Source of the DNA: a virus
Virus record (IMG/VR): IMGVR_UViG_3300026484_000053
Span: 1 to 64,000 of that record
DNA: 64,000 nt
Strand: one strand, 5' to 3'
Shown here piece by piece: positions 1-64,000 of the stretch; within the stretch, counting starts at the first letter, position 1; every line of letters starts with the position of its first letter. The position numbers were made by a program, and so were the translations under genes. The notes under the pieces were generated by a model. It was not told the DNA's origin. It ran no database searches and saw only the letters and a program-made list of their open reading frames with translations.

Positions 1-495
1 ATAGGATCTCTAGATGTAGATAAATTAGATTCTATAAAAGACATTAAAGGTGATTATAATAATTACATAAAGTGGCTTAGAGACAATTTTATACCTAAAA
101 TTATTAGTACTTACGATGATAACGGCAACCAGTTAACATCTAAGCACCCAGATGGATACAGTTGGACTAAGACATATGATGAAAAAGGAAATGAATTAAC
201 ATTTAAAGATTCAGACGGATATAGTTGGACTAAGACGTATGATGATAACGCTAATGAATTAACATTTAAAAATTCATATGGATATAGTTGGACTAAGACT
301 TATGATGATAGAGGCAATGAATTAACGTCAAAAGATTCAGACGGAGACGGCTGGTCTAAGACGTATGATGATAACGATAATGAATTAACATACGAAAAAT
401 CAAATGGATACAAGTGGACTAGAACATATACAAGAACAGATAAAGAATTTATACAGACTTTTAATGGAGAAGTAGAAGTTCATATTATATTTTAA
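1..495 (+). CDS. YD-like 21-residue repeat protein, copy 1 (5' end outside window)
   Basis: The reading frame is open from base 1 to the TAA at 493. The first residues match the end of the N-terminal domain of the full-length paralogues at 6047, 22838 and 29212. Five 21-residue repeats follow (core GNELTFKDSDGYSWTKTYDD, variable), then the shared C-terminal cap (DKEFIQTFNGEVEVHIIF). The repeats resemble YD/RHS-type repeats in spacing and composition, with no signal peptide or membrane segment. Function is unknown. It has the fewest complete repeats of the four copies, so it may be a contracted allele. Confidence 0.85.
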   Translation: MGSLDVDKLDSIKDIKGDYNNYIKWLRDNFIPKIISTYDDNGNQLTSKHPDGYSWTKTYDEKGNELTFKDSDGYSWTKTYDDNANELTFKNSYGYSWTKTYDDRGNELTSKDSDGDGWSKTYDDNDNELTYEKSNGYKWTRTYTRTDKEFIQTFNGEVEVHIIF

Positions 496-523
496 AATAA
501 CCAAATAAAACTAAAGGAAAAAC

Positions 524-931
524 ATGAATAAAGATTATAGAACAGCTCTTAAAGAGCATTACACTTACCAAACAACTAGAGGATTCGTACAAACAGAGGA
601 CTTATTTGATATGCCGCTTAGAAACGATGCTGGATTTGACCTAAATAACGTAGCTAAAACATTAAGTGCATGTATTAAAGACGTGCAAGAAGAAGAGTTT
701 GTACCAAATACTAAAGATACTGACGAAGTAAAATTATTAAAGTCTAAATTAGAAATCGTTAAAGACGTTATTAACGTTAAGATTACTGAAAGAGATGCAG
801 CACTAGAAGCTAGAGAGAATAAAGCTAAGAAAGACAAATTAGTTCAGTTATTAGAAAAGAAGAGAGACGAAGCGCTTGAAGACAAAACAGAAGAAGAGCT
901 TCTTGCTGAACTAGCTGAATTAGACCAGTAG
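524..931 (+). CDS. Unknown 135-aa protein with coiled-coil C-terminal half
   Basis: ATG preceded by AAAGGAAAA at good spacing. The N-terminal part (to about residue 60) is mixed; from about residue 65 to the end the sequence is charged, heptad-like and rich in Lys/Glu/Leu, so a long helix or coiled coil is likely. I do not recognise the family. It follows the repeat-protein gene by 28 bp and could be cotranscribed with it. Confidence 0.75.
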   Translation: MNKDYRTALKEHYTYQTTRGFVQTEDLFDMPLRNDAGFDLNNVAKTLSACIKDVQEEEFVPNTKDTDEVKLLKSKLEIVKDVINVKITERDAALEARENKAKKDKLVQLLEKKRDEALEDKTEEELLAELAELDQ

Positions 932-945
932 TACTAACGCACTGT

Positions 946-1037
946 TAAACCAGTATTAAAGCACTGTTAAAGCACTGTTAAAGCACTGTTAACGTAAAAT
1001 ATTAATACTGCTTTAATACTGCTTTAATACTGGTTTA
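946..1037. repeat. 18-bp inverted repeat holding two sets of 11-bp tandem repeats
   Basis: The arms 946-963 and 1020-1037 are perfect inverted copies (TAAACCAGTATTAAAGCA and its complement). Between and partly overlapping them lie three direct copies of AAAGCACTGTT (958-990) and three of AATACTGCTTT (1004-1036, last one with one change). The two unit types are near reverse complements of each other. The right arm ends just before the -10 box at 1050. Confidence 0.9.
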
Positions 1038-1055
1038 ATATTAATATGTTATAAT
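1026..1055 (+). promoter_or_regulatory. Promoter for 1111 gene
   Basis: TTTAAT block followed by ATGTTATAAT (-10 at 1050-1055). No -35 box. Downstream ATCTAAAAAG resembles the conserved leader of other promoters here. Confidence 0.75.
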
Positions 1056-1110
1056 TATATATCTAAAAAGTTAGATACAACTAAACATTCATAACCAATA
1101 AAGGACCAAC

Positions 1111-1824
1111 ATGAACGCTAATGCAACAGCAATTATTTTACAAAACGACGATATGGCACACGGAGATGCTATTTTTAGATTTAAAAGCATTTACGATATT
1201 GTTATCGTACAACACGACGACGATACTTTCGAAGTAATCCACAACTCTAAAATGGAATGGACAGGAGTAGCTACAAGAGAAGCTATGGAACTTGTTAAAT
1301 CTCAGTTTAATATCGAAGTAGATTATTATAACGACTCTAACGACTCTAACGACTCTAACGACGCTAATAAATCAGATCAAGTAATTAACATGGACATGGA
1401 AGAAGCTATCGAGAAGGCCAAAGCTATTGTGAAAAGCATGCTAGGTGAAGACTTTAATGAAGAAATATTGGAACAAGCTGTTAACGCTACTAGAGCGCAA
1501 ATAGAAGAGATTATTCCTAATGAAGTAGTTCACGAATCGTCTGAAGATAAAGTAGAACCTTCTTTCCAAGACAAATTAGAAGACTTAATTTTAGACGAAA
1601 TGCAAAACGGTCGAGTTACTAACAGATATGATATTTTAAGTACATTTAATAAAGCTCTTACAGGTGCAATTAATAGAAAAAACGAAGAACCTAAAGAACC
1701 TAAAGAACTCGAAGATGCTGAACTTGAAGATGCTTTAAACATTATTAAAGACAGACTTGAGTCTAAATTTAACTCTGCTAAAGAGTTTATTCCACACGGA
1801 TTCTCAGACTTATTTAGACACTAA
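1111..1824 (+). CDS. Unknown acidic 237-aa protein
   Basis: ATG after AAAGGACC at the start of a new transcription unit. Very acidic. A four-fold 9-bp tandem repeat (1333-1368) encodes a DSN-DSN-DSN-DAN linker at about residues 75-86, and a shorter PKE repeat occurs near residue 190. The N-terminal 70 residues look like a small alpha/beta domain; the rest is helical and charged. No family recognised. The linker repeats suggest two domains joined by a slippage-prone spacer. Confidence 0.75.
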   Translation: MNANATAIILQNDDMAHGDAIFRFKSIYDIVIVQHDDDTFEVIHNSKMEWTGVATREAMELVKSQFNIEVDYYNDSNDSNDSNDANKSDQVINMDMEEAIEKAKAIVKSMLGEDFNEEILEQAVNATRAQIEEIIPNEVVHESSEDKVEPSFQDKLEDLILDEMQNGRVTNRYDILSTFNKALTGAINRKNEEPKEPKELEDAELEDALNIIKDRLESKFNSAKEFIPHGFSDLFRH

Positions 1825-1829
1825 ATATC

Positions 1830-2423
1830 GTGCTTAAATTTATTAATCCACTTAAGATAGATGATAGATTTGACGAGACGACTAAATTTAGGCTACGGAA
1901 TTCATTTTTCGTAGCCATTTCTCTCACTATATTAGATCCCATTATTATTTCATTACAAGGCCTATATTTAGGTGCTACACTTATTGCTGTTTTTATGATA
2001 GCTAATATGTTAGCTGTTAAGACAAATAAACTAATAACAGACAATTTTGATGCAAGTGCGCTACTTCATGGAGCAGTAATATTCCACTTGTTATACACTA
2101 TTGGTGCAGGAATATATTTCGTTAATGCAGAGTTATTCGTATATGTAGTAATTATACTAGAAATTATAGCTATAGCCTTATTTAGTGCGTACAGTATACA
2201 TTTAGATCATCATATCAGTAATCACACGCCTGAACTTATGAAAGACTTTAGAATAAACGCTAACTCAAACTACGCTAATGCTTCAATGATAGGACTAGGA
2301 AGTTCTGCACTGTTAAGTTGGTTTAATCCAGATTATGCTATTATATCGTTTATAGTATTCGATGCCGCATTTTTCTTGTACTTGCTAGAAAACATTAACT
2401 TCCATAACAAACAAGCAGTATAG
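1830..2423 (+). CDS. Unknown multi-pass membrane protein (197 aa, GTG start)
   Basis: GTG start 5 bp after the previous stop, no clear Shine-Dalgarno, so translation probably depends on coupling to the upstream gene. Five or so hydrophobic segments follow a short N-terminal stretch (around residues 27-45, 47-65, 75-95, 97-115, 145-190). A His/Asp-rich SIHLDHHISNH segment lies between membrane spans. Family not recognised. It meets the minus-strand gene at 2430 tail to tail. Confidence 0.7.
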   Translation: MLKFINPLKIDDRFDETTKFRLRNSFFVAISLTILDPIIISLQGLYLGATLIAVFMIANMLAVKTNKLITDNFDASALLHGAVIFHLLYTIGAGIYFVNAELFVYVVIILEIIAIALFSAYSIHLDHHISNHTPELMKDFRINANSNYANASMIGLGSSALLSWFNPDYAIISFIVFDAAFFLYLLENINFHNKQAV

Positions 2424-2443
2424 ACAGTCTTATGACTTGTCTA
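2421..2443. terminator. Bidirectional terminator-like hairpin
   Basis: TAGACAG ... TTGTCTA inverted repeat covering both stop codons of convergent genes (2423 on plus, 2430 on minus). Stem about 6-7 bp; no long U tract. Confidence 0.45.
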
Positions 2444-3614
2444 TCATTAACATAATAATGTCTTCAGAGATCAATTCAAAGTGAAACCTTAACGTAGTTG
2501 CATCAATCTCAGCATAATCTCCTTTATTATCTCCACCTGCTAAATTATCACTTATTAATAAAACACCATTATGATGTACTTGCATAGCATCTGTATCGGT
2601 ATACGCGTATGTAAGACTGTTAGGCAGCGTCCAGTCTTCATCTTCAGCTAAGTTAGCATTAACAATTACTCCAGCCTTTGTATTTTGTAGAGCTTCGATA
2701 GCTTGATTATTTGCTACTACAGCATCGTCTAATTTAGCTGCAGCTTGTACAAGCGTGTCGCCATCTATTAAATAAGTACTACCATCTGTACCAAACGTAG
2801 TATTATATGTTTTGCTTGTAATTCCACTTACACTTGCTATGTTATCGCTTAGTAATTTATCATTACCAGCTACTGAAGCAAGTTTATTAATAGTATTCGT
2901 AATATTCTCATCTTGAACAAATTGAAATACATCTTCAACATCTTCGTATACTCTATCACCTATTTCTAACGAACCTACTCCATTACTAAACGCTGCATTA
3001 CCAAGTATAGCGTCTTCGTTCATATCAGAGAATTTAGTTCTTAAAGGTAGAATCATTTCTACATCACCAGGTGGTAAATCAACTGCAATTGCATCGCCGC
3101 CTTCATCTACATAATAAGTAACTTTTAGTTTATCATCGTCGTTACTACCTATAGCAAATATTTCTCTTTCATTTTCATCAAGTAACGGTGCGTTAGTGCT
3201 TTTCTTTCTAAGTAATATTTTAGCTTTACTATCTGCACTTGGGTTAGCAGCGTCATCTACAATATAACCTAGGTCAGTAGTACCTGTAGTATTAGCCACG
3301 CCAGGAGTAACGTCTATAGCAGTTGTTTTACTATCGCCGCCAGCGTCGTTTAAAGTTATTTGGATTGGCTGTAACATTAGTTTATTAGCTACGTCACCCG
3401 AATCTTTAAGACTAAGACTAGGTGCGTCACTCCAAAGACTTTCACCTGTAATTTCCAGTATAAGAGACCTTAATACGTTAAGGTCTTGCTCTATAGATTC
3501 TTGCCCTTCAGCCAACGTATTCCTGTCTGCATTGTCTGTACCTAATTCTATGTTGTCAAACAATCTAGATGATCTAACTTGTCTGTGCTGTGATATTCTT
3601 GTCTTTAGTGCCAT
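2430..3614 (-). CDS. Probable virion structural protein (394 aa)
   Basis: Last gene of a minus-strand operon driven by a T4-late-like promoter near 4511. RBS AGGAG precedes the ATG. The protein is Thr/Ser/Asp/Asn-rich, with Gly-rich beta-type segments and a helical N-terminus (residues 1-60). Composition and length resemble T4-superfamily neck, fibre or decoration proteins, but I cannot match it to a named one. Orientation opposite to the replication genes and late promoter control support a virion role. Function is inferred from context. Confidence 0.6.
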   Translation of the reverse strand: MALKTRISQHRQVRSSRLFDNIELGTDNADRNTLAEGQESIEQDLNVLRSLILEITGESLWSDAPSLSLKDSGDVANKLMLQPIQITLNDAGGDSKTTAIDVTPGVANTTGTTDLGYIVDDAANPSADSKAKILLRKKSTNAPLLDENEREIFAIGSNDDDKLKVTYYVDEGGDAIAVDLPPGDVEMILPLRTKFSDMNEDAILGNAAFSNGVGSLEIGDRVYEDVEDVFQFVQDENITNTINKLASVAGNDKLLSDNIASVSGITSKTYNTTFGTDGSTYLIDGDTLVQAAAKLDDAVVANNQAIEALQNTKAGVIVNANLAEDEDWTLPNSLTYAYTDTDAMQVHHNGVLLISDNLAGGDNKGDYAEIDATTLRFHFELISEDIIMLMIDKS

Positions 3615-3651
3615 TATTTAGCTCCTATAAATGTATGTATTATAACGCGTG

Positions 3652-4023
3652 CTATAATTTCTTTCTAATATTTATACCATATTCGTCTTGTATAAATCCA
3701 AGTTCAGACATCTCTTGTGCGTATGAGGAATATTCAGTACTATTTTGCTGCTTTTGTATAATATTAAAGTGAGCTTTACTAACAGCAAATCTTAACTCAA
3801 GGTCACGTATAACCTTAAGTAACTTATTTAGGTGTTTATGAGACCTTTTATGTAGTTCACCTTTCATGTTAATATATTCAATTACGTCCTCAACACCTTG
3901 GACGTCGTATGACCTTATTAAATCGTCTGATATATCTACATAAATTTCTTTTAGTTCTTGTATAAGAAATTCCTTATGTGCTAACTCCTTTACTACTTCT
4001 AGGTGCACATTATGCATCTTCAT
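3652..4023 (-). CDS. Unknown 123-aa helical protein, late operon
   Basis: ATG lies inside the end of the upstream minus gene (14-bp overlap with 4010-4465), so translational coupling is likely. Nearly all-helical, His/Glu/Leu-rich, no membrane segment. Family not recognised. It sits between another helical protein and a probable virion protein under one late promoter, so a head, neck or packaging accessory role is possible. Confidence 0.7.
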   Translation of the reverse strand: MKMHNVHLEVVKELAHKEFLIQELKEIYVDISDDLIRSYDVQGVEDVIEYINMKGELHKRSHKHLNKLLKVIRDLELRFAVSKAHFNIIQKQQNSTEYSSYAQEMSELGFIQDEYGINIRKKL

Positions 4024-4465
4024 CCTCCCTTAGGTCTATTATTGCTTGCGCGTATAATAATTTGTCTCGTTTTAAATGCTCTTCGCATAAGTTACTAAGG
4101 TTTACGTTAAAGATAGTATTATTACAAGGATACTTATTACCTGGTCTCTTAAAGCAGCATAACTTCTTTTTTATTCGCTCTGCTCTTATAGGATGTACTG
4201 GCTGTGCATCTATCCTGTCTATTAAATCTTCTGATATAAGCGTGTTTTCAAAAATATCATCTATCTTTTGAAAAATTTCTTCTTTAGCTTTTTGCATATA
4301 AAAATTGTCTTTATAAGTACTGTACATTTTGTTATAATGTTCTGTATAGTCATCTTTTATAAGTTCTAATGCTTCCATCTGTGCTTCTGCACGTATACGC
4401 TCTATATTAGTCTGTCTTTTGTATAACTCAAACTGCTTTGACATTCTTTTTAATTCGTTTAACAT
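4010..4465 (-). CDS. Unknown 151-aa protein with Cys-rich C-terminal part, first gene of a late operon
   Basis: Begins 38 bp downstream of a TATAAATA late promoter on the minus strand, with AAAGG as RBS. The N-terminal 80 residues are helical. The C-terminal part contains CC-x(11)-C-x(11)-C-x2-H (around residues 102-130), a plausible zinc-binding site. No family recognised. Confidence 0.7.
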   Translation of the reverse strand: MLNELKRMSKQFELYKRQTNIERIRAEAQMEALELIKDDYTEHYNKMYSTYKDNFYMQKAKEEIFQKIDDIFENTLISEDLIDRIDAQPVHPIRAERIKKKLCCFKRPGNKYPCNNTIFNVNLSNLCEEHLKRDKLLYAQAIIDLREDEDA

Positions 4466-4497
4466 TTTAGATTTACACCTTTACGTCTTTGTGACTT

Positions 4498-4505
4498 TAT
4501 AAATA
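4498..4505 (+). promoter_or_regulatory. T4-late-type promoter TATAAATA, plus strand
   Basis: Exact TATAAATA 22 bp upstream of the ATG at 4527. It overlaps by two bases a second exact copy facing the other way, giving the palindrome TATAAATATTTATA. T4 late promoters use this box with gp55; this phage encodes gp55 at 9985. Confidence 0.75.
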
Positions 4506-4511
4506 TTTATA
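4504..4511 (-). promoter_or_regulatory. T4-late-type promoter TATAAATA, minus strand
   Basis: Exact TATAAATA on the minus strand, 38 bp before the start of the 4465 gene. Shares the palindrome with the plus-strand late box. Confidence 0.8.
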
Positions 4512-4526
4512 AAACGGGAGGTCTTT

Positions 4527-4904
4527 ATGGCTCGTAAAACAAGGATACGTGGAGCAGGCACTAGAGCTGCTGACAAATATGACCCAAGTTCAGAATCATT
4601 AGCTACTGACTCCGAAGTCGAACAGAGAGCACGTAAGCACTCAGAGATCTTCCATAATGCAAGAGAGCAAGTAACAAAGCTAATTAAAGATGATGACGGT
4701 ATACTTACTCACATTAAAAAATACAATAATGCGGATGAAGACATACTTTTACAGAATTCTGAGTTCTCTTATAGCGGTACGTTGTTACAAACAATAACTC
4801 AATATTATTACGACACGCAAGGTAATTTATACATGCAACTTAAAAAGACATTTGAATACAATGGATCAGAGCTTACAGGAATAAGAAATGAGAAAGAAGT
4901 TTAA
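4527..4904 (+). CDS. Unknown 125-aa protein under late promoter, likely virion-associated
   Basis: GGGAGGTCTTT precedes the ATG. It is the plus-strand product of the divergent late promoter, so it is predicted to be made late with the minus-strand virion operon. N-terminal 30 residues are basic then acidic and look disordered; residues 30-70 are helical; residues 75-120 are beta-type with repeated aromatic YYYDTQGNLY. Family not recognised. Confidence 0.65.
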   Translation: MARKTRIRGAGTRAADKYDPSSESLATDSEVEQRARKHSEIFHNAREQVTKLIKDDDGILTHIKKYNNADEDILLQNSEFSYSGTLLQTITQYYYDTQGNLYMQLKKTFEYNGSELTGIRNEKEV

Positions 4905-4905
4905 T

Positions 4906-4932
4906 ACTCGTTTAATCCTATTATGTTATAAT
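4906..4932 (+). promoter_or_regulatory. Promoter for the 4969-5963 unit (peptide, GGCT, smpB)
   Basis: TTTAAT then ATGTTATAAT (-10 at 4927-4932), followed by CTATCTAAAAAG leader and AAAGG. Confidence 0.75.
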
Positions 4933-4968
4933 ACTAATATAAACGCTATCTAAAAAGAAAGGTATATT

Positions 4969-5076
4969 ATGAAGTTTGACAGATTTAAGCAAATGGTAAC
5001 ACACAAATGGCAACAGATTACGAAGAGTTCGAAAGCGTCTTATTCAATTCCAAAATTACCCAAATTAAGTGTATAA
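4969..5076 (+). CDS. Small basic peptide (35 aa)
   Basis: ATG-to-TAA frame with RBS GAAAGG at 7-nt spacing, directly behind a strong promoter. The product is Lys-rich with one Trp and ends in a short Pro/Leu/Lys segment. No family known. It is the first gene of the unit that carries smpB. Codon use (AAA, AGA, TTA) matches neighbours, but a leader-peptide role or no function cannot be excluded. Confidence 0.5.
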   Translation: MKFDRFKQMVTHKWQQITKSSKASYSIPKLPKLSV

Positions 5077-5098
5077 AAATAATGAAAGAAGATGAATA

Positions 5099-5527
5099 GT
5101 GAAAGATAATATTAAACACACTAAAATATTCGTATACGGTAGTCTTAAGAAAGGTTTTACTAACGATTACGTATTAGAGACACTTAAGGCGCAATACATT
5201 TGTACTGCTAAAACAAACAACAAAGCTCTTATGTACGACTCAGGAGACGGTTGGCCGTATGTACAATTTACAAAAGACGATAAAGGCAACTATCAGGGAT
5301 ATCATATAGACGGAGAAATTCATTCTATACCATCTAGTAGTATAGACATGCTAGACAGATTTGAAGGTGTACCTGACTTATACAAGAAAACTCATCAAAT
5401 CGTAACGTGTCCTAAAGGCAACGAGCATTATTGCCTTATGTACATCGTTACAGAGCAGAAATCTTATAACGAAGTTAAAGACAAACTAATAGAAAATTGG
5501 AAGGAAGAACATAATGACATTTGCTAA
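5099..5527 (+). CDS. Gamma-glutamylcyclotransferase/AIG2-like protein
   Basis: GTG start. The N-terminus KIFVYGSLKKGFTNDYVL has the YGSL signature of the GGCT/AIG2/BtrG fold, and a Glu in the segment FEGVPDLYKK (about residues 88-97) fits the usual catalytic Glu (FEGxP). Length (142 aa) is normal for the family. Members cleave gamma-glutamyl-amine bonds; the phage substrate is unknown. Its 3' end overlaps the smpB start by 14 bp, so the two are translationally coupled. Confidence 0.8.
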   Translation: MKDNIKHTKIFVYGSLKKGFTNDYVLETLKAQYICTAKTNNKALMYDSGDGWPYVQFTKDDKGNYQGYHIDGEIHSIPSSSIDMLDRFEGVPDLYKKTHQIVTCPKGNEHYCLMYIVTEQKSYNEVKDKLIENWKEEHNDIC

Positions 5528-5963
5528 GAATAAAAAAGCAAGACATGAATACGAGTATATTGATTCATATGAAGCAGGAATATCTCTTATGGGACCAGAA
5601 GTTAAATCTATAAGAGAAGGTAGAGTAAACCTTAAAGGTTCTTATATTAGTATAGACAACGGAAACGCTATTCTAAAACAATGCCACATTAACAGACCTG
5701 AGCATTTGGATGGATTTACAAAATTTGAAGAGACTCGTCCTAGACAGTTATTGCTTCATAAGAAAGAAATACAGAAACTTCAAAAATACATCGAAGTCGA
5801 CGGACTAACACTTATAGCTGACAGTGTATACTCTAAAGCTGGTAACTCGTATTTTAAAGTATCTTTAAAAGTAGCTAAGGGTTTAAAGCATTATGATAAA
5901 AGAGCTAAAATGAAATCTAAATCACAAGACATGGAAGCTAAAAGGGCTATGAAAGATTATTAA
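5514..5963 (+). CDS. smpB: SmpB, tmRNA (ssrA)-binding protein
   Basis: 149 aa with all family landmarks: NKKARHEY near the start, GPEVKSIREGRVNLKGSY (about residues 27-44), and the C-terminal KVAKGLKHYDKRAKMK with a basic Lys/Arg tail that in bacterial SmpB enters the mRNA channel. SmpB carries tmRNA to stalled ribosomes for rescue and tagging of the nascent chain. No tmRNA gene is visible here, so it may use host ssrA or one elsewhere in the phage genome. ClpX, ClpP and an SspB-like adaptor are also in the window. Confidence 0.93.
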   Translation: MTFAKNKKARHEYEYIDSYEAGISLMGPEVKSIREGRVNLKGSYISIDNGNAILKQCHINRPEHLDGFTKFEETRPRQLLLHKKEIQKLQKYIEVDGLTLIADSVYSKAGNSYFKVSLKVAKGLKHYDKRAKMKSKSQDMEAKRAMKDY

Positions 5964-5974
5964 TTCTTGTTATT

Positions 5975-6017
5975 AATTCCATATTTTAACATTAGTTTAA
6001 TATTATTATGTTATAAT
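5975..6017 (+). promoter_or_regulatory. Promoter of repeat-protein copy 2
   Basis: TTTTAAC, TTTAAT and ATGTTATAAT (-10 at 6012-6017) at about 11-bp intervals, then ATACTATCTAAAAAA and AAAGG. About 65 bp are identical to the region before copy 3 (22838). Confidence 0.85.
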
Positions 6018-6046
6018 ATACTATCTAAAAAATAAAGGTAAATAAT

Positions 6047-7078
6047 ATGACAAACAGAAACAGAGAAATAAAGACTATTACAGTAAGAGAATTAAAATTA
6101 AAAAGTGCTTGTAAAGATGGAGTATTATGGTTTAAAAACAATATAGGATCTCTAGATGTAGATAAATTAGATTCTACAAAAGACATTAAAGGTGATTATA
6201 ATAATTACATAGAGTGGCTTAGAGACAAATTCATATCTGAAGGTACAAGTACTTATGATGATAGAGGCAATGAATTAACATTTAAAGATTCAGATGGATA
6301 CACTTGGACTAAGACTTATGATACTAAGGCAAACGTATTAACATTTAAAGATTCAGATGGTGACAGCTGGACTAAGACATACGATGATAACGGTAATCAA
6401 TTAACATTTAAAGGTTCAAATGGATACAGCTGGACTAAGACTTATGATGATAGAGGCAATGAATTAACATTTAAACATTCAGATGGACGTAATTGGACTA
6501 AGACATACGATGATAACGATAATGAATTAACGTACAAGGATTCAGATGGACGTAATTGGACTAAGACTTATGATGATAGAGGCAATGAATTAACATTTAA
6601 AGGTTCAAGTGGCGAAAGTTGGACTAGCACATACGATGATAAAGGAAATGAATTAACGTACAAGGATTCAGATGGATACAGTTGGACTAGCACATACGAT
6701 GATAAAGGAAATGAATTAACATTTAAAGATACAAATGGATATAGTTGGACTAGTAGTTACGATGATAAAGGCAATGAATTAACATTTAAAGATACAGATG
6801 GCGAAAGTTGGACTAAGACCTATGATGATAAAGGCAATGAATTAACATTTAAAGATACAGATGGCGAAAGTTGGACTAAGACCTATGATGATAAAGGCAA
6901 TGAATTAACATTTAAAGATTCAGATGGCGAAAGTTGGACTAGCACATACGATGATAAAGGCAATCAATTAACATTTAAAAATTCAGATGGATACAGCTGG
7001 ACTAGAACTTACAAGACAACAGATAAAGAATTTATACAGACTTTTAATGGAAAAGTAGAAGTTCATATCATATTTTAA
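6047..7078 (+). CDS. YD-like 21-residue repeat protein, copy 2 (12 repeats)
   Basis: 343 aa. Residues 1-65 form a conserved N-terminal domain (KTITVRELKLKSACKDG...WFKNNIG) with a Cys-containing motif seen in other phage small proteins. Twelve tandem 21-residue repeats (63 bp each) follow, then a cap DKEFIQTFNGKVEVHIIF. No signal peptide or membrane segment, so probably cytoplasmic. Function is unknown; RHS/YD likeness is by spacing only. It has its own strong promoter. High DNA identity between units and copies makes it a recombination target. Confidence 0.85.
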   Translation: MTNRNREIKTITVRELKLKSACKDGVLWFKNNIGSLDVDKLDSTKDIKGDYNNYIEWLRDKFISEGTSTYDDRGNELTFKDSDGYTWTKTYDTKANVLTFKDSDGDSWTKTYDDNGNQLTFKGSNGYSWTKTYDDRGNELTFKHSDGRNWTKTYDDNDNELTYKDSDGRNWTKTYDDRGNELTFKGSSGESWTSTYDDKGNELTYKDSDGYSWTSTYDDKGNELTFKDTNGYSWTSSYDDKGNELTFKDTDGESWTKTYDDKGNELTFKDTDGESWTKTYDDKGNELTFKDSDGESWTSTYDDKGNQLTFKNSDGYSWTRTYKTTDKEFIQTFNGKVEVHIIF

Positions 7079-7091
7079 AGGAAATATCATA

Positions 7092-7391
7092 GTGTATAAA
7101 GACGTAAAAATAACTGCAATAAATGCAATAATTAAAATAAATGAAATAATTAAATTAGCTACTAAAGAAATTATAAAACCAGGTACTCAAGTAGACGAGC
7201 TGCAGCTAAAGTTTTTTAGACACGAATACGAGACATTAATGTCTGCTCTTCAACTAAAGAATCTCGTGTATGACTTCGTTGTACAAGACAAGTTCGTACC
7301 AATTAAACAAGAGTATAGCATAATTATTACTTATACGTTAACTAATACTCAAACTTTAGAAAACGCTGAAGTAATAGCTATAAAAATATGA
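7092..7391 (+). CDS. Unknown 99-aa protein (GTG start)
   Basis: GTG 13 bp after the repeat-protein stop, with AAAGGAAATATC upstream. Ile/Lys-rich helical first half and a beta-type last third. Stop overlaps the start region of uvsW. Family not recognised. Confidence 0.65.
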   Translation: MYKDVKITAINAIIKINEIIKLATKEIIKPGTQVDELQLKFFRHEYETLMSALQLKNLVYDFVVQDKFVPIKQEYSIIITYTLTNTQTLENAEVIAIKI

Positions 7392-7408
7392 AGATGCAAA
7401 GGAGAAAT

Positions 7409-9130
7409 ATGCCAACAGAACAGCCTAACTTAATAGTTCAGAATATAGATCATTCTTATATAAGAGTATTAGTGCAAGATACTAAAATAAAAGAGAATGT
7501 AATAAACCTCTTATCGCCTTTCGAACCTGGGTACCAATTTACGCCTCTTTTTAAAGCAGGAATATGGGATGGTAGAAAAAGGCTTTATAAAATAGATAAA
7601 GATTCAAATATAGTAACTGCAAGAGGTTACGCCCAAGATATATTAAACTCAGTACAGAAAATGGGATTTGTTTCGCAATACCATGGCGGTGGATTTGTAG
7701 ATGAGATTACTAAAGAAGATTTTAACTTATTTGTTAAGTCGCTTAATCTACCATTTCCACCATATGATTACCAAGAGCAAGCTGTTTTTGAAATGATAAA
7801 CGAACGCAGACTAGTTCTTTCAGCAGCTACTGGAAGTGGTAAGTCGCTTATTTGTTATATGTTTCTAATGTATCAGCATAGCAAGCAAAGAAAGTCTTTA
7901 CTGGTAGTACCTAGTACTAACCTTGTAGACCAAATGTATGGCGACTTTGAATCATATGGTTTAAAAAATGCACCTGAATTAGTACAACAAATAGGCGGCC
8001 AACATACTAATAAAGAGTTAGGACAAAAACCCATAGTTATTTCTACGTGGCAATCTCTCATAAGGATGGACTCGAAAGACTTTGAAATGTTCGATAGTCT
8101 TATAATAGATGAATCGCATGGTGCAGGAGCAGAATGCTTACAAAGGATTATTGGATACGCTAAGAACTGCGAATGGAAGCATGGCATGTCTGGTACAGTT
8201 CCTTTAGATCCTTTGCAAAGATTTATGATTATAGGTGCATTAGGCCAAGTAAGAAAAGTTATAACACCAGGTGAATTAATAAGAAGAGGATTAGCTACTC
8301 CAGTTACGATTAATTGTATATACATGAACCATAATGCAGAAACTAATCCAGAAGTTAAACTTTTACAAAAAACAAAAGCTAATTATACAAGCGAAGAAAA
8401 GTTTTGTACTGAAAATGAATACAGAAATAAAAAAGTATCAGCTATTATATCTAAATTAGGAGCTAAGAAAAACGTACTTGCTTTATATACAAAGATTAAA
8501 CACGGCAATATGCTTTTGAAAAATTGCATAGAAGAAAGAACAGGTGTAAAAGACTTCGATATTATAAATGGCTTTACACCTAAGCCATTAGAAGAAGCGT
8601 ATATAAATTGGTTAGCTCATCCTGAAAGATTATTTTATCATAATGCACCAATTACAGAAGAAATCAGGTCTAAAATAGCAAAATTCTTACTTAAGAAAAA
8701 ATATAATGCGGCTTTTTTATATAACATTAAGTCCTTGGATGATATTAAAATATTCTTTGTTTCAGGTGCTGTTACTCCTTCACAGAGAGAGTACATTAGA
8801 AAAGTTCTTGATACTATCGATGGTGCAATAATTATCGGTTCTTGGGCAATTCTTAGTACAGGAGTAAACTTTAAAAAGCTTGATGCAATTATATTCGCTT
8901 CCAGTCTTAAAGCATATTCAAAAGTTATACAAGCTATAGGAAGAGTAATGCGGCTTTTTAAAGGTAAACATTCAGTAGCAATTTACGACCTTGTAGATGA
9001 CTTAAGAAAAGTAAAAAGAAATGGTATTCAAAAAGGACCTGACAATTACATGCTCAGGCATTTTAAAACGAGATTAACGTATTATATGGACGGAGAATTT
9101 CCTATAAATGAAAAAGAAATAAACTTATAA
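7409..9130 (+). CDS. uvsW: UvsW-like DNA helicase (SF2)
   Basis: I start at 7409 because AAAGGAG sits 5 nt upstream; an in-frame ATG at 7388 is possible. Clear T4 UvsW relatedness: N-terminal GIWDGRKRLY, Walker A ATGSGKS, DESH box in place of DEAD, SGTV motif III, and motif VI QAIGRVMRL. UvsW branch-migrates and unwinds R-loops and recombination intermediates, switching from origin- to recombination-dependent replication. At 573 aa it is longer than T4 UvsW (about 500); the extra residues lie between motif III and the C-terminal RecA domain (about residues 395-450). Confidence 0.93.
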   Translation: MPTEQPNLIVQNIDHSYIRVLVQDTKIKENVINLLSPFEPGYQFTPLFKAGIWDGRKRLYKIDKDSNIVTARGYAQDILNSVQKMGFVSQYHGGGFVDEITKEDFNLFVKSLNLPFPPYDYQEQAVFEMINERRLVLSAATGSGKSLICYMFLMYQHSKQRKSLLVVPSTNLVDQMYGDFESYGLKNAPELVQQIGGQHTNKELGQKPIVISTWQSLIRMDSKDFEMFDSLIIDESHGAGAECLQRIIGYAKNCEWKHGMSGTVPLDPLQRFMIIGALGQVRKVITPGELIRRGLATPVTINCIYMNHNAETNPEVKLLQKTKANYTSEEKFCTENEYRNKKVSAIISKLGAKKNVLALYTKIKHGNMLLKNCIEERTGVKDFDIINGFTPKPLEEAYINWLAHPERLFYHNAPITEEIRSKIAKFLLKKKYNAAFLYNIKSLDDIKIFFVSGAVTPSQREYIRKVLDTIDGAIIIGSWAILSTGVNFKKLDAIIFASSLKAYSKVIQAIGRVMRLFKGKHSVAIYDLVDDLRKVKRNGIQKGPDNYMLRHFKTRLTYYMDGEFPINEKEINL

Positions 9131-9142
9131 TGTTTGAAAATA

Positions 9143-9343
9143 ATGAATAAAGAAGTAAACACCCAAAATACGCAAAATACGCAAAATACACAAAAGAAAC
9201 AACTTAAGCAAGATATAATTAAATTAATATCTGAAACCACTATGATTAAATATCACTGTGCTTTATCTGGTAAATACGCAGAAGGATGGAATGCAGCGTT
9301 AACAGTAATAAGGCAAGAGCTACGCAAAATAATAAACAAATAA
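9143..9343 (+). CDS. Unknown 66-aa protein with NTQ micro-repeat
   Basis: ATG 9143 chosen over an in-frame TTG at 9134; neither has a strong RBS. A 9-bp tandem repeat (9158-9196) gives NTQ-NTQ-NTQ-NTQ at residues 6-17. The remainder looks like a small helical phage protein with a segment SGKYAEGWNAAL. Family not recognised. Confidence 0.6.
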   Translation: MNKEVNTQNTQNTQNTQKKQLKQDIIKLISETTMIKYHCALSGKYAEGWNAALTVIRQELRKIINK

Positions 9344-9352
9344 GGAGAAGCT

Positions 9353-9559
9353 ATGAGCACTACAAAACAACTTAAATTTAACGCTAAATACACGTTAAGA
9401 TATGTAAATGATATATACATTTTAACAAGACTTACAGGTGTATCTATACATATACACAACGATGATATAGATGATATTTTAGAGAAAGATATAGAAAATA
9501 TGAGCGACAAAGAATGGTCGGCGTATGCTTATGATTACAATCTTGAAAATAAGATATAG
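9353..9559 (+). CDS. Unknown 68-aa protein
   Basis: Good AAGGAG RBS. Beta-type N-terminal half and an acidic C-terminal half containing DDIDDILEKDIE. No family recognised; no membrane segment. Confidence 0.65.
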   Translation: MSTTKQLKFNAKYTLRYVNDIYILTRLTGVSIHIHNDDIDDILEKDIENMSDKEWSAYAYDYNLENKI

Positions 9560-9570
9560 CACGTATACAT

Positions 9571-9597
9571 AACAACGCTAACAACGCTAACAACGCT
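9571..9597. repeat. 9-bp tandem repeat, three copies
   Basis: AACAACGCT x3 between the 9559 stop and the next promoter. Confidence 0.9.
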
Positions 9598-9609
9598 AAA
9601 CAACACATT

Positions 9610-9629
9610 TAGTATAATTAATGTATAAT
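9610..9629 (+). promoter_or_regulatory. Promoter for the gp55 unit
   Basis: TAATGTATAAT with -10 at 9624-9629, 30 bp before the TTG start at 9659. Confidence 0.5.
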
Positions 9630-9658
9630 ATATCACAATTAAATATAAAGGCCATAAA

Positions 9659-9985
9659 TTGAAACAATATAGAATAACGCAATTAGAAACACCTAACAGA
9701 GATCTTCTTGGTACAAAATTACTTGTACCTAAATGCGACATCGGTGCAGTACAGAAAAACATGCTAGACGCTGGATATGGATATGAACTAAATCTTAGTA
9801 AATCATTCATGCCTCACAATTTTAGAAGAGGTACATCTAAAATAGCTGTATTCGCCGTTTACGTTGACTTTAGCGGTTACATTAAATACGAAAGACTTGA
9901 AAAAGATTTATCAAATGAAGACGAGTTCTATAGACAATACTTTAGATCTGACTTTGAAGAGATGGACCACACGGTGGTATTATAA
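9659..9985 (+). CDS. Unknown 108-aa protein (TTG start)
   Basis: TTG with AAAGG 9 nt upstream; no nearer ATG in frame until within the domain. Compact alpha/beta-looking protein; its TAA shares one base with the ATG of the gp55 gene, so the two are translationally coupled. Family not recognised. Coupling to gp55 suggests a transcription or replication role but nothing in the residues shows it. Confidence 0.65.
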   Translation: MKQYRITQLETPNRDLLGTKLLVPKCDIGAVQKNMLDAGYGYELNLSKSFMPHNFRRGTSKIAVFAVYVDFSGYIKYERLEKDLSNEDEFYRQYFRSDFEEMDHTVVL

Positions 9986-11211
9986 TGGCAGTAATACAAA
10001 AAGAATTATCTAAAAAGAAAAAGAAATCTATAAGGGAATTCGTATCAGAAGAAGACGTATCTTTTCAGTTAACTCTTATTAGGTCTTCTAATATGCTTCT
10101 TGATAGATTAACAATTCCTGAAGAAGAATTAAAGCAACAATTTGAGATGAAAAAGCAAAAAGCAATAAAATCTTGGATAAAGAAAAGGAAAGATTCTATC
10201 GAAGAAGAATCTAATAACGGTGTATATGCAGCAGATTTCAATATCGAATATATATCTAAAAAAGAATTCCCTTCAGAAGAATCAATACGTAAAGAATTTG
10301 AAGAAGAAAGATCTCTTTACGTAAAATATTTACAGAATTTAGAATCAGACCCAGAAGAAGAATTCACTGACAAACATAAATCAGACCTTGAATACGTTAA
10401 CAAGTTAGTTCTTACAAGTAACGTATCAAAAGAAAGATTTGGTAATATACTTATTCTTATGACTCAGAACCTTACAAGAATGCCATCATTTGCTGGTTAT
10501 TCGAATAACTGGAAAGTTGACTTTATAAGCCAAGCTATAGAAAAGACTTTATTATATCTTAATAACTTTGACGCTAAAATACTTTCTAAAAGAACAGCTC
10601 AAAAGTCAAAAGCATTTGCTTACGTTACTCAAATATGCTTTAATGCTTTTATAGACATTATTAACAAACGTAAAAAAGAAGAGAATATGTTAAGAAATTG
10701 TGTATCTTACGAAAGTGCTCAATGGGATAATGTTAGAAATGTGCACGCAAAAGAAAAGAAATCAAAAGAATACATTGAAGTACAATCATTAGATATACAA
10801 TTAGAAGATGAAGAGTTACAACAGGTTATCGACGATGCTATAGAGATGTTTGTAACTAATAACCATATTATAGAAACAAACGTCGTTAAGCAGGGAGAAG
10901 TAGATTCGTATACGCCTGAAGACCTTAAAGACATTGAATGTTATAATTACGTTCAAGATCTAATAAAAGAAATTAAAATATCGCAAGAAAATCTTTTAAG
11001 TAAAAAACCTTTTGAAGTAATTACTATTATTAATAACAAAAGAAGAATATTCGATTACCCTCTTAAGGTTGATTTTAAAGGCTATACTATAAGAATTGAA
11101 AGACCAGTTCCAGAAGTTATAGATATAGAAGACATAGAACAGTTATCAGAAATTCAAAATATTAAGAAGCACTTTAAATTAGATGAAGTAGACTTTAACG
11201 AATGGGAATAA
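9985..11211 (+). CDS. 55: gp55-like late sigma factor
   Basis: Residues 160-235 match the conserved core of T4 gp55: a segment ending PSFAGYSNNWKVDFI, LNNFDAK, and AYVTQICFNAFIDII followed by a Lys-rich helix. T4 gp55 is a sigma2-like factor that directs host RNA polymerase to TATAAATA late promoters when bound to the sliding clamp. Here the protein is 408 aa against about 185, with a charged N-terminal extension of about 150 aa and a C-terminal extension. The last residues, VDFNEWE, are a hydrophobic-acidic tail that fits a clamp-binding epitope. Exact TATAAATA boxes occur in this window. Confidence 0.85.
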   Translation: MAVIQKELSKKKKKSIREFVSEEDVSFQLTLIRSSNMLLDRLTIPEEELKQQFEMKKQKAIKSWIKKRKDSIEEESNNGVYAADFNIEYISKKEFPSEESIRKEFEEERSLYVKYLQNLESDPEEEFTDKHKSDLEYVNKLVLTSNVSKERFGNILILMTQNLTRMPSFAGYSNNWKVDFISQAIEKTLLYLNNFDAKILSKRTAQKSKAFAYVTQICFNAFIDIINKRKKEENMLRNCVSYESAQWDNVRNVHAKEKKSKEYIEVQSLDIQLEDEELQQVIDDAIEMFVTNNHIIETNVVKQGEVDSYTPEDLKDIECYNYVQDLIKEIKISQENLLSKKPFEVITIINNKRRIFDYPLKVDFKGYTIRIERPVPEVIDIEDIEQLSEIQNIKKHFKLDEVDFNEWE

Positions 11212-11212
11212 A

Positions 11213-12313
11213 ATGAGAGAATTAGGTAGAACAATTATAGTAGGCGACACGCACTTTGGTATAAAAAGATTTTCTATAAACGTTCTTGAAGAGCAATTAA
11301 AGTTATGGGAAGTTCAAATATTTCCATACATGCTTGAAAATGGTATTACTGAAATATTCCAATTAGGAGATCTTTTCGATAACAGAACAATGGCTAATAT
11401 CAAATTTTTAGATACTTTACAGAAAAAATTCTTTGACGTTATTAAAGAAAATGGATTTACATTACACTCTCTTTTAGGTAATCATGATATATTTGAACGT
11501 GACTCTAGAGAAATATCTATAGTACAAACATTTCAAAAACTATATCCTTTGAACTTTATTTCTTATAAGAATAAAGAGCATATAATGTTAGCAGGTTGTC
11601 CTACATTAGTACAACCATGGATATGTTCTGACGAAGAATTAGATCATAATGACCTTATCGGTCAGACGCACGTTCTTGGGCATTTCGAAATAAGAGATTT
11701 TAGTGTTGTAAAAGGTCACGTAGATAAAGATTCTAAGCTAAGTAAAGAATCTTTTAAAGGTCTTGAAGTTTATTCAGGCCATTATCATTTAAGAAACGTA
11801 GAGCACCATGTTAAATATCTTGGTACTCCAACATACCTTAACTGGAACGATTTTTCTGAAATAAAAGGATTCTACGATTTTGATGGTGAACTAACTTTTA
11901 TACAGAATATCAGCACTAAAAAGTATGTTAAAGTAATATACAACGACACTGATGACGACAAAGAAATAGAAGTGCAAGGATTGTTCAATAAACATAAAAT
12001 ATTTAACCACCAAGAATTCAAAGATATAATTCCTTATTTAGAACAACATGAAGTAAAATTTATAATTTCAAAGTCTAAAACTAAAGCATTTGACGATGTT
12101 ATACAAGATTTAAAAGAGCAGAATGTTCAACCAAGCGTTATTAATCAGCAAGAGGTTAATATAATACTGCATATAGATGAAGATATGAACGAGAATCTTA
12201 AAGGTTCAGAAGAGTTAATAATAGACTCATTAAAAAGCCACAATCCACTATTAGTTAAAGAAGCTATGTCTATACTAACAGAAATTAGAACAGAGTCAAA
12301 AGGAGACGAATAA
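11213..12313 (+). CDS. 47: gp47 recombination nuclease subunit (SbcD/Mre11 family)
   Basis: Calcineurin-type phosphoesterase motifs in order: VGDTHFG, LGDLFDN, LLGNHDI, SGHYHLR. 366 aa, close to T4 gp47 (339). With gp46 it resects DNA ends for recombination-dependent replication. One base separates it from the gp55 stop, and the gp46 TTG follows its stop directly, so 55-47-46 form one translationally coupled set. Confidence 0.93.
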   Translation: MRELGRTIIVGDTHFGIKRFSINVLEEQLKLWEVQIFPYMLENGITEIFQLGDLFDNRTMANIKFLDTLQKKFFDVIKENGFTLHSLLGNHDIFERDSREISIVQTFQKLYPLNFISYKNKEHIMLAGCPTLVQPWICSDEELDHNDLIGQTHVLGHFEIRDFSVVKGHVDKDSKLSKESFKGLEVYSGHYHLRNVEHHVKYLGTPTYLNWNDFSEIKGFYDFDGELTFIQNISTKKYVKVIYNDTDDDKEIEVQGLFNKHKIFNHQEFKDIIPYLEQHEVKFIISKSKTKAFDDVIQDLKEQNVQPSVINQQEVNIILHIDEDMNENLKGSEELIIDSLKSHNPLLVKEAMSILTEIRTESKGDE

Positions 12314-14065
12314 TTGAATATTGTATTTAAAAAATTAAAATTTAAAAATATACTTTCGTACGGTGAAGAGATGCAAGAAGTAGACTTTGAGAATGGATTA
12401 GACCTTCTCGCTGGTAAAAATGGAAATGGAAAATCGGCCATCTCAGATTCTCTGTTCTACGTACTATTTGGTAAAGCTTTTAGAAAGATAAAAACAGCCA
12501 GACTTATAAACAGTACTTCTAAAGGCCAATTATTAACTGAACTTGATTTTTCTGTAGACGATAAAGCGTACAGAATTAAAAGAGCTATGCGCCCTTATAG
12601 ATTTGAAATTTACAAGACAAACAAAGACGGTACTGAAGAAATAATAGCACAACAAGCTGCTACTAAAGATTACCAAAGAATGCTTGAAGAAGAGATTATA
12701 AAAATAAATGAGACAGTATTTAGGCAGCTTATTATTCTTGGTGCGAATATACCCCAATCTAAACCATTTATGGAACTTAATAAAAGAGAAAAGGAGCACT
12801 TATTCCAACTTCTTACAGATACATCTGTATTTGGTAAATTTAACGAAATACTTTCTATTAGACGTAACGCACTTAAAAACACTTTAAAAGACCAAGAATG
12901 GAGACTAGAACAGATAAAAGCATCACTAGAATCTGAACAAAGAACTATTAGCTCATTAGAAGAGCAGAATGAGCTAATAGAACAACATAAGCAGTCAAGT
13001 ATAGACCAATTAGAACTTAAAAAACTAAGAACAGAAGCTGGTATAGTTAAGTTAAAAGAAGGTCTTAGTAAGTTAATTGCTATAAAAGAAGATTATGATA
13101 GCGCAGAACAAAGTAGAATAGCACTACAGAATGATTTAAGCATTAATAAAGCCGCTCTTGTAAATCTTAAATCAGATTTACACAAAATACAAATTAAAGA
13201 AACGAACGTAATTAAGTGTCTTAAGTGCAACGAAATTAATTACGTTAAAGATAATGGTGCAGACGTATCTAAAAAAGAGCATATTATTAAAGACATCGAA
13301 GATTTAAATGCTTTAATCTCAAATAAAAATATAGACTTAAATAATTTTATAGAAGAATCTAGGCTGTTAAAAGATAAGCTTTTAAGTGGTAAAAGAGTTA
13401 AGGATAATTTAACTCAATTTAACAATGATTTGCTGCATTACTCTTCAGAGATTGAGAATCTTAAAAATTCAAGACCTATTGTAATACGATACGATTTGTT
13501 AGAAGAAAAAAAATTAGAATACGTTGAGTTATCTAACAACGTTAAAATAAACTCTTCTAAAATGATGGATTACGAAGAGATCAAAGCTGTAGTAGATGAT
13601 GGCGGACTTAAGTCAGTAGTTATTAAACAGCAAGTACCGCTTTTAAATAAAAAGATAAACGAGTTCCTGGAACTATTTAGTTTGCAAGAATATTCATTTG
13701 TAGTAGACGAGAACTTTAATGAGAAGATTATCTCTAAAGACGCTTCAGATGGAGAATTTAATGAATTAAGTAACGGACAAAAGGCAAGAATATCTTTTAG
13801 TATAATGTTTGCTTTTCTTAAATTAATAGAAGAAAGAAACGGTGTTAACATAAACGTTATGATTTTAGATGAGGTTCTTGATAGTTCAGTAGATTCAAAT
13901 GGAAGAGAAGAGCTATTAGATATACTTAGCAATCAATTCAGAGACAAGAAAAACGTTATAATTATATCACATAACGACGAGATAAAAGAAAAATTAGAAG
14001 TATTTAATAGAGTATTTAATATACATAAAGAAGACTACTCAAGTATAGAATGTACAATACTTTAG
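12314..14065 (+). CDS. 46: gp46 recombination nuclease ATPase (SbcC/Rad50 family)
   Basis: TTG start directly after the gp47 stop with AAAGGAG 8 nt upstream. Walker A AGKNGNGKSAI (about residues 34-44), coiled-coil arms, a CLKCNEI zinc hook near residue 300, ABC signature LSNGQKARISF and Walker B MILDEVLDSS near the C-terminus. 583 aa, near T4 gp46 (560). It partners with gp47 in end resection. Confidence 0.93.
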   Translation: MNIVFKKLKFKNILSYGEEMQEVDFENGLDLLAGKNGNGKSAISDSLFYVLFGKAFRKIKTARLINSTSKGQLLTELDFSVDDKAYRIKRAMRPYRFEIYKTNKDGTEEIIAQQAATKDYQRMLEEEIIKINETVFRQLIILGANIPQSKPFMELNKREKEHLFQLLTDTSVFGKFNEILSIRRNALKNTLKDQEWRLEQIKASLESEQRTISSLEEQNELIEQHKQSSIDQLELKKLRTEAGIVKLKEGLSKLIAIKEDYDSAEQSRIALQNDLSINKAALVNLKSDLHKIQIKETNVIKCLKCNEINYVKDNGADVSKKEHIIKDIEDLNALISNKNIDLNNFIEESRLLKDKLLSGKRVKDNLTQFNNDLLHYSSEIENLKNSRPIVIRYDLLEEKKLEYVELSNNVKINSSKMMDYEEIKAVVDDGGLKSVVIKQQVPLLNKKINEFLELFSLQEYSFVVDENFNEKIISKDASDGEFNELSNGQKARISFSIMFAFLKLIEERNGVNINVMILDEVLDSSVDSNGREELLDILSNQFRDKKNVIIISHNDEIKEKLEVFNRVFNIHKEDYSSIECTIL

Positions 14066-14070
14066 TTAGC

Positions 14071-14082
14071 ACTTGATATAAT
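14071..14082 (+). promoter_or_regulatory. Possible promoter for dNMP kinase-gp42
   Basis: TTGATATAAT with -10 at 14077-14082, just behind the gp46 stop. Confidence 0.45.
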
Positions 14083-14100
14083 ATACTTTAAATACAACTT

Positions 14101-14124
14101 AAACGCTTAAACGCTTAAACACTT
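14101..14124. repeat. 8-bp tandem repeat, three copies
   Basis: AAACGCTT, AAACGCTT, AAACACTT in the leader of the dNMP kinase gene. The same units recur at 51280-51311. Confidence 0.9.
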
Positions 14125-14137
14125 AAAGAGGAAAAAT

Positions 14138-14668
14138 ATGAAAATAATAATAGAGGGTATAGACAATGTTGGAAAAGACACGCAAATAAGAAACATTATC
14201 AAACATTTTGAAGTACCATTCCAGGTACTTCATTATTACGGATGCCCAATTAAAAACGCTGGCATGAACATAAAATTTACTAAAAAATTGTATCAAGACA
14301 TGTTCTGGAATATAAAAGAAAACGACTATGTTATCTGTAACAGAAGCCATCTTGGCGAGACAGTATATGCACCAATATATCGTTCTTTAGGAGCTGACTG
14401 GATTTTTAATCTAGAGAAAGAATATACAGACGCTTATGACGACTTAATTCTGATAACTATTATCGATAAAGCTAAGAACGTTATTAAAAGAGACGATGGT
14501 TTATCTCTTAGTACAGATAAAAAGCAAAAGAAATTAGAGATTAGTATGTTTAAACAAGCTCATGAAAAATCAAGCATTCAGAACAAGCTTCTAATAAACA
14601 TAAACGGAAAAGACGAGCAAGAAGTTAAAAAAGAAATTATAAACTTCATAGAAACGATAAAAGGATAA
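14138..14668 (+). CDS. Deoxynucleoside monophosphate kinase, thymidylate-kinase fold (functional analogue of T4 gp1)
   Basis: P-loop IEGIDNVGKDTQI at residues 4-16, the DR-like motif NRSHLGETVY at about residue 67, and a lid region with RDDGLSLS. 176 aa, of thymidylate kinase type rather than the longer T4 gp1. Located directly before the hydroxymethylase gene, so the likely substrate is hydroxymethyl-dCMP (and dTMP), converting it to the diphosphate. Substrate is inferred from context. Confidence 0.75.
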   Translation: MKIIIEGIDNVGKDTQIRNIIKHFEVPFQVLHYYGCPIKNAGMNIKFTKKLYQDMFWNIKENDYVICNRSHLGETVYAPIYRSLGADWIFNLEKEYTDAYDDLILITIIDKAKNVIKRDDGLSLSTDKKQKKLEISMFKQAHEKSSIQNKLLININGKDEQEVKKEIINFIETIKG

Positions 14669-14670
14669 AC

Positions 14671-15357
14671 ATGCCACAACAAACGCAACAAACGCACCAC
14701 ACGCAACGCATGCAAACATTAAAAGATATTAGACAAGAACTAAAAAGTAAGTACAGTAATAACGACTTCGTTATTGACAAAACAGGTGCTAAAATGGTTG
14801 AAATTATAGGAGCTACATTTATAGCTGATGAAGAAAGCATACTTAGAGATACGTCTCACGAGTACGTACAACGTGAGTTAGAATGGTATAAGTCGCAATC
14901 TTTATACGTAGAAGACATACCAGGAACGACACCTGCTATATGGAATCAAGTTTCTAATACAGACGGCATGATAAACTCAAATTACGGTTGGTGTATCTTT
15001 AGTAATGAAAACGGTAACCAGTATAAAAATGTTAAGAGAGAATTAGAAAGATCTCCGTTGTCTAGACGAGCATCTATGATATATACAAGACCTTCAATGC
15101 ACAAGGATTTTAATAAAGATGGAATGTCTGACTTTATGTGCACGTATGGTAACTCTTTCTTCATTAGAGACAATAAGTTACACAGTCATTACATAATGAG
15201 ATCTAATGACGCTGTATTTGGATATAATAACGACTACGCTTGGGCATTATACGTACAAGACAAACTAGCAAAAGACTTAGATGTACAAGTTGGCGACATT
15301 ATATGGACAGCTAGTAATTTACACGTTTATGAACGTCACTTTGAATATTTAAAATAG
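14671..15357 (+). CDS. 42: dCMP hydroxymethylase (T4 gp42 homologue)
   Basis: 228 aa with strong, near-colinear identity to T4 gp42: DKTGAKMVEIIGATF, YVQRELEWYKSQSL, INSNYGW, SMIYTRPS, NKDGMSDFMCT, MRSNDAVFGYNNDYAW, HVYERHF. Cys157 and Asp188 correspond to T4 Cys148 (nucleophile) and Asp179 (which selects dCMP over dUMP), both at the same offset of nine. The enzyme makes 5-hydroxymethyl-dCMP, so phage DNA should contain hmC. A 9-bp repeat makes the N-terminal PQQTQQTHHTQ. The separate ThyX at 61747 covers dTMP synthesis. Confidence 0.95.
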   Translation: MPQQTQQTHHTQRMQTLKDIRQELKSKYSNNDFVIDKTGAKMVEIIGATFIADEESILRDTSHEYVQRELEWYKSQSLYVEDIPGTTPAIWNQVSNTDGMINSNYGWCIFSNENGNQYKNVKRELERSPLSRRASMIYTRPSMHKDFNKDGMSDFMCTYGNSFFIRDNKLHSHYIMRSNDAVFGYNNDYAWALYVQDKLAKDLDVQVGDIIWTASNLHVYERHFEYLK

Positions 15358-15404
15358 ACATACCAACGTAGCGCTATTGCGCTATAGAGGAATAAAGGAA
15401 TAAA

Positions 15405-15683
15405 ATGATAGATGAAAAAATAATAGAAGCGCATAACAGAAAAGATACTGCGCAATTTCTTGAAGATCTTTATAAGTTTAAAGAAGAAGTAGCACATGAT
15501 TTATCTCTTATGGATTCTATAATAGAATACTGTAATAGATTTGACATGGATATTACGAAGGTAGGTGAAATGCTCGCTGACCATAAAGAGTTTAAAGAGA
15601 TATTCGAGAAAAGTATTACAAAAACAAAGTATTACCAAGGCGGCGAAATAGAAATAGAAATGGATGAAGAAGAGTGGTTATAA
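15405..15683 (+). CDS. 33: gp33-like late transcription coactivator (probable)
   Basis: 92 aa. The helical pattern SLMDSIIEYCNRFDMDITKVGEML resembles the conserved part of T4-superfamily gp33 (aliphatic helix, YC, then acidic turn and helix). It ends in EIEMDEEEWL, an acidic-hydrophobic tail like the clamp-binding C-terminus of T4 gp33 (LDFLL). gp33 bridges RNA polymerase and the sliding clamp to activate late promoters with gp55. The match is by pattern, not long identity. Confidence 0.6.
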   Translation: MIDEKIIEAHNRKDTAQFLEDLYKFKEEVAHDLSLMDSIIEYCNRFDMDITKVGEMLADHKEFKEIFEKSITKTKYYQGGEIEIEMDEEEWL

Positions 15684-16256
15684 ATGGATTACGACGTTCT
15701 TTATAATATTCATGCAGGAATATGGACTTCGTTTAACAATAAACAAAAACAAAAGCTGTTTAGTGTTAAACATGGTAATAAAAAGAAAGAAGAATTTAGA
15801 GTCTTCTTCTCTCCTAAATTTGAAACATTTACAAGAGAGAATTTCGTAACCACTTGCCTTTACATACAATTCATTAAAAAACCTAGCTCTTTAATGAGTT
15901 CGGCAATACTGCTAAAAGATATGTTAGACAATAATGGAAGAATAATAAAAGAGATATTAGACTGGAAAACAGAAATAATACACTACGCTAAGTTTATAAA
16001 AGAAGATATAGAATTTATACGTGCTACAGGTGATACATCTGTGCAAAATATTTTGCAGCTGTATTATACAGGTAAAATAAGATTTTATACTTTTTATTTT
16101 TATCTTGAGGTTAAAAAAGTAGATATGGAAAAAATGTCACAATCGAGAGTTACTGGATATCTTATTAAAGATATTGAAAAACTCATGGTGTATGTCACGT
16201 TTAAAGAAGAATCTAAAAAGAAAATAAAAGATCTTATAGACGAGTATGTAATATAA
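15684..16256 (+). CDS. Unknown 190-aa protein between gp33-like and gp44
   Basis: ATG immediately after the gp33-like stop. Tyr/Phe/Lys-rich, mostly helical, no membrane segment. In T4-like genomes this neighbourhood holds clamp, clamp-loader or accessory genes, but I cannot match it to gp45, gp62 or gp59. Gene placement suggests a replication or transcription accessory role. Confidence 0.65.
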   Translation: MDYDVLYNIHAGIWTSFNNKQKQKLFSVKHGNKKKEEFRVFFSPKFETFTRENFVTTCLYIQFIKKPSSLMSSAILLKDMLDNNGRIIKEILDWKTEIIHYAKFIKEDIEFIRATGDTSVQNILQLYYTGKIRFYTFYFYLEVKKVDMEKMSQSRVTGYLIKDIEKLMVYVTFKEESKKKIKDLIDEYVI

Positions 16257-16258
16257 TA
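16240..16258 (+). promoter_or_regulatory. Possible promoter for gp44
   Basis: GTAATATAAT with -10 at 16253-16258 over the preceding stop codon. Confidence 0.4.
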
Positions 16259-16284
16259 TACTATAAACAATTTAAAGGAAACAA

Positions 16285-17280
16285 ATGGAAGAACAAAAGC
16301 AACAGCAGCACCCAGGATATATGAAAAAAGTACATGAAGACGAATATATATGGGCTGAAAAGTACAGACCACAAGACGTTGAAGATATCATTTTACCGCT
16401 TAAAATGAAAACAAAATTTGCTAATTACATTAAAAATGGCGAAATGCCTAATATTATGCTTTACTCAAACTCGCCAGGTGTAGGTAAATCGTCGTTAGCG
16501 CACTGCGTAGTTAAAAATGATGATTTTGATACTATGCAAATTAATGCTTCGCAAGATAGAGGTATAGACACTTACAAAGGTGTAGTAAGAGAATTTATAC
16601 AAAGCGTATCAATAGATGGCGAAAGAAAGGTAGTTATTCTTGAAGAGTCAGATTCTATGACTGGTCCAGCTCAAGCACAATTACGGGCACTGGTTGAGGA
16701 ATTCAGTACTGGAAGTTCGTTTATCTTTACTTGTAACTATCCTGAACAAATTATCGAACCTATTAGAAACAGATGTCAACAATATGATTTTGACAAGATA
16801 TTCCATTCTAAAGATACTAAAAAAGAATTAGCGCAGCAAATGTATAACAGATTAAGATGGATTTTAGATAAAGAAAACATATCTTACGAAGCAAAGCAGT
16901 TACAGCCAATAATTACTAACTGTTATCCAAGTATGAGAGAAATGACTATACTTATTCAACAGTTCAGCACAGATGGAAAATTAGATGTATCAGAAGATCA
17001 GATTAATGCTAATAACCTTCTTAAAGAAATTTTAGATCTTACTAAAGCTAAGAATTTTACAATGTTAAGAAAAAAGATAAATGACTTAGATAACACAAGC
17101 GCATTATTTAGCTACGTGTATAAAACATTAGATGAAACGTTTACAGACGAATGTATACCGCAAGTTGTTATTATTACAGCTAAATATGCAGATATGGATT
17201 CGCATGCTAGAGACGGAGTAATAAACGTTGCTGCATTCTGCGTAGAGCTTATGAGTACTCCTAGTATCATTTTTAAATAA
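16285..17280 (+). CDS. 44: gp44 clamp-loader large subunit (AAA+)
   Basis: YRPQDVEDIILP near residue 28, Walker A SNSPGVGKSSLA, Walker B VILEESDSM, and arginine-finger region PIRNRCQQYDF (SRC-like). 331 aa against 319 in T4. It loads the gp45 clamp together with gp62. RBS AAAGGAAAC. The N-terminus has a short Gln/His run. Confidence 0.93.
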   Translation: MEEQKQQQHPGYMKKVHEDEYIWAEKYRPQDVEDIILPLKMKTKFANYIKNGEMPNIMLYSNSPGVGKSSLAHCVVKNDDFDTMQINASQDRGIDTYKGVVREFIQSVSIDGERKVVILEESDSMTGPAQAQLRALVEEFSTGSSFIFTCNYPEQIIEPIRNRCQQYDFDKIFHSKDTKKELAQQMYNRLRWILDKENISYEAKQLQPIITNCYPSMREMTILIQQFSTDGKLDVSEDQINANNLLKEILDLTKAKNFTMLRKKINDLDNTSALFSYVYKTLDETFTDECIPQVVIITAKYADMDSHARDGVINVAAFCVELMSTPSIIFK

Positions 17281-17303
17281 ATATTACTAAAAAGGAGCAA
17301 TTC

Positions 17304-17597
17304 ATGAAAACATTTTTTGAATGGTTAGAGCAAGACGCGTCAAGAGGTAGAAAGGTAGTACTTATGGGAACAATATTCATGTGGATGATGATTACTGTAG
17401 GATTATTTTTCCAACCTATATTTATGGCAAGTGCCGTATCAGCAGGAGCATTAGATTATTACGTAGTACTTAGCGGTATTGTAGCGTCTTTATTTGCTTT
17501 CTATACTGGTACAAGTTCTAAGAAGACAGATGCTAAAATGGATAAAGTAATGGATGCTGTACTTGACGAAGTAGTTAAGAAGATAGAAAAGAAATAG
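17304..17597 (+). CDS. Small membrane protein with two TM segments and charged tail (97 aa)
   Basis: Two hydrophobic segments (about residues 18-37 and 45-68) followed by a Lys/Asp-rich helix. Size and topology allow a holin or a membrane anchor, but no family is recognised. The neighbours at 17900 (TM plus coiled coil) and 18444 (lipoprotein) make a lysis-related cluster plausible. Confidence 0.65.
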   Translation: MKTFFEWLEQDASRGRKVVLMGTIFMWMMITVGLFFQPIFMASAVSAGALDYYVVLSGIVASLFAFYTGTSSKKTDAKMDKVMDAVLDEVVKKIEKK

Positions 17598-17658
17598 GAC
17601 GCATGCTAGTGACAGTGACGTTGGGAATAAATAAGTTAAGTAAAAATAGGAGATAAGA

Positions 17659-17892
17659 ATGAAGACAGTTAGAGAAATATTTTTAGAAAAAGGGAAAAGT
17701 AGACAACATAGTGTTGCATTTGATATTATAAGAGATGGAGAAAATTTATTTTCTACCAATGCTGATAATGGGGCTGACCAAGTAGATAAAAAATTATCTC
17801 AGCTTAAATTTAAGAAAATAATAAAAGATTTAAAAATAATTAGAACATATGACGGTAATACTGAAGATGTAACTAAACTTTTTATTAAGTAG
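17659..17892 (+). CDS. Unknown 77-aa protein
   Basis: RBS AGGAG. Basic, with no membrane segment: REIFLEKGKSRQH near the start and a Lys/Ile-rich middle. Family not recognised. Lies between two membrane-associated genes. Confidence 0.6.
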   Translation: MKTVREIFLEKGKSRQHSVAFDIIRDGENLFSTNADNGADQVDKKLSQLKFKKIIKDLKIIRTYDGNTEDVTKLFIK

Positions 17893-17899
17893 GTTTATA

Positions 17900-18253
17900 A
17901 TGACCTGGTTATTAAACATATTTGGTAATATTAAAAATATAGCTATGGCTTTAGGTAGCATATTTCTAGGAGCATATGTAGTTAAACAAAAATACAATGC
18001 ATATCAAGCAGAAAGTAAATTAAAAAATATTGAAAATAAAATAGCTAAAACCAATGTTCAAGTAGCAAAAACTAAAGCTAAAGCAAAGGCTCAAGCAATT
18101 AAAGCAGAAACAACGGCAGAAGTTGAAGTTCTTAGAGAATTAAAAAAAGAATCTAAGAAAGTTCAAAAAGAAATGCAAGTTATTGAGAAGAAAATCAAAC
18201 AAGCTGAAGCACAGAAAACTACAACCAGAGCAAAAATAACCGTAGAAGCGTAG
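17900..18253 (+). CDS. Inner-membrane coiled-coil protein, i-spanin-like
   Basis: 117 aa: one N-terminal TM segment (about residues 8-27) then about 85 residues of Lys/Ala/Glu coiled coil. This is the topology of an inner-membrane spanin (Rz-like), and a lipoprotein gene follows at 18444, as for two-component spanins. The C-terminus and stop codon lie inside an 8-bp tandem repeat. The assignment rests on topology and order only. Confidence 0.55.
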   Translation: MTWLLNIFGNIKNIAMALGSIFLGAYVVKQKYNAYQAESKLKNIENKIAKTNVQVAKTKAKAKAQAIKAETTAEVEVLRELKKESKKVQKEMQVIEKKIKQAEAQKTTTRAKITVEA

Positions 18254-18265
18254 AAGCGTAGAAGC
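18242..18265. repeat. 8-bp tandem repeat spanning a stop codon
   Basis: GTAGAAGC x3 plus a partial copy. The TAG stop of the 17900 gene is inside it. Confidence 0.9.
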
Positions 18266-18335
18266 GTAGAGTTTTAGTGCAGACAGGTTACAAGAAGATG
18301 GAGCCAACGTAGTAATCGTTTCTGAAACAAAAGAT

Positions 18336-18440
18336 ATGCATATCATTTACTTTAATAAGTTAGATAAAGTATTAGCTTACCATAACGATCTAATTAGTGA
18401 AAACGAGTCGTTACTTACAATGCTATACATAAAAGGATAA
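18336..18440 (+). CDS. Gene remnant or short ORF without its own 5' end (34 aa from first ATG)
   Basis: The frame is open from 18270 to the TAA at 18440 and looks coding throughout (segment DGANVVIVSETKD upstream of the first ATG). There is no ATG, GTG or TTG before 18336 and no RBS at 18336. It begins just after the 8-bp tandem repeat. I read it as a gene that lost its start, or as an extension once joined to an upstream gene. Confidence 0.4.
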   Translation: MHIIYFNKLDKVLAYHNDLISENESLLTMLYIKG

Positions 18441-18443
18441 AAC

Positions 18444-18833
18444 ATGAAGAAAATATTACCACTAACGTTAATGGCATTAATAACATTAGCAATGCTGACC
18501 ATGTCAGCATGTGCAGATAAAAGACTTATATTAGTGCCACAATCAGAATACTATCCGACTTTTCCAACACAGGACTTTAAAAAGTCTAAGAAAGTTAAGT
18601 TAGACATGTACGTAGAACAAGAAGATGTGAATGGTACCACTATAACTTACCTGGTGACTCGAAAAGAAGACATGATGTCTTTTATAAAAGACACAAAGGA
18701 ACTCAGAAGCAATTACAATGTTCTGTTAAGAAAGATTAACGAGTTTAATCTAAAAATTAAAGAGCAAAATAGAATACAGAATGAGAAAAAACCGACAGAG
18801 ATAGAATCAATAGATGATTCTTGGTACAAATAA
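18444..18833 (+). CDS. Lipoprotein, possible o-spanin
   Basis: 129 aa with a lipoprotein signal: MKK, hydrophobic stretch, lipobox LTMSAC (Cys at about residue 22). The mature part is charged, with a helical region NYNVLLRKINEFNLKIKEQN. Likely attached to the outer membrane. With the upstream TM coiled-coil protein it could form a spanin pair; a different lipoprotein function is equally possible. Confidence 0.65.
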   Translation: MKKILPLTLMALITLAMLTMSACADKRLILVPQSEYYPTFPTQDFKKSKKVKLDMYVEQEDVNGTTITYLVTRKEDMMSFIKDTKELRSNYNVLLRKINEFNLKIKEQNRIQNEKKPTEIESIDDSWYK

Positions 18834-18850
18834 AACACGAAAGGACATAG

Positions 18851-20020
18851 ATGTCTACAATTAACAAACAGGTAATAACAACGGTAATTAAAGATTCATA
18901 TTCTGAAACTGCCGATGTTATGTACGAACAAAATCTTATAAGTAAGTATAACAGAGCGTTTACTGATATAACATTTAAGCCAGAAAAATTTGATGACATT
19001 GTCGAATTAATTAAAAACGAAACATCAATTATACCTTTAGTATTACCCACTAAAGACGAGAAACTTACGCAAATGGTGGAGTTTGTTAACGATGAAATAA
19101 AATTAGTCGTTACGTTATGGAATGCTGGACAAAATGCATCAGTAGACATGTACTTCCAAAACCTAGAAGACTCGCTTGACTTATACACAAAAATATTTAA
19201 TGAATCTAGTGTAGAAGATGACGGTAGCATAATAACTCTAATAAATCTTGGTTATAATGCACAAAGACAACTTGAAAAACAAATCAGCCTTAAAACTGCT
19301 TCAGAATTTGAAAAAACAGATAATGATTATTATCCTTATATAGATACAGATTTATTGTTCGACCAATTTAACGCTTCTGATAGCGATATCTTAGTATGTA
19401 CAGGAGAACCTGGTGTAGGTAAAACTAAGATAGTTAACTCATACATTAAAAAAGCCTGTAAAGAAACGTCAGATGAGGATATAAATGTTCTAATAGTAAA
19501 GAATGAAGATATTTTGGCTGACGACGCATTTTGGGCAATGGTAAGGGACGAAGATGTTAATATGGTTGTTTTAGATGATCTTGACTACGGATTACTACCT
19601 AGAACGCAAGATATTTCAAGTAACGAAGATGTGCGTAAGAACCAATTTATCAGTAATCTTTTAAGCTTTACAGATGGTATAGACAAAGGTATGAGAAAGC
19701 CTATTAAATGGATTATTACCACTAACAGAGAAGTTAAAGACATAGACAGTGCAATTATGAGAAGAGGTAGAACTTTTGATGTACTTAAACTTAGAAAACT
19801 TACTAAAGAAGAAGGTCTAGTAATATGGAAGAAGCATTTAGCTGAAGAAGATTACACACAATTTGCTACATCAGAGCATATACTACAAGCAGATTTAGGA
19901 AGTGAAATACAGTTAAGATTAACTATAAGCGATAAATCAAAACTTAATTCTTACTTAAAAGAACCTGGCATTTCACTTATGAATACTTTTATAGGATCAG
20001 AAATTAAACTTGGTCTTTAA
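18851..20020 (+). CDS. AAA ATPase
   Basis: 389 aa. Walker A TGEPGVGKT (about residue 186), Walker B MVVLDDLDYG (about 233), sensor ITTNREVKD and MRRGRTFDVL arginine-finger region (about 295). An N-terminal helical domain of about 160 aa precedes the ATPase core. Similar ATPases are found in T4-like and other myoviruses, but the role is not established. Its stop overlaps the convergent 20004 gene by 17 bp. Confidence 0.8.
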   Translation: MSTINKQVITTVIKDSYSETADVMYEQNLISKYNRAFTDITFKPEKFDDIVELIKNETSIIPLVLPTKDEKLTQMVEFVNDEIKLVVTLWNAGQNASVDMYFQNLEDSLDLYTKIFNESSVEDDGSIITLINLGYNAQRQLEKQISLKTASEFEKTDNDYYPYIDTDLLFDQFNASDSDILVCTGEPGVGKTKIVNSYIKKACKETSDEDINVLIVKNEDILADDAFWAMVRDEDVNMVVLDDLDYGLLPRTQDISSNEDVRKNQFISNLLSFTDGIDKGMRKPIKWIITTNREVKDIDSAIMRRGRTFDVLKLRKLTKEEGLVIWKKHLAEEDYTQFATSEHILQADLGSEIQLRLTISDKSKLNSYLKEPGISLMNTFIGSEIKLGL

Positions 20021-20405
20021 TAAGTAAAGACTGTTCGCAGTACTGAGTAATCTTTACGTATTGCTCTTCTGGCAGAATATCATAATATCTCTTCGCTAAC
20101 TTAATACTACATTTATAATACTTCATAATCATTTTAAGTTTGTTTTTATCTCTTATTATATCATGTAAAGTATTTTTAGGATAAGCTATTTTAGTGCTGC
20201 TAGAAGAATTTCTGATAAACTTATAACACGCACTTGTTGGTATATCAGGGTACAAATTTAAAAGATTAGCTAAGCTTATAGTACTTGGGTCAGAACTAAT
20301 AAATCTAATTAAAAAGAATTTATTGGTTCTTTTTAAATCTTCATCGCTAGGAGTAAATTCTTTTGATATACTTGATTTAATAATATCGTATGAAGTTCTT
20401 TTCAT
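20004..20405 (-). CDS. gp62-like small protein, late, minus strand
   Basis: 133 aa. The pattern FFLIRFISSDP, then ANLLN, CYKFIRNS, YYKCSIKLAKRYYDILPEEQ follows T4-superfamily clamp-loader small subunits (gp62), and the same pattern occurs in the divergent neighbour at 20566. It has a T4-late TATAAATA box 38 bp upstream and RBS AAAGG, so it would be made late, unlike a normal clamp-loader subunit. It may be a paralogue adapted to another job. Confidence 0.5.
   Translation of the reverse strand: MKRTSYDIIKSSISKEFTPSDEDLKRTNKFFLIRFISSDPSTISLANLLNLYPDIPTSACYKFIRNSSSSTKIAYPKNTLHDIIRDKNKLKMIMKYYKCSIKLAKRYYDILPEEQYVKITQYCEQSLLIKDQV
20013..20032. terminator. Hairpin over convergent gene ends
   Basis: GTCTTTA - ATAAG - TAAAGAC, 7-bp stem, covering the plus-gene stop at 20020. 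Confidence 0.45.
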
Positions 20406-20443
20406 TAATCTTAGACCTTTAATTAGCTAATAAGCTTTATTAT

Positions 20444-20451
20444 TATTTATA
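20444..20451 (-). promoter_or_regulatory. T4-late-type promoter TATAAATA, minus strand
   Basis: Exact box, 38 bp before the 20405 start: the same spacing as at 4504-4511. Confidence 0.75.
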
Positions 20452-20499
20452 CGTAGATTGTGTATTACGTTAAACGTGATAAGAATATTTAATAATAGT

Positions 20500-20532
20500 T
20501 TAATAATGCTTTAATCTAAAATATGTTATAAT
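20500..20532 (+). promoter_or_regulatory. Promoter for 20566 gene
   Basis: Two TTTAAT blocks then ATATGTTATAAT (-10 at 20527-20532). Confidence 0.8.
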
Positions 20533-20565
20533 ATTATAACATAAACACATTATAAAAGGAAATAC

Positions 20566-21048
20566 ATGGCTAAAGAAAATACTTTCTTCGACGTTTTAAC
20601 AAGCGTTATTAATAAAAAAGAAATGCCGCATAAAGATGTAAAAAAACATTTTAGTTCTTTTGCTGCGCAGAAGTGGCTGAGTTCTAATCCTATGGCAGCT
20701 TGGACTGCTAATAAAATAAACTCAGCAAGAGGGTCCTTTAACATACCTAATACTGCTGAGTACTTATTTTTAAAGAGTGCTATTAAACTACCTAAAACAA
20801 CATTCTTAAAGTTCGATAAAAAAACTGCTGCAGTAGACGCTATTGTAGAAGCTTTTGCGTCTAAGTACAATTGTAATTCTCAATTAGCTAGAACTTACAT
20901 TTGTCTAATTCCATTTAATCAATTTAAGCAAATATTAGATAGTGCGTCACTTTATAACGCCGATACAAGAGATCCAAAAATACTAAAGTTGAGATCTTAT
21001 ATGCATAATTTAAAAGACGTATATAATACCATAACAAGTAAAAGTTAG
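20566..21048 (+). CDS. 62: gp62-like clamp-loader small subunit (probable)
   Basis: 160 aa. FAAQKWLSSNP, ANKIN, EYLFLKSAIKLPK, then SKYNCNSQLARTYICLIPFNQFKQIL follows the order of helices in T4-like gp62 proteins. With gp44 upstream it would form the clamp loader. Similarity is by pattern, so the call is moderate. The last 31 bp of the gene are repeated just downstream (21049-21088) with a 9-bp insertion. Confidence 0.55.
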   Translation: MAKENTFFDVLTSVINKKEMPHKDVKKHFSSFAAQKWLSSNPMAAWTANKINSARGSFNIPNTAEYLFLKSAIKLPKTTFLKFDKKTAAVDAIVEAFASKYNCNSQLARTYICLIPFNQFKQILDSASLYNADTRDPKILKLRSYMHNLKDVYNTITSKS

Positions 21049-21088
21049 CGTATATAATAGCATAACAAGCATAACAAGTAAAAGTTAG
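21018..21088. repeat. Duplicated 3' end of the gp62-like gene
   Basis: 21018-21048 (gene end including TAG) is followed directly by a second copy (21049-21088) that carries one extra CATAACAAG unit. Confidence 0.85.
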
Positions 21089-21152
21089 TAAAAATAAGAT
21101 AAAATATATTACGCTAGAAATACAAAACTACAAAGCACGAAGGAAAAATAAC

Positions 21153-22442
21153 ATGCCAACACCAACGGAACCACCTAAAATGATTAAATGCTCATTTTGC
21201 GGTACAGAAGAATCACAAGATAACCTAATTTTAGAAGGAGAAAACGCAAATATTTGTTCAGCCTGCTCGTTTCAGAGCAGCGCGATATTCAGCACTGAAG
21301 ATGAAGAGCCCAGCACTTCAGAACTTGAAATGTACGAATATATGAGACAGCAAGAGGTCCAACGTAATTACCCAAATGTATTAAATGCTATCGACGACAA
21401 TATATCATACGACGAATTAGAAGCACAAGAAGCGCAAGAATCGCAAGAATCGCAAGATGCGTATGAAGTTAAATTACCTATACATTTCAAACAAGAACTA
21501 GATACCCATGTTATAGGCCAAGAAACAGCTAAACAATCAATTTCAGTAGCACTTTACAACCATTCTCTTAGAATAGATGGTAAAAACATTAGAAAATCTA
21601 ACGTAATGATAAAAGGGCAATCTGGATCTGGTAAAACGCACATTATTAAGGTTGCTGCTAAATATATGAACGTGCCTTGCGTAATAACAAGCGCAACATC
21701 TCTAACTGCTTCTGGCTATGTAGGCGACGACGTAGAAACTATCCTAGAAGATCTTTACAAGAAAGCTGATAAAGATCTTAAATTAGCCCAGAATGGTATA
21801 GTTTTTATTGACGAAATTGATAAAATTGCTGCTTCAGGTGATGGAAAAGATGTTAATGGTAAATCTGTACAACAAGCTTTACTTACTATTATCGAAGGTA
21901 GTACATTAGATATTTACCCTGAAAAACTTAAGAAAGACGGTGGGAAACCAGTTAAATTCTGCACAGATAACGTGCTGTTTATTACAGGTGGAGCATTCGA
22001 AGGTTTCGACACTGAAGAAATAAAAGTAGGATTGCAAAAGCAACAATCAAGTTCAGATAAAATAAATTTAATGCAGAAGTTTATAGATTATGGTATGATT
22101 AGAGAGTTTGTAGGAAGATTTAACACGTTTATTTCTATGAAAGAATTAGAAGTAGAAGATTTAGTGCAAATTCTTACAGAACCTGAAAACAGTTTAATAG
22201 AACAATACAGAGAGTTTTTTAAAGAGTCAGGATGTGATTTAATGATTACTACTGCAGCATTAACGGAGATATCTAGGCAAGCACTTGATATGAAGACAGG
22301 AGCTAGAGGGTTGCACACAATTATGGAGCTTGTTTTAAGCGATTATATGTTTAATATTCAGGATCATGATTTTATCGAAATAGATTTTAGAGACGATGAA
22401 TTTGCTAATATTAAAGACGAGCTTGAAGCTCTAACAAATTAA
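21153..22442 (+). CDS. clpX: ClpX, AAA+ unfoldase
   Basis: 429 aa, full bacterial length. N-terminal zinc domain CSFC-x(20)-CSAC, Walker A KGQSGSGKTH, pore loop GYVG, Walker B VFIDEIDK, and sensor-2 GARGLH. The segment that in E. coli carries the RKH loop reads GGKPVKF, so the RKH triad is absent. The ClpP-binding IGF loop is shortened, with VGL as the only matching tripeptide. It would unfold substrates for the phage ClpP at 52808 or host ClpP. A QES/QEA micro-repeat lies between zinc and AAA domains. Confidence 0.93.
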   Translation: MPTPTEPPKMIKCSFCGTEESQDNLILEGENANICSACSFQSSAIFSTEDEEPSTSELEMYEYMRQQEVQRNYPNVLNAIDDNISYDELEAQEAQESQESQDAYEVKLPIHFKQELDTHVIGQETAKQSISVALYNHSLRIDGKNIRKSNVMIKGQSGSGKTHIIKVAAKYMNVPCVITSATSLTASGYVGDDVETILEDLYKKADKDLKLAQNGIVFIDEIDKIAASGDGKDVNGKSVQQALLTIIEGSTLDIYPEKLKKDGGKPVKFCTDNVLFITGGAFEGFDTEEIKVGLQKQQSSSDKINLMQKFIDYGMIREFVGRFNTFISMKELEVEDLVQILTEPENSLIEQYREFFKESGCDLMITTAALTEISRQALDMKTGARGLHTIMELVLSDYMFNIQDHDFIEIDFRDDEFANIKDELEALTN

Positions 22443-22452
22443 TGAGAAACAA

Positions 22453-22746
22453 ATGACAGAGCAAAACAATAAAGAAACTAAGTACGTTAAGTACGTTAAG
22501 TACGTTAAGTACAACTTAGGAGATAAACTATATTTTATGAAAGATAATAAGGTACAATGTGGTTTTGTCACAAAAGTCCAAGAGTGTGGTACTATGTCGT
22601 TTACTGACGTGTTTGGAGACATGAAAGAGAAAGTAGATTATAGAAAAACTGAGCTAACATTACAGAACGAGAATATGATAATTAGCTTGAGTTTAAATAT
22701 AGATGCAGTGTTTACGTCTAAGCAAGACTTATTAGATAGTTTATAA
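22453..22746 (+). CDS. Unknown 97-aa protein with KYV micro-repeat
   Basis: ATG 10 bp after clpX. A 9-bp tandem repeat gives KYV-KYV-KYV near residue 10. The rest resembles a small beta-barrel-type domain (GDKLYFMKDNKVQCGFVTKV). Family not recognised. Position suggests cotranscription with clpX. Confidence 0.6.
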   Translation: MTEQNNKETKYVKYVKYVKYNLGDKLYFMKDNKVQCGFVTKVQECGTMSFTDVFGDMKEKVDYRKTELTLQNENMIISLSLNIDAVFTSKQDLLDSL

Positions 22747-22764
22747 CTAAGTTTAAACTACAGT

Positions 22765-22811
22765 ATTAATTCCATATTTTAACATTAGTTTAATATTATT
22801 ATGTTATAATA
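22765..22811 (+). promoter_or_regulatory. Promoter of repeat-protein copy 3
   Basis: -10 TATAAT at 22806-22811 with TTTAAC/TTTAAT blocks; same 65-bp cassette as before copy 2. Confidence 0.85.
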
Positions 22812-22837
22812 TACTATCTAAAAAATAAAGGTTCAAT

Positions 22838-23995
22838 ATGACAAACAGAAACAGAGAAATAAAGACTATTACGCTAAGAGAATTAGAATTAAAAGTTGCT
22901 TGTAAAGATGGAATGCTGTGGTTTAAAAACAATATAGGATCTCTAGATGTAGATAAATTAGATTCTACAAAAGACATTAAAGGTGATTATAATAATTACA
23001 TAGAGTGGCTTAGAGACAATTTTATACCTAAAGGTGCAAGTACCTATGATGATAGAGGCAATGAATTAACATTTAAAGATACAGATGGCGAAAGTTGGAC
23101 TAGCACATACGATGATAAAGGAAATCAATTAACATTTAAAAATTCAGATGGACGTAATTGGACTAAGACATATGATGATAAAGGCAATGAATTAACGTAC
23201 AAGGATTCAGATGGACGTAATTGGACTAAGACGTATGATGATAGAGGAAACGTATTAACATGCAAAAATTCAAATGGATACAGTTGGACTAAGACTTACG
23301 ATGATAAAGGAAATGAATTAACATTTAAAGATGCAGATGGATACTCTTGGACCAAGGCATACGATGATAACGGTAATCAATTAACATTTAAAGGTTCAAA
23401 TGGATACAGCTGGACTAAGACTTATGATGATAGAGGCAATGAATTAACATTTAAAGATTCATATGGCGAAAGTTGGACTAAGACTTATGATGATAAAGGA
23501 AACGTATTAACATGTAAAAATTCAAATGGATACAGTTGGAATAAGACATATGATGATAAAGGTAATGCATTAACATTTAAACATTCAGATGGACGTAATT
23601 GGACTAAGACTTATGATGATAAAGGAAACGTATTAACATTTAAAGATTCATATGGCGAAAGTTGGACTAAGACATACGATGATAACGGTAATCAATTAAC
23701 ATTTAAAGATTCAAGTGGATACTCTTGGACTAAGACTTATGATGATAGAGGCAATGAATTAACGTTTAAAGATTCAGATGGACGTAATTGGACTAAGACA
23801 TATGATAATAAAGGCAATGAATTAACATTTAAAGGTTCAAGTGGATACTCTTGGACTAAGACATACGATGATAACGGTAATCAATTAACGTTTAAAGATT
23901 CAAATGGATACAGTTGGACTAGAACTTACAAGACAACAGATAAAGAATTTATACAGACTTTTAATGGAGAAGTAGAAGTCTGTATTGTATTTTAA
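22838..23995 (+). CDS. YD-like 21-residue repeat protein, copy 3 (14 repeats)
   Basis: 385 aa, the longest copy: N-terminal domain as in copy 2, fourteen 21-residue repeats, and the cap ending EVCIVF. Copies 2 and 3 share promoter, leader and domain at high DNA identity, differing in repeat number and order. No secretion signal. Function unknown. Confidence 0.85.
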   Translation: MTNRNREIKTITLRELELKVACKDGMLWFKNNIGSLDVDKLDSTKDIKGDYNNYIEWLRDNFIPKGASTYDDRGNELTFKDTDGESWTSTYDDKGNQLTFKNSDGRNWTKTYDDKGNELTYKDSDGRNWTKTYDDRGNVLTCKNSNGYSWTKTYDDKGNELTFKDADGYSWTKAYDDNGNQLTFKGSNGYSWTKTYDDRGNELTFKDSYGESWTKTYDDKGNVLTCKNSNGYSWNKTYDDKGNALTFKHSDGRNWTKTYDDKGNVLTFKDSYGESWTKTYDDNGNQLTFKDSSGYSWTKTYDDRGNELTFKDSDGRNWTKTYDNKGNELTFKGSSGYSWTKTYDDNGNQLTFKDSNGYSWTRTYKTTDKEFIQTFNGEVEVCIVF

Positions 23996-24005
23996 AGGAA
24001 TAATA

Positions 24006-24902
24006 ATGCATGAAAAATATAAAGAATTAATAAACTCAGCCAAAGAAGAGTATTATAGTAATAAAGGTGAATATCCTGTAGAACCTCCTCAATCATGGAA
24101 TTCTATGGACGTTCAAGAATGGCTTTATACTGCACCTGCAATCACCTGGACTAAGCTAGGTTGCATAATAAGAGACTTAATAGAACTAGAAGATCATGGA
24201 CTTACTAAAGAATACGACTTTGAATCTGAAGCAGGAGAAAAGTACAGAATGAAACACGTTATCGCTAACGTTAGAATACAAAACGCACTAATGCAGTCAG
24301 ATCCAGCTACTTGGGAAGTTATAGATATACTTAAGACATTTGACAAGGATTCTTATATAGTAGGTGGATTTATTAGGGACAATGTAACACAACAAGTATC
24401 TAACGATGTTGACTTCTGTACTGAAGTGCTTTATTCTGATATGATAGACGCTTTCAAAGACAGAGGTTTTCACGTTAAAGAAGCAGGTAAACAATTTCTT
24501 GTACTTAACGTACAAAAGAATGGAGTTAACTTCGAGATTGCTCAGCTAAGAAGTGACAGAGATAATAAAGGTGCTGTTCAAGGTACTATATACGAAGATG
24601 CCAAACGTCGTGACTTTACTAATAGCGCTCTGTATTATAATCTTAAAACTAAGTCTATTATAGACCCTAATGGCGACGCATTAAATGCTTGTTTAGACAA
24701 CGAATTAAAGTACATTGGAGAAGCAAGTCATAGATTAAACGAGGATCCGTTAAGAGCTATAAGATTTTATAAGTTTATTAAAAGAGGCTGGATTCCTAAT
24801 AATAAAAGTCTTAGAAGTACAAGAACAATGTGGGATCAATGCATTAATAAAGTAAACCCTGGCAGACTGCTTGTAGAAGTAGAAAGAATGGCCGGACTAT
24901 AA
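24006..24902 (+). CDS. CCA-adding / poly(A) polymerase-type nucleotidyltransferase
   Basis: Start at 24006 has AAAGGA 6 nt upstream. Class II CCA-adding/PAP head motifs: YIVGGFIRDNV, NDVDFCTEV (catalytic D-x-D), DAKRRDFTNSALYYN, RLNEDPLRAIRFYKF. About 115 N-terminal residues precede the catalytic core and the usual C-terminal RNA-binding part is short. It probably repairs or builds tRNA 3' ends; with Rnl2 at 34 kb this suggests RNA repair after host tRNA cleavage. Confidence 0.82.
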   Translation: MHEKYKELINSAKEEYYSNKGEYPVEPPQSWNSMDVQEWLYTAPAITWTKLGCIIRDLIELEDHGLTKEYDFESEAGEKYRMKHVIANVRIQNALMQSDPATWEVIDILKTFDKDSYIVGGFIRDNVTQQVSNDVDFCTEVLYSDMIDAFKDRGFHVKEAGKQFLVLNVQKNGVNFEIAQLRSDRDNKGAVQGTIYEDAKRRDFTNSALYYNLKTKSIIDPNGDALNACLDNELKYIGEASHRLNEDPLRAIRFYKFIKRGWIPNNKSLRSTRTMWDQCINKVNPGRLLVEVERMAGL

Positions 24903-24928
24903 ACATAAAGGACAATAAAGGACAATAA

Positions 24929-25264
24929 ATGGCAATACGTAAAAAATATAAAAATATAAAAAGAATAGCTAAGTATTTTATAGATACAGAGCACTTTCCA
25001 GAGACGTTTAATGAAAGATGCTTACATAACTTGTTAGAGCAATACGGAGCCAAAGTAAAGAGCTTATCCTCTTACCATGCAGACTTATGTAATAACGCTG
25101 CTAAAATGCAAGAAATTGAAAATTTGAGTGACAACGAATTAAGACATTCGATATACGCTCTTGTGCAAAATATTCTTACAGCAGCCCAATTCGACGTAGA
25201 AACTAAAGAAGAAGAGCAGTTAATTAAAATGATGAAGAAATTAGATTATGAGATTACATTTTAG
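24929..25264 (+). CDS. Unknown 111-aa basic helical protein
   Basis: Preceded by an 11-bp tandem repeat (AAGGACAATAA x2) that includes the RBS. Lys-rich N-terminus, then helices; no recognised family. Its 3' flank is a 10-bp tandem repeat. Confidence 0.6.
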   Translation: MAIRKKYKNIKRIAKYFIDTEHFPETFNERCLHNLLEQYGAKVKSLSSYHADLCNNAAKMQEIENLSDNELRHSIYALVQNILTAAQFDVETKEEEQLIKMMKKLDYEITF

Positions 25265-25300
25265 CACATTTTAACGCATTTTAACGCATTTTAACACATT
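25264..25300. repeat. 10-bp tandem repeat, 3-4 copies
   Basis: ACGCATTTTA units (with GCAC/ACAC variants) beginning at the stop codon of the 24929 gene. Confidence 0.85.
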
Positions 25301-25304
25301 GTGC

Positions 25305-25330
25305 TTAAATTAGCATAACTTAAATATAAT
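25305..25330 (+). promoter_or_regulatory. Promoter for mazG-cytochrome unit
   Basis: AACTTAAATATAAT, -10 at 25325-25330. Confidence 0.55.
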
Positions 25331-25359
25331 ACACTATAAAACAAACAAAAAGGAAAAAT

Positions 25360-25812
25360 ATGACAGAAAATAAAGAGATTAAAGAGATTAAAGAGATTAA
25401 AGAAATTAAAGAATTTCAACAAGTAAGACAATGGGCTGCAATCAGAGGTATATCAGGAGCTGAAGAACAGGTGCAATATCAGAGATTCCTTCAAGAGGCA
25501 ATTGAGATACATGAAGCTATGATTGTAGATGACCAAGAAGAATTTATTGATGCTATCGGCGACACAATAGTTACTCTTATTAACTTAGCTAACACTAGAG
25601 GTGCTAAAGCAGAAGATTGTTTAGAAGCAGCTTTTGGAGTTATTAAGCTTAGAAAAGGAATTACTACTGATAAAGGCGACTTTGTAAGATACGCTAAGTT
25701 ACCTACTGACGCTGATAGAGAATGGTGTGACGTTAATCAAGGAAATGCAAATAATCAATACTTTGAAGAATCTCAATTAGACGTTCTTACAAATGTTAAC
25801 TTTAAAAGATAG
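25360..25812 (+). CDS. MazG-like NTP pyrophosphohydrolase
   Basis: 150 aa. The all-alpha NTPase signature EAIEIHEA ... EEFIDAIGDTIVTLINLA shows the two acidic helices that bind Mg. Members split NTP/dNTP to NMP. Given hmC DNA, the attractive role is removal of dCTP (as T4 gp56 does), supplying dCMP for gp42; this is inference. A 9-bp repeat encodes KEI x4 at residues 5-16. The cytochrome gene follows by 3 bp. Confidence 0.8.
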   Translation: MTENKEIKEIKEIKEIKEFQQVRQWAAIRGISGAEEQVQYQRFLQEAIEIHEAMIVDDQEEFIDAIGDTIVTLINLANTRGAKAEDCLEAAFGVIKLRKGITTDKGDFVRYAKLPTDADREWCDVNQGNANNQYFEESQLDVLTNVNFKR

Positions 25813-25815
25813 ATC

Positions 25816-26133
25816 ATGAGAAGAAGATTTTTAGTTCTTACTGCAGCTGTTATGGCTGCAGTAGCTGCTCCAGTATTAAATGCTGAAGTTAATCTTAACA
25901 CTTGCAAAGGTTGCCATGGTGAGAATTTTGAAAAAGCTGCTCTTGGTAAATCTAAGCTTGTTTTTAATATGAGTAAAGAGCAAGTATCAGAAGCACTGAT
26001 TGGTTATAAAAGAGGCACTTATGGTGGCACAATGAAAGGTGTTATGCTTGGACAAGTATCATATTACTCTATAGAAGACCTTAATAGCACTGGATTAGGT
26101 ATTAATTACGATGTTAATGCTACTTGCGATTAA
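25816..26133 (+). CDS. Small c-type cytochrome, c553-like, periplasmic
   Basis: 105 aa. Signal peptide MRRRFLVLTAAVMAAVAAPVLNA, then the haem site CKGCH (about residues 35-39) and the segment ALGKSKLVFNMS ... GYKRGTYGGTMKGVML, which resembles Campylobacterota monohaem cytochrome c553; the Met in GGTMKG is a candidate axial ligand. The C-terminus (after GQVSYYS) departs from the family and is short. It depends on host haem attachment. It probably supplements host electron transport; acquisition from the host is inferred. Confidence 0.85.
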   Translation: MRRRFLVLTAAVMAAVAAPVLNAEVNLNTCKGCHGENFEKAALGKSKLVFNMSKEQVSEALIGYKRGTYGGTMKGVMLGQVSYYSIEDLNSTGLGINYDVNATCD

Positions 26134-26140
26134 GTAATAA

Positions 26141-26151
26141 CAAGATATAAT
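26141..26151 (+). promoter_or_regulatory. Promoter for gp32
   Basis: AAGATATAAT with -10 at 26146-26151, leaving a leader of about 240 nt before the gp32 ATG. Confidence 0.5.
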
Positions 26152-26320
26152 ATGCTATGACATAAGGTGCACAACATGGACAACATGGACAACATGCACC
26201 TTATAATAAATACGGTAAACTGCACAACATAGACCGAATACATTAAAGTCTCTAAAATAATAATGAAAGTACAGTGAATAAAAAGATAATTACAATTAAG
26301 AAAGAAAATTAAAGTAATAT

Positions 26321-26400
26321 CCAGATATATCGGAATATCGCGAAAGTTGCAAAAATGCACGAGCGAATACGTAGAAATACGTCGAAACAAGGAAACAAAC
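26321..26400 (+). promoter_or_regulatory. Structured gp32 mRNA leader
   Basis: Nested and tandem stems just upstream of the gp32 ATG: TCGC/GCGA (26338-26341 with 26363-26366) enclosing TGCA-AAAA-TGCA (26348-26359), then ACGTA-GAAA-TACGT (26369-26382), a GNRA-capped hairpin. T4 gp32 represses its own translation through a leader pseudoknot; this could be the counterpart. Confidence 0.45.
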
Positions 26401-27447
26401 ATGACAGAATTAAATTTTGAATCAGGAGCTATGGACTGGAATAGACTAGAAAACAACCTAGGCGAAGCAGCAAAAATTGGTAAAAAGAAATCGTATAAAG
26501 ATGATAGAATTTGGAAATTATCAAGAGACGAGAACGATAATGGCGGCGCACTAATTAGATTACTTCCAGATTCAGAAGGCGTACCATACATACAAATGTT
26601 TACAAACACAGTTATTGGCTTTAATGCTGCTACTAAAAAGAAAACTTACTACATTGAAAACTCGCCTGCTACAATCGACTTACCTTGCCCAAGTGCAAAT
26701 ATGTGGCAAGCTCTAATGGATTTAGGTACTGAAGAAGGTGCAGAAGCAGCTAAGCTATTTAAAAGAAAAACTTCTTACATTACTAACATTAAAGTTCTTA
26801 AAGATCCAAATGGAGATCAAGCTTCTGAAGGTAAAATTAAAATGTGGTGGTTTGGTAAGAAACTATTAGAGAAATTTGTTGCAGCACTTGATCCATCTGA
26901 TTCAGATATCCAAATGGGTGAAACACCTAAGCAATTATTTAATCCTTTAACTGGTAACTCTATTAAACTTAAAATTTCAAAAGCAGCTGGTGGATTCTTA
27001 AATTACGATAGTACAACTATTGCAGATGCAAGTTCAATTTATCCTGATGGAGAAGCAGCAAAAAAAGATATTATAGAAAACTCTTATAAGTTAAATGACA
27101 TGTTAAAAGTTGAAAATTTCGAATCTTTTGAATCTTTACAATCTAAATTATGGAGAACAATGGAAAACCATACAGTTAAAGGTATCGATCCTGTTGTGTT
27201 TAAATCTTTACTTGCTAAAGTATGTGGTAAAGATTTAGGTAATACAGCTGTTGTAAGTGCAGGTGTTGCAAGTGCATCAGTTGCTGCTGCAGTAGAACAA
27301 GATATTGACGAAATTGAAGCTGCTGTTCAAGCTGTAGAAGCTGCACCAGTTCAAGGTGCAGCAGTTCAAGCTGCACCAGTTCAAGCTGCACCAGTTCAAG
27401 CTGCACCAGCAGTAGATGACGGTTTAGGTTTCCTGGATGACCTGTAA
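26401..27447 (+). CDS. 32: gp32 single-stranded DNA-binding protein
   Basis: Start at 26401 (AAGGAAACAAAC upstream). T4 gp32 landmarks: WKLSRDENDNGGALIRLLPD, KRKTSYITNIKVLKDP, WFGKKL, MGETPKQLFNP, and the acidic C-terminal DDGLGFLDDL used for protein contacts. The T4 zinc site (His plus three Cys) is not conserved; only one Cys remains near LPCPSANMW. An Ala/Pro/Val/Gln repeat linker (about residues 315-340) precedes the tail. A hairpin follows the stop. Confidence 0.93.
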   Translation: MTELNFESGAMDWNRLENNLGEAAKIGKKKSYKDDRIWKLSRDENDNGGALIRLLPDSEGVPYIQMFTNTVIGFNAATKKKTYYIENSPATIDLPCPSANMWQALMDLGTEEGAEAAKLFKRKTSYITNIKVLKDPNGDQASEGKIKMWWFGKKLLEKFVAALDPSDSDIQMGETPKQLFNPLTGNSIKLKISKAAGGFLNYDSTTIADASSIYPDGEAAKKDIIENSYKLNDMLKVENFESFESLQSKLWRTMENHTVKGIDPVVFKSLLAKVCGKDLGNTAVVSAGVASASVAAAVEQDIDEIEAAVQAVEAAPVQGAAVQAAPVQAAPVQAAPAVDDGLGFLDDL

Positions 27448-27456
27448 CATGATTTA

Positions 27457-27482
27457 AATACAGGGATTTAAATCCCTGTATT
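27457..27482 (+). terminator. Hairpin after gp32
   Basis: AATACAGGGA - TTTAAA - TCCCTGTATT, perfect 10-bp stem, 10 nt after the stop. No U tract. Confidence 0.65.
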
Positions 27483-27492
27483 ACAAGCTAAC

Positions 27493-27560
27493 GTATGTTA
27501 GTGTATGTTAGTGTATGTAACATACGTTATATGCCCTATATGCCCTATATGGCCTATATG
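27493..27560. repeat. Two adjacent tandem repeats (10 bp and 9 bp units)
   Basis: GTATGTTAGT x2 plus partial (27493 on) and CCCTATATG x2 plus GCCTATATG (27534-27560), filling the gp32-RNase H spacer. Confidence 0.85.
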
Positions 27561-27591
27561 CGTTACATTTAAAGAAACAAAAAGGAAATAC

Positions 27592-28749
27592 ATGCGCAAT
27601 ACGTGCAATAATCAAAAGAAAAAACTCACAATTGTGGATTTTGCTCATATGAGTAGCAGAAATCTACACTCGGTAGTATCTCAAATACCGATGAATAAAA
27701 CTAACGGTAAATACGAGACGAATGAATTTATACAACTATATGTTCATCAAATGCTTACGTCACTTAAAAGTGTTAAGCGTAAATTTCAAGGTGAAATAAT
27801 ATTAGCTATGGAAGGTTCTAGAAACTGGAGAAAAGATTACTACAGCGGCTATAAAGGTTTAAGAAATAAAGCAAGAGATGAATCTCCTATTAATTACGAG
27901 ACGTTTTATGCTTGTGTAGAAGAGTTTAAAGAAGCACTTAAGTCATTTCCATTTTACCAGGTAACTGTAGATAGAGCAGAAGCAGATGATATAGCTGGTG
28001 TTGTTGCTAAGAATTTACATAAAGACTATAAGATAACATTAGTTAGTTCTGATAAAGATTGGCGTCAATGCACGCAATATGAAGATGTTCAGCAATGGGA
28101 CCCTATTAAGAAAATAATGGTTAATTTAAACGCTGAAGAAAGAGTAGTTATTAACTCTAAAAGCGGTTCTATGTGTACATTTACTGCTAAGCATACTCTT
28201 TTAGGCGATGCTGGAGACGGCGTTCCTAAATTTTGTTCTGATACAGAGTTTTCTCCTGTTTTTCTAGCATATATGCTAGAAAATGGAATACAAAAAATGA
28301 GCCCGTATGAATTTCATAAGTTAGAAACATCAGCTGTTTTAATAGAGGCTTTTAATGTTTACAAGAAATTTATTTCAGGTAAAAGAAAAGGTCAAGATAC
28401 AGAAGTAAAAGATATCTATAAGAATACTCAATTTGGTACTGTTAAAGTGCAAAAAGCGTTAGATCACTTAACAGACAACACTGTATTAAGTACGCCGCAT
28501 CTTACAGAGCAATTTGAGAGAAATAATGTACTTGTTGATTTTAATAGAATTCCTGAAGACGTAGTTAAAAGCGTTTTACATGAATTTGAAAATAAAAGTA
28601 ACGAATACGATCCTGAAAAGATAAAAGAATATCTAACAGAAATGAATCTTAGACAATTACTTCTTAGTATGGATGGTTTCTTAGATGGTGACTTTGAATT
28701 TAAACAAAGAGAGTTAGTAGCTCAAAAATCTTTAGATGAGTGGTTTTAG
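27592..28749 (+). CDS. rnh: RNase H / 5'-3' flap exonuclease (T4 Rnh family)
   Basis: Start at 27592 chosen for AAAAAGGAAATAC. FEN-1-type residues: IVDFAHMS (metal Asp), AMEGSRNWRKDYYSGYKG, RAEADDIAGVV, VSSDKDWRQ, and GDAGDGVPKF with helix-hairpin-helix. It removes RNA primers of Okazaki fragments. 385 aa against 305 in T4; the added length is in the C-terminal half. Lies next to gp32, as fits lagging-strand work. Confidence 0.9.
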   Translation: MRNTCNNQKKKLTIVDFAHMSSRNLHSVVSQIPMNKTNGKYETNEFIQLYVHQMLTSLKSVKRKFQGEIILAMEGSRNWRKDYYSGYKGLRNKARDESPINYETFYACVEEFKEALKSFPFYQVTVDRAEADDIAGVVAKNLHKDYKITLVSSDKDWRQCTQYEDVQQWDPIKKIMVNLNAEERVVINSKSGSMCTFTAKHTLLGDAGDGVPKFCSDTEFSPVFLAYMLENGIQKMSPYEFHKLETSAVLIEAFNVYKKFISGKRKGQDTEVKDIYKNTQFGTVKVQKALDHLTDNTVLSTPHLTEQFERNNVLVDFNRIPEDVVKSVLHEFENKSNEYDPEKIKEYLTEMNLRQLLLSMDGFLDGDFEFKQRELVAQKSLDEWF

Positions 28750-28753
28750 CGCG

Positions 28754-28797
28754 CTTACGATCTTATGAGCTTTATGATCTTACGATCTTATGAGCTT
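28754..28797. repeat. 19-bp direct repeat pair
   Basis: CTTACGATCTTATGAGCTT at 28754-28772 and 28779-28797, 6 bp apart. The second copy runs into the 3' end of the minus-strand gene. Confidence 0.9.
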
Positions 28798-29069
28798 AAA
28801 ACTATTCTACTGAAACTGTACTTTTTCCACTGATCTGATTTCTCAGATGTAATTCTTATAAACGCACTAAGTCTATCTTGGTGCCTGTAAGAATTTATCC
28901 TTTTAACAGACGTCTCGTCTAAAAAATCTTGTACTTTAACTTTCCTGTCGCCTAAAATTTTTAAACTATTAAGTATAATTGTGCAAGATTCTTCTTTAGT
29001 ATGTTTTTTCAATAGCATATTATATGTTTCTTGCATTAATGGGTGTTCTATTTTATTTAGTTCTTTCAT
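28788..29069 (-). CDS. Unknown 93-aa protein, predicted leaderless late gene
   Basis: No RBS. A near-consensus late box AATAAATA sits exactly 5 nt before the ATG, so a T4-type late start would fall on the A of ATG. Helical, basic, His/Arg-rich near the C-terminus. No family recognised. Same arrangement as the 33134 gene. Confidence 0.6.
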   Translation of the reverse strand: MKELNKIEHPLMQETYNMLLKKHTKEESCTIILNSLKILGDRKVKVQDFLDETSVKRINSYRHQDRLSAFIRITSEKSDQWKKYSFSRIVLSS

Positions 29070-29074
29070 GTAGT

Positions 29075-29082
29075 TATTTATT
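29075..29082 (-). promoter_or_regulatory. Late-type promoter AATAAATA abutting the ATG
   Basis: 7 of 8 match to TATAAATA on the minus strand; 5-nt gap to ATG at 29069. Confidence 0.5.
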
Positions 29083-29110
29083 TAAATCATACATTAAGCT
29101 ATATATTAGT

Positions 29111-29134
29111 ATGTTAGTATGTTAGTATGTTAGT
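29111..29134. repeat. 8-bp tandem repeat, three copies
   Basis: ATGTTAGT x3, preceded by a near copy. Confidence 0.9.
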
Positions 29135-29139
29135 ATTAA

Positions 29140-29174
29140 TTTTTAATGCTACTTTAATATTAATATGTTATAAT
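29140..29174 (+). promoter_or_regulatory. Promoter of repeat-protein copy 4
   Basis: TTTAAT and ATATGTTATAAT (-10 at 29169-29174). Confidence 0.8.
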
Positions 29175-29211
29175 ATTATTAGAAGTAACATCTAAAAAAT
29201 AAAGGTTCAAT

Positions 29212-29988
29212 ATGACAAACAGAAGCAGAAACAGAGAAATAAAGACTATTACAGTAAGAGAATTAAAATTAAAAAGTGCTTGTAAAGATGGAATGCTGTG
29301 GTTTAAAAACAATATAGGATCTCTAGATGTAGATAAATTAGATTATATTAAAGGTGATTATAATAATTACATAAAGTGGCTTAGAGACAATTTTATAGCT
29401 AAAGGTACCAGTACCTACGATGATAGAGGCAATGAATTAACATGCAAAAATTCAAATGGATACAGTTGGACTAGCACATACGATAATAAAGGAAAACAGT
29501 TAACATTTAAAGATTCAGATGGATACAGTTGGACTAAGACATACAATGATAAAGGAAAACAGTTAATATTTAAAGATTCAGATGGATACAGTTGGACTAA
29601 GACATATGATGATAGAGGCAATCAATTAACATACGAAAAATCAAGTGGCATTATTTGGACTAAGACATATGATGATAAAGGAAACCAGTTAACATTTAAA
29701 GATTCAGATGGACGTAATTGGACTAGCACATACGATGATAGAGGCAATGAATTAACATGCAAAAATTCAAATGGAGACAGCTGGACTAAGACTTATGATG
29801 ATAACGGTAATCAATTAACGTACAAGGATTCAAATAGATACAGTTGGACTAAGACATACGATGATAACGGTAATCAATTAACGTTTAAAGATTCAAATGG
29901 ATACAGTTGGACTAGAACTTACAAGACAACAGATAAAGAATTTATACAGACTTTTAATGGAGAAGTAGAAGTTCATATTATATTTTAA
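29212..29988 (+). CDS. YD-like 21-residue repeat protein, copy 4 (8 repeats)
   Basis: 258 aa. The N-terminal domain is as in copy 2, with a small insertion (NRSRNR) and a deletion in the LDYIKGDY region. Eight repeats and the usual cap follow. Transcribed with the primase gene directly behind it. Function unknown. Confidence 0.85.
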   Translation: MTNRSRNREIKTITVRELKLKSACKDGMLWFKNNIGSLDVDKLDYIKGDYNNYIKWLRDNFIAKGTSTYDDRGNELTCKNSNGYSWTSTYDNKGKQLTFKDSDGYSWTKTYNDKGKQLIFKDSDGYSWTKTYDDRGNQLTYEKSSGIIWTKTYDDKGNQLTFKDSDGRNWTSTYDDRGNELTCKNSNGDSWTKTYDDNGNQLTYKDSNRYSWTKTYDDNGNQLTFKDSNGYSWTRTYKTTDKEFIQTFNGEVEVHIIF

Positions 29989-29997
29989 AGGAATAAA

Positions 29998-31179
29998 TTG
30001 ATAGATTTAATAGACGAAAAATATTTCCTAATGACTACGCCAGCTCAAGAATTAGGCGTAGTAAAATCAGACGACATATCAAGAGCATGCCCTGTTTGTA
30101 GAGAAGGTAAATCCTTAGGTAGAGCGAAAAGAATGCACTTATATACTAAATCCTCTTACGAAGGCAGTGCTATATCATGTTTTAATTGTGGCTATAGTAC
30201 TAATATGTATGTTTACTTAATGGAAAACTACCCTGAAGAATATGTGCTTTATAAGCAAGAGAAGAAGAGTAGTTCATTTAACGAACTTATACTTTCAAAG
30301 CCTAAGAAAAATGTAGAATTACCTGATATGAGCAACGTAGCAAATATATCTTTAGATTTTGGAACAGAAACGTACGACATAGAAGCACCTGAAGTCAGTG
30401 TAGAAACGCCTGAAACGCCTGAAGTTGGTGCTAGTATTTCACTAGACTTTGGAGAGGCTGTTCTACCTATGGAAGATTTAGACGTAGCCTTTGAAGAAGA
30501 TAAGTACAAACCATCTAACTTAAAAGATATATCTATTCTATCAAGCCAAGCAGTTCCTTTGTTAGATAGCCAAAAAGCTGTAGATTGTAGGAATTATCTT
30601 ACAGGTAGAGGCGTTATGCCTAGAAAAGAGTGGCTGTATGTTGAAAATAGCAAAATCCAATTCAATTCAAACGACATTTATATACAAGACTATATAATAA
30701 TACCTTTAATGTTTGAAGATAAAATATATGGGTTTCAGGCATTGGCTTGGAAAGAAAAGAAGTTCTTTGTCTATCTACTAGAAGGTAATACGAGCTGGAA
30801 AGTATGGAATTGGAATAATATAGATAAGTCAAAAACTGTTTATATATTTGAGTCAATATACGACGCAATTAGTTCAGGTTTTGAAAACTGCATAGCGCAG
30901 CTTGGCGCAAATATACATGAAGACAGATTAACTGAATTAGAAAAGCCTGTCTTTTGCCTTGACAACCAAAACGTAGACGCAAAATCTGCAGAAGAATCGC
31001 TTAAATACCTTAAAAAAGGATATAAAGTGTTTTTATGGCCTTCTAAAGTGCCTAATAAAATAAAAGATGCTAATGACTTAGTACGTAATGGCGTATCTGA
31101 AGAAAAGATACAAAAACTTATTGATGTGAATACATATCAAGGAATGAAAGGAATTATAAAATGCCAACTGGAATATTAG
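29998..31179 (+). CDS. 61: DNA primase (gp61-like, TOPRIM)
   Basis: TTG start with AAAGGA 6 nt upstream. The N-terminal zinc ribbon CPVC-x(25)-CFNC, then an acidic linker with ETP repeats (about 115-175), and a TOPRIM-type core: YIFESIYDAISSG, FCLDNQNVDAKS, and a KIKDANDLV segment. 393 aa against 342 in T4. It synthesises lagging-strand primers with the gp41 helicase, which is not in this window. Confidence 0.85.
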   Translation: MIDLIDEKYFLMTTPAQELGVVKSDDISRACPVCREGKSLGRAKRMHLYTKSSYEGSAISCFNCGYSTNMYVYLMENYPEEYVLYKQEKKSSSFNELILSKPKKNVELPDMSNVANISLDFGTETYDIEAPEVSVETPETPEVGASISLDFGEAVLPMEDLDVAFEEDKYKPSNLKDISILSSQAVPLLDSQKAVDCRNYLTGRGVMPRKEWLYVENSKIQFNSNDIYIQDYIIIPLMFEDKIYGFQALAWKEKKFFVYLLEGNTSWKVWNWNNIDKSKTVYIFESIYDAISSGFENCIAQLGANIHEDRLTELEKPVFCLDNQNVDAKSAEESLKYLKKGYKVFLWPSKVPNKIKDANDLVRNGVSEEKIQKLIDVNTYQGMKGIIKCQLEY

Positions 31180-31400
31180 AAAACACTAAGAACGAAACGA
31201 ACGAAAAATTTAAACTATCGTTGTTTGTAATATACACCTTATTGTATGAATGTCTCATATGGGGACTTACAGCAAGTGTTATTTACTTCTTACAATGGTC
31301 TGAATGGACTGTTTTAGTAGCAATTATTATGAGCAGTGCCCAACTTACACCTAGACATTTTGGATTGAATTATAAAATTAAAGACAAGGAAACAAAATGA
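31161..31400 (+). CDS. Small membrane protein (79 aa)
   Basis: Overlaps the primase end by 19 bp and the Sir2 start by 4 bp. Two hydrophobic segments (about 20-42 and 46-62) with a PRHFGLNYKIKDKE tail. No family recognised. Confidence 0.6.
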   Translation: MPTGILENTKNETNEKFKLSLFVIYTLLYECLIWGLTASVIYFLQWSEWTVLVAIIMSSAQLTPRHFGLNYKIKDKETK

Positions 31401-32161
31401 GTTATACAAAACCAATACCAAGAAGAACAAAAGGATCTGGACCTAAAATAATCGTATTTAGCGGTGCAGGATTAGACGCACCGTCAGGAATAAGAACATT
31501 TAGAGACTCAAATGGATTATGGAATGAGTACAAGATCGAGGATGTATGTACAGAGTCGACGTGGAAAAGAAATTTTGAGGTTGTACATTCTTTCTACAAT
31601 GAAAGAAGAGCAGATTTAGCTAATACTCAACCTAACCATGCGCATTATGTACTAAAGGAACTAGAAGAAGAGTATAAAGAAGATTTTATACACGTGACTA
31701 TGAACGTATCTGACTTAATAGAAAAAGCCAGAGGCAGTGCTTTACATGTGCATGGAGACCTTACAAAAATGGAATGTACAGCATGCGGTCATAAGTGGAC
31801 TATTGGATATAAAAGGTTCGATATTGAAAAACACAGATGCCCTAATTGCGATAGTCTTAAAGGCGTTAAGCCATTTATAGTTTTCTTTGGTGGTATTGCA
31901 CCTATGTACACATATATGAGTAGAGCATTTGAGTATGCCAGTCATCCAGATAGTGTATTTTTAATAATAGGTACGCAAGGAAATGTTGTACCAGTCGAAA
32001 TGATGCTTAATTATACGCCGTGTAAGAAATTCTTATTAAATATGGAGCAAAGTGTAGATATTAATGTAAATAAACTAGGTAATTGTACGGCTTATTATGA
32101 GTCTGTAGAAGACAGTATTGATAAAGTACGAGAATATATAGACAAGAACTTTAAGAGATAA
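31397..32161 (+). CDS. Sir2-family NAD-dependent deacylase
   Basis: 254 aa, full Sir2 core: FSGAGLDAPSGIRTFR, catalytic HVHGD, zinc cysteines CTAC ... CPNC, VFFGGIAP, IIGTQGNVVP. The usual TQNID motif reads TMNVS: the NAD-binding Asn is kept but Gln and Asp are replaced. Sir2 enzymes use NAD to remove acyl groups from lysine, or act as NADases. A regulatory or counter-defence role in the host is possible; the altered motif leaves the activity uncertain. Confidence 0.88.
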   Translation: MSYTKPIPRRTKGSGPKIIVFSGAGLDAPSGIRTFRDSNGLWNEYKIEDVCTESTWKRNFEVVHSFYNERRADLANTQPNHAHYVLKELEEEYKEDFIHVTMNVSDLIEKARGSALHVHGDLTKMECTACGHKWTIGYKRFDIEKHRCPNCDSLKGVKPFIVFFGGIAPMYTYMSRAFEYASHPDSVFLIIGTQGNVVPVEMMLNYTPCKKFLLNMEQSVDINVNKLGNCTAYYESVEDSIDKVREYIDKNFKR

Positions 32162-32185
32162 ATAACAATAAACAAAGGAAACGAA

Positions 32186-32464
32186 ATGAAAATATGTAAA
32201 AAAGACGCAGCAATCTACTTTAAAGGTCTAAATTTAGAAATTAAACAAGGTGCAACTTACCAAGACGATTCTGAAATTGTATTAGCTAACGCATCGTTAT
32301 TTGAAGACGTTAAGGTACAGAAAGCTCCAGTTGCTCCAGTAGCTCCAGTAGCTAAAGTAGAACTTAAAGAAGAATTACTTGCAGAAGCTCCAGTAGCTGA
32401 ACTAGAAGTAGAAATCAAAGATGAAGAACTACAAGAAGAAGAGCAAGAAGAAGAAACTAAATAG
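32186..32464 (+). CDS. Unknown acidic 92-aa protein with APV repeats
   Basis: Short N-terminal domain (about 45 aa), then a 9-bp tandem repeat encoding APV x3 and a very acidic C-terminus (EEEQEEETK). Resembles small phage proteins with a disordered tail; no family recognised. Its end meets the minus gene at 32466. Confidence 0.6.
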   Translation: MKICKKDAAIYFKGLNLEIKQGATYQDDSEIVLANASLFEDVKVQKAPVAPVAPVAKVELKEELLAEAPVAELEVEIKDEELQEEEQEEETK

Positions 32465-32465
32465 T

Positions 32466-33134
32466 TTATCTAGCTACTCTCTTAACAGGGTTGTATTTTC
32501 CCTTATCAAAATACGCTAACTGAGAACTTTTGTTCTCTAGTTTAGTCTTAATTAAAAACTGTGTATTTAAGTAATACTCCAGTTTACCATAAGTAGGTAC
32601 CTTCGGACCTCTTTTCAATCCACTATCACTCTCTTTACCAAAATCTAATAATATCCTAGTTTCAGAGATAAAGCCTTTTATATATGGGCTGAAGCATACT
32701 AAAATATCAACACCTCTAGCATGACCCCATTTATAAAATTTTAAGCCACTTTCTCTAGATAGATCTCTTAGTTCAGAATCAGATGTACCTTTAAATACAA
32801 TTACGTTCTTTTTAGATTGCATGTTTCTTAGAGGTACAGGTGCAGTATATTTTTCATACGCTTTATCCATGCCGTCTCTACGCTGTAGTAAGTAATACTC
32901 ATTACTTTCAACTGGTATAAGCGCACTAATGAGAAAATTCATCTCTGTTTTTGAAGCAAATTCGTAGTTAATAAACTTAGGCAAATCTTCAGAATCAATT
33001 TGAATGAACCTGCTAAAAGGTGGTTTAATAAGGATATACTCCTTAAATTCAACTTTATTGTTTCTAGCTGCTTCAAGAAACTCATTGTATTGGTCAACAG
33101 TGTAATAATCGTCTAATGTTATATATTTTATCAT
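32466..33134 (-). CDS. Unknown 222-aa protein, predicted leaderless late gene
   Basis: ATG follows an exact TATAAATA by 5 nt; there is no RBS. Mixed alpha/beta composition with KPPFSRFIQIDSE, YYLLQRRDGMD and a basic C-terminus. No family recognised. Late control suggests a virion or maturation function. Confidence 0.65.
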   Translation of the reverse strand: MIKYITLDDYYTVDQYNEFLEAARNNKVEFKEYILIKPPFSRFIQIDSEDLPKFINYEFASKTEMNFLISALIPVESNEYYLLQRRDGMDKAYEKYTAPVPLRNMQSKKNVIVFKGTSDSELRDLSRESGLKFYKWGHARGVDILVCFSPYIKGFISETRILLDFGKESDSGLKRGPKVPTYGKLEYYLNTQFLIKTKLENKSSQLAYFDKGKYNPVKRVAR

Positions 33135-33139
33135 GTAAT

Positions 33140-33147
33140 TATTTATA
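33140..33147 (-). promoter_or_regulatory. T4-late-type promoter TATAAATA abutting the ATG
   Basis: Exact box; TATAAATAATTACATG reads into the start codon of the 33134 gene. Confidence 0.7.
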
Positions 33148-33177
33148 ACGCAGCGTCATCTTTACACGTATAATTGC

Positions 33178-33213
33178 ACTTTAATACTCTTTTAATACTA
33201 ATTATGATATAAT
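33178..33213 (+). promoter_or_regulatory. Promoter for DUF1737-like remnant and sspB-like gene
   Basis: TTTAAT, TTTTAAT, then ATGATATAAT (-10 at 33208-33213). Confidence 0.75.
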
Positions 33214-33239
33214 TATAAAAATAAAATTAAAGGATTAAT

Positions 33240-33527
33240 ATGCACAGCACCCGTAACACAGGTCACATAGGTCGACCTGCACGAGCAGTAAAATATAAGC
33301 TAATTAAAGAAGACTCAATTAACGAGCTTAATGAGTTTGTCAATCAGTTTTTATACGATGGATAGAAATGCCAAGGTGGTGTATCAGTAGTTTAAGGTAC
33401 TGAAACTTCCGCTGGAAGTTTCGAAATTCCATCTTATAAGTACAACGGCACGCCTAGGGTAAAACAGTCATTTATACAGGCGATGATATTTACTGATGGT
33501 GTTAAAACGCCTCAAAAAGAGATATAA
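33240..33527 (+). pseudogene. DUF1737-like gene interrupted by two in-frame stops
   Basis: Good RBS (AAAGGA) and ATG. The frame reads KYKLIKEDSINELNEFVN, then DG, TAG at 33363 where the family has Trp (GW), then KCQGGVSVV, TAA at 33393, then sequence ending SFIQAMIF, as in DUF1737 domains (QAM). The frame is otherwise intact over 96 codons. A perfect 9-bp hairpin (33402-33422) follows the second stop by 6 nt. Most simply a young pseudogene (TGG to TAG); readthrough is an alternative. Confidence 0.65.
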
Positions 33528-33563
33528 CAAACAATTAAATTTAAAATTAAAGGAAAGAACAAT

Positions 33564-34037
33564 ATGACAGAACACGAAAAACAAGAAAGAGCAATGGCTG
33601 GATTACAGTTTGCTCTTAAAAAGGCAAGCTTTGAAGTGGCTACATTAATGCTAACTGCAAAGATGCCATTCTTCGTTATTATAGACAGAGATTGCTATAA
33701 TACTATACTTGATGAAGATATAGTAGAAGATTATCCACGAATGATGAAAATAGAGATAGATGGCGACACTCTGCATAATTCTTATATGGAAAACGATAAG
33801 GTAATGGTAATCAATACATATTTTGGCGACGATTCATACAGCATTAAAATACAATTTGAAAATGTATTAGGATTATATGCAGGATCTGATGAACTATTAG
33901 TAGCCGTTCCTTATTTTGAACATCAGGCTTTAATTACTGAAGAAAAAGAACTAGCAAAGAACATGTACAGCATTCAAAAAGCAAAAAGTTTTGAAGCTTT
34001 TAGCAAGCATAATGACTTAAGCAAATTCAAAATATAA
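33564..34037 (+). CDS. SspB-like ClpXP adaptor
   Basis: 157 aa. Order and pattern match SspB, mostly the alpha-proteobacterial form: helical start, FFVIIDRD, EDYPRMMKIEI, then a strand pair ending YSIKIQFENVLGLYAGSD and PYFE. SspB delivers ssrA-tagged proteins to ClpX by binding its zinc domain through a short C-terminal motif; here the tail ends LSKFKI, which could serve. Not a close match, so moderate confidence. Significant beside phage SmpB, ClpX and ClpP. Confidence 0.65.
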   Translation: MTEHEKQERAMAGLQFALKKASFEVATLMLTAKMPFFVIIDRDCYNTILDEDIVEDYPRMMKIEIDGDTLHNSYMENDKVMVINTYFGDDSYSIKIQFENVLGLYAGSDELLVAVPYFEHQALITEEKELAKNMYSIQKAKSFEAFSKHNDLSKFKI

Positions 34038-34038
34038 A

Positions 34039-34066
34039 CGGTAAATGGTAAACGGTAAATGGTAAA
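34039..34066. repeat. 7-bp tandem repeat, four copies
   Basis: CGGTAAA/TGGTAAA alternating x4. It contains the first possible ATG of the RNA ligase gene. Confidence 0.9.
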
Positions 34067-35174
34067 AGATATGAATAAGCAAAGATTTATAAACATGGGA
34101 AGTATTGGGAAATTCAGTGCAGTAGTTAAGAACTTATGTTACCAGGTAGACTACGATGGTAAAGATGAAGAAGGTAACGCTAAGTACTCTTACAAGGAAA
34201 GACCAGTACTTAAGGCGATTGCTACTGAGAAAATACATGGTACTAATATGGCAGTTTGTTATAACGCAGATAGTGGATTTTATGTTCAATCAAGAAAGAA
34301 TATAATTACTCCATTACAGGACAATAACGGCTGTGCGTTCGTTGCAGAGTCTAAAAAAGATGTATGGATGCACATTATCAATGCTCTAGCTGTAGAATAC
34401 AACGTTAATTTAGATACCCATATACTTACTATATACTCAGAATGGTGTGGTGGAAACATTCAACGTAACTCATGCGTATCTGGGCTTGATAAAAGAGCAA
34501 TTATGTTCCAATATTTTAAAGTAAGTCCTTTAGTGCAAGACGAAGAAAATCCAGAAGCAGCAATCTGGTTAGAGACTAGAACAACGCAAGGTTCAATGGG
34601 TAAAGTTTGGGAAGGTAACGCAGACGAGAACATTTTTAATGTTATGGATTTTGAGTATCACGTTATAGAGGTAGATTTTAACAAGCCAGAAGTAGCGCAA
34701 AATTCTATGATTAAACTATTAAAACAAAATGAACTTAATTCACCTACAGCTAAGGCATTTGGTATAGACAAGAATATCTTAGAAGGATATGTTTACACTA
34801 CAATGTTTGAAGGACAACGATACGTTTGGAAAGTAAAGGGAGAAGAACATTCAAAGTCTAGTGGTAAAGTTAAAACTCTTAAAGTAATAGATGAGAAAGA
34901 AGAACAGCTAAAAAGCCACGTAGCGCAAAAAGTAGTGCCTGGATGGAGATTAATGCAAATGTACCAAGAAATTATTAATTCTACATACAACGGTGATGAG
35001 AAGTTACTTAGTATGAAAGACATTGGTATTATGCTAAAATTAGTTAACCAAGATATTGTTAAGGAAGAACTAGATGTCTTAACAGAATCTGGATTTGAAT
35101 TCAAGCACATAAGCTCTTATACTTCTAAGATTATTAAAGCTTGGTTTATCGATAAGATTAATAATAATTTTTAA
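34059..35174 (+). CDS. rnl2: RNA ligase 2 family (T4 Rnl2-like)
   Basis: Nucleotidyl-transfer motif EKIHGTN with Lys58, motif Ia SRKNI, motif III IYSEWCGG, motif IV EGYVY, motif V VWKVKG. 371 aa against 334 in T4 Rnl2. Seals nicks in RNA duplexes. The ATG at 34059 lies in a tandem repeat; an in-frame ATG at 34071 may be the real start. Could act with the CCA-adding enzyme in RNA repair. Confidence 0.9.
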   Translation: MVKDMNKQRFINMGSIGKFSAVVKNLCYQVDYDGKDEEGNAKYSYKERPVLKAIATEKIHGTNMAVCYNADSGFYVQSRKNIITPLQDNNGCAFVAESKKDVWMHIINALAVEYNVNLDTHILTIYSEWCGGNIQRNSCVSGLDKRAIMFQYFKVSPLVQDEENPEAAIWLETRTTQGSMGKVWEGNADENIFNVMDFEYHVIEVDFNKPEVAQNSMIKLLKQNELNSPTAKAFGIDKNILEGYVYTTMFEGQRYVWKVKGEEHSKSSGKVKTLKVIDEKEEQLKSHVAQKVVPGWRLMQMYQEIINSTYNGDEKLLSMKDIGIMLKLVNQDIVKEELDVLTESGFEFKHISSYTSKIIKAWFIDKINNNF

Positions 35175-35202
35175 TGTTCCTTTAATCTCTTTGTGTTATA
35201 AT
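35173..35202 (+). promoter_or_regulatory. Promoter for 35299-38575 unit
   Basis: TTTAAT then TTTGTGTTATAAT (-10 at 35197-35202). The leader TATATGATAAACACTTA is shared with the 51264 promoter. Confidence 0.75.
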
Positions 35203-35223
35203 TATATATGATAAACACTTATA

Positions 35224-35259
35224 CAACAGCATCAACAGCATCAACAGCTACAACAGCTG
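35224..35259. repeat. 9-bp tandem repeat, four copies
   Basis: CAACAGCAT x2, then CAACAGCTA and CAACAGCTG, in the leader of the 35299 gene. Confidence 0.9.
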
Positions 35260-35298
35260 CGTAAGATTTTATTAAAATTTAACACAAAGAGAGACAAA

Positions 35299-35622
35299 AT
35301 GGAAAAAGAAATTAAACACGTATTAACAACTTACAGTGCTTTAACAATACAAGAACTTAAAGACAAAAAACAAAGTACAATTGCAATATTAAGCCGTTGT
35401 AACGATGAGCTAGAAATAACAATACATTTAAGAGAAAAAATGATGAAAGACGTGTCAAATTATACTAATAGAGAATTCGATCTTATTTTTGCTGAAGCAG
35501 ATAGACTAAGCATGGAAAATCTTAAGTTACAAATGATAGTACTAAACAGTGATAGAGCTATACAAATTAAATCAAACGAAGTTAAATCAAACGAAGTTAA
35601 ATCAAACGAAGAAGGAAAATAA
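35299..35622 (+). CDS. Unknown 107-aa helical protein
   Basis: RBS AAAGAGAGAC. Helical/coiled-coil composition. The C-terminus (NEVKS x3) comes from a 15-bp tandem repeat. No family recognised. Confidence 0.65.
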   Translation: MEKEIKHVLTTYSALTIQELKDKKQSTIAILSRCNDELEITIHLREKMMKDVSNYTNREFDLIFAEADRLSMENLKLQMIVLNSDRAIQIKSNEVKSNEVKSNEEGK

Positions 35623-35623
35623 C

Positions 35624-35914
35624 ATGGCACACGCAAACGTAAGTGACGTAAAACAAGAGCACAAAGAAATCGATAAAGAAACAAGAGCTGGTACAACTGC
35701 AATTTATAACAATAACAAGAGAGTAGAAGAAATAAGAGAATGTTTTACAGATAGAACTCTTCCTGCTAAAGTGTTAGACTTTATATTTTCTGGTCCTGAT
35801 AACGATCAAGAATCTCCAATTGAAATTGCTTTAAAAGAAAATAAAGCTAAAAAGCAAAAAGAAGCTGAAGCTGCTAAAATTGCTTTAAGCGAAAAATACA
35901 AATCTCAGGATTAA
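35624..35914 (+). CDS. Unknown 96-aa protein
   Basis: Start at 35624 (GAAGGAAAATAAC upstream), directly behind the previous stop. Helical, ends in an Ala/Lys/Glu-rich tail. No family recognised. Confidence 0.65.
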   Translation: MAHANVSDVKQEHKEIDKETRAGTTAIYNNNKRVEEIRECFTDRTLPAKVLDFIFSGPDNDQESPIEIALKENKAKKQKEAEAAKIALSEKYKSQD

Positions 35915-35917
35915 ATT

Positions 35918-36367
35918 ATGAATGACTTATTACATACGTCACCTAGCTTGAAAAAAGAAAGAATCGACACGTATTTTATGGAACATGCTAAATTAGCATC
36001 TACTATGAGTTACTGTAAAAGAAATCTTGTTGGATCTGTTATTGTTAAAGATAACAGAATTATATCTGAAGGTAGAAATGGAACTGTTGAATCTTCAGAT
36101 AATTGCTGCGAAGAATCTTATAATGGAGAGTTTATTACTAAAAATTCAGTAGTGCATGCTGAAGCTAACGCTATCTTATTCGCTGCTAGACATGGTATAA
36201 GCACACTTGGTTGTACGATTTACATTACTCTTAGTCCTTGTATGGAGTGTGCTAAAATGATTATTCAGTCAGGCATTAAAAGAGTAGTTTATAAAGATGA
36301 TTATAGAGATCTTTCAGGAATTGAGTTCCTTAAAGAAAACAATATAATACCAGTGAAGTTAGGATAA
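35918..36367 (+). CDS. cd: dCMP deaminase
   Basis: 149 aa. Zinc-dependent deaminase motifs HAEANAILFA and SPCMECAKMI, as in phage dCMP deaminases. Makes dUMP from dCMP, feeding ThyX (61747). It competes with gp42 for dCMP, so the two set the T to hmC balance. Confidence 0.9.
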   Translation: MNDLLHTSPSLKKERIDTYFMEHAKLASTMSYCKRNLVGSVIVKDNRIISEGRNGTVESSDNCCEESYNGEFITKNSVVHAEANAILFAARHGISTLGCTIYITLSPCMECAKMIIQSGIKRVVYKDDYRDLSGIEFLKENNIIPVKLG

Positions 36368-36374
36368 AGACATA

Positions 36375-36980
36375 ATGCAAGAAGTACAAGAAACGCATGA
36401 AGTACAAGAAGTACAGGAAACGAAATTGCATAATTCTATTCTAAATTACGAAGGCAATTTTGTATCGTTAGAAACAGTGCAATACACGCAAGATGGAATA
36501 GATAAAGAGTGGGAATGCGTTAAGTCTATGGATTCAGTTCATATAGCTGTATTTGATGAAGACGCAGAGATATTCTATTTAGCTAAACAAGTTAGAATAC
36601 CAGTTCTAGTTAACGACTCGTCTAACGATGGTATTGTTTACGAATTATGCGCTGGTTGCGTAGATAAAGACAAGAGTATTGAAGAAATTGCACAAGAAGA
36701 AGTACAAGAAGAACTTGGTTTTGACGTACCGTTAGACAAATTAATGTATGTTAAGTCTCTTAAATCTTCTGTAGGTACATCAGGTAGTACATCTCATTTA
36801 TTTTCTTGTAAAGTTAATTCTAGCATGAGAGTAAATGCAGGTGGTGGTACAGAACACGAAAATATTGAAGTACACGAATTACACTTTGAAGACTTTGACC
36901 AATTCATGTGGAACTCAGATGTACACACAGACGCTATAACTATGATGTCATTATGCCAGTTCAGATATGAAAAATTGTAA
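36375..36980 (+). CDS. Nudix hydrolase
   Basis: 201 aa. The Nudix helix AQEEVQEELGF is clear (E-E-x2-E-E-x-G), with the first Glu of the box replaced by Lys and the Arg by Glu. General layout is like ADP-ribose / nucleotide-sugar pyrophosphatases. The N-terminus is a 9-bp micro-repeat (QEVQETHEVQEVQET). Substrate unknown: with Sir2 and sugar-nucleotide genes nearby, ADP-ribose or NDP-sugar are candidates. Confidence 0.78.
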   Translation: MQEVQETHEVQEVQETKLHNSILNYEGNFVSLETVQYTQDGIDKEWECVKSMDSVHIAVFDEDAEIFYLAKQVRIPVLVNDSSNDGIVYELCAGCVDKDKSIEEIAQEEVQEELGFDVPLDKLMYVKSLKSSVGTSGSTSHLFSCKVNSSMRVNAGGGTEHENIEVHELHFEDFDQFMWNSDVHTDAITMMSLCQFRYEKL

Positions 36981-36989
36981 AGGAATAAA

Positions 36990-37925
36990 ATGCCACATGA
37001 AACCCATGAAACCCATGAAACCCAAGAAGAAACTAAATTAGTCTATGCTAAAAATATTATTTACTCAGTTACTGATATTGAATGGCAGTATTTAGACATC
37101 GATTATAGTAGTAATAAGTCTGATTACAAGAATGATGTAACTAAAGGTACTAAGTACGGAGACGAGTTATTAAAATGCTTTAAGTACGCATATAAGAAAC
37201 ATGATAAGAAACATCCAGTAATAATTACTCAAGCACAGTCAGGTCATATTAAAGCATACGATCCTATATTTACTATAGAATCTATAGACCAATCTGAAGC
37301 TAATAAGTTCAGAGATTATTTAGTATCGTACGTTAACAAGGTAGGAGATATCATTACTCATGACATTTGTAATGAATATGCATATGCATTTGACTATTCA
37401 GAAAACACGATTAAAGCTAATGACTTAAAGATGAATCTAGACAATGGTGAAGATAAAGCTGTTCTTAAAGAAATTCGAAAGTTCGAAAAATACGACGCTA
37501 AAGACTTAAACATAGAAATTGATGCTGTAAATATAGCTGCTTGTTTAGATATGTGCGTTAGACCAGGCAGTGATATTAGAGATGCTCTTGAATCAATTAA
37601 TAATTTAAAAGTAACTTATGTTTGTAACTTCGATGGAAAAGCTAAAGAGTATAAAGACGTAATTAAAGACATTATTAGAGTTATTAAACAATGCAGCATT
37701 AAAGTTATTGTAGTAATGAAAGTTACTCCTAAACTTTTTAATAAGATTAGTACTAAAAAGAAGTTAGTTAATTTAACTTCTGAAGCTTCAGAACTTGGAG
37801 TTAATGTAGTAGAAAATAATACTAATTTCAGAACAAAGCTAGTTAAGTGCACGTACGAAGAAAAATTTGATAACTTAATTGGCACTAGAGACGTGTCGTT
37901 TGATATAAAAAATATAAAGGAGTAA
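36990..37925 (+). CDS. Unknown 311-aa protein with HET micro-repeat
   Basis: The 9-bp tandem repeat CATGAAACC gives HET x3 right after the start. The rest is alpha/beta, Lys/Asp-rich: ITQAQSGHIKAYDP, VCNFDGKAKEYKD, SIKVIVVMKVTPK. No family recognised, no membrane segment. Confidence 0.7.
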   Translation: MPHETHETHETQEETKLVYAKNIIYSVTDIEWQYLDIDYSSNKSDYKNDVTKGTKYGDELLKCFKYAYKKHDKKHPVIITQAQSGHIKAYDPIFTIESIDQSEANKFRDYLVSYVNKVGDIITHDICNEYAYAFDYSENTIKANDLKMNLDNGEDKAVLKEIRKFEKYDAKDLNIEIDAVNIAACLDMCVRPGSDIRDALESINNLKVTYVCNFDGKAKEYKDVIKDIIRVIKQCSIKVIVVMKVTPKLFNKISTKKKLVNLTSEASELGVNVVENNTNFRTKLVKCTYEEKFDNLIGTRDVSFDIKNIKE

Positions 37926-37930
37926 ATAAG

Positions 37931-38233
37931 ATGAAGAAAATAGAAGATAAAACTAGAAACGCTAACAAAGCAATTAAATACTATCTAGAAACACTTATAG
38001 CTGAATGTAAAGAAGCTAGAGATGAAGTAGAAAAACAAGCTTGTAACTGCATAATAGCTAAGCTAAAGGATATTAAGAAAAGAGGCGTTAGAGAAGATGG
38101 TGAAAGAATAAGAAATTACATTGATACTCTTAAAGTAAAAATGCAAGCATCGCTTAGTAGTAGTGATTATCAGATTTACAAAGGTGCTAGACAAAAGTTA
38201 AAGCAAATTGTAAAACAACTGATTAAAGGATAA
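37931..38233 (+). CDS. Unknown 100-aa basic helical protein
   Basis: AAGGAGTAAATAAG before the ATG. All-helical, Lys/Arg-rich; could bind nucleic acid. Family not recognised. Confidence 0.65.
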   Translation: MKKIEDKTRNANKAIKYYLETLIAECKEARDEVEKQACNCIIAKLKDIKKRGVREDGERIRNYIDTLKVKMQASLSSSDYQIYKGARQKLKQIVKQLIKG

Positions 38234-38236
38234 TAG

Positions 38237-38575
38237 ATGCCATTAACAAATATATTAGGTGCAGGTGATTTAAGTGGGAAAAGAAATGTAAGAAATACAA
38301 TATTAAGATTTGGAAATGAAGATATAAACGCGATTATACGAGAGTTAGAAGTAATTAATCTTACAGGTCAATTACTTCATATTAAATCTAACAAGGATTT
38401 AGTACTTAAATTCTTTAAGGATTACATTAAATATAATCCTGAGCGTAAAGTATTTTCAACGAATAGTGAAGACAGGTATGATATTGCATTGAATATTAAC
38501 GAGCTAATTGAGCAAGTACCATTCGGATTAGTTGAGTTATTAACTCCTGAAGACGTAAATAAAAGTCATTTGTAA
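38237..38575 (+). CDS. Unknown 112-aa protein
   Basis: ATG 3 bp after the previous stop. Contains LLHIKSNKDLVLKFFKDYIKYNPE; helical. Family not recognised. A 9-bp tandem repeat (CAGTAACGG type) follows the stop. Confidence 0.65.
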   Translation: MPLTNILGAGDLSGKRNVRNTILRFGNEDINAIIRELEVINLTGQLLHIKSNKDLVLKFFKDYIKYNPERKVFSTNSEDRYDIALNINELIEQVPFGLVELLTPEDVNKSHL

Positions 38576-38627
38576 TGACAGTAGCAGTAACGGCAGTAAC
38601 GGTAATAACGGTAATAAAGGCATTAAA

Positions 38628-38852
38628 ATGAATACGCACAGAGCGCACAGAGCACCAAGTAAAACGCAGCAAGAAATTAAATTTGCGCATGATAATAAAG
38701 TAGCAAATAGAGAATATAATATGTCTTATGAAGAAATTGCTAAAGAACTTAATATTACAGTAAGCGAAGTACAAATAGCTGAAAAATCAGCTATGAAAGT
38801 ATTTAAGCATCCAGTTAACGGTAATCTTTTAAAAGATTACCTGTCTATGTAA
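38628..38852 (+). CDS. Small HTH protein, sigma-region-4-like
   Basis: 74 aa. MSYEEIAKELNITVSEVQIAEKSAMKVFKHP (split: SYEEIAKELNIT, then SEVQIAEKSAMKVF) fits the sigma70 region 4 / LuxR-type helix-turn-helix. Likely a DNA-binding transcription regulator. A short repeat (RAHRA) is at the N-terminus. Confidence 0.72.
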   Translation: MNTHRAHRAPSKTQQEIKFAHDNKVANREYNMSYEEIAKELNITVSEVQIAEKSAMKVFKHPVNGNLLKDYLSM

Positions 38853-38883
38853 ACGCATAAATAAAAATAAAGAAAGGACATAT

Positions 38884-40125
38884 ATGTCACAAAATAAATT
38901 AAGGTTCTTAAATTACGATCAGGAGTTTAAGTTTCAAGGTTTAAAACAAATGAGAGATACAGATGTTTACACTGTAACAGATAATAACTATTTAGCTAAT
39001 TTAACAACTTCCGAAACAGTACTACATGCTGGTAAAAACACATCTGGTCATAAACATGACGGATTAGACGAAGTGTATATGTTTACTAAAGGACATGGAG
39101 ATATCGAAATAGATCAAGTAAGATTTAGTGTAGAAGCAGGCGATATCGTGCATGTTAAAGGCGGCGAATTCCATAAAGTATTTAATACAGGAACTTCTGA
39201 CCTTATATTTGTAGCAATATTTCAAAAGTATACAAGACCAGAAGACGAAGCTATTAGTTCTACTAAAGGTATTCTGTTAGCAGGTGGAAGTGGCACAAGA
39301 TTAAGCCCTTATACTATTACAAGTTCAAAACAAGAGGCAATTGTGTATTCTAAACCAATGATTTATTATCCTTTAAGTACTCTAATGATGGCTGGTATTA
39401 AAGATATTCTTATTATTTCTACTCCTGTGGATCTTCCTAACTATGAGAAGATGTTAGGAGACGGATCTGATCTGGGAATAAACATAGAGTATAAAGTACA
39501 AGAAAATCCAGGTGGAATAGCTGAAGCATTTATCTTAGGTGAAGACTTTATTGATAATCATGATGTAGCACTTATTCTTGGAGATAATCTTTTCTATGGT
39601 GCAGGATTTACTGAAATACTTGAAGGTGCAAGAAGACAGGCGCAAAATGGTAATGGTGTTATATTTGGATATGAAGTTAAAGACCCTGAGAGGTTCGGAG
39701 TGATTGAAGCCCAAGGTTCAAGAATTATCTCTTTAGAAGAAAAGCCACAACATCCTAAGTCAAATATAGCTTCAGTAGGATTATATTTCTTACCTGCAGA
39801 TTGTGTATCAAAAGCAAAGAACATTAAACCTTCTAAAAGAGGCGAACTTGAAATTACAGATGTTCTTAATGAATTTCTATCTGAAGGAAGACTTCAGTTA
39901 AAAGAACTTGGTAGAGGCTTTGCGTATTTCGATTGCGGTACGATTGAGAGCCTATTTGAAGCTTCAAACTTTGTTAGGACGATTGAGAGTTGCACTAATG
40001 CTAAAATAGGATTAATTGAAGAAGTAGCTTATAACAAAGGTTACATCACAGCGGAGCAGCTTAATAAGTGTAAAAAATACGATAAAGTAGAACTTGGTTA
40101 TTACCTAAAATCGATAGCTCAATAG
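38884..40125 (+). CDS. rmlA: Cupin-RmlA fusion: glucose-1-phosphate thymidylyltransferase
   Basis: 413 aa. Residues 1-115: cupin with HKHDGLDEVYMF and GEFHKVFN metal motifs. Residues 125-413: RmlA core with GILLAGGSGTRLSP, SKPMIYYPLSTLM, LGDNLFYG, LEEKPQHPKS, GLYFLP. RmlA makes dTDP-glucose, the precursor for RmlB (42892) and the Fdt enzymes. The cupin could be a sugar-nucleotide isomerase/epimerase-like domain or regulatory. The fused form is unusual. Confidence 0.9.
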   Translation: MSQNKLRFLNYDQEFKFQGLKQMRDTDVYTVTDNNYLANLTTSETVLHAGKNTSGHKHDGLDEVYMFTKGHGDIEIDQVRFSVEAGDIVHVKGGEFHKVFNTGTSDLIFVAIFQKYTRPEDEAISSTKGILLAGGSGTRLSPYTITSSKQEAIVYSKPMIYYPLSTLMMAGIKDILIISTPVDLPNYEKMLGDGSDLGINIEYKVQENPGGIAEAFILGEDFIDNHDVALILGDNLFYGAGFTEILEGARRQAQNGNGVIFGYEVKDPERFGVIEAQGSRIISLEEKPQHPKSNIASVGLYFLPADCVSKAKNIKPSKRGELEITDVLNEFLSEGRLQLKELGRGFAYFDCGTIESLFEASNFVRTIESCTNAKIGLIEEVAYNKGYITAEQLNKCKKYDKVELGYYLKSIAQ

Positions 40126-40141
40126 AGCTGAAAGAGAGATA

Positions 40142-40594
40142 ATTACGGGATCATTAATAATACTATTAATAGTAGCAGCACTAGGATTTGTATTCGGAGA
40201 TGGAGCTTTTGGAGCTAAGCTAGTAAATGCTTTTAATTGGTTAAACACTATGCACTACATTGGGTTTATTATCTTAGGTGTTGTTTCATCTGCGCTGTTT
40301 GTTTTTATGACACTAAGTTCTGGAGCTGTAGCGAGTGATAAATTTGGAAAGCTAGGTACAGCGATAACAGCAGGAGCAGGTGGTATTATAGGAATTGTTA
40401 TTGCTATAATTTTATTAGCTTTTCCAGCCGTTAACATATTTGTAACTTACGAAGTTATGTCACTGATAAACGTTGACGCAACATCGATGTCTGAAATAGG
40501 TCAAGATGCTTGGAATATGATATTCATATACGCTTTAATATTTTTAGCTGCTCTTGGCGTTTCATCTGTTAAGAAGAAGCATTTTAAAGATTAG
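40142..40594 (+). CDS. Membrane protein with non-standard start
   Basis: The frame is open and hydrophobic from 40118, but the first ATG (40250) would cut off a convincing membrane segment (SLIILLIVAALGFVFGDGAF). I place the start at ATT 40142, 5 nt after AAAGAG. Four hydrophobic segments with Gly-rich TAGAGGIIGIV and a short basic tail. Family not recognised; a holin- or transporter-like role cannot be judged. A 9-bp hairpin follows. Confidence 0.5.
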   Translation: MTGSLIILLIVAALGFVFGDGAFGAKLVNAFNWLNTMHYIGFIILGVVSSALFVFMTLSSGAVASDKFGKLGTAITAGAGGIIGIVIAIILLAFPAVNIFVTYEVMSLINVDATSMSEIGQDAWNMIFIYALIFLAALGVSSVKKKHFKD

Positions 40595-40596
40595 AC

Positions 40597-40618
40597 GTGT
40601 ATAACGCACGTTATACAC
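40597..40618 (+). terminator. Terminator-like hairpin
   Basis: GTGTATAAC - GCAC - GTTATACAC, perfect 9-bp stem just after the 40594 stop. Confidence 0.65.
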
Positions 40619-40620
40619 TC

Positions 40621-40628
40621 AATAAATA
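40621..40628 (+). promoter_or_regulatory. Possible late promoter AATAAATA
   Basis: 7 of 8 match to TATAAATA, 23 bp before the ATG at 40652 (same spacing as 4498-4505 to 4527). Fits late expression of the PAAR pair. Confidence 0.45.
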
Positions 40629-40651
40629 ACAATAAAACGTAGGATAAAACA

Positions 40652-41575
40652 ATGGATGGAATAAACATCGTAAACGTAATGAATGACTTAATTACTCATT
40701 ACGGAACAACTTATAACTACACTTGTACAGATAATATTAGTCAAGACGATACAACAATTGTTCTTGACAGTGCTGTCTTCCAGTGTGATGGATCTTTAGT
40801 AGGTCATCCGGTAAGTATAACAATAATAGATAATGTTACTACTGAAGAAGAAGATGACGAAGGTAATACAGTAACTACTACAGAGCAAGTACCCCAAGTT
40901 GTTTTTAGCGGTACCATACAAGAGCACGTATCAGGAACTGAATTCACACTAAGCGGTACTATTAACATCGAAAAGAATGACGATGACTGTGATGGAAGCG
41001 ACTCGTGCCAATTAAATCGAACAGCTACAATAGTTGAGATAGGACTTAATCCTAATGTTCTTAGTTTGTGCAACTCTTGTATAGATCAAATGAATTCTGC
41101 TAACGCTGGTATAATGACAGAGTACTACTTTCCTACAACTCATGATACTTTTACGAAATACGCCGATTGGGCTGAAGAAATGATATCTTATGCAGACTCT
41201 TGGAAAGACCCAGACTTTTTAAACAACAAGATGTCAGATTGGATTGTAAAGATGGAAGCACCGAATACTCCATGCGATTTAATTGGAGAAGCTAATATAA
41301 GTGCTTATATTATTAATATAACATCAATGAAAGATGAAGCGCTACAAATGCAAACTGATATTAAGGCTTACTTCGCTAGGTTAAAAAAGAATATTGTTAT
41401 GTGGAAAGTAGAAGCTAAAATGACGTCAGGACAGCCTTCTGATGGGATTTACGGTTCGTTAAGTTCAGAAAGTAAAGCTAAAGTTGATGACTTGTTAGAT
41501 TACAACGCTGCTCACACAGCTGAAGAATATAATGAATATAAGCAGCAGCTAATGCTTGATCTTAAGATAGACTAA
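40652..41575 (+). CDS. Probable virion/baseplate protein upstream of PAAR
   Basis: 307 aa. The N-terminal beta-rich domain has several Cys (TCTDN, FQCDG, DDDCDGSDSC, SLCNSCID), followed by a helical C-terminal half with Trp/Asp. Its TAA shares one base with the ATG of the PAAR gene, so the products are made together. A tail-spike or tip-adaptor function is inferred from that coupling. Confidence 0.6.
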   Translation: MDGINIVNVMNDLITHYGTTYNYTCTDNISQDDTTIVLDSAVFQCDGSLVGHPVSITIIDNVTTEEEDDEGNTVTTTEQVPQVVFSGTIQEHVSGTEFTLSGTINIEKNDDDCDGSDSCQLNRTATIVEIGLNPNVLSLCNSCIDQMNSANAGIMTEYYFPTTHDTFTKYADWAEEMISYADSWKDPDFLNNKMSDWIVKMEAPNTPCDLIGEANISAYIINITSMKDEALQMQTDIKAYFARLKKNIVMWKVEAKMTSGQPSDGIYGSLSSESKAKVDDLLDYNAAHTAEEYNEYKQQLMLDLKID

Positions 41576-41859
41576 TGCCACCAGTAGTACGATTAGGAGA
41601 TAGCTGCTCAGGATGTTGTGCACCACCTGATGTAGCTGTAGGCGCATCAGGAGATGTGCTTGTAAATGGTATGGGTGCTGTTAGAGTAGGAGATCCTTAT
41701 AATCCACATGCTTGCCCTAAAAGTCCACCTCATGGTAGATCAGGAGCTGCAGGCAGTGGATCAGTAATAGTAAATGGAATGCCAGTTCAGCGAGTAGGAG
41801 ATCCTATAGATTGTGGTGCTTCTTGCGTTGCTGGAAGTGGTAATGTACTTGCTAACTAA
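41575..41859 (+). CDS. PAAR-domain spike-tip protein
   Basis: 94 aa. PAAR repeats: RLGDSCSG, VLVNGMGAVRVGDP, AAGSGSVIVNGMPVQRVGDP, AGSGNVLAN, with Cys/His for metal (CC, HAC, PHG, CGASC). Such proteins sharpen the tip of the tail needle (T4 gp5.4 type). Short, single-domain form. Confidence 0.9.
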   Translation: MPPVVRLGDSCSGCCAPPDVAVGASGDVLVNGMGAVRVGDPYNPHACPKSPPHGRSGAAGSGSVIVNGMPVQRVGDPIDCGASCVAGSGNVLAN

Positions 41860-41876
41860 ATTACGAAAGGTTAAAA

Positions 41877-42197
41877 ATGAATAACAATAATAACAATAAC
41901 AAAGCAGTAGAATGCGACATATTAGACGATATTGAGTGTATAGAAAGACGTGATATTAAAACTATAACAGGTAAAGAACTATTAGATAAAGTACAAATAA
42001 CGTACGATAGTGTTAAAGATCTTATTATAGTAAATACAGATAGCTCTTTGATAATTAAGTGTAATAATGTAGTTATAGCTAGTAATACAGATATAGTGAT
42101 GTTATCTGGAGATGCAGTAGGCGCAAAAGGTAACATACAACTTAATCCTACAGGTTTTAAAGGATTATTTAAAAAGATGCTTAATCTCTTAAATTAA
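41877..42197 (+). CDS. Unknown 106-aa protein
   Basis: Starts with Met and a run of Asn (AAC/AAT repeat). The rest is Ile/Asp-rich beta-type: RRDIKTITGKELLDKVQ, CNNVVIASNTDIVMLSG. No family recognised. Confidence 0.6.
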   Translation: MNNNNNNNKAVECDILDDIECIERRDIKTITGKELLDKVQITYDSVKDLIIVNTDSSLIIKCNNVVIASNTDIVMLSGDAVGAKGNIQLNPTGFKGLFKKMLNLLN

Positions 42198-42225
42198 TAT
42201 TAATTTAATATTAGTATGTTATAAT
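42195..42225 (+). promoter_or_regulatory. Promoter for 42252-47 kb sugar unit
   Basis: TTTAAT and AGTATGTTATAAT (-10 at 42220-42225), then ATACTATCTAAAAATAAAGG. Confidence 0.8.
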
Positions 42226-42251
42226 ATACTATCTAAAAATAAAGGTTCAAC

Positions 42252-42479
42252 ATGAATTTAAGTAAAAAAATAACAATAGGTGCTAAAATAACTAAAAGTG
42301 CATTTAAAATAGGATTGGTTATTAAGCTACCAAAATTAGGTTCTAAATGGACTATAACTGCGATTGAAGATAATGTAGCTACTCTACTAAGAGAAGACGA
42401 GCAAATGGAAAGAAAAATCAATTATGCAAACATAAATAAATCATGGAGAACAGCTTCTGACACGCTGTGTGATAGTTAA
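42252..42479 (+). CDS. Unknown 75-aa protein
   Basis: Strong promoter and AAAGG. LGSKWTITAIEDNVATLL suggests a small beta domain. No family recognised. Confidence 0.65.
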   Translation: MNLSKKITIGAKITKSAFKIGLVIKLPKLGSKWTITAIEDNVATLLREDEQMERKINYANINKSWRTASDTLCDS

Positions 42480-42688
42480 TGAGAAATGATAAGCATTATT
42501 TAAGCATCTTAGAACAGTTTGCTGTAGTTAGTAAAGCCTCAGTATCATTTAAAAATGGATTCTACGTAGTAAAGGTGCAAGGAATTTGTAAAGAACAAAA
42601 AGATAAAATTTTAAATACAAGTTACAAACATAAAAAAGTTTCATACGAAGTTCTTAAAAGAATTAAATACACCATAAATACACTGTAA
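42479..42688 (+). CDS. Unknown 69-aa protein
   Basis: ATG shares the last A of the previous TAA. Lys-rich, alpha/beta. No family recognised. Confidence 0.6.
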   Translation: MRNDKHYLSILEQFAVVSKASVSFKNGFYVVKVQGICKEQKDKILNTSYKHKKVSYEVLKRIKYTINTL

Positions 42689-42711
42689 CTGCACTAGTAA
42701 ATGATAAGTAA

Positions 42712-42876
42712 ATGCTAAGTAACAGAATAAAATTTATGATAACTATGGTAACTATTATGACGTTTGTATTATTGTACATGGTATATACCTTAATAGGGTG
42801 GTTAATTATAGGAGCAGTATTTTTTGGACTTGTTGTATCTACAATGATAACAACATCTCTATTTAACACTAATTAA
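42712..42876 (+). CDS. Small membrane protein (54 aa)
   Basis: ATG to TAA, mostly hydrophobic (about residues 9-48, two TM segments), basic N-terminus (SNRIK). No good RBS. No family recognised. Confidence 0.5.
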   Translation: MLSNRIKFMITMVTIMTFVLLYMVYTLIGWLIIGAVFFGLVVSTMITTSLFNTN

Positions 42877-42891
42877 AAATAAAGGAAAGAA

Positions 42892-43887
42892 ATGGATGTA
42901 GAAAAAGTACGAAGTGCAGAAGGCGTAGAAGGCGTACTATGCGCAGAAAAGGTAATACTTGTTACTGGAGGATATGGTTTTATCGGCAGTAACTTCATTA
43001 GATATATGATCGACACGCATAATTATAAGATAGTTAATGTAGATATTTGCACTTACGCTGCAAATGAAAATAACTTAAATGGTTATACTACATCTCCGCA
43101 ATACGTGGAGTACATAAACGATATATGCGATGCTGATGCTATAAGTAAAATTATTAAAAGAGAAAATGTAACAGATATCATACATTTTGCTGCTGAATCC
43201 CATGTAGATATGTCACTAAAAGATCCTAACTTATTTGTTCGAACAAATGTTCTTGGAACGAGTGTATTATTAGAAGCTTTTAAAAGTAACAATTTAACAG
43301 GTAGGTTCCACCACGTTGGTACTGACGAAGTATACGGTGACTTACCTTTTGACACTTCAATGTTTACAGAAGAAACGCCTTATAACCCTAGTAGTCCTTA
43401 TAGCGCTTCTAAAGCTGCATCTGACATGTTAGTTAAATCTTTTAACAGATCTTTTAACATGAACTGTACTATAAGTAATTGCAGCAATAATTACGGTCCA
43501 AGGCAAGACAATACAAAGCTAATCCCTAAGGTTATTGAAAAAACTATTAAAGGCGAAGCGATTCCTGTTTATGGTACTGGAAGTAATGTAAGAGATTGGC
43601 TGTATGTTTTAGATCATTGTAAAGCTATAGATGTTATTTTTCACAAAGCGCAACCTGGTAGTCAATACCTTATAGGTGGAAGAAATGAAAGAACAAATCT
43701 TGACATAATTCATAATATATTTGACATTATGAAGAGCGGCGACATTGAATTTGTAGAAGACAGAGCAGGACATGATAGAAGATACGCTATAAATGCAGCA
43801 AAACTTGAAAATGAACTTGGTTGGAAAGCTGAAGAAACATTCGAAACTGGTATTGTGAAAACGATAAAGTGGTATAAAAGGAGATAA
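42892..43887 (+). CDS. rmlB: dTDP-glucose 4,6-dehydratase (RmlB)
   Basis: 331 aa. NAD-binding VTGGYGFIGSNF, active-site region GTDEVYGDL, and YSASKAASD (YxxxK). Converts dTDP-glucose to dTDP-4-keto-6-deoxyglucose, the branch point for FdtA. An EGVEGV micro-repeat is at the N-terminus. First clear gene of the sugar cluster. Confidence 0.93.
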   Translation: MDVEKVRSAEGVEGVLCAEKVILVTGGYGFIGSNFIRYMIDTHNYKIVNVDICTYAANENNLNGYTTSPQYVEYINDICDADAISKIIKRENVTDIIHFAAESHVDMSLKDPNLFVRTNVLGTSVLLEAFKSNNLTGRFHHVGTDEVYGDLPFDTSMFTEETPYNPSSPYSASKAASDMLVKSFNRSFNMNCTISNCSNNYGPRQDNTKLIPKVIEKTIKGEAIPVYGTGSNVRDWLYVLDHCKAIDVIFHKAQPGSQYLIGGRNERTNLDIIHNIFDIMKSGDIEFVEDRAGHDRRYAINAAKLENELGWKAEETFETGIVKTIKWYKRR

Positions 43888-43888
43888 A

Positions 43889-44350
43889 ATGCGTGGACAA
43901 ATATTACAATATTTGTTAGACAGTGATAAGAAGATTAAAGGTGCTGTATTAATAGGTTCTAGATCTATTAATGTACATGCAGAAAAGTCTGATTGGGATT
44001 TCTGTGTAGACATTGAAATGTGGGATAAGATAACTTATGATGTTGAAGTAGAGTATGGTGGATCAGGTCAAGACACTAATATTATGAGAAATATTGATTC
44101 TTGCAAGTTTACAGAAAACGGTGAAGTAATTAATTTAATATTATTTGATGAATACGGTATGACTAATCAAAGACGTATAAACGCTATTATGAAAAATTTA
44201 CAAGATGCTGTTAGCTATAAAAATGTTAGGCATCAGATAAACGAGGCTATAACTGATCTTATTTACGATGGTAGGCCTATAAGAGGTGAAGGTCATAATA
44301 GTGCGTTAAGAAGTTTAACAATACAAGACGATGACGAAGTACCATTTTAG
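43889..44350 (+). CDS. Pol-beta-type nucleotidyltransferase
   Basis: 153 aa. VLIGSRSINVHAEKSDWDFCVD is the GS...D-x-D nucleotidyltransferase pattern with a variation in the spacing. Substrate unknown. Lies inside the sugar cluster (1-bp gap to rmlB). Confidence 0.65.
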   Translation: MRGQILQYLLDSDKKIKGAVLIGSRSINVHAEKSDWDFCVDIEMWDKITYDVEVEYGGSGQDTNIMRNIDSCKFTENGEVINLILFDEYGMTNQRRINAIMKNLQDAVSYKNVRHQINEAITDLIYDGRPIRGEGHNSALRSLTIQDDDEVPF

Positions 44351-44359
44351 GAGATATAA

Positions 44360-45439
44360 ATGAACGAGAATAAACCTCAAATAATATCGATGCACCAGAA
44401 GATAACTTCTTTTAAGAAAGGACAATCCTACACGCATTTACATACAGAGCATATAGCTTCTGTAATAGGTGCAGATGTAAAGTATGACGGAATATACGAT
44501 GATAAGTCGCCTACTTACGTTTACTTAGGTGCAGATTACTTTCCGGTGCTGCCTAATGGAAAGGAGAAAGCTATAAATCTTTACGGTGGACTTACAGAAG
44601 CTTATTATAAGTACTTCGAAAAGTTCGCGTTAAATAAAGCTACGTCTTATATATTAGATTACCCTGTACCTAAAGGATTTTTAAATGCTTTAGTAAAAAG
44701 AGCTGAAAATAAAAGTGCAAGTACATATAAAGGTGCTGAAGTAGAAGTATTAAAAGAATTACGAAATAAGTGCTTAAATTCTACAGTAGTTACCCAAGAA
44801 GATCTTGTAACAGAATCTAATTCTAATATGATGTTTGGCGACTCGCATTCAATTAGTATGACACCAGGTGGAGTACCTTGTACTAAAATAGGTGGAAGAA
44901 CTTTATTCGGTGCAGTTAAAAATAACGTTATTGTGAACGACTTTGGGAAAACTAAAGCTAAACATATTCTTCTTATGATGGGAAGCATAGATATTAGACA
45001 CCACATGTTTAGACAAGAAGATCCTTTTGGTAATATGAAAGAACTTCTTAATGCATATATGAAACAATGCATAGAGCTAGTAAAAAATGGTAAAAGCGTA
45101 GAAATATGCGCACCTGTGCCTATAGAAACAGAAACTAGGAAATTCAGTAAGGATAATGCTTATCCACCAAGAAGTGGAATATTCTTTCACGGTTCTAGAG
45201 AAGAAAGATTGTCATTAACATTATTCTTTATAGACGAAATACGAAGACTTATAGCTCATTTTGGCTATAATGAATCTATAACTCTTTCTACATATCCAGA
45301 AGAATGGTATACAATGAATCCAGCTGATTATGAAACTAAAATGGAAAGAGTAAAAGGAAGTCACGTTAGTATGCTTAATTGCAGAAGACTTAACTTTGGA
45401 AAAATAGGAGATGAAAATGATGAACACGAAGAATGGTAA
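44360..45439 (+). CDS. SGNH/GDSL-like hydrolase
   Basis: 359 aa. MMFGDSHSIS (block I Ser) followed by LLMMGSIDIRHHMF in the position of the GxND block. An N-terminal region of about 150 aa precedes it. SGNH enzymes act on esters, often O-acetyl or acyl groups on sugars. Its place in the cluster suggests an action on the modified sugar or its precursor; not shown by sequence. Confidence 0.6.
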   Translation: MNENKPQIISMHQKITSFKKGQSYTHLHTEHIASVIGADVKYDGIYDDKSPTYVYLGADYFPVLPNGKEKAINLYGGLTEAYYKYFEKFALNKATSYILDYPVPKGFLNALVKRAENKSASTYKGAEVEVLKELRNKCLNSTVVTQEDLVTESNSNMMFGDSHSISMTPGGVPCTKIGGRTLFGAVKNNVIVNDFGKTKAKHILLMMGSIDIRHHMFRQEDPFGNMKELLNAYMKQCIELVKNGKSVEICAPVPIETETRKFSKDNAYPPRSGIFFHGSREERLSLTLFFIDEIRRLIAHFGYNESITLSTYPEEWYTMNPADYETKMERVKGSHVSMLNCRRLNFGKIGDENDEHEEW

Positions 45440-45845
45440 GGTAGAGAATTCTCTACCTGAAATTACAAATTTTAATGTACTTGGAGACAATCGAGGTAAT
45501 TTAGTAGCAATAGAGCAAAATAAAGATGTACCGTTTGATATTAGAAGAGTATTTTACGTATACGGTACGTCAGATGAGCCGAGAGGTTTTCATGCGCATC
45601 ACTTAACTAAGCAAGCGTTAATATGCTTACAAGGTTCTGTTACAATTGAATTAGACAATGGTACAGATAAAAGAGAGTACTTATTAGACTCTAAAGATAA
45701 AATGCTTATACAAGATAAAATGGTATGGGGAGTTAATAAGAACTTTAGTAAAGATTGCATATTGTTAGTACTTTCGAATATGTCATACGTTAAAGAAGAT
45801 TATATCACTGACTATGAAAAATTTAAATCAATAACGGCGCACTAG
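45417..45845 (+). CDS. fdtA: FdtA-type dTDP-4-keto-6-deoxyglucose 3,4-ketoisomerase
   Basis: Start at 45417 (AGGAG 6 nt upstream; overlaps the 44360 gene). Cupin of the FdtA/QdtA/WxcM type: [53 protein letters not shown]. Moves the 4-keto group to C3. FdtA and QdtA differ in stereochemistry at C4; I cannot tell which. Confidence 0.9.
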
Positions 45846-46348
45846 TGAGAGGTGCAAACGTTGACATAACTTGCAGTATACATTGCAGCTCTGATGTTAG
45901 TAAAGATGCGCAAGTTGGTAAATTCACTAACATTTGGCAGTTTTGCACTATTATGCGTGGAGCAAGAGTAGGTTCAAGATGTAATATTAACATGAATGTT
46001 CTTGTAGAGACAGGTGGAATAGTAGGAGATAATTGTACTATTAAACCAGGTGTGCAAATTTGGGATGGAATAGTTATAGAAGATGACGTTTTTATAGGTC
46101 CTAATGCGACGTTTACTAATGACGTTTATCCTAAAAATAAAGTGCATTTAAAAGAAAACGAGTCGTATCCTGTAACTACAGTTTGTAAAGGAGCTTCAAT
46201 AGGTGCTAATGTAACTATACTACCTGGTATAACAATTGGAGAGAATTCACTTATTGCAGCTGGTAGTATAGTTACAAAAGACGTGCCTGCAAATAGTGTT
46301 TATAGAAATGAAGTAAAAAGTGTTGTTACTTTAATTAATAAAGACTAA
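45845..46348 (+). CDS. fdtC: dTDP-3-amino-3,6-dideoxyhexose 3-N-acetyltransferase (FdtC/QdtC)
   Basis: GTG start 0 bp after the FdtA gene. Left-handed beta-helix with hexapeptide repeats ([71 protein letters not shown]). Acetylates the 3-amino group made by FdtB. Confidence 0.88.
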
Positions 46349-46564
46349 TATTTGGTAAAGTTTTTGATAAAAATTGGTAGAAAATTGGTAAAGTACTTAT
46401 AAAATATTACTTAAATGTAAAGTAGTTTGTTAATTAAAAATACGAAGTAACGCAGGTAGTACTCTTGGGCTAAACCGTTTAATTTTTAAATTAAAACCGT
46501 ATGAGCAGTTCTGGTGTTACGCTGCGTAAAAGCATACTGCGCGGCACCTTTAAAGATATAATTT

Positions 46565-46580
46565 ATGGCTGTATTATAAT
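46565..46580 (+). promoter_or_regulatory. Possible promoter in the sugar-cluster gap
   Basis: GTATTATAAT with -10 at 46575-46580. Confidence 0.35.
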
Positions 46581-46659
46581 ATGTGTAATATATGCATATG
46601 TAATATATGTAATATCTTTAACAGCGCTGCGTAACAGTGCAGTTTAACAGTGCAGTTTA

Positions 46660-46689
46660 ACAACCATTTAATAATAACTATGTTATAAT
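46660..46689 (+). promoter_or_regulatory. Promoter for fdtB-glycosyltransferase
   Basis: TTTAAT then CTATGTTATAAT (-10 at 46684-46689). Confidence 0.8.
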
Positions 46690-46738
46690 AACATAAATAA
46701 TAACGTAAATACAGCAAAATACAACTTAAAGGAATAAT

Positions 46739-47863
46739 ATGCAAGAAGAAAAAGTAAAGTTTTTAGACATTGGTGCTATAAACTCAAGAGATGAAGCACA
46801 GCTACAAGATGCAGCTAACAGAGTAATTAAATCAGGATGGTACTTAAACGGTAAAGAAAATGAACTATTTGGTAAAGAATTTTCTGAAATTATTGGTACT
46901 AATTATTGCGTACCTTTAGGTAATGGATTAGAAGCACTAGAGATTACTATTAGGGCATATAAAGAATTAGGTTTGTTTAAAGACAATGACGAGATTCTTG
47001 TACCAGCTAACACTTATATTGCTACAATATTAGCGATATCTGAAAATGGTTTAGTACCTGTTCTTATTGAACCAGGCGAAGATCATCTTATAGACGTAAA
47101 CAGATTAGAAAACGAAATTAACGATAAAACAGTTTGCATTTTACCTGTTCACCTTTATGGTAAAACGTGCGACATGAAAACCATAAATGATATCGCTTAC
47201 AGATACGATTTAATTGTTATAGAAGATTGCGCACAGTCGCATTATAGTAAAGACGATCAAGGTAATGTATCTGGTAGTACGTCAGATGTGGGTTGCTTTA
47301 GCTTTTACCCAGGTAAGAATCTTGGTGCGTTAGGTGACTCAGGTTGCATTTGTACTGACGATTCTCAAGTTGCTCAAATGGTTAAAACTATTTGTAACTA
47401 TGGTAGTAAGAAGAAATACTATAATGAAGTAAAAGGTGTAAACTCAAGAATGGATGAAATTCAAGCAGCGTTCTTAAGAGTTAAATTAACAAGATTAAGA
47501 TCAGATACAGCACTTAGACAAAAAGTAGCGCAATTCTACATGAATAATATTGAAAACGTAGATTGTTTACCTAAAATTGGTACTTTAAGTCAACATGCTT
47601 TTCATTTGTTTGTATTAACGATTCAAAATAGAGAAGCATTTATTGAATTTTTAGCTGCTAAAGGCATTGAAACACTTATACATTATCCTGTTGCACCGTT
47701 TAATCAACAATGCTATAAAGATGAATTCTTTCCAAAGGATTTTCCTATAACAGCTGAAATACACGATAAAATAATTTCAATACCTTTAAGCCCTGTAATA
47801 ACACTTAAAGAGCAACAAAGAGTAGTAGATGCTATTAACTCTTATTTTAAAGAGTCTTTATAA
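46739..47863 (+). CDS. fdtB: FdtB-type PLP aminotransferase
   Basis: 374 aa, DegT/DnrJ/EryC1 family: LPVHLYGKTCDMK, IEDCAQSHYS, SFYPGKNLGALGDSGC with the PLP lysine, and SRMDEIQAA. Transaminates dTDP-3-keto-6-deoxyhexose at C3. Its TAA shares the final A with the ATG of the glycosyltransferase, so the two are translationally coupled. Confidence 0.93.
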   Translation: MQEEKVKFLDIGAINSRDEAQLQDAANRVIKSGWYLNGKENELFGKEFSEIIGTNYCVPLGNGLEALEITIRAYKELGLFKDNDEILVPANTYIATILAISENGLVPVLIEPGEDHLIDVNRLENEINDKTVCILPVHLYGKTCDMKTINDIAYRYDLIVIEDCAQSHYSKDDQGNVSGSTSDVGCFSFYPGKNLGALGDSGCICTDDSQVAQMVKTICNYGSKKKYYNEVKGVNSRMDEIQAAFLRVKLTRLRSDTALRQKVAQFYMNNIENVDCLPKIGTLSQHAFHLFVLTIQNREAFIEFLAAKGIETLIHYPVAPFNQQCYKDEFFPKDFPITAEIHDKIISIPLSPVITLKEQQRVVDAINSYFKESL

Positions 47864-49074
47864 TGAATATACTTTTAATGAAAATAGGTGGCAGAATTAA
47901 CACCGGTACTAGAAAACCTACTAATGGTAATGCTGGAGAGAATAAACTTATAGTAGAATTATTTTTAAAAGGTGGCCATAATGTGACGTTATGCACTAAA
48001 TACGTAAAAGGAGATGATCCTGAGACTTATTTCGGATCTAATAAAGTCTCTGCAGTTGATCTGGCATTAATTGATGACGTTAATAATATAGATATGAGTA
48101 AGTATGACAAGCTGGTAGTTATTAATGGAAGCAAGAATTTCTTTGGTGGACAAGATGGTGGAATATGCGCTACGTATAAAGTTCTTAACACATTTCCTAA
48201 AGAAGTAATATTCTTCTATACAGACCCTCTATTAACGCTTTCTCAAGTTTGGAATGATAAATTCGATGAAGCACGTAATCCAGGATGGGGTACAAAATGG
48301 ACTGAATCTGATCTTCTTATTACAAGAAAAGACATAACTCTCTTAGCAGCATCTAAAGGTACTGATCTTACAAAGAAACCATTCGTTGCTAAAGGAATAT
48401 TTACAGACTATAAAGAAATAATTGAATTTGAATGGCAAAAAGCTGTTATATTTGGTAATTCTGTACATGCTAATCCATCTGAAGAAAAGCAAATAGACTT
48501 AATTTATGGTGGATTTTACAGAGGTGGTGCAAGAAGATCGCAAATGATTGAATTTATGTTTGATACAGATTATAATGCTGCATTTTTTGGTAAAATTGAA
48601 GAACATGTATTTAAACTTACTAAAAAAGAGATTGCATCTATTAAAAAATATCCTTCGTTTAAAAAAGAGCTTGGAGACTGGGATTTCTGGAAGAAAGAAA
48701 CTAATAAAGCATACGCTACTATTGTATTTGCTGAAGATACATATTGCGACGCTATTGTTACTATGAGAGTTTATGCAGCAGCATTGAGTAATGTTATAGT
48801 TTTCATTGAAGACAAATATGATTCTAAACACACTATTTTTCCAAATGATACATTCAGAGGCTTTAATTACGTTAAAGATAAAGAAGATTTGTCTAGAAAG
48901 ATGAAGATAATTAAATCATTTACTACAGAGCAATATAATAAAATGTGTAAATCACAGATTAAACAACTTAGAAACGGTACTAAAGATTTATTTAAAGATT
49001 TTAATTCAGCTCTTGGATTAACATTTACAGAGCTTGAAGTTAAAGAATCTTCTGATGAGTTTAGCGACTGGTAA
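47863..49074 (+). CDS. DNA glycosyltransferase, T4 BGT homologue
   Basis: 403 aa with clear T4 beta-glucosyltransferase colinearity: DKLVVINGSKNFFGG, FFYTDPLLTLSQVW, IDLIYGGFYRGGARRSQM, EFMFDTDYNAAFFG, TMRVYAAALSN, DSKH. Catalytic/donor residues kept: E26 (T4 E22), D121 (D100), R220 and R224 (R191, R195), R302 (R269). T4 E272, recalled as the UDP-ribose contact, is Ala305 here. Predicted to transfer a sugar to hmC in DNA. Coupling to FdtB points to a dTDP-amino-sugar donor (inference). Confidence 0.9.
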   Translation: MNILLMKIGGRINTGTRKPTNGNAGENKLIVELFLKGGHNVTLCTKYVKGDDPETYFGSNKVSAVDLALIDDVNNIDMSKYDKLVVINGSKNFFGGQDGGICATYKVLNTFPKEVIFFYTDPLLTLSQVWNDKFDEARNPGWGTKWTESDLLITRKDITLLAASKGTDLTKKPFVAKGIFTDYKEIIEFEWQKAVIFGNSVHANPSEEKQIDLIYGGFYRGGARRSQMIEFMFDTDYNAAFFGKIEEHVFKLTKKEIASIKKYPSFKKELGDWDFWKKETNKAYATIVFAEDTYCDAIVTMRVYAAALSNVIVFIEDKYDSKHTIFPNDTFRGFNYVKDKEDLSRKMKIIKSFTTEQYNKMCKSQIKQLRNGTKDLFKDFNSALGLTFTELEVKESSDEFSDW

Positions 49075-49110
49075 TGTTTAAGGTGCTAAGGTGCTAAGGT
49101 GCTTACATGT

Positions 49111-49145
49111 GCTTTAATCCTGTTTTAATCTTCTTATGTTATAAT
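49111..49145 (+). promoter_or_regulatory. Promoter for 49199 gene
   Basis: TTTAATCCTGTTTTAAT then TTATGTTATAAT (-10 at 49140-49145). An 8-bp repeat CTAAGGTG x3 lies just upstream. Confidence 0.8.
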
Positions 49146-49198
49146 AGTAGTATAACATAATTAAAACTTACAAATAATTGTAAAATAAAGGACATAAA

Positions 49199-49837
49199 AT
49201 GGCTAAAAATAAAACTTTCGTAGAATTAGTGCTAGAACATAGCAGAGCGATGAAAGGAAATTGGGCAGAAAGTAATTACATGTTAATGCCAATAAGCGAA
49301 TTTGGAATGCAAAGAGAATACTCAAAAATAGGAAACTTAAAATTAGGCGGTTCTGTATATGAGCTTTTTGAAAGTAAGATAGTAGATAATAGTTATTTTT
49401 TAGGTACTTTTCAAACAAAATCCATTAAAACAAAATTGGGTGACGAAAAAGAAACTAAATTTGAAGTAATATTTGCTATTACTTTTACTAAATACGACCA
49501 TTACAAATCATATGGAGAAGTTTACAATGTGGACGGTGTAGCTGTTAAAGATTTTTCAAGAGGTATAGCTACTAAAATGTATGAGTACTTCGTTAAAGAG
49601 AAGAAATTTACTATAATAGGCGACGAAGAGCAGTATTTTGGAGCTCGTAAGCTATGGAGTAAGCTAAGTAAAAAGTTAGATCTTACAGTAGATTTATTCG
49701 ACATTAAAAACGACGAAATTATAGAAAAAAATGTAGTGCTGCATCATGGAAATTATGATGAAGATTTTGATAAAAGATTATGGAGTTATAAAAGAGATAA
49801 AATAAATGTTAGGAGTATTCTTAAAGAATTAAAATAA
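49199..49837 (+). CDS. GNAT-like acetyltransferase (tentative)
   Basis: 212 aa. SRGIATKMYEYFVKEKKFTIIGDEEQYFGARKLWSKLSK fits the helix alpha-3/strand region of phage GNAT-like proteins; residues 85-100 form the expected beta strand (FEVIFAITFTKY). No clear acetyl-CoA P-loop beyond RGIATK. Substrate unknown. Confidence 0.45.
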   Translation: MAKNKTFVELVLEHSRAMKGNWAESNYMLMPISEFGMQREYSKIGNLKLGGSVYELFESKIVDNSYFLGTFQTKSIKTKLGDEKETKFEVIFAITFTKYDHYKSYGEVYNVDGVAVKDFSRGIATKMYEYFVKEKKFTIIGDEEQYFGARKLWSKLSKKLDLTVDLFDIKNDEIIEKNVVLHHGNYDEDFDKRLWSYKRDKINVRSILKELK

Positions 49838-49846
49838 GTTATGTAA

Positions 49847-49940
49847 CTTACATAACTTAATGGTGCTTACATAACTTAATGTGCTTACATAACTTAATGG
49901 TGCTTACATAACTTAATGGTGCTTACATAACTTAATGGTG
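49847..49940. repeat. 19-bp tandem repeat, five copies
   Basis: CTTACATAACTTAATGGTG x5 (the second lacks one G), between the 49837 stop and the next promoter. Confidence 0.95.
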
Positions 49941-49947
49941 CTTACAT

Positions 49948-49984
49948 GCACTTTAATCCTATTTTAATCTTCTTATGTTATAAT
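49948..49984 (+). promoter_or_regulatory. Promoter for 50010-51241
   Basis: TTTAATCCTATTTTAAT then TTATGTTATAAT (-10 at 49979-49984); close copy of the 49140 promoter. Confidence 0.8.
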
Positions 49985-50009
49985 ATACTAACAAAAATAA
50001 AGGTATATT

Positions 50010-50318
50010 ATGGCAAAATCATTAAAATCATTAAAAACTTACAACAAAGAATTAGACATAAACTTTGACCTTATCAAAGAATGTAACAAAGAAATTAGAA
50101 ATCTAAGATCTAAACTAAAAGCCGCGAATATCTCGTGCATCAATTCAAACGATCAAAACCAAAAATATAAAATAGAACTAAGCATTAACAATTATAATAC
50201 TAAGCTTAATTCTAATTTAGCTAAATTAGACACATTAGAAGATAATGTTATTACACTAGCTCTTCGTATAGAAAAGTTAGAAAATGCTGACTTTATGGAA
50301 GCCCAAGGAGAAATATAA
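50010..50318 (+). CDS. Unknown 102-aa coiled-coil protein
   Basis: KSLKSLK micro-repeat at the start, then heptad-like helices throughout. No family recognised. Confidence 0.65.
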   Translation: MAKSLKSLKTYNKELDINFDLIKECNKEIRNLRSKLKAANISCINSNDQNQKYKIELSINNYNTKLNSNLAKLDTLEDNVITLALRIEKLENADFMEAQGEI

Positions 50319-50735
50319 ATGAGAGAGATACAAATACATGGTAAAGCGCAAGACTTTGCCAATTCAAATAATGCTATTCAAGCAGCGCAAGAAAACGCCA
50401 GATACCTGCTTACGAGCAAATTAGAAGAGAATGAAGTTGTTATCGAACGTAGTGACGAAACCCATTCTGAAGGTGACGGAAAATATGGTACATGTAAAGC
50501 TAGCTTTCTTGTAGGCACTATGGATGAAAAAATAAAATATTATAAAATGGTAACAGAAATACAGTTGGAAGAAGCTAAAAGAATGGATTTTAAACAAAGT
50601 CTTAAATTAGACAATCCTACAGACGCTTTGTTCTTAAAGCTAACTGAAAAACATGGTATAGATAAAATGAAGAATTTGCTTAAAGATTACAGAGATACGT
50701 TTAAGCAAAACACGCTAATACAGAGGGAGTTATAA
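50319..50735 (+). CDS. Unknown 138-aa protein
   Basis: ATG immediately after the previous stop; its own stop shares a base with the lysozyme ATG. Helical with a central YGTCKASFLVGTMD segment. No family recognised. Confidence 0.65.
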   Translation: MREIQIHGKAQDFANSNNAIQAAQENARYLLTSKLEENEVVIERSDETHSEGDGKYGTCKASFLVGTMDEKIKYYKMVTEIQLEEAKRMDFKQSLKLDNPTDALFLKLTEKHGIDKMKNLLKDYRDTFKQNTLIQREL

Positions 50736-51241
50736 TGAACGAAAATATTATAAGAATAGCCAAACTTGTACTTATTATATACGTACTTACTATTGGTGCA
50801 GCAATATGCCATGCTGGAGTAAGCTCTGGACTATTAGCTAATGAGCTAATAAAGCAGCATGAAGGATTTGTCTCAAAACCTTATATAGACGTTAACCATT
50901 TCAGTGTTGGATATGGAACTAACTTAATGGATGGTATTAGCAGAGCAGAAGCACAGTTACTGCTTACGCACAGGTTGGCTATTAGAGAAGAACAGCTAAA
51001 AAGGTATTCTTGGTATAAAAAAGCTAATAACACAAGAAAAGCTGTACTGTTAGACATGGCATATAACCTTGGATTAGGAGGCATACTTGGATTTAAATCT
51101 ATGATATGGGCCCTTGATAGAGGATATTACCATGGCGCTGCAAATCAACTTAAAAGTTCAGTTTGGTGTAAGCAAGTTAAAACTAGATGTACTCACTTAT
51201 ACAAACTTATGTGGAATGGGCGTATTAGTTCAAAACTTTAA
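50735..51241 (+). CDS. Endolysin, T4-lysozyme-type muramidase (GH24) with N-terminal signal
   Basis: 168 aa. A hydrophobic N-terminus (about residues 7-28, ending AICHAG) fits a signal peptide or SAR anchor. GH24 catalytic pattern: Glu in KQHEGF, Asp in YIDVNHFSVGYGT and Thr in GYGT. Cuts peptidoglycan at lysis. Export by the host secretion route is likely, which reduces the need for a large-hole holin. Confidence 0.9.
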   Translation: MNENIIRIAKLVLIIYVLTIGAAICHAGVSSGLLANELIKQHEGFVSKPYIDVNHFSVGYGTNLMDGISRAEAQLLLTHRLAIREEQLKRYSWYKKANNTRKAVLLDMAYNLGLGGILGFKSMIWALDRGYYHGAANQLKSSVWCKQVKTRCTHLYKLMWNGRISSKL

Positions 51242-51269
51242 TATTCATTTAATCTCTTTATGTTATAAT
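51242..51269 (+). promoter_or_regulatory. Promoter for 51354-52280
   Basis: TTTAATCTC, TTTATGTTATAAT (-10 at 51264-51269), located at the lysozyme stop. Confidence 0.75.
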
Positions 51270-51279
51270 TATATATGAT

Positions 51280-51311
51280 AAACACTTAAACACTTAAACG
51301 CTTAAACGACT
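51280..51311. repeat. 8-bp tandem repeat, four copies
   Basis: AAACACTT x2, AAACGCTT, AAACGACT. Same unit as 14101-14124. Confidence 0.9.
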
Positions 51312-51353
51312 AAGTGCTATAAAATTTATTAAAATTAACATAAACGAGACAAA

Positions 51354-51605
51354 ATGACAAACACATCGAACACAACAAGAAACTTCCAAACAATAACAGA
51401 TAGAATTATAGATAAACTAGCTATTCCATTTATAACAATAGGATTCATTACATTGATTTTTACTGCACTTTATTTCACACAAGAACCTATAACAGTTCAA
51501 GTTATTGACGGAGTAGAATATGTGGTAGAAACTAGTCAAGGCGAAGTATTTAGAGAATTAACAGAAATGGATGCAAGAGAATGCAGAATAACATACGTAA
51601 AGTAA
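51354..51605 (+). CDS. Small membrane protein (83 aa)
   Basis: One TM segment (about residues 23-43) and a C-terminal domain of about 40 aa ending with the tandem repeat that contains the stop codon. No family recognised. Confidence 0.6.
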   Translation: MTNTSNTTRNFQTITDRIIDKLAIPFITIGFITLIFTALYFTQEPITVQVIDGVEYVVETSQGEVFRELTEMDARECRITYVK

Positions 51606-51680
51606 ACAACATACGTAAAGTAAACCACATACGTAAAGTAAACCACATACGTAAAGTAAACCACATACGTAAAGTAAAGG
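51591..51680. repeat. 18-bp tandem repeat, five copies, spanning a stop codon
   Basis: ACATACGTAAAGTAAACC x5 (first and last with end variants). The first copy encodes the end and TAA of the 51354 gene; the last runs into the next RBS. Confidence 0.95.
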
Positions 51681-51686
51681 ATTAAG

Positions 51687-52280
51687 ATGAAGATAAAATA
51701 TAAAGGCGACAACTATTGTTTGTCGCAATGCGCAAAGACAAAAATAGAACAGTTTATTGTTAAGCCCAGTATTGTAGTTGGAACGGGATTGTTAATAGTC
51801 ATAGCATTAACACTATTTGGAATCATAATGGGAGAATTTGTATACGTTATAGAAGTGAATCCGTTAACTAATGGTGTCGTTTATTTTACAACCTTAGCGT
51901 TAGTATTAACTGGAATAAGCGCGTTATATGTATCTATTGCAGAAATTGGCATAGTTAACATGCTTAATGATACAGTTAGATTTATATCGCTATTTTTAAG
52001 AAAATTAATTATTATAACTCCTGTAGTGTTTATCTTTGTAACTATCTTAGGAATTATTACAGGTGAGTTCTTCACTATATTCCATTACAATCCGTTTTTA
52101 AATGGAACAGTAGCTATTATGGCAATTACGTTTTTTACAGCTATGATTTTCTTAGTAGGAATGTCATTTAAAATGCTATGGCAAATGGCAAAATACACTA
52201 ACAAGTATATAGATAAATGGATAGACACTAAATACGAACGCAAAAGAACTTGTACTTTGTTAGAAAAGTGCGACGCTTAA
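51687..52280 (+). CDS. Membrane protein with four TM segments (197 aa)
   Basis: Hydrophobic segments near residues 30-55, 66-90, 105-130 and 140-165; basic C-terminus. The halves look internally duplicated (IIMGEFVYVIEVNPLTNG and IITGEFFTIFHYNPFLNG), suggesting a tandem two-TM repeat. No family recognised. Confidence 0.65.
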   Translation: MKIKYKGDNYCLSQCAKTKIEQFIVKPSIVVGTGLLIVIALTLFGIIMGEFVYVIEVNPLTNGVVYFTTLALVLTGISALYVSIAEIGIVNMLNDTVRFISLFLRKLIIITPVVFIFVTILGIITGEFFTIFHYNPFLNGTVAIMAITFFTAMIFLVGMSFKMLWQMAKYTNKYIDKWIDTKYERKRTCTLLEKCDA

Positions 52281-52330
52281 TAACAAACATTCAAAACAAA
52301 ATAAACGAAATAAACGAAATAAAGGAAATT

Positions 52331-52474
52331 ATGATGAAAATATTAGTGCTATCTGACATACATGGTTGTTATAAAACAATGATGAAAATGTTAGAAGGAG
52401 TAGACTTAAAGGAAACAAGAGTAATTTGGCCAAGTCTAGACATTAAACAAGTTAAAAATCAAGAAAGGATTTAG
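52331..52474 (+). pseudogene. Truncated metallophosphoesterase (47 aa)
   Basis: MKILVLSDIHGCYKTMMKML is a typical phosphoesterase N-terminus (D-x-H), but the frame stops after 47 codons and lacks the GD, GNHD and GH motifs. A 9-bp repeat (AAACGAAAT) precedes its RBS. Probably a remnant; a peptide product cannot be excluded. Confidence 0.7.
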
Positions 52475-52696
52475 ATGCACATGCTAGTAAACGGAATCCA
52501 AATACAATTAGGACAACCTATACAGTTTCCTATTAAAGTATTAGTATTAAACTACCAAAGAGGCACAGTTATACAAGCTGGCCAATTACCGCAGATAAAA
52601 GCATATATGAATAGCTTAGTAGACAAGATGAATGACGACGCATATGCTATTATTAACGGTGTAATTATACAGAAGAAAGACATTACAAAGTTTTAG
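52475..52696 (+). CDS. Unknown 73-aa protein
   Basis: ATG adjacent to the remnant's TAG, RBS GAAAGG. Contains PIKVLVLNYQRGTVIQAG; small beta-type domain. No family recognised. Confidence 0.6.
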   Translation: MHMLVNGIQIQLGQPIQFPIKVLVLNYQRGTVIQAGQLPQIKAYMNSLVDKMNDDAYAIINGVIIQKKDITKF

Positions 52697-52724
52697 AAAT
52701 TCTAAGAACATATTAGTCGATTAA

Positions 52725-52748
52725 TTAGCACTTTATTTCAAGTGCTAA
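52725..52748 (+). terminator. Hairpin upstream of clpP
   Basis: TTAGCACTT - TATTTC - AAGTGCTAA, perfect 9-bp stem. Confidence 0.55.
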
Positions 52749-52807
52749 AGTAAGTACGAACTAGATACAATACAATACAACCAAATTAAAGGAAACAAAG
52801 GAAAATT

Positions 52808-53455
52808 ATGATACTATTACCACAAATTATTGAAGATTCAGGAAGAGGAAAGAGAGCGTATGACTTACCAAGTAAGTTATTCGAAAGCAACATTATAGTT
52901 ATTGAAGGTGAAATTTCAGAAGAATCTATGCAAGCAGCTAAGATGCAACTATTGTATTTAGATAAAAAGCCACAATGTACAGAGATTGAAATTTACATTT
53001 CATCAGGTGGAGGATCAGTGTATGCTGGTAATGGTTTAATAGACCTTATACAGTTAATAGATACTCCAGTTAATACTACTTGTACTGGTATGATAGCATC
53101 TATGGGTACTCAAATATTTGCATCTGGTACTGGAACTAGAAGATTAATGCCTAGAAGTAGAGTTATGATTCACAGTGTAGGTTCAGGAGCAAGTGGTAAA
53201 TACCAAGACTTACTAATAGAAATGAAAGAAACTGAGTACTTACAAAAGCAGCTTATGCGTGATTTATCTTCGTTTACTAAAGGTAAGACTACTTATGCTA
53301 AAATGTGCAAGTTAACAGATAGAGATAATTGGCTTAATTCAGAAGAAGCTATTGAAATAGGTATTGCTGATGAAATTTTAGAAACGAGAGATCAAAGAAA
53401 AGAAAACGCAGCAATTAGAGCAAACGCAGCAAACGCAGCTAAGGGTGATAAATAA
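52808..53455 (+). CDS. clpP: ClpP protease
   Basis: 215 aa. ClpP fold and triad: Ser98 in GMIASMG, His122 in VMIHSVG, Asp173 in TDRDNWL. The usual MIHQP is MIHSV. Signature ISSGGGSVYAG present. Forms the proteolytic barrel that takes substrates from ClpX (phage 21153 or host). An AAN-type 9-bp repeat is at the C-terminus. Confidence 0.93.
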   Translation: MILLPQIIEDSGRGKRAYDLPSKLFESNIIVIEGEISEESMQAAKMQLLYLDKKPQCTEIEIYISSGGGSVYAGNGLIDLIQLIDTPVNTTCTGMIASMGTQIFASGTGTRRLMPRSRVMIHSVGSGASGKYQDLLIEMKETEYLQKQLMRDLSSFTKGKTTYAKMCKLTDRDNWLNSEEAIEIGIADEILETRDQRKENAAIRANAANAAKGDK

Positions 53456-53482
53456 ATCTCCCACTAAATATAAAGGATAAAG

Positions 53483-53851
53483 ATGTTCTATAAAAACATA
53501 CAAACTAACGAAGTATACGAAATGGTATACTCAGATAAAGATGTTACAATCGTAATTGACCAAGCACAATCATTAGAAGCTAAAGTTGCTAAAGGTAAGA
53601 TTATCAAGGAAGGTAAGAGAGTATTTAAAAAGTCTCATAAAAAGTTAAAAGATGATTCTAAGCTAATTCTAATAGATTCGTCAGACAAAGGTGTTAAAGA
53701 TCAAATTATTAAACAATATAAAGAAAATAAAGCACTTATTGCTAAAAACAAGTTAATCCAAGAAAACGAGCAAAAAGAAAGAGAAGAATATTTTAAGAAT
53801 TTATCACCGCAAGAACACGAAGAGATGCTAGCTGCTCTAGCAGATGATTAG
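53483..53851 (+). CDS. Unknown 122-aa basic/helical protein
   Basis: AAAGGATAAAG before the ATG. N-terminal beta-type 40 residues, C-terminal Lys/Glu-rich helix ending LAALADD. The LAALADD end resembles an ssrA-like degron (ALAA-type hydrophobic tail), but it is not terminal Ala-Ala. Family not recognised. Nine bp upstream of nrdB. Confidence 0.65.
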   Translation: MFYKNIQTNEVYEMVYSDKDVTIVIDQAQSLEAKVAKGKIIKEGKRVFKKSHKKLKDDSKLILIDSSDKGVKDQIIKQYKENKALIAKNKLIQENEQKEREEYFKNLSPQEHEEMLAALADD

Positions 53852-53859
53852 GATATAAC

Positions 53860-55044
53860 ATGAGTACAACGTGTAATACACCAGTAAGTCTTTACAACTC
53901 TAACAGAATAGATTTTTCTAGCGAGAAGTTGTTTTTTGGAAGTGGTAAGAATAGCCAGCGCTTCGATGTTCTAAAATATCCAGTGCTAGATAAGAGTAAT
54001 GATAAACAGCAAGGTTTTGATTGGAAACATGACGAAATACCTCTTATTAAAGATTCTAAAGATCATAAAACAAGAGCTGTTTCTGCGCAAAAATTTGTTG
54101 TTAAACGTACTTTTCAGAAACTAATATTTTTAGACTCAGTTCAAGGTAGAGGTCCAGTATCTATATTTGGTCAAATCGCTACGTTACCTGAATTAGAAAA
54201 CGTTATTCTTACGTGGACTTATTTTGAAGGTGCTAAGCATTCAAGAACGTATACAGAAATACTTAGAGCTCTTTATAGCGAACCAGACGTAGTTTTTGAC
54301 GAAGCGTTTGAAGTACAAGAATTGCAAGAAGTAGCTAATAAAATTAGTTCAGTATACGAAAAATCGTACCAGTCAGTAATAGAATACATTTATAAGACTC
54401 AAAGAGGAATCGAGTTCACTGATGAAGACTTGCATGAACTAAAGAAAGACATTCTTAGGTGTCTGTTTGAAATTAATGCTCTTGAAGGTGTTAGATTCTA
54501 TAGCTCTTTTGCTGCTATATGGGCAATGCATAAAAGTCAAGATTTATATCCTGGTTGTTCAGAAGATCTGCAATTTATTGCTAGAGATGAAAATGAGCAT
54601 CTTGCTCTTACTCAGAATCTACTTAAATTTCTTAGAAAGAACGAAGACGAAGAGTTTATAGAAGCTTATGAAGAAATTAAAGACGAACTAGAAGCTAGAT
54701 ATTATGAAATTTACTTTGAAGAAGTAGATTGGATTAAGTTCTTATTTAGTGAAGGTTCATATATTGGTATGAACGAAGACATTCTTACTAACTATCTTAA
54801 CTACATTACTATAAGAAGAATGAAATCATTAGGTATCAATCCGACTAAAGAGAGACTAGGAGGTAAATATATTACTAAGAACCCTTTACCTTGGATTGAA
54901 ACTTACATTAACATGGATAAAGAAGAGAAGTTACCGCAGGAAGAAAAGATACTAAACTACGTTACAGGTGGAGTAGAACAAGATGATGATATTTGTGATA
55001 GCACGAAAGACATGTTAAATAAAATGTACGGCAAAACGGCATAA
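53860..55044 (+). CDS. nrdB: Ribonucleotide reductase small subunit (class Ia NrdB)
   Basis: 394 aa. Metal/radical residues: LDSVQGR (Asp), YFEGAKHSRTY (Glu, His, radical Tyr), LEGVRFY (Glu), ARDENEHL (Glu, His). The first EXXH is EGAKH, with an extra residue compared with EXXH in E. coli NrdB, so Glu to His spacing is altered. Provides the Tyr radical to NrdA; reads into nrdA 12 bp downstream. Confidence 0.92.
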   Translation: MSTTCNTPVSLYNSNRIDFSSEKLFFGSGKNSQRFDVLKYPVLDKSNDKQQGFDWKHDEIPLIKDSKDHKTRAVSAQKFVVKRTFQKLIFLDSVQGRGPVSIFGQIATLPELENVILTWTYFEGAKHSRTYTEILRALYSEPDVVFDEAFEVQELQEVANKISSVYEKSYQSVIEYIYKTQRGIEFTDEDLHELKKDILRCLFEINALEGVRFYSSFAAIWAMHKSQDLYPGCSEDLQFIARDENEHLALTQNLLKFLRKNEDEEFIEAYEEIKDELEARYYEIYFEEVDWIKFLFSEGSYIGMNEDILTNYLNYITIRRMKSLGINPTKERLGGKYITKNPLPWIETYINMDKEEKLPQEEKILNYVTGGVEQDDDICDSTKDMLNKMYGKTA

Positions 55045-55056
55045 GAGAGGATTAAA

Positions 55057-56697
55057 ATGGCAAAAACGGCAAAAACGGGAAATAACAAAGTTATGAAGAA
55101 AATAAGAAAAGACAATGGAACTACGCAGGATTACAATCCACAAAAATTCCATGAGAAAGTATTCTTTGCACTAGAAGGCTTAAACACTCTGAGTGCATCA
55201 GAAATAGAAATGCAGGCAGCACCTATGATTGTTGATGGTAGTACAAGTAAAGACATCCAAAAAGCACTTGTAGAGGCTACAGCTGATATGATTAGTGAGG
55301 ATTTACCTGAAGCTGAAATAGCAGCAGCGAGATTGTTAAATCAAAGCATTAGAAAAGAAGTATACGGTAAATACGAAGTGCCTACTTTACTTGAAACAGT
55401 TAAGAAAAATATATCTGAAAAAATATACGACGGTAAGTACCTGTTCGATCACTACACAGAAGCAGAAGTACAGAAATTCGGTGAGTACATAAAATACGAC
55501 AGAGACGATAAATTCGTTTATTCTGGACTTAAGAAAACTAAAGATAGTTACTTAGTTAAGAAATATGGTAAACTTCATGAAACTCCTCAAGAAATGTTTA
55601 TGATGATTAACATGTTCGCATTTGCTAAGTATGAAGGTAAAGAGAGAGAGAAATGGGTAAAAGAAGGTTATAATATCTTAAGTAACTTTGAAGCTAGCTT
55701 ACCTACTCCAATTATGATTCAACTTAGAACAATGTTTAGAAGATTCGTGTCATGTAACTTAATACCTTATGGTGATTCTAAAGAAACAATCGCTAACTCA
55801 GCTAAATCTATGCTTACGTTAGTAGCAGGCGGCGCAGGTTTAGGAATTGGTACTGGAGATATTAGAGGACTTGACGCAGATATTGATAATGGTAGAATCA
55901 AGCATACTGGTTTACAACCTATACTTAAAGCTGCTGAGAAGTCAAGTAAAGCATTTGTACAACCAGATAGAGATGGAAGCTGCACAGCGTACTATCCATT
56001 TTATCATGTAGAAATAGAACATATTATGGTTATGGGTAATAATAAAGGTACTGAAGATACTAGAGTTAGAGATATCGACCATGCTATTATTTTTAATGAC
56101 TTATTCTTTGAAAGATATGCTAAAGACGAAGACATTACGCTATTCTTTATGAATGACGTAAAAGATTTGCAAAGTTACAACGGTTACTCAAAAGAATTTA
56201 AAGAGAAATACGAACATTACGAAAGAACTGTACCTAAAAGAAAACAAAAGAAAGTATCAGCTAAAAAGATATTTAATAGATTCTTAGATGAGCAATTTTT
56301 ACAAAGTAGAGAATATTGTTTATTTGCTGACGAATTCCAGAGCCATAGTAGTTTTGATATTCCACTTAAAATCTCAAATCTTTGCGTAAAAGGAGACACG
56401 AGTATTAATATTAAATATAACGACACTTATAGCGTTATTCGAATAGATGAACTACAAAGCTATTTAAATAAATTTGATGTGCAAGTTTTAAGTAGAAATA
56501 TTGATACTGCAGTGAATGAGTATAAAATTATTGAAGACTTCGCTATGACAAACCCTTGCGCTGAATTACTAAAAATAACAGATGAAAATAGTGGTAATTA
56601 CATAGAATGTACGTTAGAACATAAAGTATGGACTGAAAACAGAGGATACGTTGAAGCCCAACATTTAGTTCATGATGATGTTTTAAATATACTATAG
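55057..56697 (+). CDS. nrdA-N: NrdA N-terminal half fused to N-terminal split-intein (IntN)
   Basis: 546 aa. ATP cone at 15-100, the FVSCNLI cysteine, and the core up to KISNL at residue 442. From Cys443 (base 56383) the sequence is an intein N-part: CVKGDTSINIK (block A) and IECTLEHKVWTENRGY (block B, T-x2-H), ending HDDVLNIL-stop, 104 aa. The partner at 56918 starts with the intein C-part. The insertion sits exactly at the catalytic thiyl Cys (E. coli C439, NLCLEI). Confidence 0.93.
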   Translation: MAKTAKTGNNKVMKKIRKDNGTTQDYNPQKFHEKVFFALEGLNTLSASEIEMQAAPMIVDGSTSKDIQKALVEATADMISEDLPEAEIAAARLLNQSIRKEVYGKYEVPTLLETVKKNISEKIYDGKYLFDHYTEAEVQKFGEYIKYDRDDKFVYSGLKKTKDSYLVKKYGKLHETPQEMFMMINMFAFAKYEGKEREKWVKEGYNILSNFEASLPTPIMIQLRTMFRRFVSCNLIPYGDSKETIANSAKSMLTLVAGGAGLGIGTGDIRGLDADIDNGRIKHTGLQPILKAAEKSSKAFVQPDRDGSCTAYYPFYHVEIEHIMVMGNNKGTEDTRVRDIDHAIIFNDLFFERYAKDEDITLFFMNDVKDLQSYNGYSKEFKEKYEHYERTVPKRKQKKVSAKKIFNRFLDEQFLQSREYCLFADEFQSHSSFDIPLKISNLCVKGDTSINIKYNDTYSVIRIDELQSYLNKFDVQVLSRNIDTAVNEYKIIEDFAMTNPCAELLKITDENSGNYIECTLEHKVWTENRGYVEAQHLVHDDVLNIL

Positions 56698-56917
56698 AGT
56701 TATGATTAGAGATATTTGCCTCTTTGCCTCTTTAAATTTGCTTATATTAAAGAGCTAAATGATGCATTATGTAAAATTTTATTCTACTTTATATTATATT
56801 GTAAAAGTACAGATATAAACTTAATATAATTTACAATAGATATTATAAAAACTATAAAACGTAAGAAAGAAATAAAAGAAGCTCGTGCAAATAAGCGTAT
56901 AAAAACAAAGGATAAAA
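56698..56917 (+). other. Spacer between the split nrdA halves
   Basis: 220 bp, no complete gene and no homing endonuclease. An open stretch of about 33 codons without a start ends over the IntC ATG (basic, KRKKEIKEARANKRIK), perhaps a remnant. A -10 box (TATAAT 56825-56830) and RBS AAAGGA serve the second half. Confidence 0.6.
56820..56830 (+). promoter_or_regulatory. Possible promoter for nrdA-C
   Basis: CTTAATATAAT with -10 at 56825-56830. Confidence 0.45.
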
Positions 56918-58177
56918 ATGATAAAGATTGAAAGAATATTAAAAAGAGAGAAAGTGTACGACATTACTGTAGAAGATAACCATAATTTTTATGCTAATAA
57001 CATATTGATACATAATTGTACAGAAATATCGGTACCTATCTTTCCATTAAGAGGTATTTCTATCAGAAGAAATATTAAATTCGATACTGCTCAAGACAGA
57101 GAGCTATACTATGAACTTAGAACTAGTGCCTATTTTCACCAAATAGATGAAAAAGAGCTTAATAAGAAAGTTAAGCAAATGGCTACGTTAGTTAAATTCG
57201 TATCGCAAGATATAAATGCTGAAGTAAATGAAAGCGAAGATTATGATTATTTTGACATAACAGGATTAGTTAATTTAAGTGAAATTGGAGTTTGTATACT
57301 TGGTGGAATTAACGTCGGCCATTGTAAAAGCAACAAAAGATTAGAAATAGTATCAGAGTATCTTGTTAGATTACTTGAAGAGCTAATCGATTATATGGTA
57401 TGGGATTTACCAGAAGCAGAAAAAGCTGCTAAAATGAGAAGAACACTTGGTATTGGATTCAGCGATATTTTCCATGATTTAGCTGTTAACAAAAAATTCT
57501 ACAATACAAGAGAAGGTAGACAATTCATAAGTGATAAAATAGAGTTATGCTCATATGCTATGATTAGAACTTCAGTTGAATTAGCCAAGGAAAAAGGCAA
57601 GTGTCAACTATTCAGCGATACGAAGTACGCTAAAGGTATATTACCTGTAGATACGTATAATAAAAACGTTGATGAGTTAGTAGACGTGTCAAAATTAGAT
57701 TGGCAATGGCTTAGAGAACAAGTACTTAAACATGGTATGAGACACAGCACGCTAATGGCAAACGCACCGTTTGGAAGTTCTAGCATTGTATCTAACTCTA
57801 CACCAGGATTAGAACCACCAAGAGGTATTGAAACTACTAAGAAGAAAGTCACTAAGTTGGTGCCTGACATTAAGAGTAGCAGCAAATATTATACTACAGC
57901 TTGGGGAGATGATTTTAATAATAGCGATTATTTTATGTTCGTTGCAGTATTCCAAAAATGGATGGATCAGACTATAAGTACTAACAAATACGTTAACTTA
58001 CTTAAAGAAGAAAATGGTAAAGTTAAAAAATCTACTCTTATTAAAGAAATGCTTGTGGCTTTATATTTTGGTCTGAAAACAGTATATTACTCAAATATTA
58101 GATCTAACGATGCCAAGGATGGAGAAGATCTGGAAGAAGAGAAAGAATCATGCTCTGGTGGTGGTTGTGAAGTATAA
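56918..58177 (+). CDS. nrdA-C: C-terminal split-intein (IntC) fused to NrdA C-terminal half
   Basis: 419 aa. Residues 1-33: IntC with VYDITVEDNHNFYANN (block F) and ILIHN (block G); Cys34 is the +1 extein residue and becomes the catalytic Cys in CTEISVP. Then NrdA C-part: GVCILGGINVG (E. coli C462), LGIGFSDIFHDL, ANAPFGSSSIVSNSTPG, and tail CSGGGCEV (redox Cys pair). Joins with 55057 by trans-splicing to a protein of about 828 aa. Confidence 0.93.
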   Translation: MIKIERILKREKVYDITVEDNHNFYANNILIHNCTEISVPIFPLRGISIRRNIKFDTAQDRELYYELRTSAYFHQIDEKELNKKVKQMATLVKFVSQDINAEVNESEDYDYFDITGLVNLSEIGVCILGGINVGHCKSNKRLEIVSEYLVRLLEELIDYMVWDLPEAEKAAKMRRTLGIGFSDIFHDLAVNKKFYNTREGRQFISDKIELCSYAMIRTSVELAKEKGKCQLFSDTKYAKGILPVDTYNKNVDELVDVSKLDWQWLREQVLKHGMRHSTLMANAPFGSSSIVSNSTPGLEPPRGIETTKKKVTKLVPDIKSSSKYYTTAWGDDFNNSDYFMFVAVFQKWMDQTISTNKYVNLLKEENGKVKKSTLIKEMLVALYFGLKTVYYSNIRSNDAKDGEDLEEEKESCSGGGCEV

Positions 58178-58359
58178 TGCTAGAAGATAAAATGAAAAAG
58201 TACGCAATTACTTTAAAAAGTAAAGACGGAGACATATTTGAATATGTTTGCCGTGCTACTAGCGATGGTAAAGCCACTACGTTAGCACTTAAGAAAGTAG
58301 AAGATAATGCATGGACTCATCATAAATATGAAATAGTTCAATTGCAAAGATTAAAATAA
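58177..58359 (+). CDS. Unknown 60-aa protein
   Basis: ATG shares the last A of the nrdA-C TAA. Small beta-type domain: KYAITLKSKDGDIFEYV. Possibly translated with nrdA-C. Family not recognised. Confidence 0.65.
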   Translation: MLEDKMKKYAITLKSKDGDIFEYVCRATSDGKATTLALKKVEDNAWTHHKYEIVQLQRLK

Positions 58360-58368
58360 GGAGAAAAT

Positions 58369-59235
58369 ATGAAGATATTATGCTTAAGCGACTTACATAG
58401 AAAGTACAATACGATAGACTTTACTGACATAGACGTAGACATGATTATAATAGCAGGAGATTGGACTATAACTGAATCATTACAAGACGTTGAAAACATC
58501 AATTTTCTTGAATGGTTAGAGGATCTTGATATTAAACATAAACTCGTAATAGCAGGTAATCATGAATTACTAATAGAATCTGATCCTGAATTATGGCAAA
58601 GACAACTTAAGATAGCTCCTAGCGTGACGTACTTACATAATTCAGGAATTGAAATTGAAGGTATTAAGTTCTGGGGTACACCTGACACACCTTGCTTTTA
58701 TGATTGGGCATTTAACAGAACAGAGCAAGAACTAGAAGAAATTCTAGATGCAGTACCTGAAGATACTAATGTTATTATATCTCATGGACCACCTAAAGGT
58801 ATATTAGATGCAGTATTAGAAGGCAGCCATGTAGGTAGCGACTCTTTAAGAAAGAAATGCTTAGAGTTACCTAATCTTAAAGCTTGCATATTCGGTCATA
58901 TACACGAGTCTAAAGGTGAACAAATTGTACACGGAGTACGTTATATGAACGTGTCGTATGTAGATAGAGGATATAGAGCACTTGAGGAACTACATTATTT
59001 AGAATTAAATAATAACAAAGTCTTATTTGGAGAAATACCTAAAGAAGTACTTGCTTTAATTAAACATTGCGGCAGTACAGAAGACGTAATTAGATCGTTA
59101 ATTACAGAATACGAGATTAAAGACGGATTTATAGATAGTTGCACTTGTATTAAAGATGGCGAAGAATACTTAACCTGGCAAATGATGAATTATAAGCCAT
59201 TAAGCTCGGGTAAATTAATAGACGATAATTTCTAA
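58369..59235 (+). CDS. Metallophosphoesterase (288 aa)
   Basis: AAGGAG RBS. Motifs in order: LSDLHR, IIIAGDW, IAGNHE, ISHGPP, FGHIHES: calcineurin-like family, MPPED-type. A C-terminal domain of about 90 aa follows. Substrate unknown (nucleotide phosphodiester or phosphoprotein). Confidence 0.88.
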   Translation: MKILCLSDLHRKYNTIDFTDIDVDMIIIAGDWTITESLQDVENINFLEWLEDLDIKHKLVIAGNHELLIESDPELWQRQLKIAPSVTYLHNSGIEIEGIKFWGTPDTPCFYDWAFNRTEQELEEILDAVPEDTNVIISHGPPKGILDAVLEGSHVGSDSLRKKCLELPNLKACIFGHIHESKGEQIVHGVRYMNVSYVDRGYRALEELHYLELNNNKVLFGEIPKEVLALIKHCGSTEDVIRSLITEYEIKDGFIDSCTCIKDGEEYLTWQMMNYKPLSSGKLIDDNF

Positions 59236-59270
59236 GAATTATCGTTGCCCTTTAAATGTTGCATTTAAAG
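59223..59270 (+). terminator. Two hairpins after the phosphoesterase gene
   Basis: CGATAATT/AATTATCG (59223-59244) over the stop, and CTTTAAATG-TTG-CATTTAAAG (59250-59270). Confidence 0.6.
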
Positions 59271-59275
59271 TTGCA

Positions 59276-59309
59276 TTTTAATATTACTTTAACATTAATG
59301 TGTTATAAT
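59276..59309 (+). promoter_or_regulatory. Promoter for 59344-60832
   Basis: TTTTAAT, CTTTAAC, then ATGTGTTATAAT (-10 at 59304-59309), leader ATACTATCTAAAAATAAAGG. Confidence 0.85.
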
Positions 59310-59343
59310 ATACTATCTAAAAATAAAGGTACAAAGGTATAAC

Positions 59344-59724
59344 ATGAAAAAGATTCCAAAAGCATACGATCCACAAGCAAGAAGAGAAAGACACTTAAAA
59401 AACAAAGAGCACAATAATGCAGTATCTAGACTGTACAGACAAAACAACCCCCATATGATTAAAAAACACGCTGACTTAACGCAAGAACAAAAAGAAAAAC
59501 TGTACTTACAAGTTAAGAAATTTAGGCAAGAACACAACGATGCTGCTATTGAAGTATCTAAACAAGATGGTAAGTATAGAGCTAGATGGTCTTTTAACGA
59601 AGAAGAATTACTAATAGAGCTTATTGCTAATAACAAACAAGAAGACTGTGCATTTATACTTGGTAGATCGATGAGAGCAGTTGAAAATAGACTAGCTATT
59701 CTTAGAAAGTCTAACAGATGCTAA
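59344..59724 (+). CDS. SANT/Myb-like DNA-binding protein
   Basis: 126 aa. The C-terminal half RWSFNEEELLIELIAN, then CAFILGRSMRAVENRLAIL, is a SANT/Myb-type helix-turn-helix. The N-terminus is basic. Probably a regulator. Family clear by pattern only. Confidence 0.65.
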   Translation: MKKIPKAYDPQARRERHLKNKEHNNAVSRLYRQNNPHMIKKHADLTQEQKEKLYLQVKKFRQEHNDAAIEVSKQDGKYRARWSFNEEELLIELIANNKQEDCAFILGRSMRAVENRLAILRKSNRC

Positions 59725-59948
59725 GTACACGTGAGAAAGACACTGTAGATACTATAGTGCACTTATACGGAATGAAATACGATGACGAAAAAGGTTTTTG
59801 GTCTATTAATTGCGACCGTGTTTCTATTGCAGACTGTAGAGATAATTGCCAAATCAGGAACACTGCTTGTAATGCTATAGACAACATAAACATAGATAGT
59901 GTGCAGCATTATATTAATAAAAAGAACATGGAGAAGCACGGTGTCTAG
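59718..59948 (+). CDS. Unknown 76-aa protein
   Basis: Overlaps the previous gene by 7 bp. Asp/Cys-containing alpha/beta protein. No family recognised. Confidence 0.6.
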   Translation: MLSTREKDTVDTIVHLYGMKYDDEKGFWSINCDRVSIADCRDNCQIRNTACNAIDNINIDSVQHYINKKNMEKHGV

Positions 59949-60162
59949 TACAGAAACATTAACGTACGAAGATTGGTATCACGAAGAAGGTATAGAACTT
60001 CTGGAAAAAAGACAGACGTTACTAGATGCAGTTAAAACTTATGACAATTCGATGGGTAAATTTACAGAAGGCGTACTAAGATCTGAAGATGAATTTCTTG
60101 AAGGTGCTTACACTGAATATTGCTCAGAGCAATACGAAATGAGAAGAAGAAGTGAGTTATAA
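59941..60162 (+). CDS. Unknown 73-aa acidic protein (GTG start)
   Basis: GTG 59941 is 7 nt after GGAG; an upstream in-frame start is less likely. Acidic helical protein; its end overlaps the phosphoesterase start by 11 bp. No family recognised. Confidence 0.6.
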   Translation: MSSTETLTYEDWYHEEGIELLEKRQTLLDAVKTYDNSMGKFTEGVLRSEDEFLEGAYTEYCSEQYEMRRRSEL

Positions 60163-60832
60163 AACAGAACTAAATAAGTTAATAAACTCTATAGACGAGA
60201 ATACTTGGATTATTTCAGATACTCACTTTAACCATAGCAATATATGTAATTTTGAACCAAATAGACTTAAAAAGATGCTTGAAGATGATTTCGAAGACAC
60301 GGATGATGGGCACAATAAGTGGCTTATTAAGAACTGGAATTCAGTAGTTAAAGAAGATGATTTAGTGTTAATGTTAGGAGATTTTGCTTGGAAAGGCATA
60401 CAAGATATTATACCTGAACTTAATGGGCGAATTATTCTTATACTTGGTAATCACGACAGGAAAGGATCTCAAGTATATAAGGGCTTTACTCACGTTGTAA
60501 GAGGTCAATATTTAATGTTTAATGCTAAATTGTATATTGCCAGTAGTAATGACGAACTAAATAGCTCTATTGTATGTATTATTAATGAACGTACCGTTTT
60601 GTTATCACACTATCCAGCCACAGTAGACGAGCACAGAAAAGACTCACATAGAATTAACAAAAGAGTAGATGATATGATTAGTTTATGTGATGAACACTCA
60701 GTAGAAGTTAACATTCATGGTCATACACATTCTAAATGCATGGACGACAGCAATTTGTATTATAAACTAGTGAACGTAAGTTTAGAAAACCTTAAAGATA
60801 TGAAGCCAGTTAGAATAGGATCTGTATTATAA
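60152..60832 (+). CDS. Metallophosphoesterase (226 aa, GTG start)
   Basis: Motifs: ISDTHFNHSN, LMLGDFAW, ILGNHDR, LLSHYPAT, HGHTHSK; the YfcE/AQ1575-like single-domain type. GTG start inside the previous gene end. Not closely similar to the 58369 protein. Substrate unknown. Confidence 0.88.
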   Translation: MSYKTELNKLINSIDENTWIISDTHFNHSNICNFEPNRLKKMLEDDFEDTDDGHNKWLIKNWNSVVKEDDLVLMLGDFAWKGIQDIIPELNGRIILILGNHDRKGSQVYKGFTHVVRGQYLMFNAKLYIASSNDELNSSIVCIINERTVLLSHYPATVDEHRKDSHRINKRVDDMISLCDEHSVEVNIHGHTHSKCMDDSNLYYKLVNVSLENLKDMKPVRIGSVL

Positions 60833-60844
60833 TTAATTCTTTAG

Positions 60845-60877
60845 GTTAATATTACTTTAACATTAATGTGTTATAAT
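60845..60877 (+). promoter_or_regulatory. Promoter for 60906-62445
   Basis: Near copy of 59276 (CTTTAAC, ATGTGTTATAAT; -10 at 60872-60877). Confidence 0.85.
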
Positions 60878-60905
60878 ATACTATCTAAAAATAAAGGTAA
60901 ACAAT

Positions 60906-61211
60906 ATGACACTATTAGAACAAGTAAAGCAAATGCAAGAACAAAACGAGGCACTTTTAAAGTTCAACAAAGTATTACAACGTGATTATAACAAGATTCG
61001 TTTAAGTAATAATGGTCTAAAGAGAGATATTACACTTAAAGATAATAGAATAGATTCTTATAAAGATAAAATCAAAGAATTACAGCAACAAATCTCGTCG
61101 TTAAAAATAGATCAACAAGACATTAGTGTTAAAGAAGCTCTTAAAGTGTACCAATCGTTAACATTTGAACAAGGTATAGACTTTAGTAATGTAGAGCATT
61201 TAAGATGTTAA
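60906..61211 (+). CDS. Unknown 101-aa coiled-coil protein
   Basis: Heptad-rich Gln/Glu/Lys helix over most of its length. Overlaps the ACP gene by 7 bp. No family recognised. Confidence 0.7.
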   Translation: MTLLEQVKQMQEQNEALLKFNKVLQRDYNKIRLSNNGLKRDITLKDNRIDSYKDKIKELQQQISSLKIDQQDISVKEALKVYQSLTFEQGIDFSNVEHLRC

Positions 61212-61474
61212 TCACAGTTTCAATAGAAGAGCTAAATGAAATACTAATTAATTGTATTGTTAATGACGATACTTGCGACACGTACTTAGATATGTCATTT
61301 CTAGACCTTGGTTATGATAGTATAGATTTACTTGAATTAATGATGAAAATAGAGGAAGAAGCTAACATAGAACTTACTGACGAAAGTGCAGTAATGTACG
61401 CAAGTACACGTGACGATGTTAGAAAGCTAAAGACAGAAATGTCTAAACACTTAAATGCGCGATTAAGCGTATAA
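61205..61474 (+). CDS. Acyl carrier protein-like
   Basis: 89 aa. FLDLGYDSIDLLELMMKIEE has the phosphopantetheine Ser39 in the DSxD/L motif, with acidic helix II and an IELTDE helix as in ACPs. The charge pattern fits a functional ACP that host AcpS could modify. Role in a phage is unknown: acyl donor for an acyltransferase, or interference with host lipid synthesis. Confidence 0.85.
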   Translation: MLITVSIEELNEILINCIVNDDTCDTYLDMSFLDLGYDSIDLLELMMKIEEEANIELTDESAVMYASTRDDVRKLKTEMSKHLNARLSV

Positions 61475-61488
61475 TTGAAAGGAATAAA

Positions 61489-61728
61489 ATGAAAGAAAGT
61501 AAAGGTACTAAAGGGATTACCTTAAAAGGAGCTGCTGTAATGATGTTTGGCGGTGGATTCATAGGAGCAGTATTATCAATAATGGGTGTAAGTCTTGGAA
61601 CAAATCCTGTATTGTTTATTATGTTAGACATTCCTCTAGTAGTGATGTTGTACATTGTTAAAGACGATATAATAGAGTTCTTTGAGGGAACACACGACAA
61701 CGAAAACAACAGCAATAGAGAAATATAA
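61489..61728 (+). CDS. Small membrane protein (79 aa)
   Basis: Two TM segments (about 15-35 and 40-58) with an acidic C-terminal tail. RBS AAAGGAATAAA. No family recognised. Confidence 0.65.
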   Translation: MKESKGTKGITLKGAAVMMFGGGFIGAVLSIMGVSLGTNPVLFIMLDIPLVVMLYIVKDDIIEFFEGTHDNENNSNREI

Positions 61729-61746
61729 AAATATAGAGGAAAATAG

Positions 61747-62445
61747 ATGGAAATCAAACAAGAAACAAATAAAAACAAAACGACAGTACAAATGCTAAAT
61801 TATACGCCACTTTGGGTATGTAGTGACGCTATTAGAGAATGCTGGGCAAGTGGAGACCTAAGCGATACTACGAATGGTGTTGTAGGACAAAAAGATAAAG
61901 AACTTATTGCTAGAGTTGGCGTTAAATTTAAGCATGCTTCTACTATGGAACATCTTGCTTACAACTACAGATTAGACGGCATTAGTAGAGCACTTCTTCA
62001 AGAACTAGCACGTCATAGAATGGCAAGTCCTAGTGTAAAATCTACAAGATATACTTTAAAAGAACTTAAGACAGAGGAACCGTTTATTACTAACAGAGGT
62101 GTATATGATGGTGTTTATAAAGAAGGAGATTATAACTTTGAAAGAGCAGAAAAATATCTTGTTTTTACTGCAGACACTTATGTTGACATGGCAAGTATCG
62201 ATGCGCTTGAAAAGTTAAGAACTATTATCTTTCATGGTATAACTAATGACAGAGCAAAGTTTTGTATGCCTGAAGCGTATAGAACGTCTTTAGCTTTCAC
62301 TATTAATGCTAGGTCTTTAAGAAATTTCTTAAGTTTAAGAACTAGTAAAGCAGCACTTTGGGAGATAAGAGAATTAGCTCAAACTATGTTTAATGTACTA
62401 CCTGAAGAGCATAAGTATTTGTTTGAAGACTGTGTTGAAGTGTAG
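61747..62445 (+). CDS. thyX: Flavin-dependent thymidylate synthase ThyX
   Basis: 232 aa. ThyX motif RHRMASPSVKSTRY (RHR-x7-S-x-R). Makes dTMP from dUMP with FAD. Campylobacterota also use ThyX. Together with dCMP deaminase it supplies T, leaving the ThyA-fold gp42 for hmC. Confidence 0.93.
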   Translation: MEIKQETNKNKTTVQMLNYTPLWVCSDAIRECWASGDLSDTTNGVVGQKDKELIARVGVKFKHASTMEHLAYNYRLDGISRALLQELARHRMASPSVKSTRYTLKELKTEEPFITNRGVYDGVYKEGDYNFERAEKYLVFTADTYVDMASIDALEKLRTIIFHGITNDRAKFCMPEAYRTSLAFTINARSLRNFLSLRTSKAALWEIRELAQTMFNVLPEEHKYLFEDCVEV

Positions 62446-62451
62446 AAAGAA

Positions 62452-62492
62452 GGTGATGAATACGCGACTCTTATTACAGCGTATTCATCACC
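62452..62492 (+). terminator. Strong hairpin after thyX
   Basis: GGTGATGAATACGC / GCGTATTCATCACC, 14-bp perfect stem, 13-nt loop. No U tract. Confidence 0.75.
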
Positions 62493-62514
62493 AGAAATAA
62501 CGATTAATCCAAAA

Positions 62515-62548
62515 CTTTAATACACTTTTAATACTAATATGTTATAAT
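62515..62548 (+). promoter_or_regulatory. Promoter for 62589 gene
   Basis: TTTAAT, TTTTAAT, ATATGTTATAAT (-10 at 62543-62548). Confidence 0.8.
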
Positions 62549-62588
62549 ATACTATCAATTAAATACATAAACATATAAAGGTTATATT

Positions 62589-62948
62589 ATGACAAACGAA
62601 CAAAAAATAGCACTTGGATTAGTTAAAAAATTAGATGAAGCTGTAGATGTTGTACATACTACGTCTTACATTAATAAACGCGTATCTAAACATATAGACT
62701 TAGATTTTTCGCAAACGAACGTGTCAAAAGAAATCGTTAATTACGCTTTTGAGCTAGTTAAAAGCTACGATTTATACACAGGAGCTATTGATGACGGTGC
62801 TCAATGTAGAGACGCTAATAGACGAAATAAAATAACATTAAAAGAATTAAAGAATATAGGTGTAAAAACTATTATTTGGAAAGATTATACTCCTATAATG
62901 AGTACACGTATTTTTGATAAGATACTTAACTTAGATGAGATATCTTAA
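62589..62948 (+). CDS. Unknown 119-aa protein
   Basis: AAAGG RBS. Alpha-helical, neutral; SKEIVNYAFELVKSYDLYTGAIDD. No family recognised. Confidence 0.65.
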   Translation: MTNEQKIALGLVKKLDEAVDVVHTTSYINKRVSKHIDLDFSQTNVSKEIVNYAFELVKSYDLYTGAIDDGAQCRDANRRNKITLKELKNIGVKTIIWKDYTPIMSTRIFDKILNLDEIS

Positions 62949-62989
62949 GTGCGCAGAAATACTAGACTTGATAGGAAAGGAATAAATAT

Positions 62990-63241
62990 ATGCTAGTCAA
63001 ACCAATAAATTCAACAGTACAAGAAATAATGCCAGGAGTATTAAGTGTTAATCTTACAAAGCAGGAGATAACTAAATTAAAAGTATATCTAAGAGAAGAT
63101 ATACAGCATACTTTATTTAGCGCTATACCAGAAATATATAAGACTGTACACAGTAACTTTCACAAGTGTCATCAAATATTAGTTTTACCGTACAATGAGA
63201 ACGGTACAGAAAAATTAATCATACAACGTGTAAAAGCGTAA
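62990..63241 (+). CDS. Unknown 83-aa protein, stop in a tandem repeat
   Basis: AAAGGAATAAAT RBS. Helical with an IPEIYK segment. The stop TAA lies in GTAAAAGC x2 plus GTAAAAGT (63230-63260). No family recognised. Confidence 0.6.
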   Translation: MLVKPINSTVQEIMPGVLSVNLTKQEITKLKVYLREDIQHTLFSAIPEIYKTVHSNFHKCHQILVLPYNENGTEKLIIQRVKA

Positions 63242-63260
63242 AAGCGTAAAAGTGTAAAAC
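63230..63260. repeat. 8-bp tandem repeat spanning a stop codon
   Basis: GTAAAAGC x2, GTAAAAGT and a partial copy; contains the TAA of the 62990 gene. Confidence 0.9.
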
Positions 63261-63275
63261 AATAAAGGAATGGGC

Positions 63276-63474
63276 ATGGGATAACTATAATCTTAATATA
63301 ATAGATGGTATTTCTAGTCGTGGAATATATGTTAGCATTATAGAAGAAGACTTTGCAAATCTTCAATCATTTACAAATAAATCAAGAGTAGAACCAAGAG
63401 CTGAAACAATATTTGAAGCTTGTCAATGGATATTAGACAACAAAGGAAACAAAGGAAAAAAACATGGATTATAA
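63276..63474 (+). pseudogene. Small gene frameshifted at its second codon
   Basis: RBS AAAGGA and ATG at 63276 are in place, but ATG GGA TAA stops at once. The neighbouring frame is open and coding-like from 63274 to 63474 (DNYNLNIIDGISSRGIYVSI, then RAETIFEACQWILDNK). Removing one G of the GGG at 63278-63280 would join ATG to it. A point lesion, programmed frameshift or assembly error. Confidence 0.6.
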
Positions 63475-63868
63475 CAATGTAAGCAATGTAAGCAAGGTAA
63501 CTAAGGTAAGTAAGGTAAGCAAAATACGTAGCGTATTTAATGCAAGTAATATAAGTGCTGTTATACTAAGGGAAGATATACGTATGAACGCCAATCGAGT
63601 GTTCCGTATAACAGCTGATACTATGAAGCTACCATCTAAACACTATGATTGTAGATTTGTTATGAATATGCACTTTTTAGACGAGATTGAAAAGAGTCTT
63701 ATAAAAGACGGTCATACATTCTCGTGGATAAAAGAACAGAGCACGTTTGTAGGTATATATGTATATCCGATGATTAAATCAGAGTACGACAAGTTAAAGT
63801 ATGTACAAGATTGCATGACTCTTGAAGAGTATTCTAAAGATAGAACAGAGCTTCATTTAAAAAAGTAA
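63464..63868 (+). CDS. Unknown 134-aa protein with VSK micro-repeat
   Basis: Overlaps the previous frame by 11 bp. The N-terminus is a 9-bp tandem repeat (NVSNVSKVTKVSKVSK). The body is alpha/beta with no known family. Confidence 0.65.
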   Translation: MDYNNVSNVSKVTKVSKVSKIRSVFNASNISAVILREDIRMNANRVFRITADTMKLPSKHYDCRFVMNMHFLDEIEKSLIKDGHTFSWIKEQSTFVGIYVYPMIKSEYDKLKYVQDCMTLEEYSKDRTELHLKK

Positions 63869-63900
63869 GCCTTACTTGGCCTCTAAGCCTTACTTGGCCT
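63869..63900. repeat. 18-bp period repeat at convergent gene ends
   Basis: GCCTTACTTGGCCT twice (63869-63882, 63887-63900), the second copy including the stop of the minus-strand gene. Confidence 0.85.
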
Positions 63901-64000
63901 GTAATTGCTTAAGTAGATCCTGAGGACTGCCTATAAAGACGTTATTAGTTACGTTGTTAGGCTGATCTGTCTTTATATCAGTAGTATTAAGCATTTTTAC
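63890..64000 (-). CDS. Partial minus-strand gene, C-terminal 36 residues
   Basis: Open frame from the window edge to the stop at 63890. Ends NNVFIGSPQDLLKQLQAK, which resembles the C-terminus of T4-like small terminase subunits (gp16: VFVGS..DL). Orientation fits the minus-strand late genes. Low certainty. Confidence 0.4.
   Translation of the reverse strand, partial: VKMLNTTDIKTDQPNNVTNNVFIGSPQDLLKQLQAK

Follow-up and report, generated by a model that had tools for sequence, protein, structure and literature searches.

Predicted glycosylation of hydroxymethylcytosine DNA with a phage-made dTDP-amino sugar in a T4-like phage

Gene content of the locus

The 64,000-nt stretch of DNA analysed here (the window) is part of the 193.7-kb record of a T4-like phage, for which no close DNA matches were found among phage records. 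The window carries genes assigned to 5-hydroxymethylcytosine (hmC) synthesis, genes of a dTDP-sugar pathway and a homologue of the T4 DNA glycosyltransferase BGT, as follows.

14138-14668, + strand: dNMP kinase of the thymidylate-kinase family, candidate hmdCMP kinase (PF02223, 1.2e-10)
14671-15357, + strand: gp42, dCMP 5-hydroxymethylase (T4 gp42 match, 1.7e-77)
25360-25812, + strand: MazG-like nucleotide pyrophosphatase (PHROG 715, 3.4e-17)
35918-36367, + strand: dCMP deaminase (T4 cd, 1.5e-26)
38884-40125, + strand: cupin-RmlA fusion, glucose-1-phosphate thymidylyltransferase (Pfam NTP_transferase, 1.7e-63; Cupin_2, 2.9e-10)
42892-43887, + strand: RmlB, dTDP-glucose 4,6-dehydratase (TIGR01181, 419.8 bits, cut-off 365.1)
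43889-44350, + strand: polymerase-beta-like nucleotidyltransferase (PF18765, 1.7e-5, just below the curated cut-off)
44360-45439, + strand: SGNH-like protein, associated with the module (GDSH and GSxDIRHH motifs, by eye)
45411-45845, + strand: FdtA, dTDP-4-oxo-6-deoxyglucose 3,4-ketoisomerase (PF05523, 1.5e-41)
45845-46348, + strand: FdtC, hexapeptide N-acetyltransferase of the FdtD/FdtC type (GTG start)
46349-46738, + strand: gap between FdtC and FdtB (390 bp)
46739-47863, + strand: FdtB, PLP-dependent 3-aminotransferase of the DegT family (PF01041, 2.3e-90)
47863-49074, + strand: BGT homologue, predicted DNA hmC glycosyltransferase (PF09198, 1.1e-13)

All genes named in the original prediction are present and are borne out by family, PDB and catalytic-residue tests. 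Their coordinates also hold, save that the FdtA reading frame begins at 45411, with 45417 an alternative in-frame ATG, and that the cupin domain fused to RmlA (residues 1 to about 125) had been missed. The one-base overlap described between FdtB and BGT is confirmed (TAA at 47861-47863, ATG at 47863), and the FdtA stop and the GTG of FdtC overlap in the same manner.

The gp42 structure match to PDB 1b49 (1.4e-74) compares with values near 1e-10 for thymidylate synthases, and its alignment keeps the catalytic Cys motif and the cytosine-specific Asp179 of T4. In this enzyme, Asp at position 179 goes with cytosine and Asn with uracil (PMC5175136); a gp42 acting on dUMP was rejected because the cytosine-type Asp is kept. 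The dNMP kinase gene directly upstream of gp42 recurs in the hmC operon of a related phage, L172, and a second kinase, of the T4 gp1 type, is encoded beyond the window, at record positions 184989-185615 (PF21448, 1.1e-13). The MazG-like protein is a candidate dCTP remover; no dUTPase_2-type dCTPase was found.

All five enzymes of the route to a dTDP-3-acetamido-3,6-dideoxyhexose are present (RmlA, RmlB, ketoisomerase, aminotransferase and N-acetyltransferase). RmlA scores above the TIGR01207 equivalog cut-off and matches PDB 4ho0 at 1.9e-97, and RmlB matches 6bi4 at 3.7e-94. The remaining three are each nearer to Fdt-type than to Qdt-type solved structures: FdtA (2pa7, 3e-32, versus QdtA 4zu7, 1.1e-20), with its FHAH motif kept; FdtC (4mzu, 5.5e-46, and 7s43, 1e-45, versus QdtC 3fs8, 5.3e-13); and FdtB (7n63, 4e-102, and 5u1z, 1.9e-96, versus QdtB 3frk, 7.9e-83), with the Schiff-base Lys motif YPGKN. 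Whereas the original prediction left Fuc3NAc and Qui3NAc side by side, these structure matches tilt the choice towards D-Fuc3NAc as the more likely product. This is a leaning rather than a settled assignment, and the residue pair that we take to discriminate FdtA from QdtA is mixed, with Arg at the FdtA Arg17 position and a second position where the window has Gly and L021, a contig of a distant T4-like phage, has Arg.

The sugar and BGT genes in the window do not form one tight operon. They lie 23 kb from gp42; 2.8 kb including a PAAR gene separate RmlA from RmlB, and 390 non-coding bases separate FdtC from FdtB. The PAAR gene is T4 gp5.4-like, and other short genes of no assigned function also interrupt the cassette. 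An Rfam search of the 390-bp gap gave no match above gathering, and no unusual folding was seen in the stretch examined. The SGNH-like protein matched no Pfam family, and an AlphaFold model of it alone was uninformative (pLDDT 38); a homologue with 36% identity sits between the dNMP kinase and gp42 in L172, and Aeromonas T4-like phages encode distant relatives. A stand-alone cupin gene is likewise found in L172, between gp42 and BGT. Cupin and SGNH-like proteins travel with the hmC module, and neither has an assigned pathway step.

Linkage of sugar and transferase genes in phages

Linkage of Fdt genes to BGT was seen in two phages (three contigs). The second is a distant T4-like phage found in two metagenomes, whose contigs L020 and L021 are 99.9% identical and therefore represent one species. 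Its genes run gp42, cupin-RmlA, FdtA, FdtC, FdtB and BGT in one compact operon, where neighbouring genes overlap or meet at one-base junctions apart from a 50-bp gap before FdtA, and the cupin-RmlA fusion of L021 is 59% identical to that of the window. RmlB is absent from the 19.8-kb L021 contig. Both Fdt-bearing phages are known from metagenomes only. Beyond these, BGT and a DegT aminotransferase were found together at one locus only, that of L014/L063, and a CofD/NTP-transferase cassette occurs in L172 and L014. A comparison with GTDB genomes yielded relatives of FdtB at 42-48% in many phyla (Bacteroidota most, with Spirochaetota, Gammaproteobacteria and others), and no clear donor or host.

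RmlA-RmlB-Fdt genes normally supply O-antigen or S-layer glycans, and FdtA/FdtB also occur on other viral contigs that have neither BGT nor gp42, so such genes can have other uses. The dTDP-amino sugar might accordingly decorate virion proteins or remodel the host surface, as in O-antigen change or superinfection exclusion, with its proximity to BGT incidental; the PAAR and other short genes that interrupt the window cassette would suit such a use. However, the distant phage repeats the BGT linkage, there with gp42 as well, and no GT2, GT4 or GT2_4 domain was found in the 193.7-kb record. Nor did phmmer find a T4 AGT homologue in the record (the PF11440 search ran without a positive control). 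T4-type late promoters mark virion genes in this record, and none was found on the + strand from 4498 to 69828, which leaves the cassette without one. The lack of another recognisable glycosyltransferase and of a late promoter on the cassette weakens virion-glycan readings, and we regard a role on virion or host surface as quite improbable.

The BGT homologue and its donor site

T4 BGT transfers glucose from host UDP-glucose onto hmC. The window homologue is a member of this family (PF09198, 51.7 bits against a 27-bit cut-off; PHROG 7922, 4e-43; PDB 1bgt, 2.4e-33), and the best Foldseek match of its AlphaFold model (pLDDT 82) is T4 BGT itself (1j39, E 2.4e-24, TMq 0.74). T4 Glu22, the catalytic base Asp100 and the phosphate residues Arg191, Arg195 and Arg269 are kept as E26, D121, R220, R224 and R302. 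The DNA-insertion loop, which has a role in base flipping in the T4 structures, is also kept (Asn70-Phe-Phe/Tyr-Gly-Gly in T4, NFFGG here). A weak BGT match at 154549-155007 was dismissed as chance, being helical-looking with a hydrophobic tail and no BGT motifs. The BGT subfamily was not found in GTDB genomes, and scanning viral contigs with the window BGT as a single sequence returned nothing, an alignment-based query being required.

In the window enzyme T4 Ser189 is replaced by Phe (Phe218), and Glu272 by Ala (Ala305). The equivalent of Glu272 is Glu in 38 of the 41 distinct BGTs scored, including L172, which has SGNH and cupin genes and no Fdt genes; it is Ala in L020/L021, as in the window, and Gln in L014/L063. 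The association between a changed Glu272 and a sugar cassette represents at most two independent changes in the tree, and the Fisher P value of 9e-5 with sequences as units rises to about 0.015 when two origins are assumed against ten clades.

In T4 AGT, Glu311 contacts the ribose, and such a Glu is general in GT-B enzymes (PMC6024577), Glu321 of DGD2 being a comparable case (PMC12022483). The equivalence of BGT Glu272 with AGT Glu311 is read from an ungapped motif rather than from superposition, and profile comparison of BGT and AGT (hhalign) gave no useful alignment. Loss of a ribose-contacting Glu272 would fit a donor with deoxyribose, as in dTDP. On the other hand, Glu-to-Ala at the equivalent site inactivates the GT-B enzyme teSPS, according to the passage of PMC12022483 that cites that work, so that the change in BGT could mean altered or lost activity. 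Given the Ala at this site, we assign the protein to the BGT family yet do not file it as a UDP-glucose enzyme.

It could still be that the homologue uses host UDP-glucose on hmC and that the dTDP-amino sugar has another purpose, such as extending the glucose with a further sugar or entering a host polysaccharide. We consider this unlikely: although the enzyme has the acceptor side and the catalytic base of T4 BGT, and viral FdtA/FdtB do occur elsewhere without BGT, Glu272 is replaced in both Fdt-bearing phages, the pathway genes found on L021 all sit between gp42 and BGT and have coupled starts, and a second recognised glycosyltransferase is absent from the 193.7-kb record.

Proposed pathway and known systems

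The combined evidence of the L021 operon, the shared Glu272-to-Ala change, the gp42 Asp and the lack of another recognised glycosyltransferase upholds the original proposal of a phage-made dTDP-amino sugar as BGT donor as the best explanation. The BGT homologue thus probably glycosylates hmC-DNA from a phage-made dTDP-3-acetamido-3,6-dideoxyhexose, an assignment of activities, donor, acceptor and product that we infer from gene content, residues and operon structure. In the predicted pathway, gp42 would make hmdCMP, which the phage kinases would raise to the triphosphate pool, so that hmC replaces cytosine in phage DNA. RmlA would couple glucose-1-phosphate to dTTP, RmlB would yield dTDP-4-oxo-6-deoxyglucose, FdtA would isomerise it to the 3-oxo sugar, and FdtB would transaminate C3 before N-acetylation by FdtC to the dTDP-3-acetamido-3,6-dideoxyhexose, more likely D-Fuc3NAc. 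As in T4, the BGT homologue would then flip hmC out of the DNA and transfer the amino sugar by inversion, giving beta-linked (3-acetamido-3,6-dideoxyhexosyl)oxymethyl-dC, a nucleoside with a calculated [M+H]+ of 445.193 (187.084 Da more than hmdC) and a base fragment of 329.146. This tag would probably protect the phage DNA from bacterial DNA-cutting defences.

The DNA-borne sugar might instead keep a free 3-amino group, carry another N-acyl group or be further altered by the SGNH-like or cupin protein, both of which accompany the hmC module. With FdtC nearest to FdtD/FdtC-type N-acetyltransferases, we give such variants a very small probability relative to the N-acetylated sugar.

On balance, and with more reserve, we favour the wider reading that a BGT-family enzyme has exchanged UDP-glucose for a dTDP-3-acetamido-3,6-dideoxyhexose made by the phage, placing an N-acetylated amino deoxysugar on hmC, and that BGT-type phages generally swap donor cassettes (Fdt here; CofD/NTP-transferase in L172 and L014) while retuning a donor-site residue. 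If true, an amino deoxysugar built on dTDP would join the known phage DNA decorations, and a donor change would be seen in a textbook enzyme, T4 BGT. The prediction is sharp and testable, in one residue and one mass. The enzyme would be a candidate tool with which to attach an N-acetylated amino sugar to hmC, and the finding may have a bearing on the differences in range among type IV restriction enzymes and DNA glycosylases whose targets include glucosyl-hmC or arabinosyl-hmC.

The literature searched, mostly without subscription papers, contained no dTDP-sugar or amino-sugar modification of phage DNA. Phage-made donors of DNA glycosylation, by themselves, are not new, having precedents in RB69 (PMC6024577) and Thanatos (PMC12838424). 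RB69, with arabinosyl-hmC, is likewise a T4-like hmC phage with candidate genes for its own nucleotide-sugar donor; there, however, the sugar is a pentose from UDP-arabinose, and the proposed transferase, ORF003c, is remotely like AGT and phage-G gp306 rather than BGT (PMC6024577). Shewanella phage Thanatos, with pentose-modified cytosine, also encodes a sugar nucleotidylyltransferase beside DNA glycosylation genes, but this is a UDP-sugar pyrophosphorylase, and Fdt-type genes go unmentioned in the accessible part of that account (PMC12838424). Yersinia phage YerA41 resembles the present phage in combining heavily modified DNA with a sugar-biosynthesis-like gene cluster, although the gene families are different and the modification was not identified in that paper (PMC7354516). 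Compared with T4 hmC glucosylation, the gp42 type, BGT fold, catalytic base, phosphate arginines and DNA-insertion loop are shared, whereas here the phage would make a dTDP-amino sugar, and Glu272 and Ser189 are replaced. The bacterial dTDP-Fuc3NAc pathway of S-layer and O-antigen synthesis has a counterpart here for each enzyme, nearest to Fdt-type solved structures; in this case, however, it lies in a phage, with RmlA fused to a cupin domain, and is coupled to a DNA-modifying rather than a glycan transferase.

Predicted hydroxymethylcytosine supply and the sugar cassette

Among the ORFs of the 193,700-base virus record, whose first 64 kb form the window, T4 matches include capsid, portal, sheath, tube, terminase, clamp loader, primase, helicase, topoisomerase, ligase and gp42, marking the source by gene content as a remote T4-like myovirus. 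Quite probably, its homologue of T4 beta-glucosyltransferase (BGT) moves a phage-made dTDP-amino sugar to hydroxymethylcytosine (hmC) DNA. As originally predicted, gp42 clearly belongs with the T4 hydroxymethylases (1.7e-77), keeping the Asp that marks cytosine-acting enzymes of this kind (PMC5175136), and the proposed dNMP kinase is a dTMP-kinase-like gene directly before it. A second dNMP kinase, of T4 gp1 type, lies at 184989-185615 of the record. MazG-like pyrophosphatase and dCMP deaminase genes, both present, may influence the dCTP pool; a search for a dUTPase_2-type dCTPase found none. The cassette comprises:

38884-40125, + strand, RmlA with an N-terminal cupin
42892-43887, + strand, RmlB
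45411-45845, + strand, FdtA
45845-46348, + strand, FdtC
46739-47863, + strand, FdtB
47863-49074, + strand, BGT homologue

All genes named in the original prediction were found, with small corrections: 45417 is a later in-frame ATG of the FdtA ORF, which opens at 45411, and RmlA is a fusion whose cupin had gone unmentioned. RmlA and RmlB are identified consistently by Pfam, NCBIfam and PDB comparisons and exceed their NCBIfam equivalog cut-offs; the homologues of FdtA, FdtC and FdtB are placed by these comparisons as well. The BGT homologue was detected with Pfam, with PHROGs and by sequence search of the PDB. As sequence matches, these family assignments are far beyond chance. FdtB and BGT share exactly one base, as proposed, and the FdtA-FdtC junction has the same kind of overlap. 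FdtA, FdtB and FdtC are each nearer to Fdt-type than to Qdt-type solved enzymes; the residue pair that separates FdtA from QdtA is mixed. Fuc3NAc is somewhat favoured as the sugar.

Elsewhere, NrdA is split into two window ORFs (55057-56697 and 56918-58177) that lie 220 bp apart, perhaps through an intron, an intein remnant or a frameshift, and DNA polymerase gp43 into two overlapping ORFs (163636-165963 and 165953-166915 of the record). ClpX-like, SspB-like (below cut-off) and ClpP-like proteins (window 21153-22442, 33564-34037 and 52808-53455) form a possible proteolysis set. The window also encodes a SIR2-family protein (31397-32161; Pfam 2.3e-31) and three probable repeat proteins (6047-7078, 22838-23995, 29212-29988) with an identical odd Pfam set (RHS repeat, B3, Gp19).

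Linkage of BGT to predicted donor-making genes

An alignment-based scan of IMG/VR yielded 45 BGT loci. Two of these, on contigs L020 and L021, are 99.9% identical across 12.2 kb and therefore represent one species in two metagenomes. Their operon runs gp42, cupin-RmlA, FdtA, FdtC, FdtB, BGT, with overlapping or one-base junctions except for a 50-bp gap before FdtA, on a contig also bearing T4-like topoisomerase, RNase H and ligase genes. No other evidence speaks as strongly for the amino sugar being made for hmC. BGT, FdtB, FdtA and cupin-RmlA share just 44-59% identity with their window counterparts, so the linkage was either long kept or formed twice. The L021 contig has no RmlB, which may come from the host or from elsewhere in the phage genome. 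The operon is flanked by a dATP/dGTP diphosphohydrolase-like gene (L021:5440-5766), immediately upstream of gp42, and by a C5-cytosine-methylase-like gene (L021:10816-12018), immediately downstream of BGT.

In the viral locus L172, dNMP kinase, SGNH-like protein, gp42, cupin and BGT genes are consecutive, so the SGNH-like gene at 44360 of the window and the cupin domain are very likely parts of the modification module. The SGNH-like homologue of Aeromonas phage 44RR2.8t (L089:4423-6810) bears a C-terminal extension with a sub-threshold match (0.0036) to the 5-hmdU DNA kinase helical domain (PF18723). The BGT neighbours in L172 (10344-13887) and L014 (2265-11257) are instead CofD/YvcK-like and MobA/GlmU-like nucleotidyltransferase proteins. 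They look like a further cassette for a phage-made donor, suggesting exchange of such cassettes among BGT phages. By eye, this CofD/YvcK-like protein has a HAD-like C-terminal part. In Enterococcus phage VPE25, an annotated nucleotide sugar synthetase-like gene (L015:9652-10614) lies one gene after BGT.

The BGT donor site

In a 42-sequence alignment, the window BGT retains T4 Glu22, Asp100, Arg191, Arg195, Arg269 and the Asn70-Phe-Phe-Gly-Gly loop, and has Ala for Glu272 and Phe for Ser189, both changes shared with L020/L021. Glu272 is conserved in 38 of the 41 sequences spanning that position; besides the window and L020/L021, it is replaced, by Gln, in L014/L063, a huge phage that also encodes a DegT aminotransferase about 8 kb from BGT. 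Glu272 is retained in L172, which has SGNH and cupin genes in common with the window phage and no Fdt genes. In T4 BGT this residue contacts the ribose hydroxyls of UDP; dTDP has no 2'-hydroxyl, so loss of the Glu would fit a dTDP donor. By ungapped motif reading, Glu272 aligns with Glu311 of T4 alpha-glucosyltransferase (AGT), described as a ribose contact general in GT-B enzymes (PMC6024577) and shown for DGD2 Glu321 (PMC12022483). In the BGT tree the window groups with L020 and the amino-sugar label needs two separate changes, so the association with Glu272 change is suggestive and small in number. An AlphaFold model (pLDDT 82) has T4 BGT with UDP-glucose as its best PDB match.

Acceptor, expression timing and precedents

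Other viral contigs carry FdtA or FdtB without BGT or gp42, so sugar genes by themselves would prove nothing on DNA modification, and the amino sugar could instead decorate virion proteins or the host surface. This alternative is weakened by the transferase searches: domain searches with working controls found no GT2, GT4 or GT2_4 domain in the record, and phmmer no match to T4 AGT (the Pfam AGT search ran without a positive control), although an unusual transferase could have escaped detection because Pfam scans took in about 50 of some 230 record ORFs. It is weakened also by timing. The T4-type late promoter motif (TATAAATA) is found mainly 25-65 bases ahead of virion genes, with 30 of the record's 43 sites at most 120 bases from an ORF start. 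The + strand has no such site from position 4498 to 69828, so the cassette, on the same strand as the dCMP deaminase and ribonucleotide reductase genes, is probably not expressed late. The 43 sites provide a T4-type late promoter map for the source phage; the window is depleted in them (5 observed versus 18.8 expected).

The literature searched, with incomplete coverage, yielded no report of dTDP-sugar or amino-sugar DNA modification, but a phage-made donor for DNA glycosylation is known or proposed for arabinose in RB69 (PMC6024577) and for a pentose in Thanatos (PMC12838424). The window phage would resemble both in making its own donor, whereas their sugars are arabinose and a pentose and the one predicted here is a dTDP-amino sugar.
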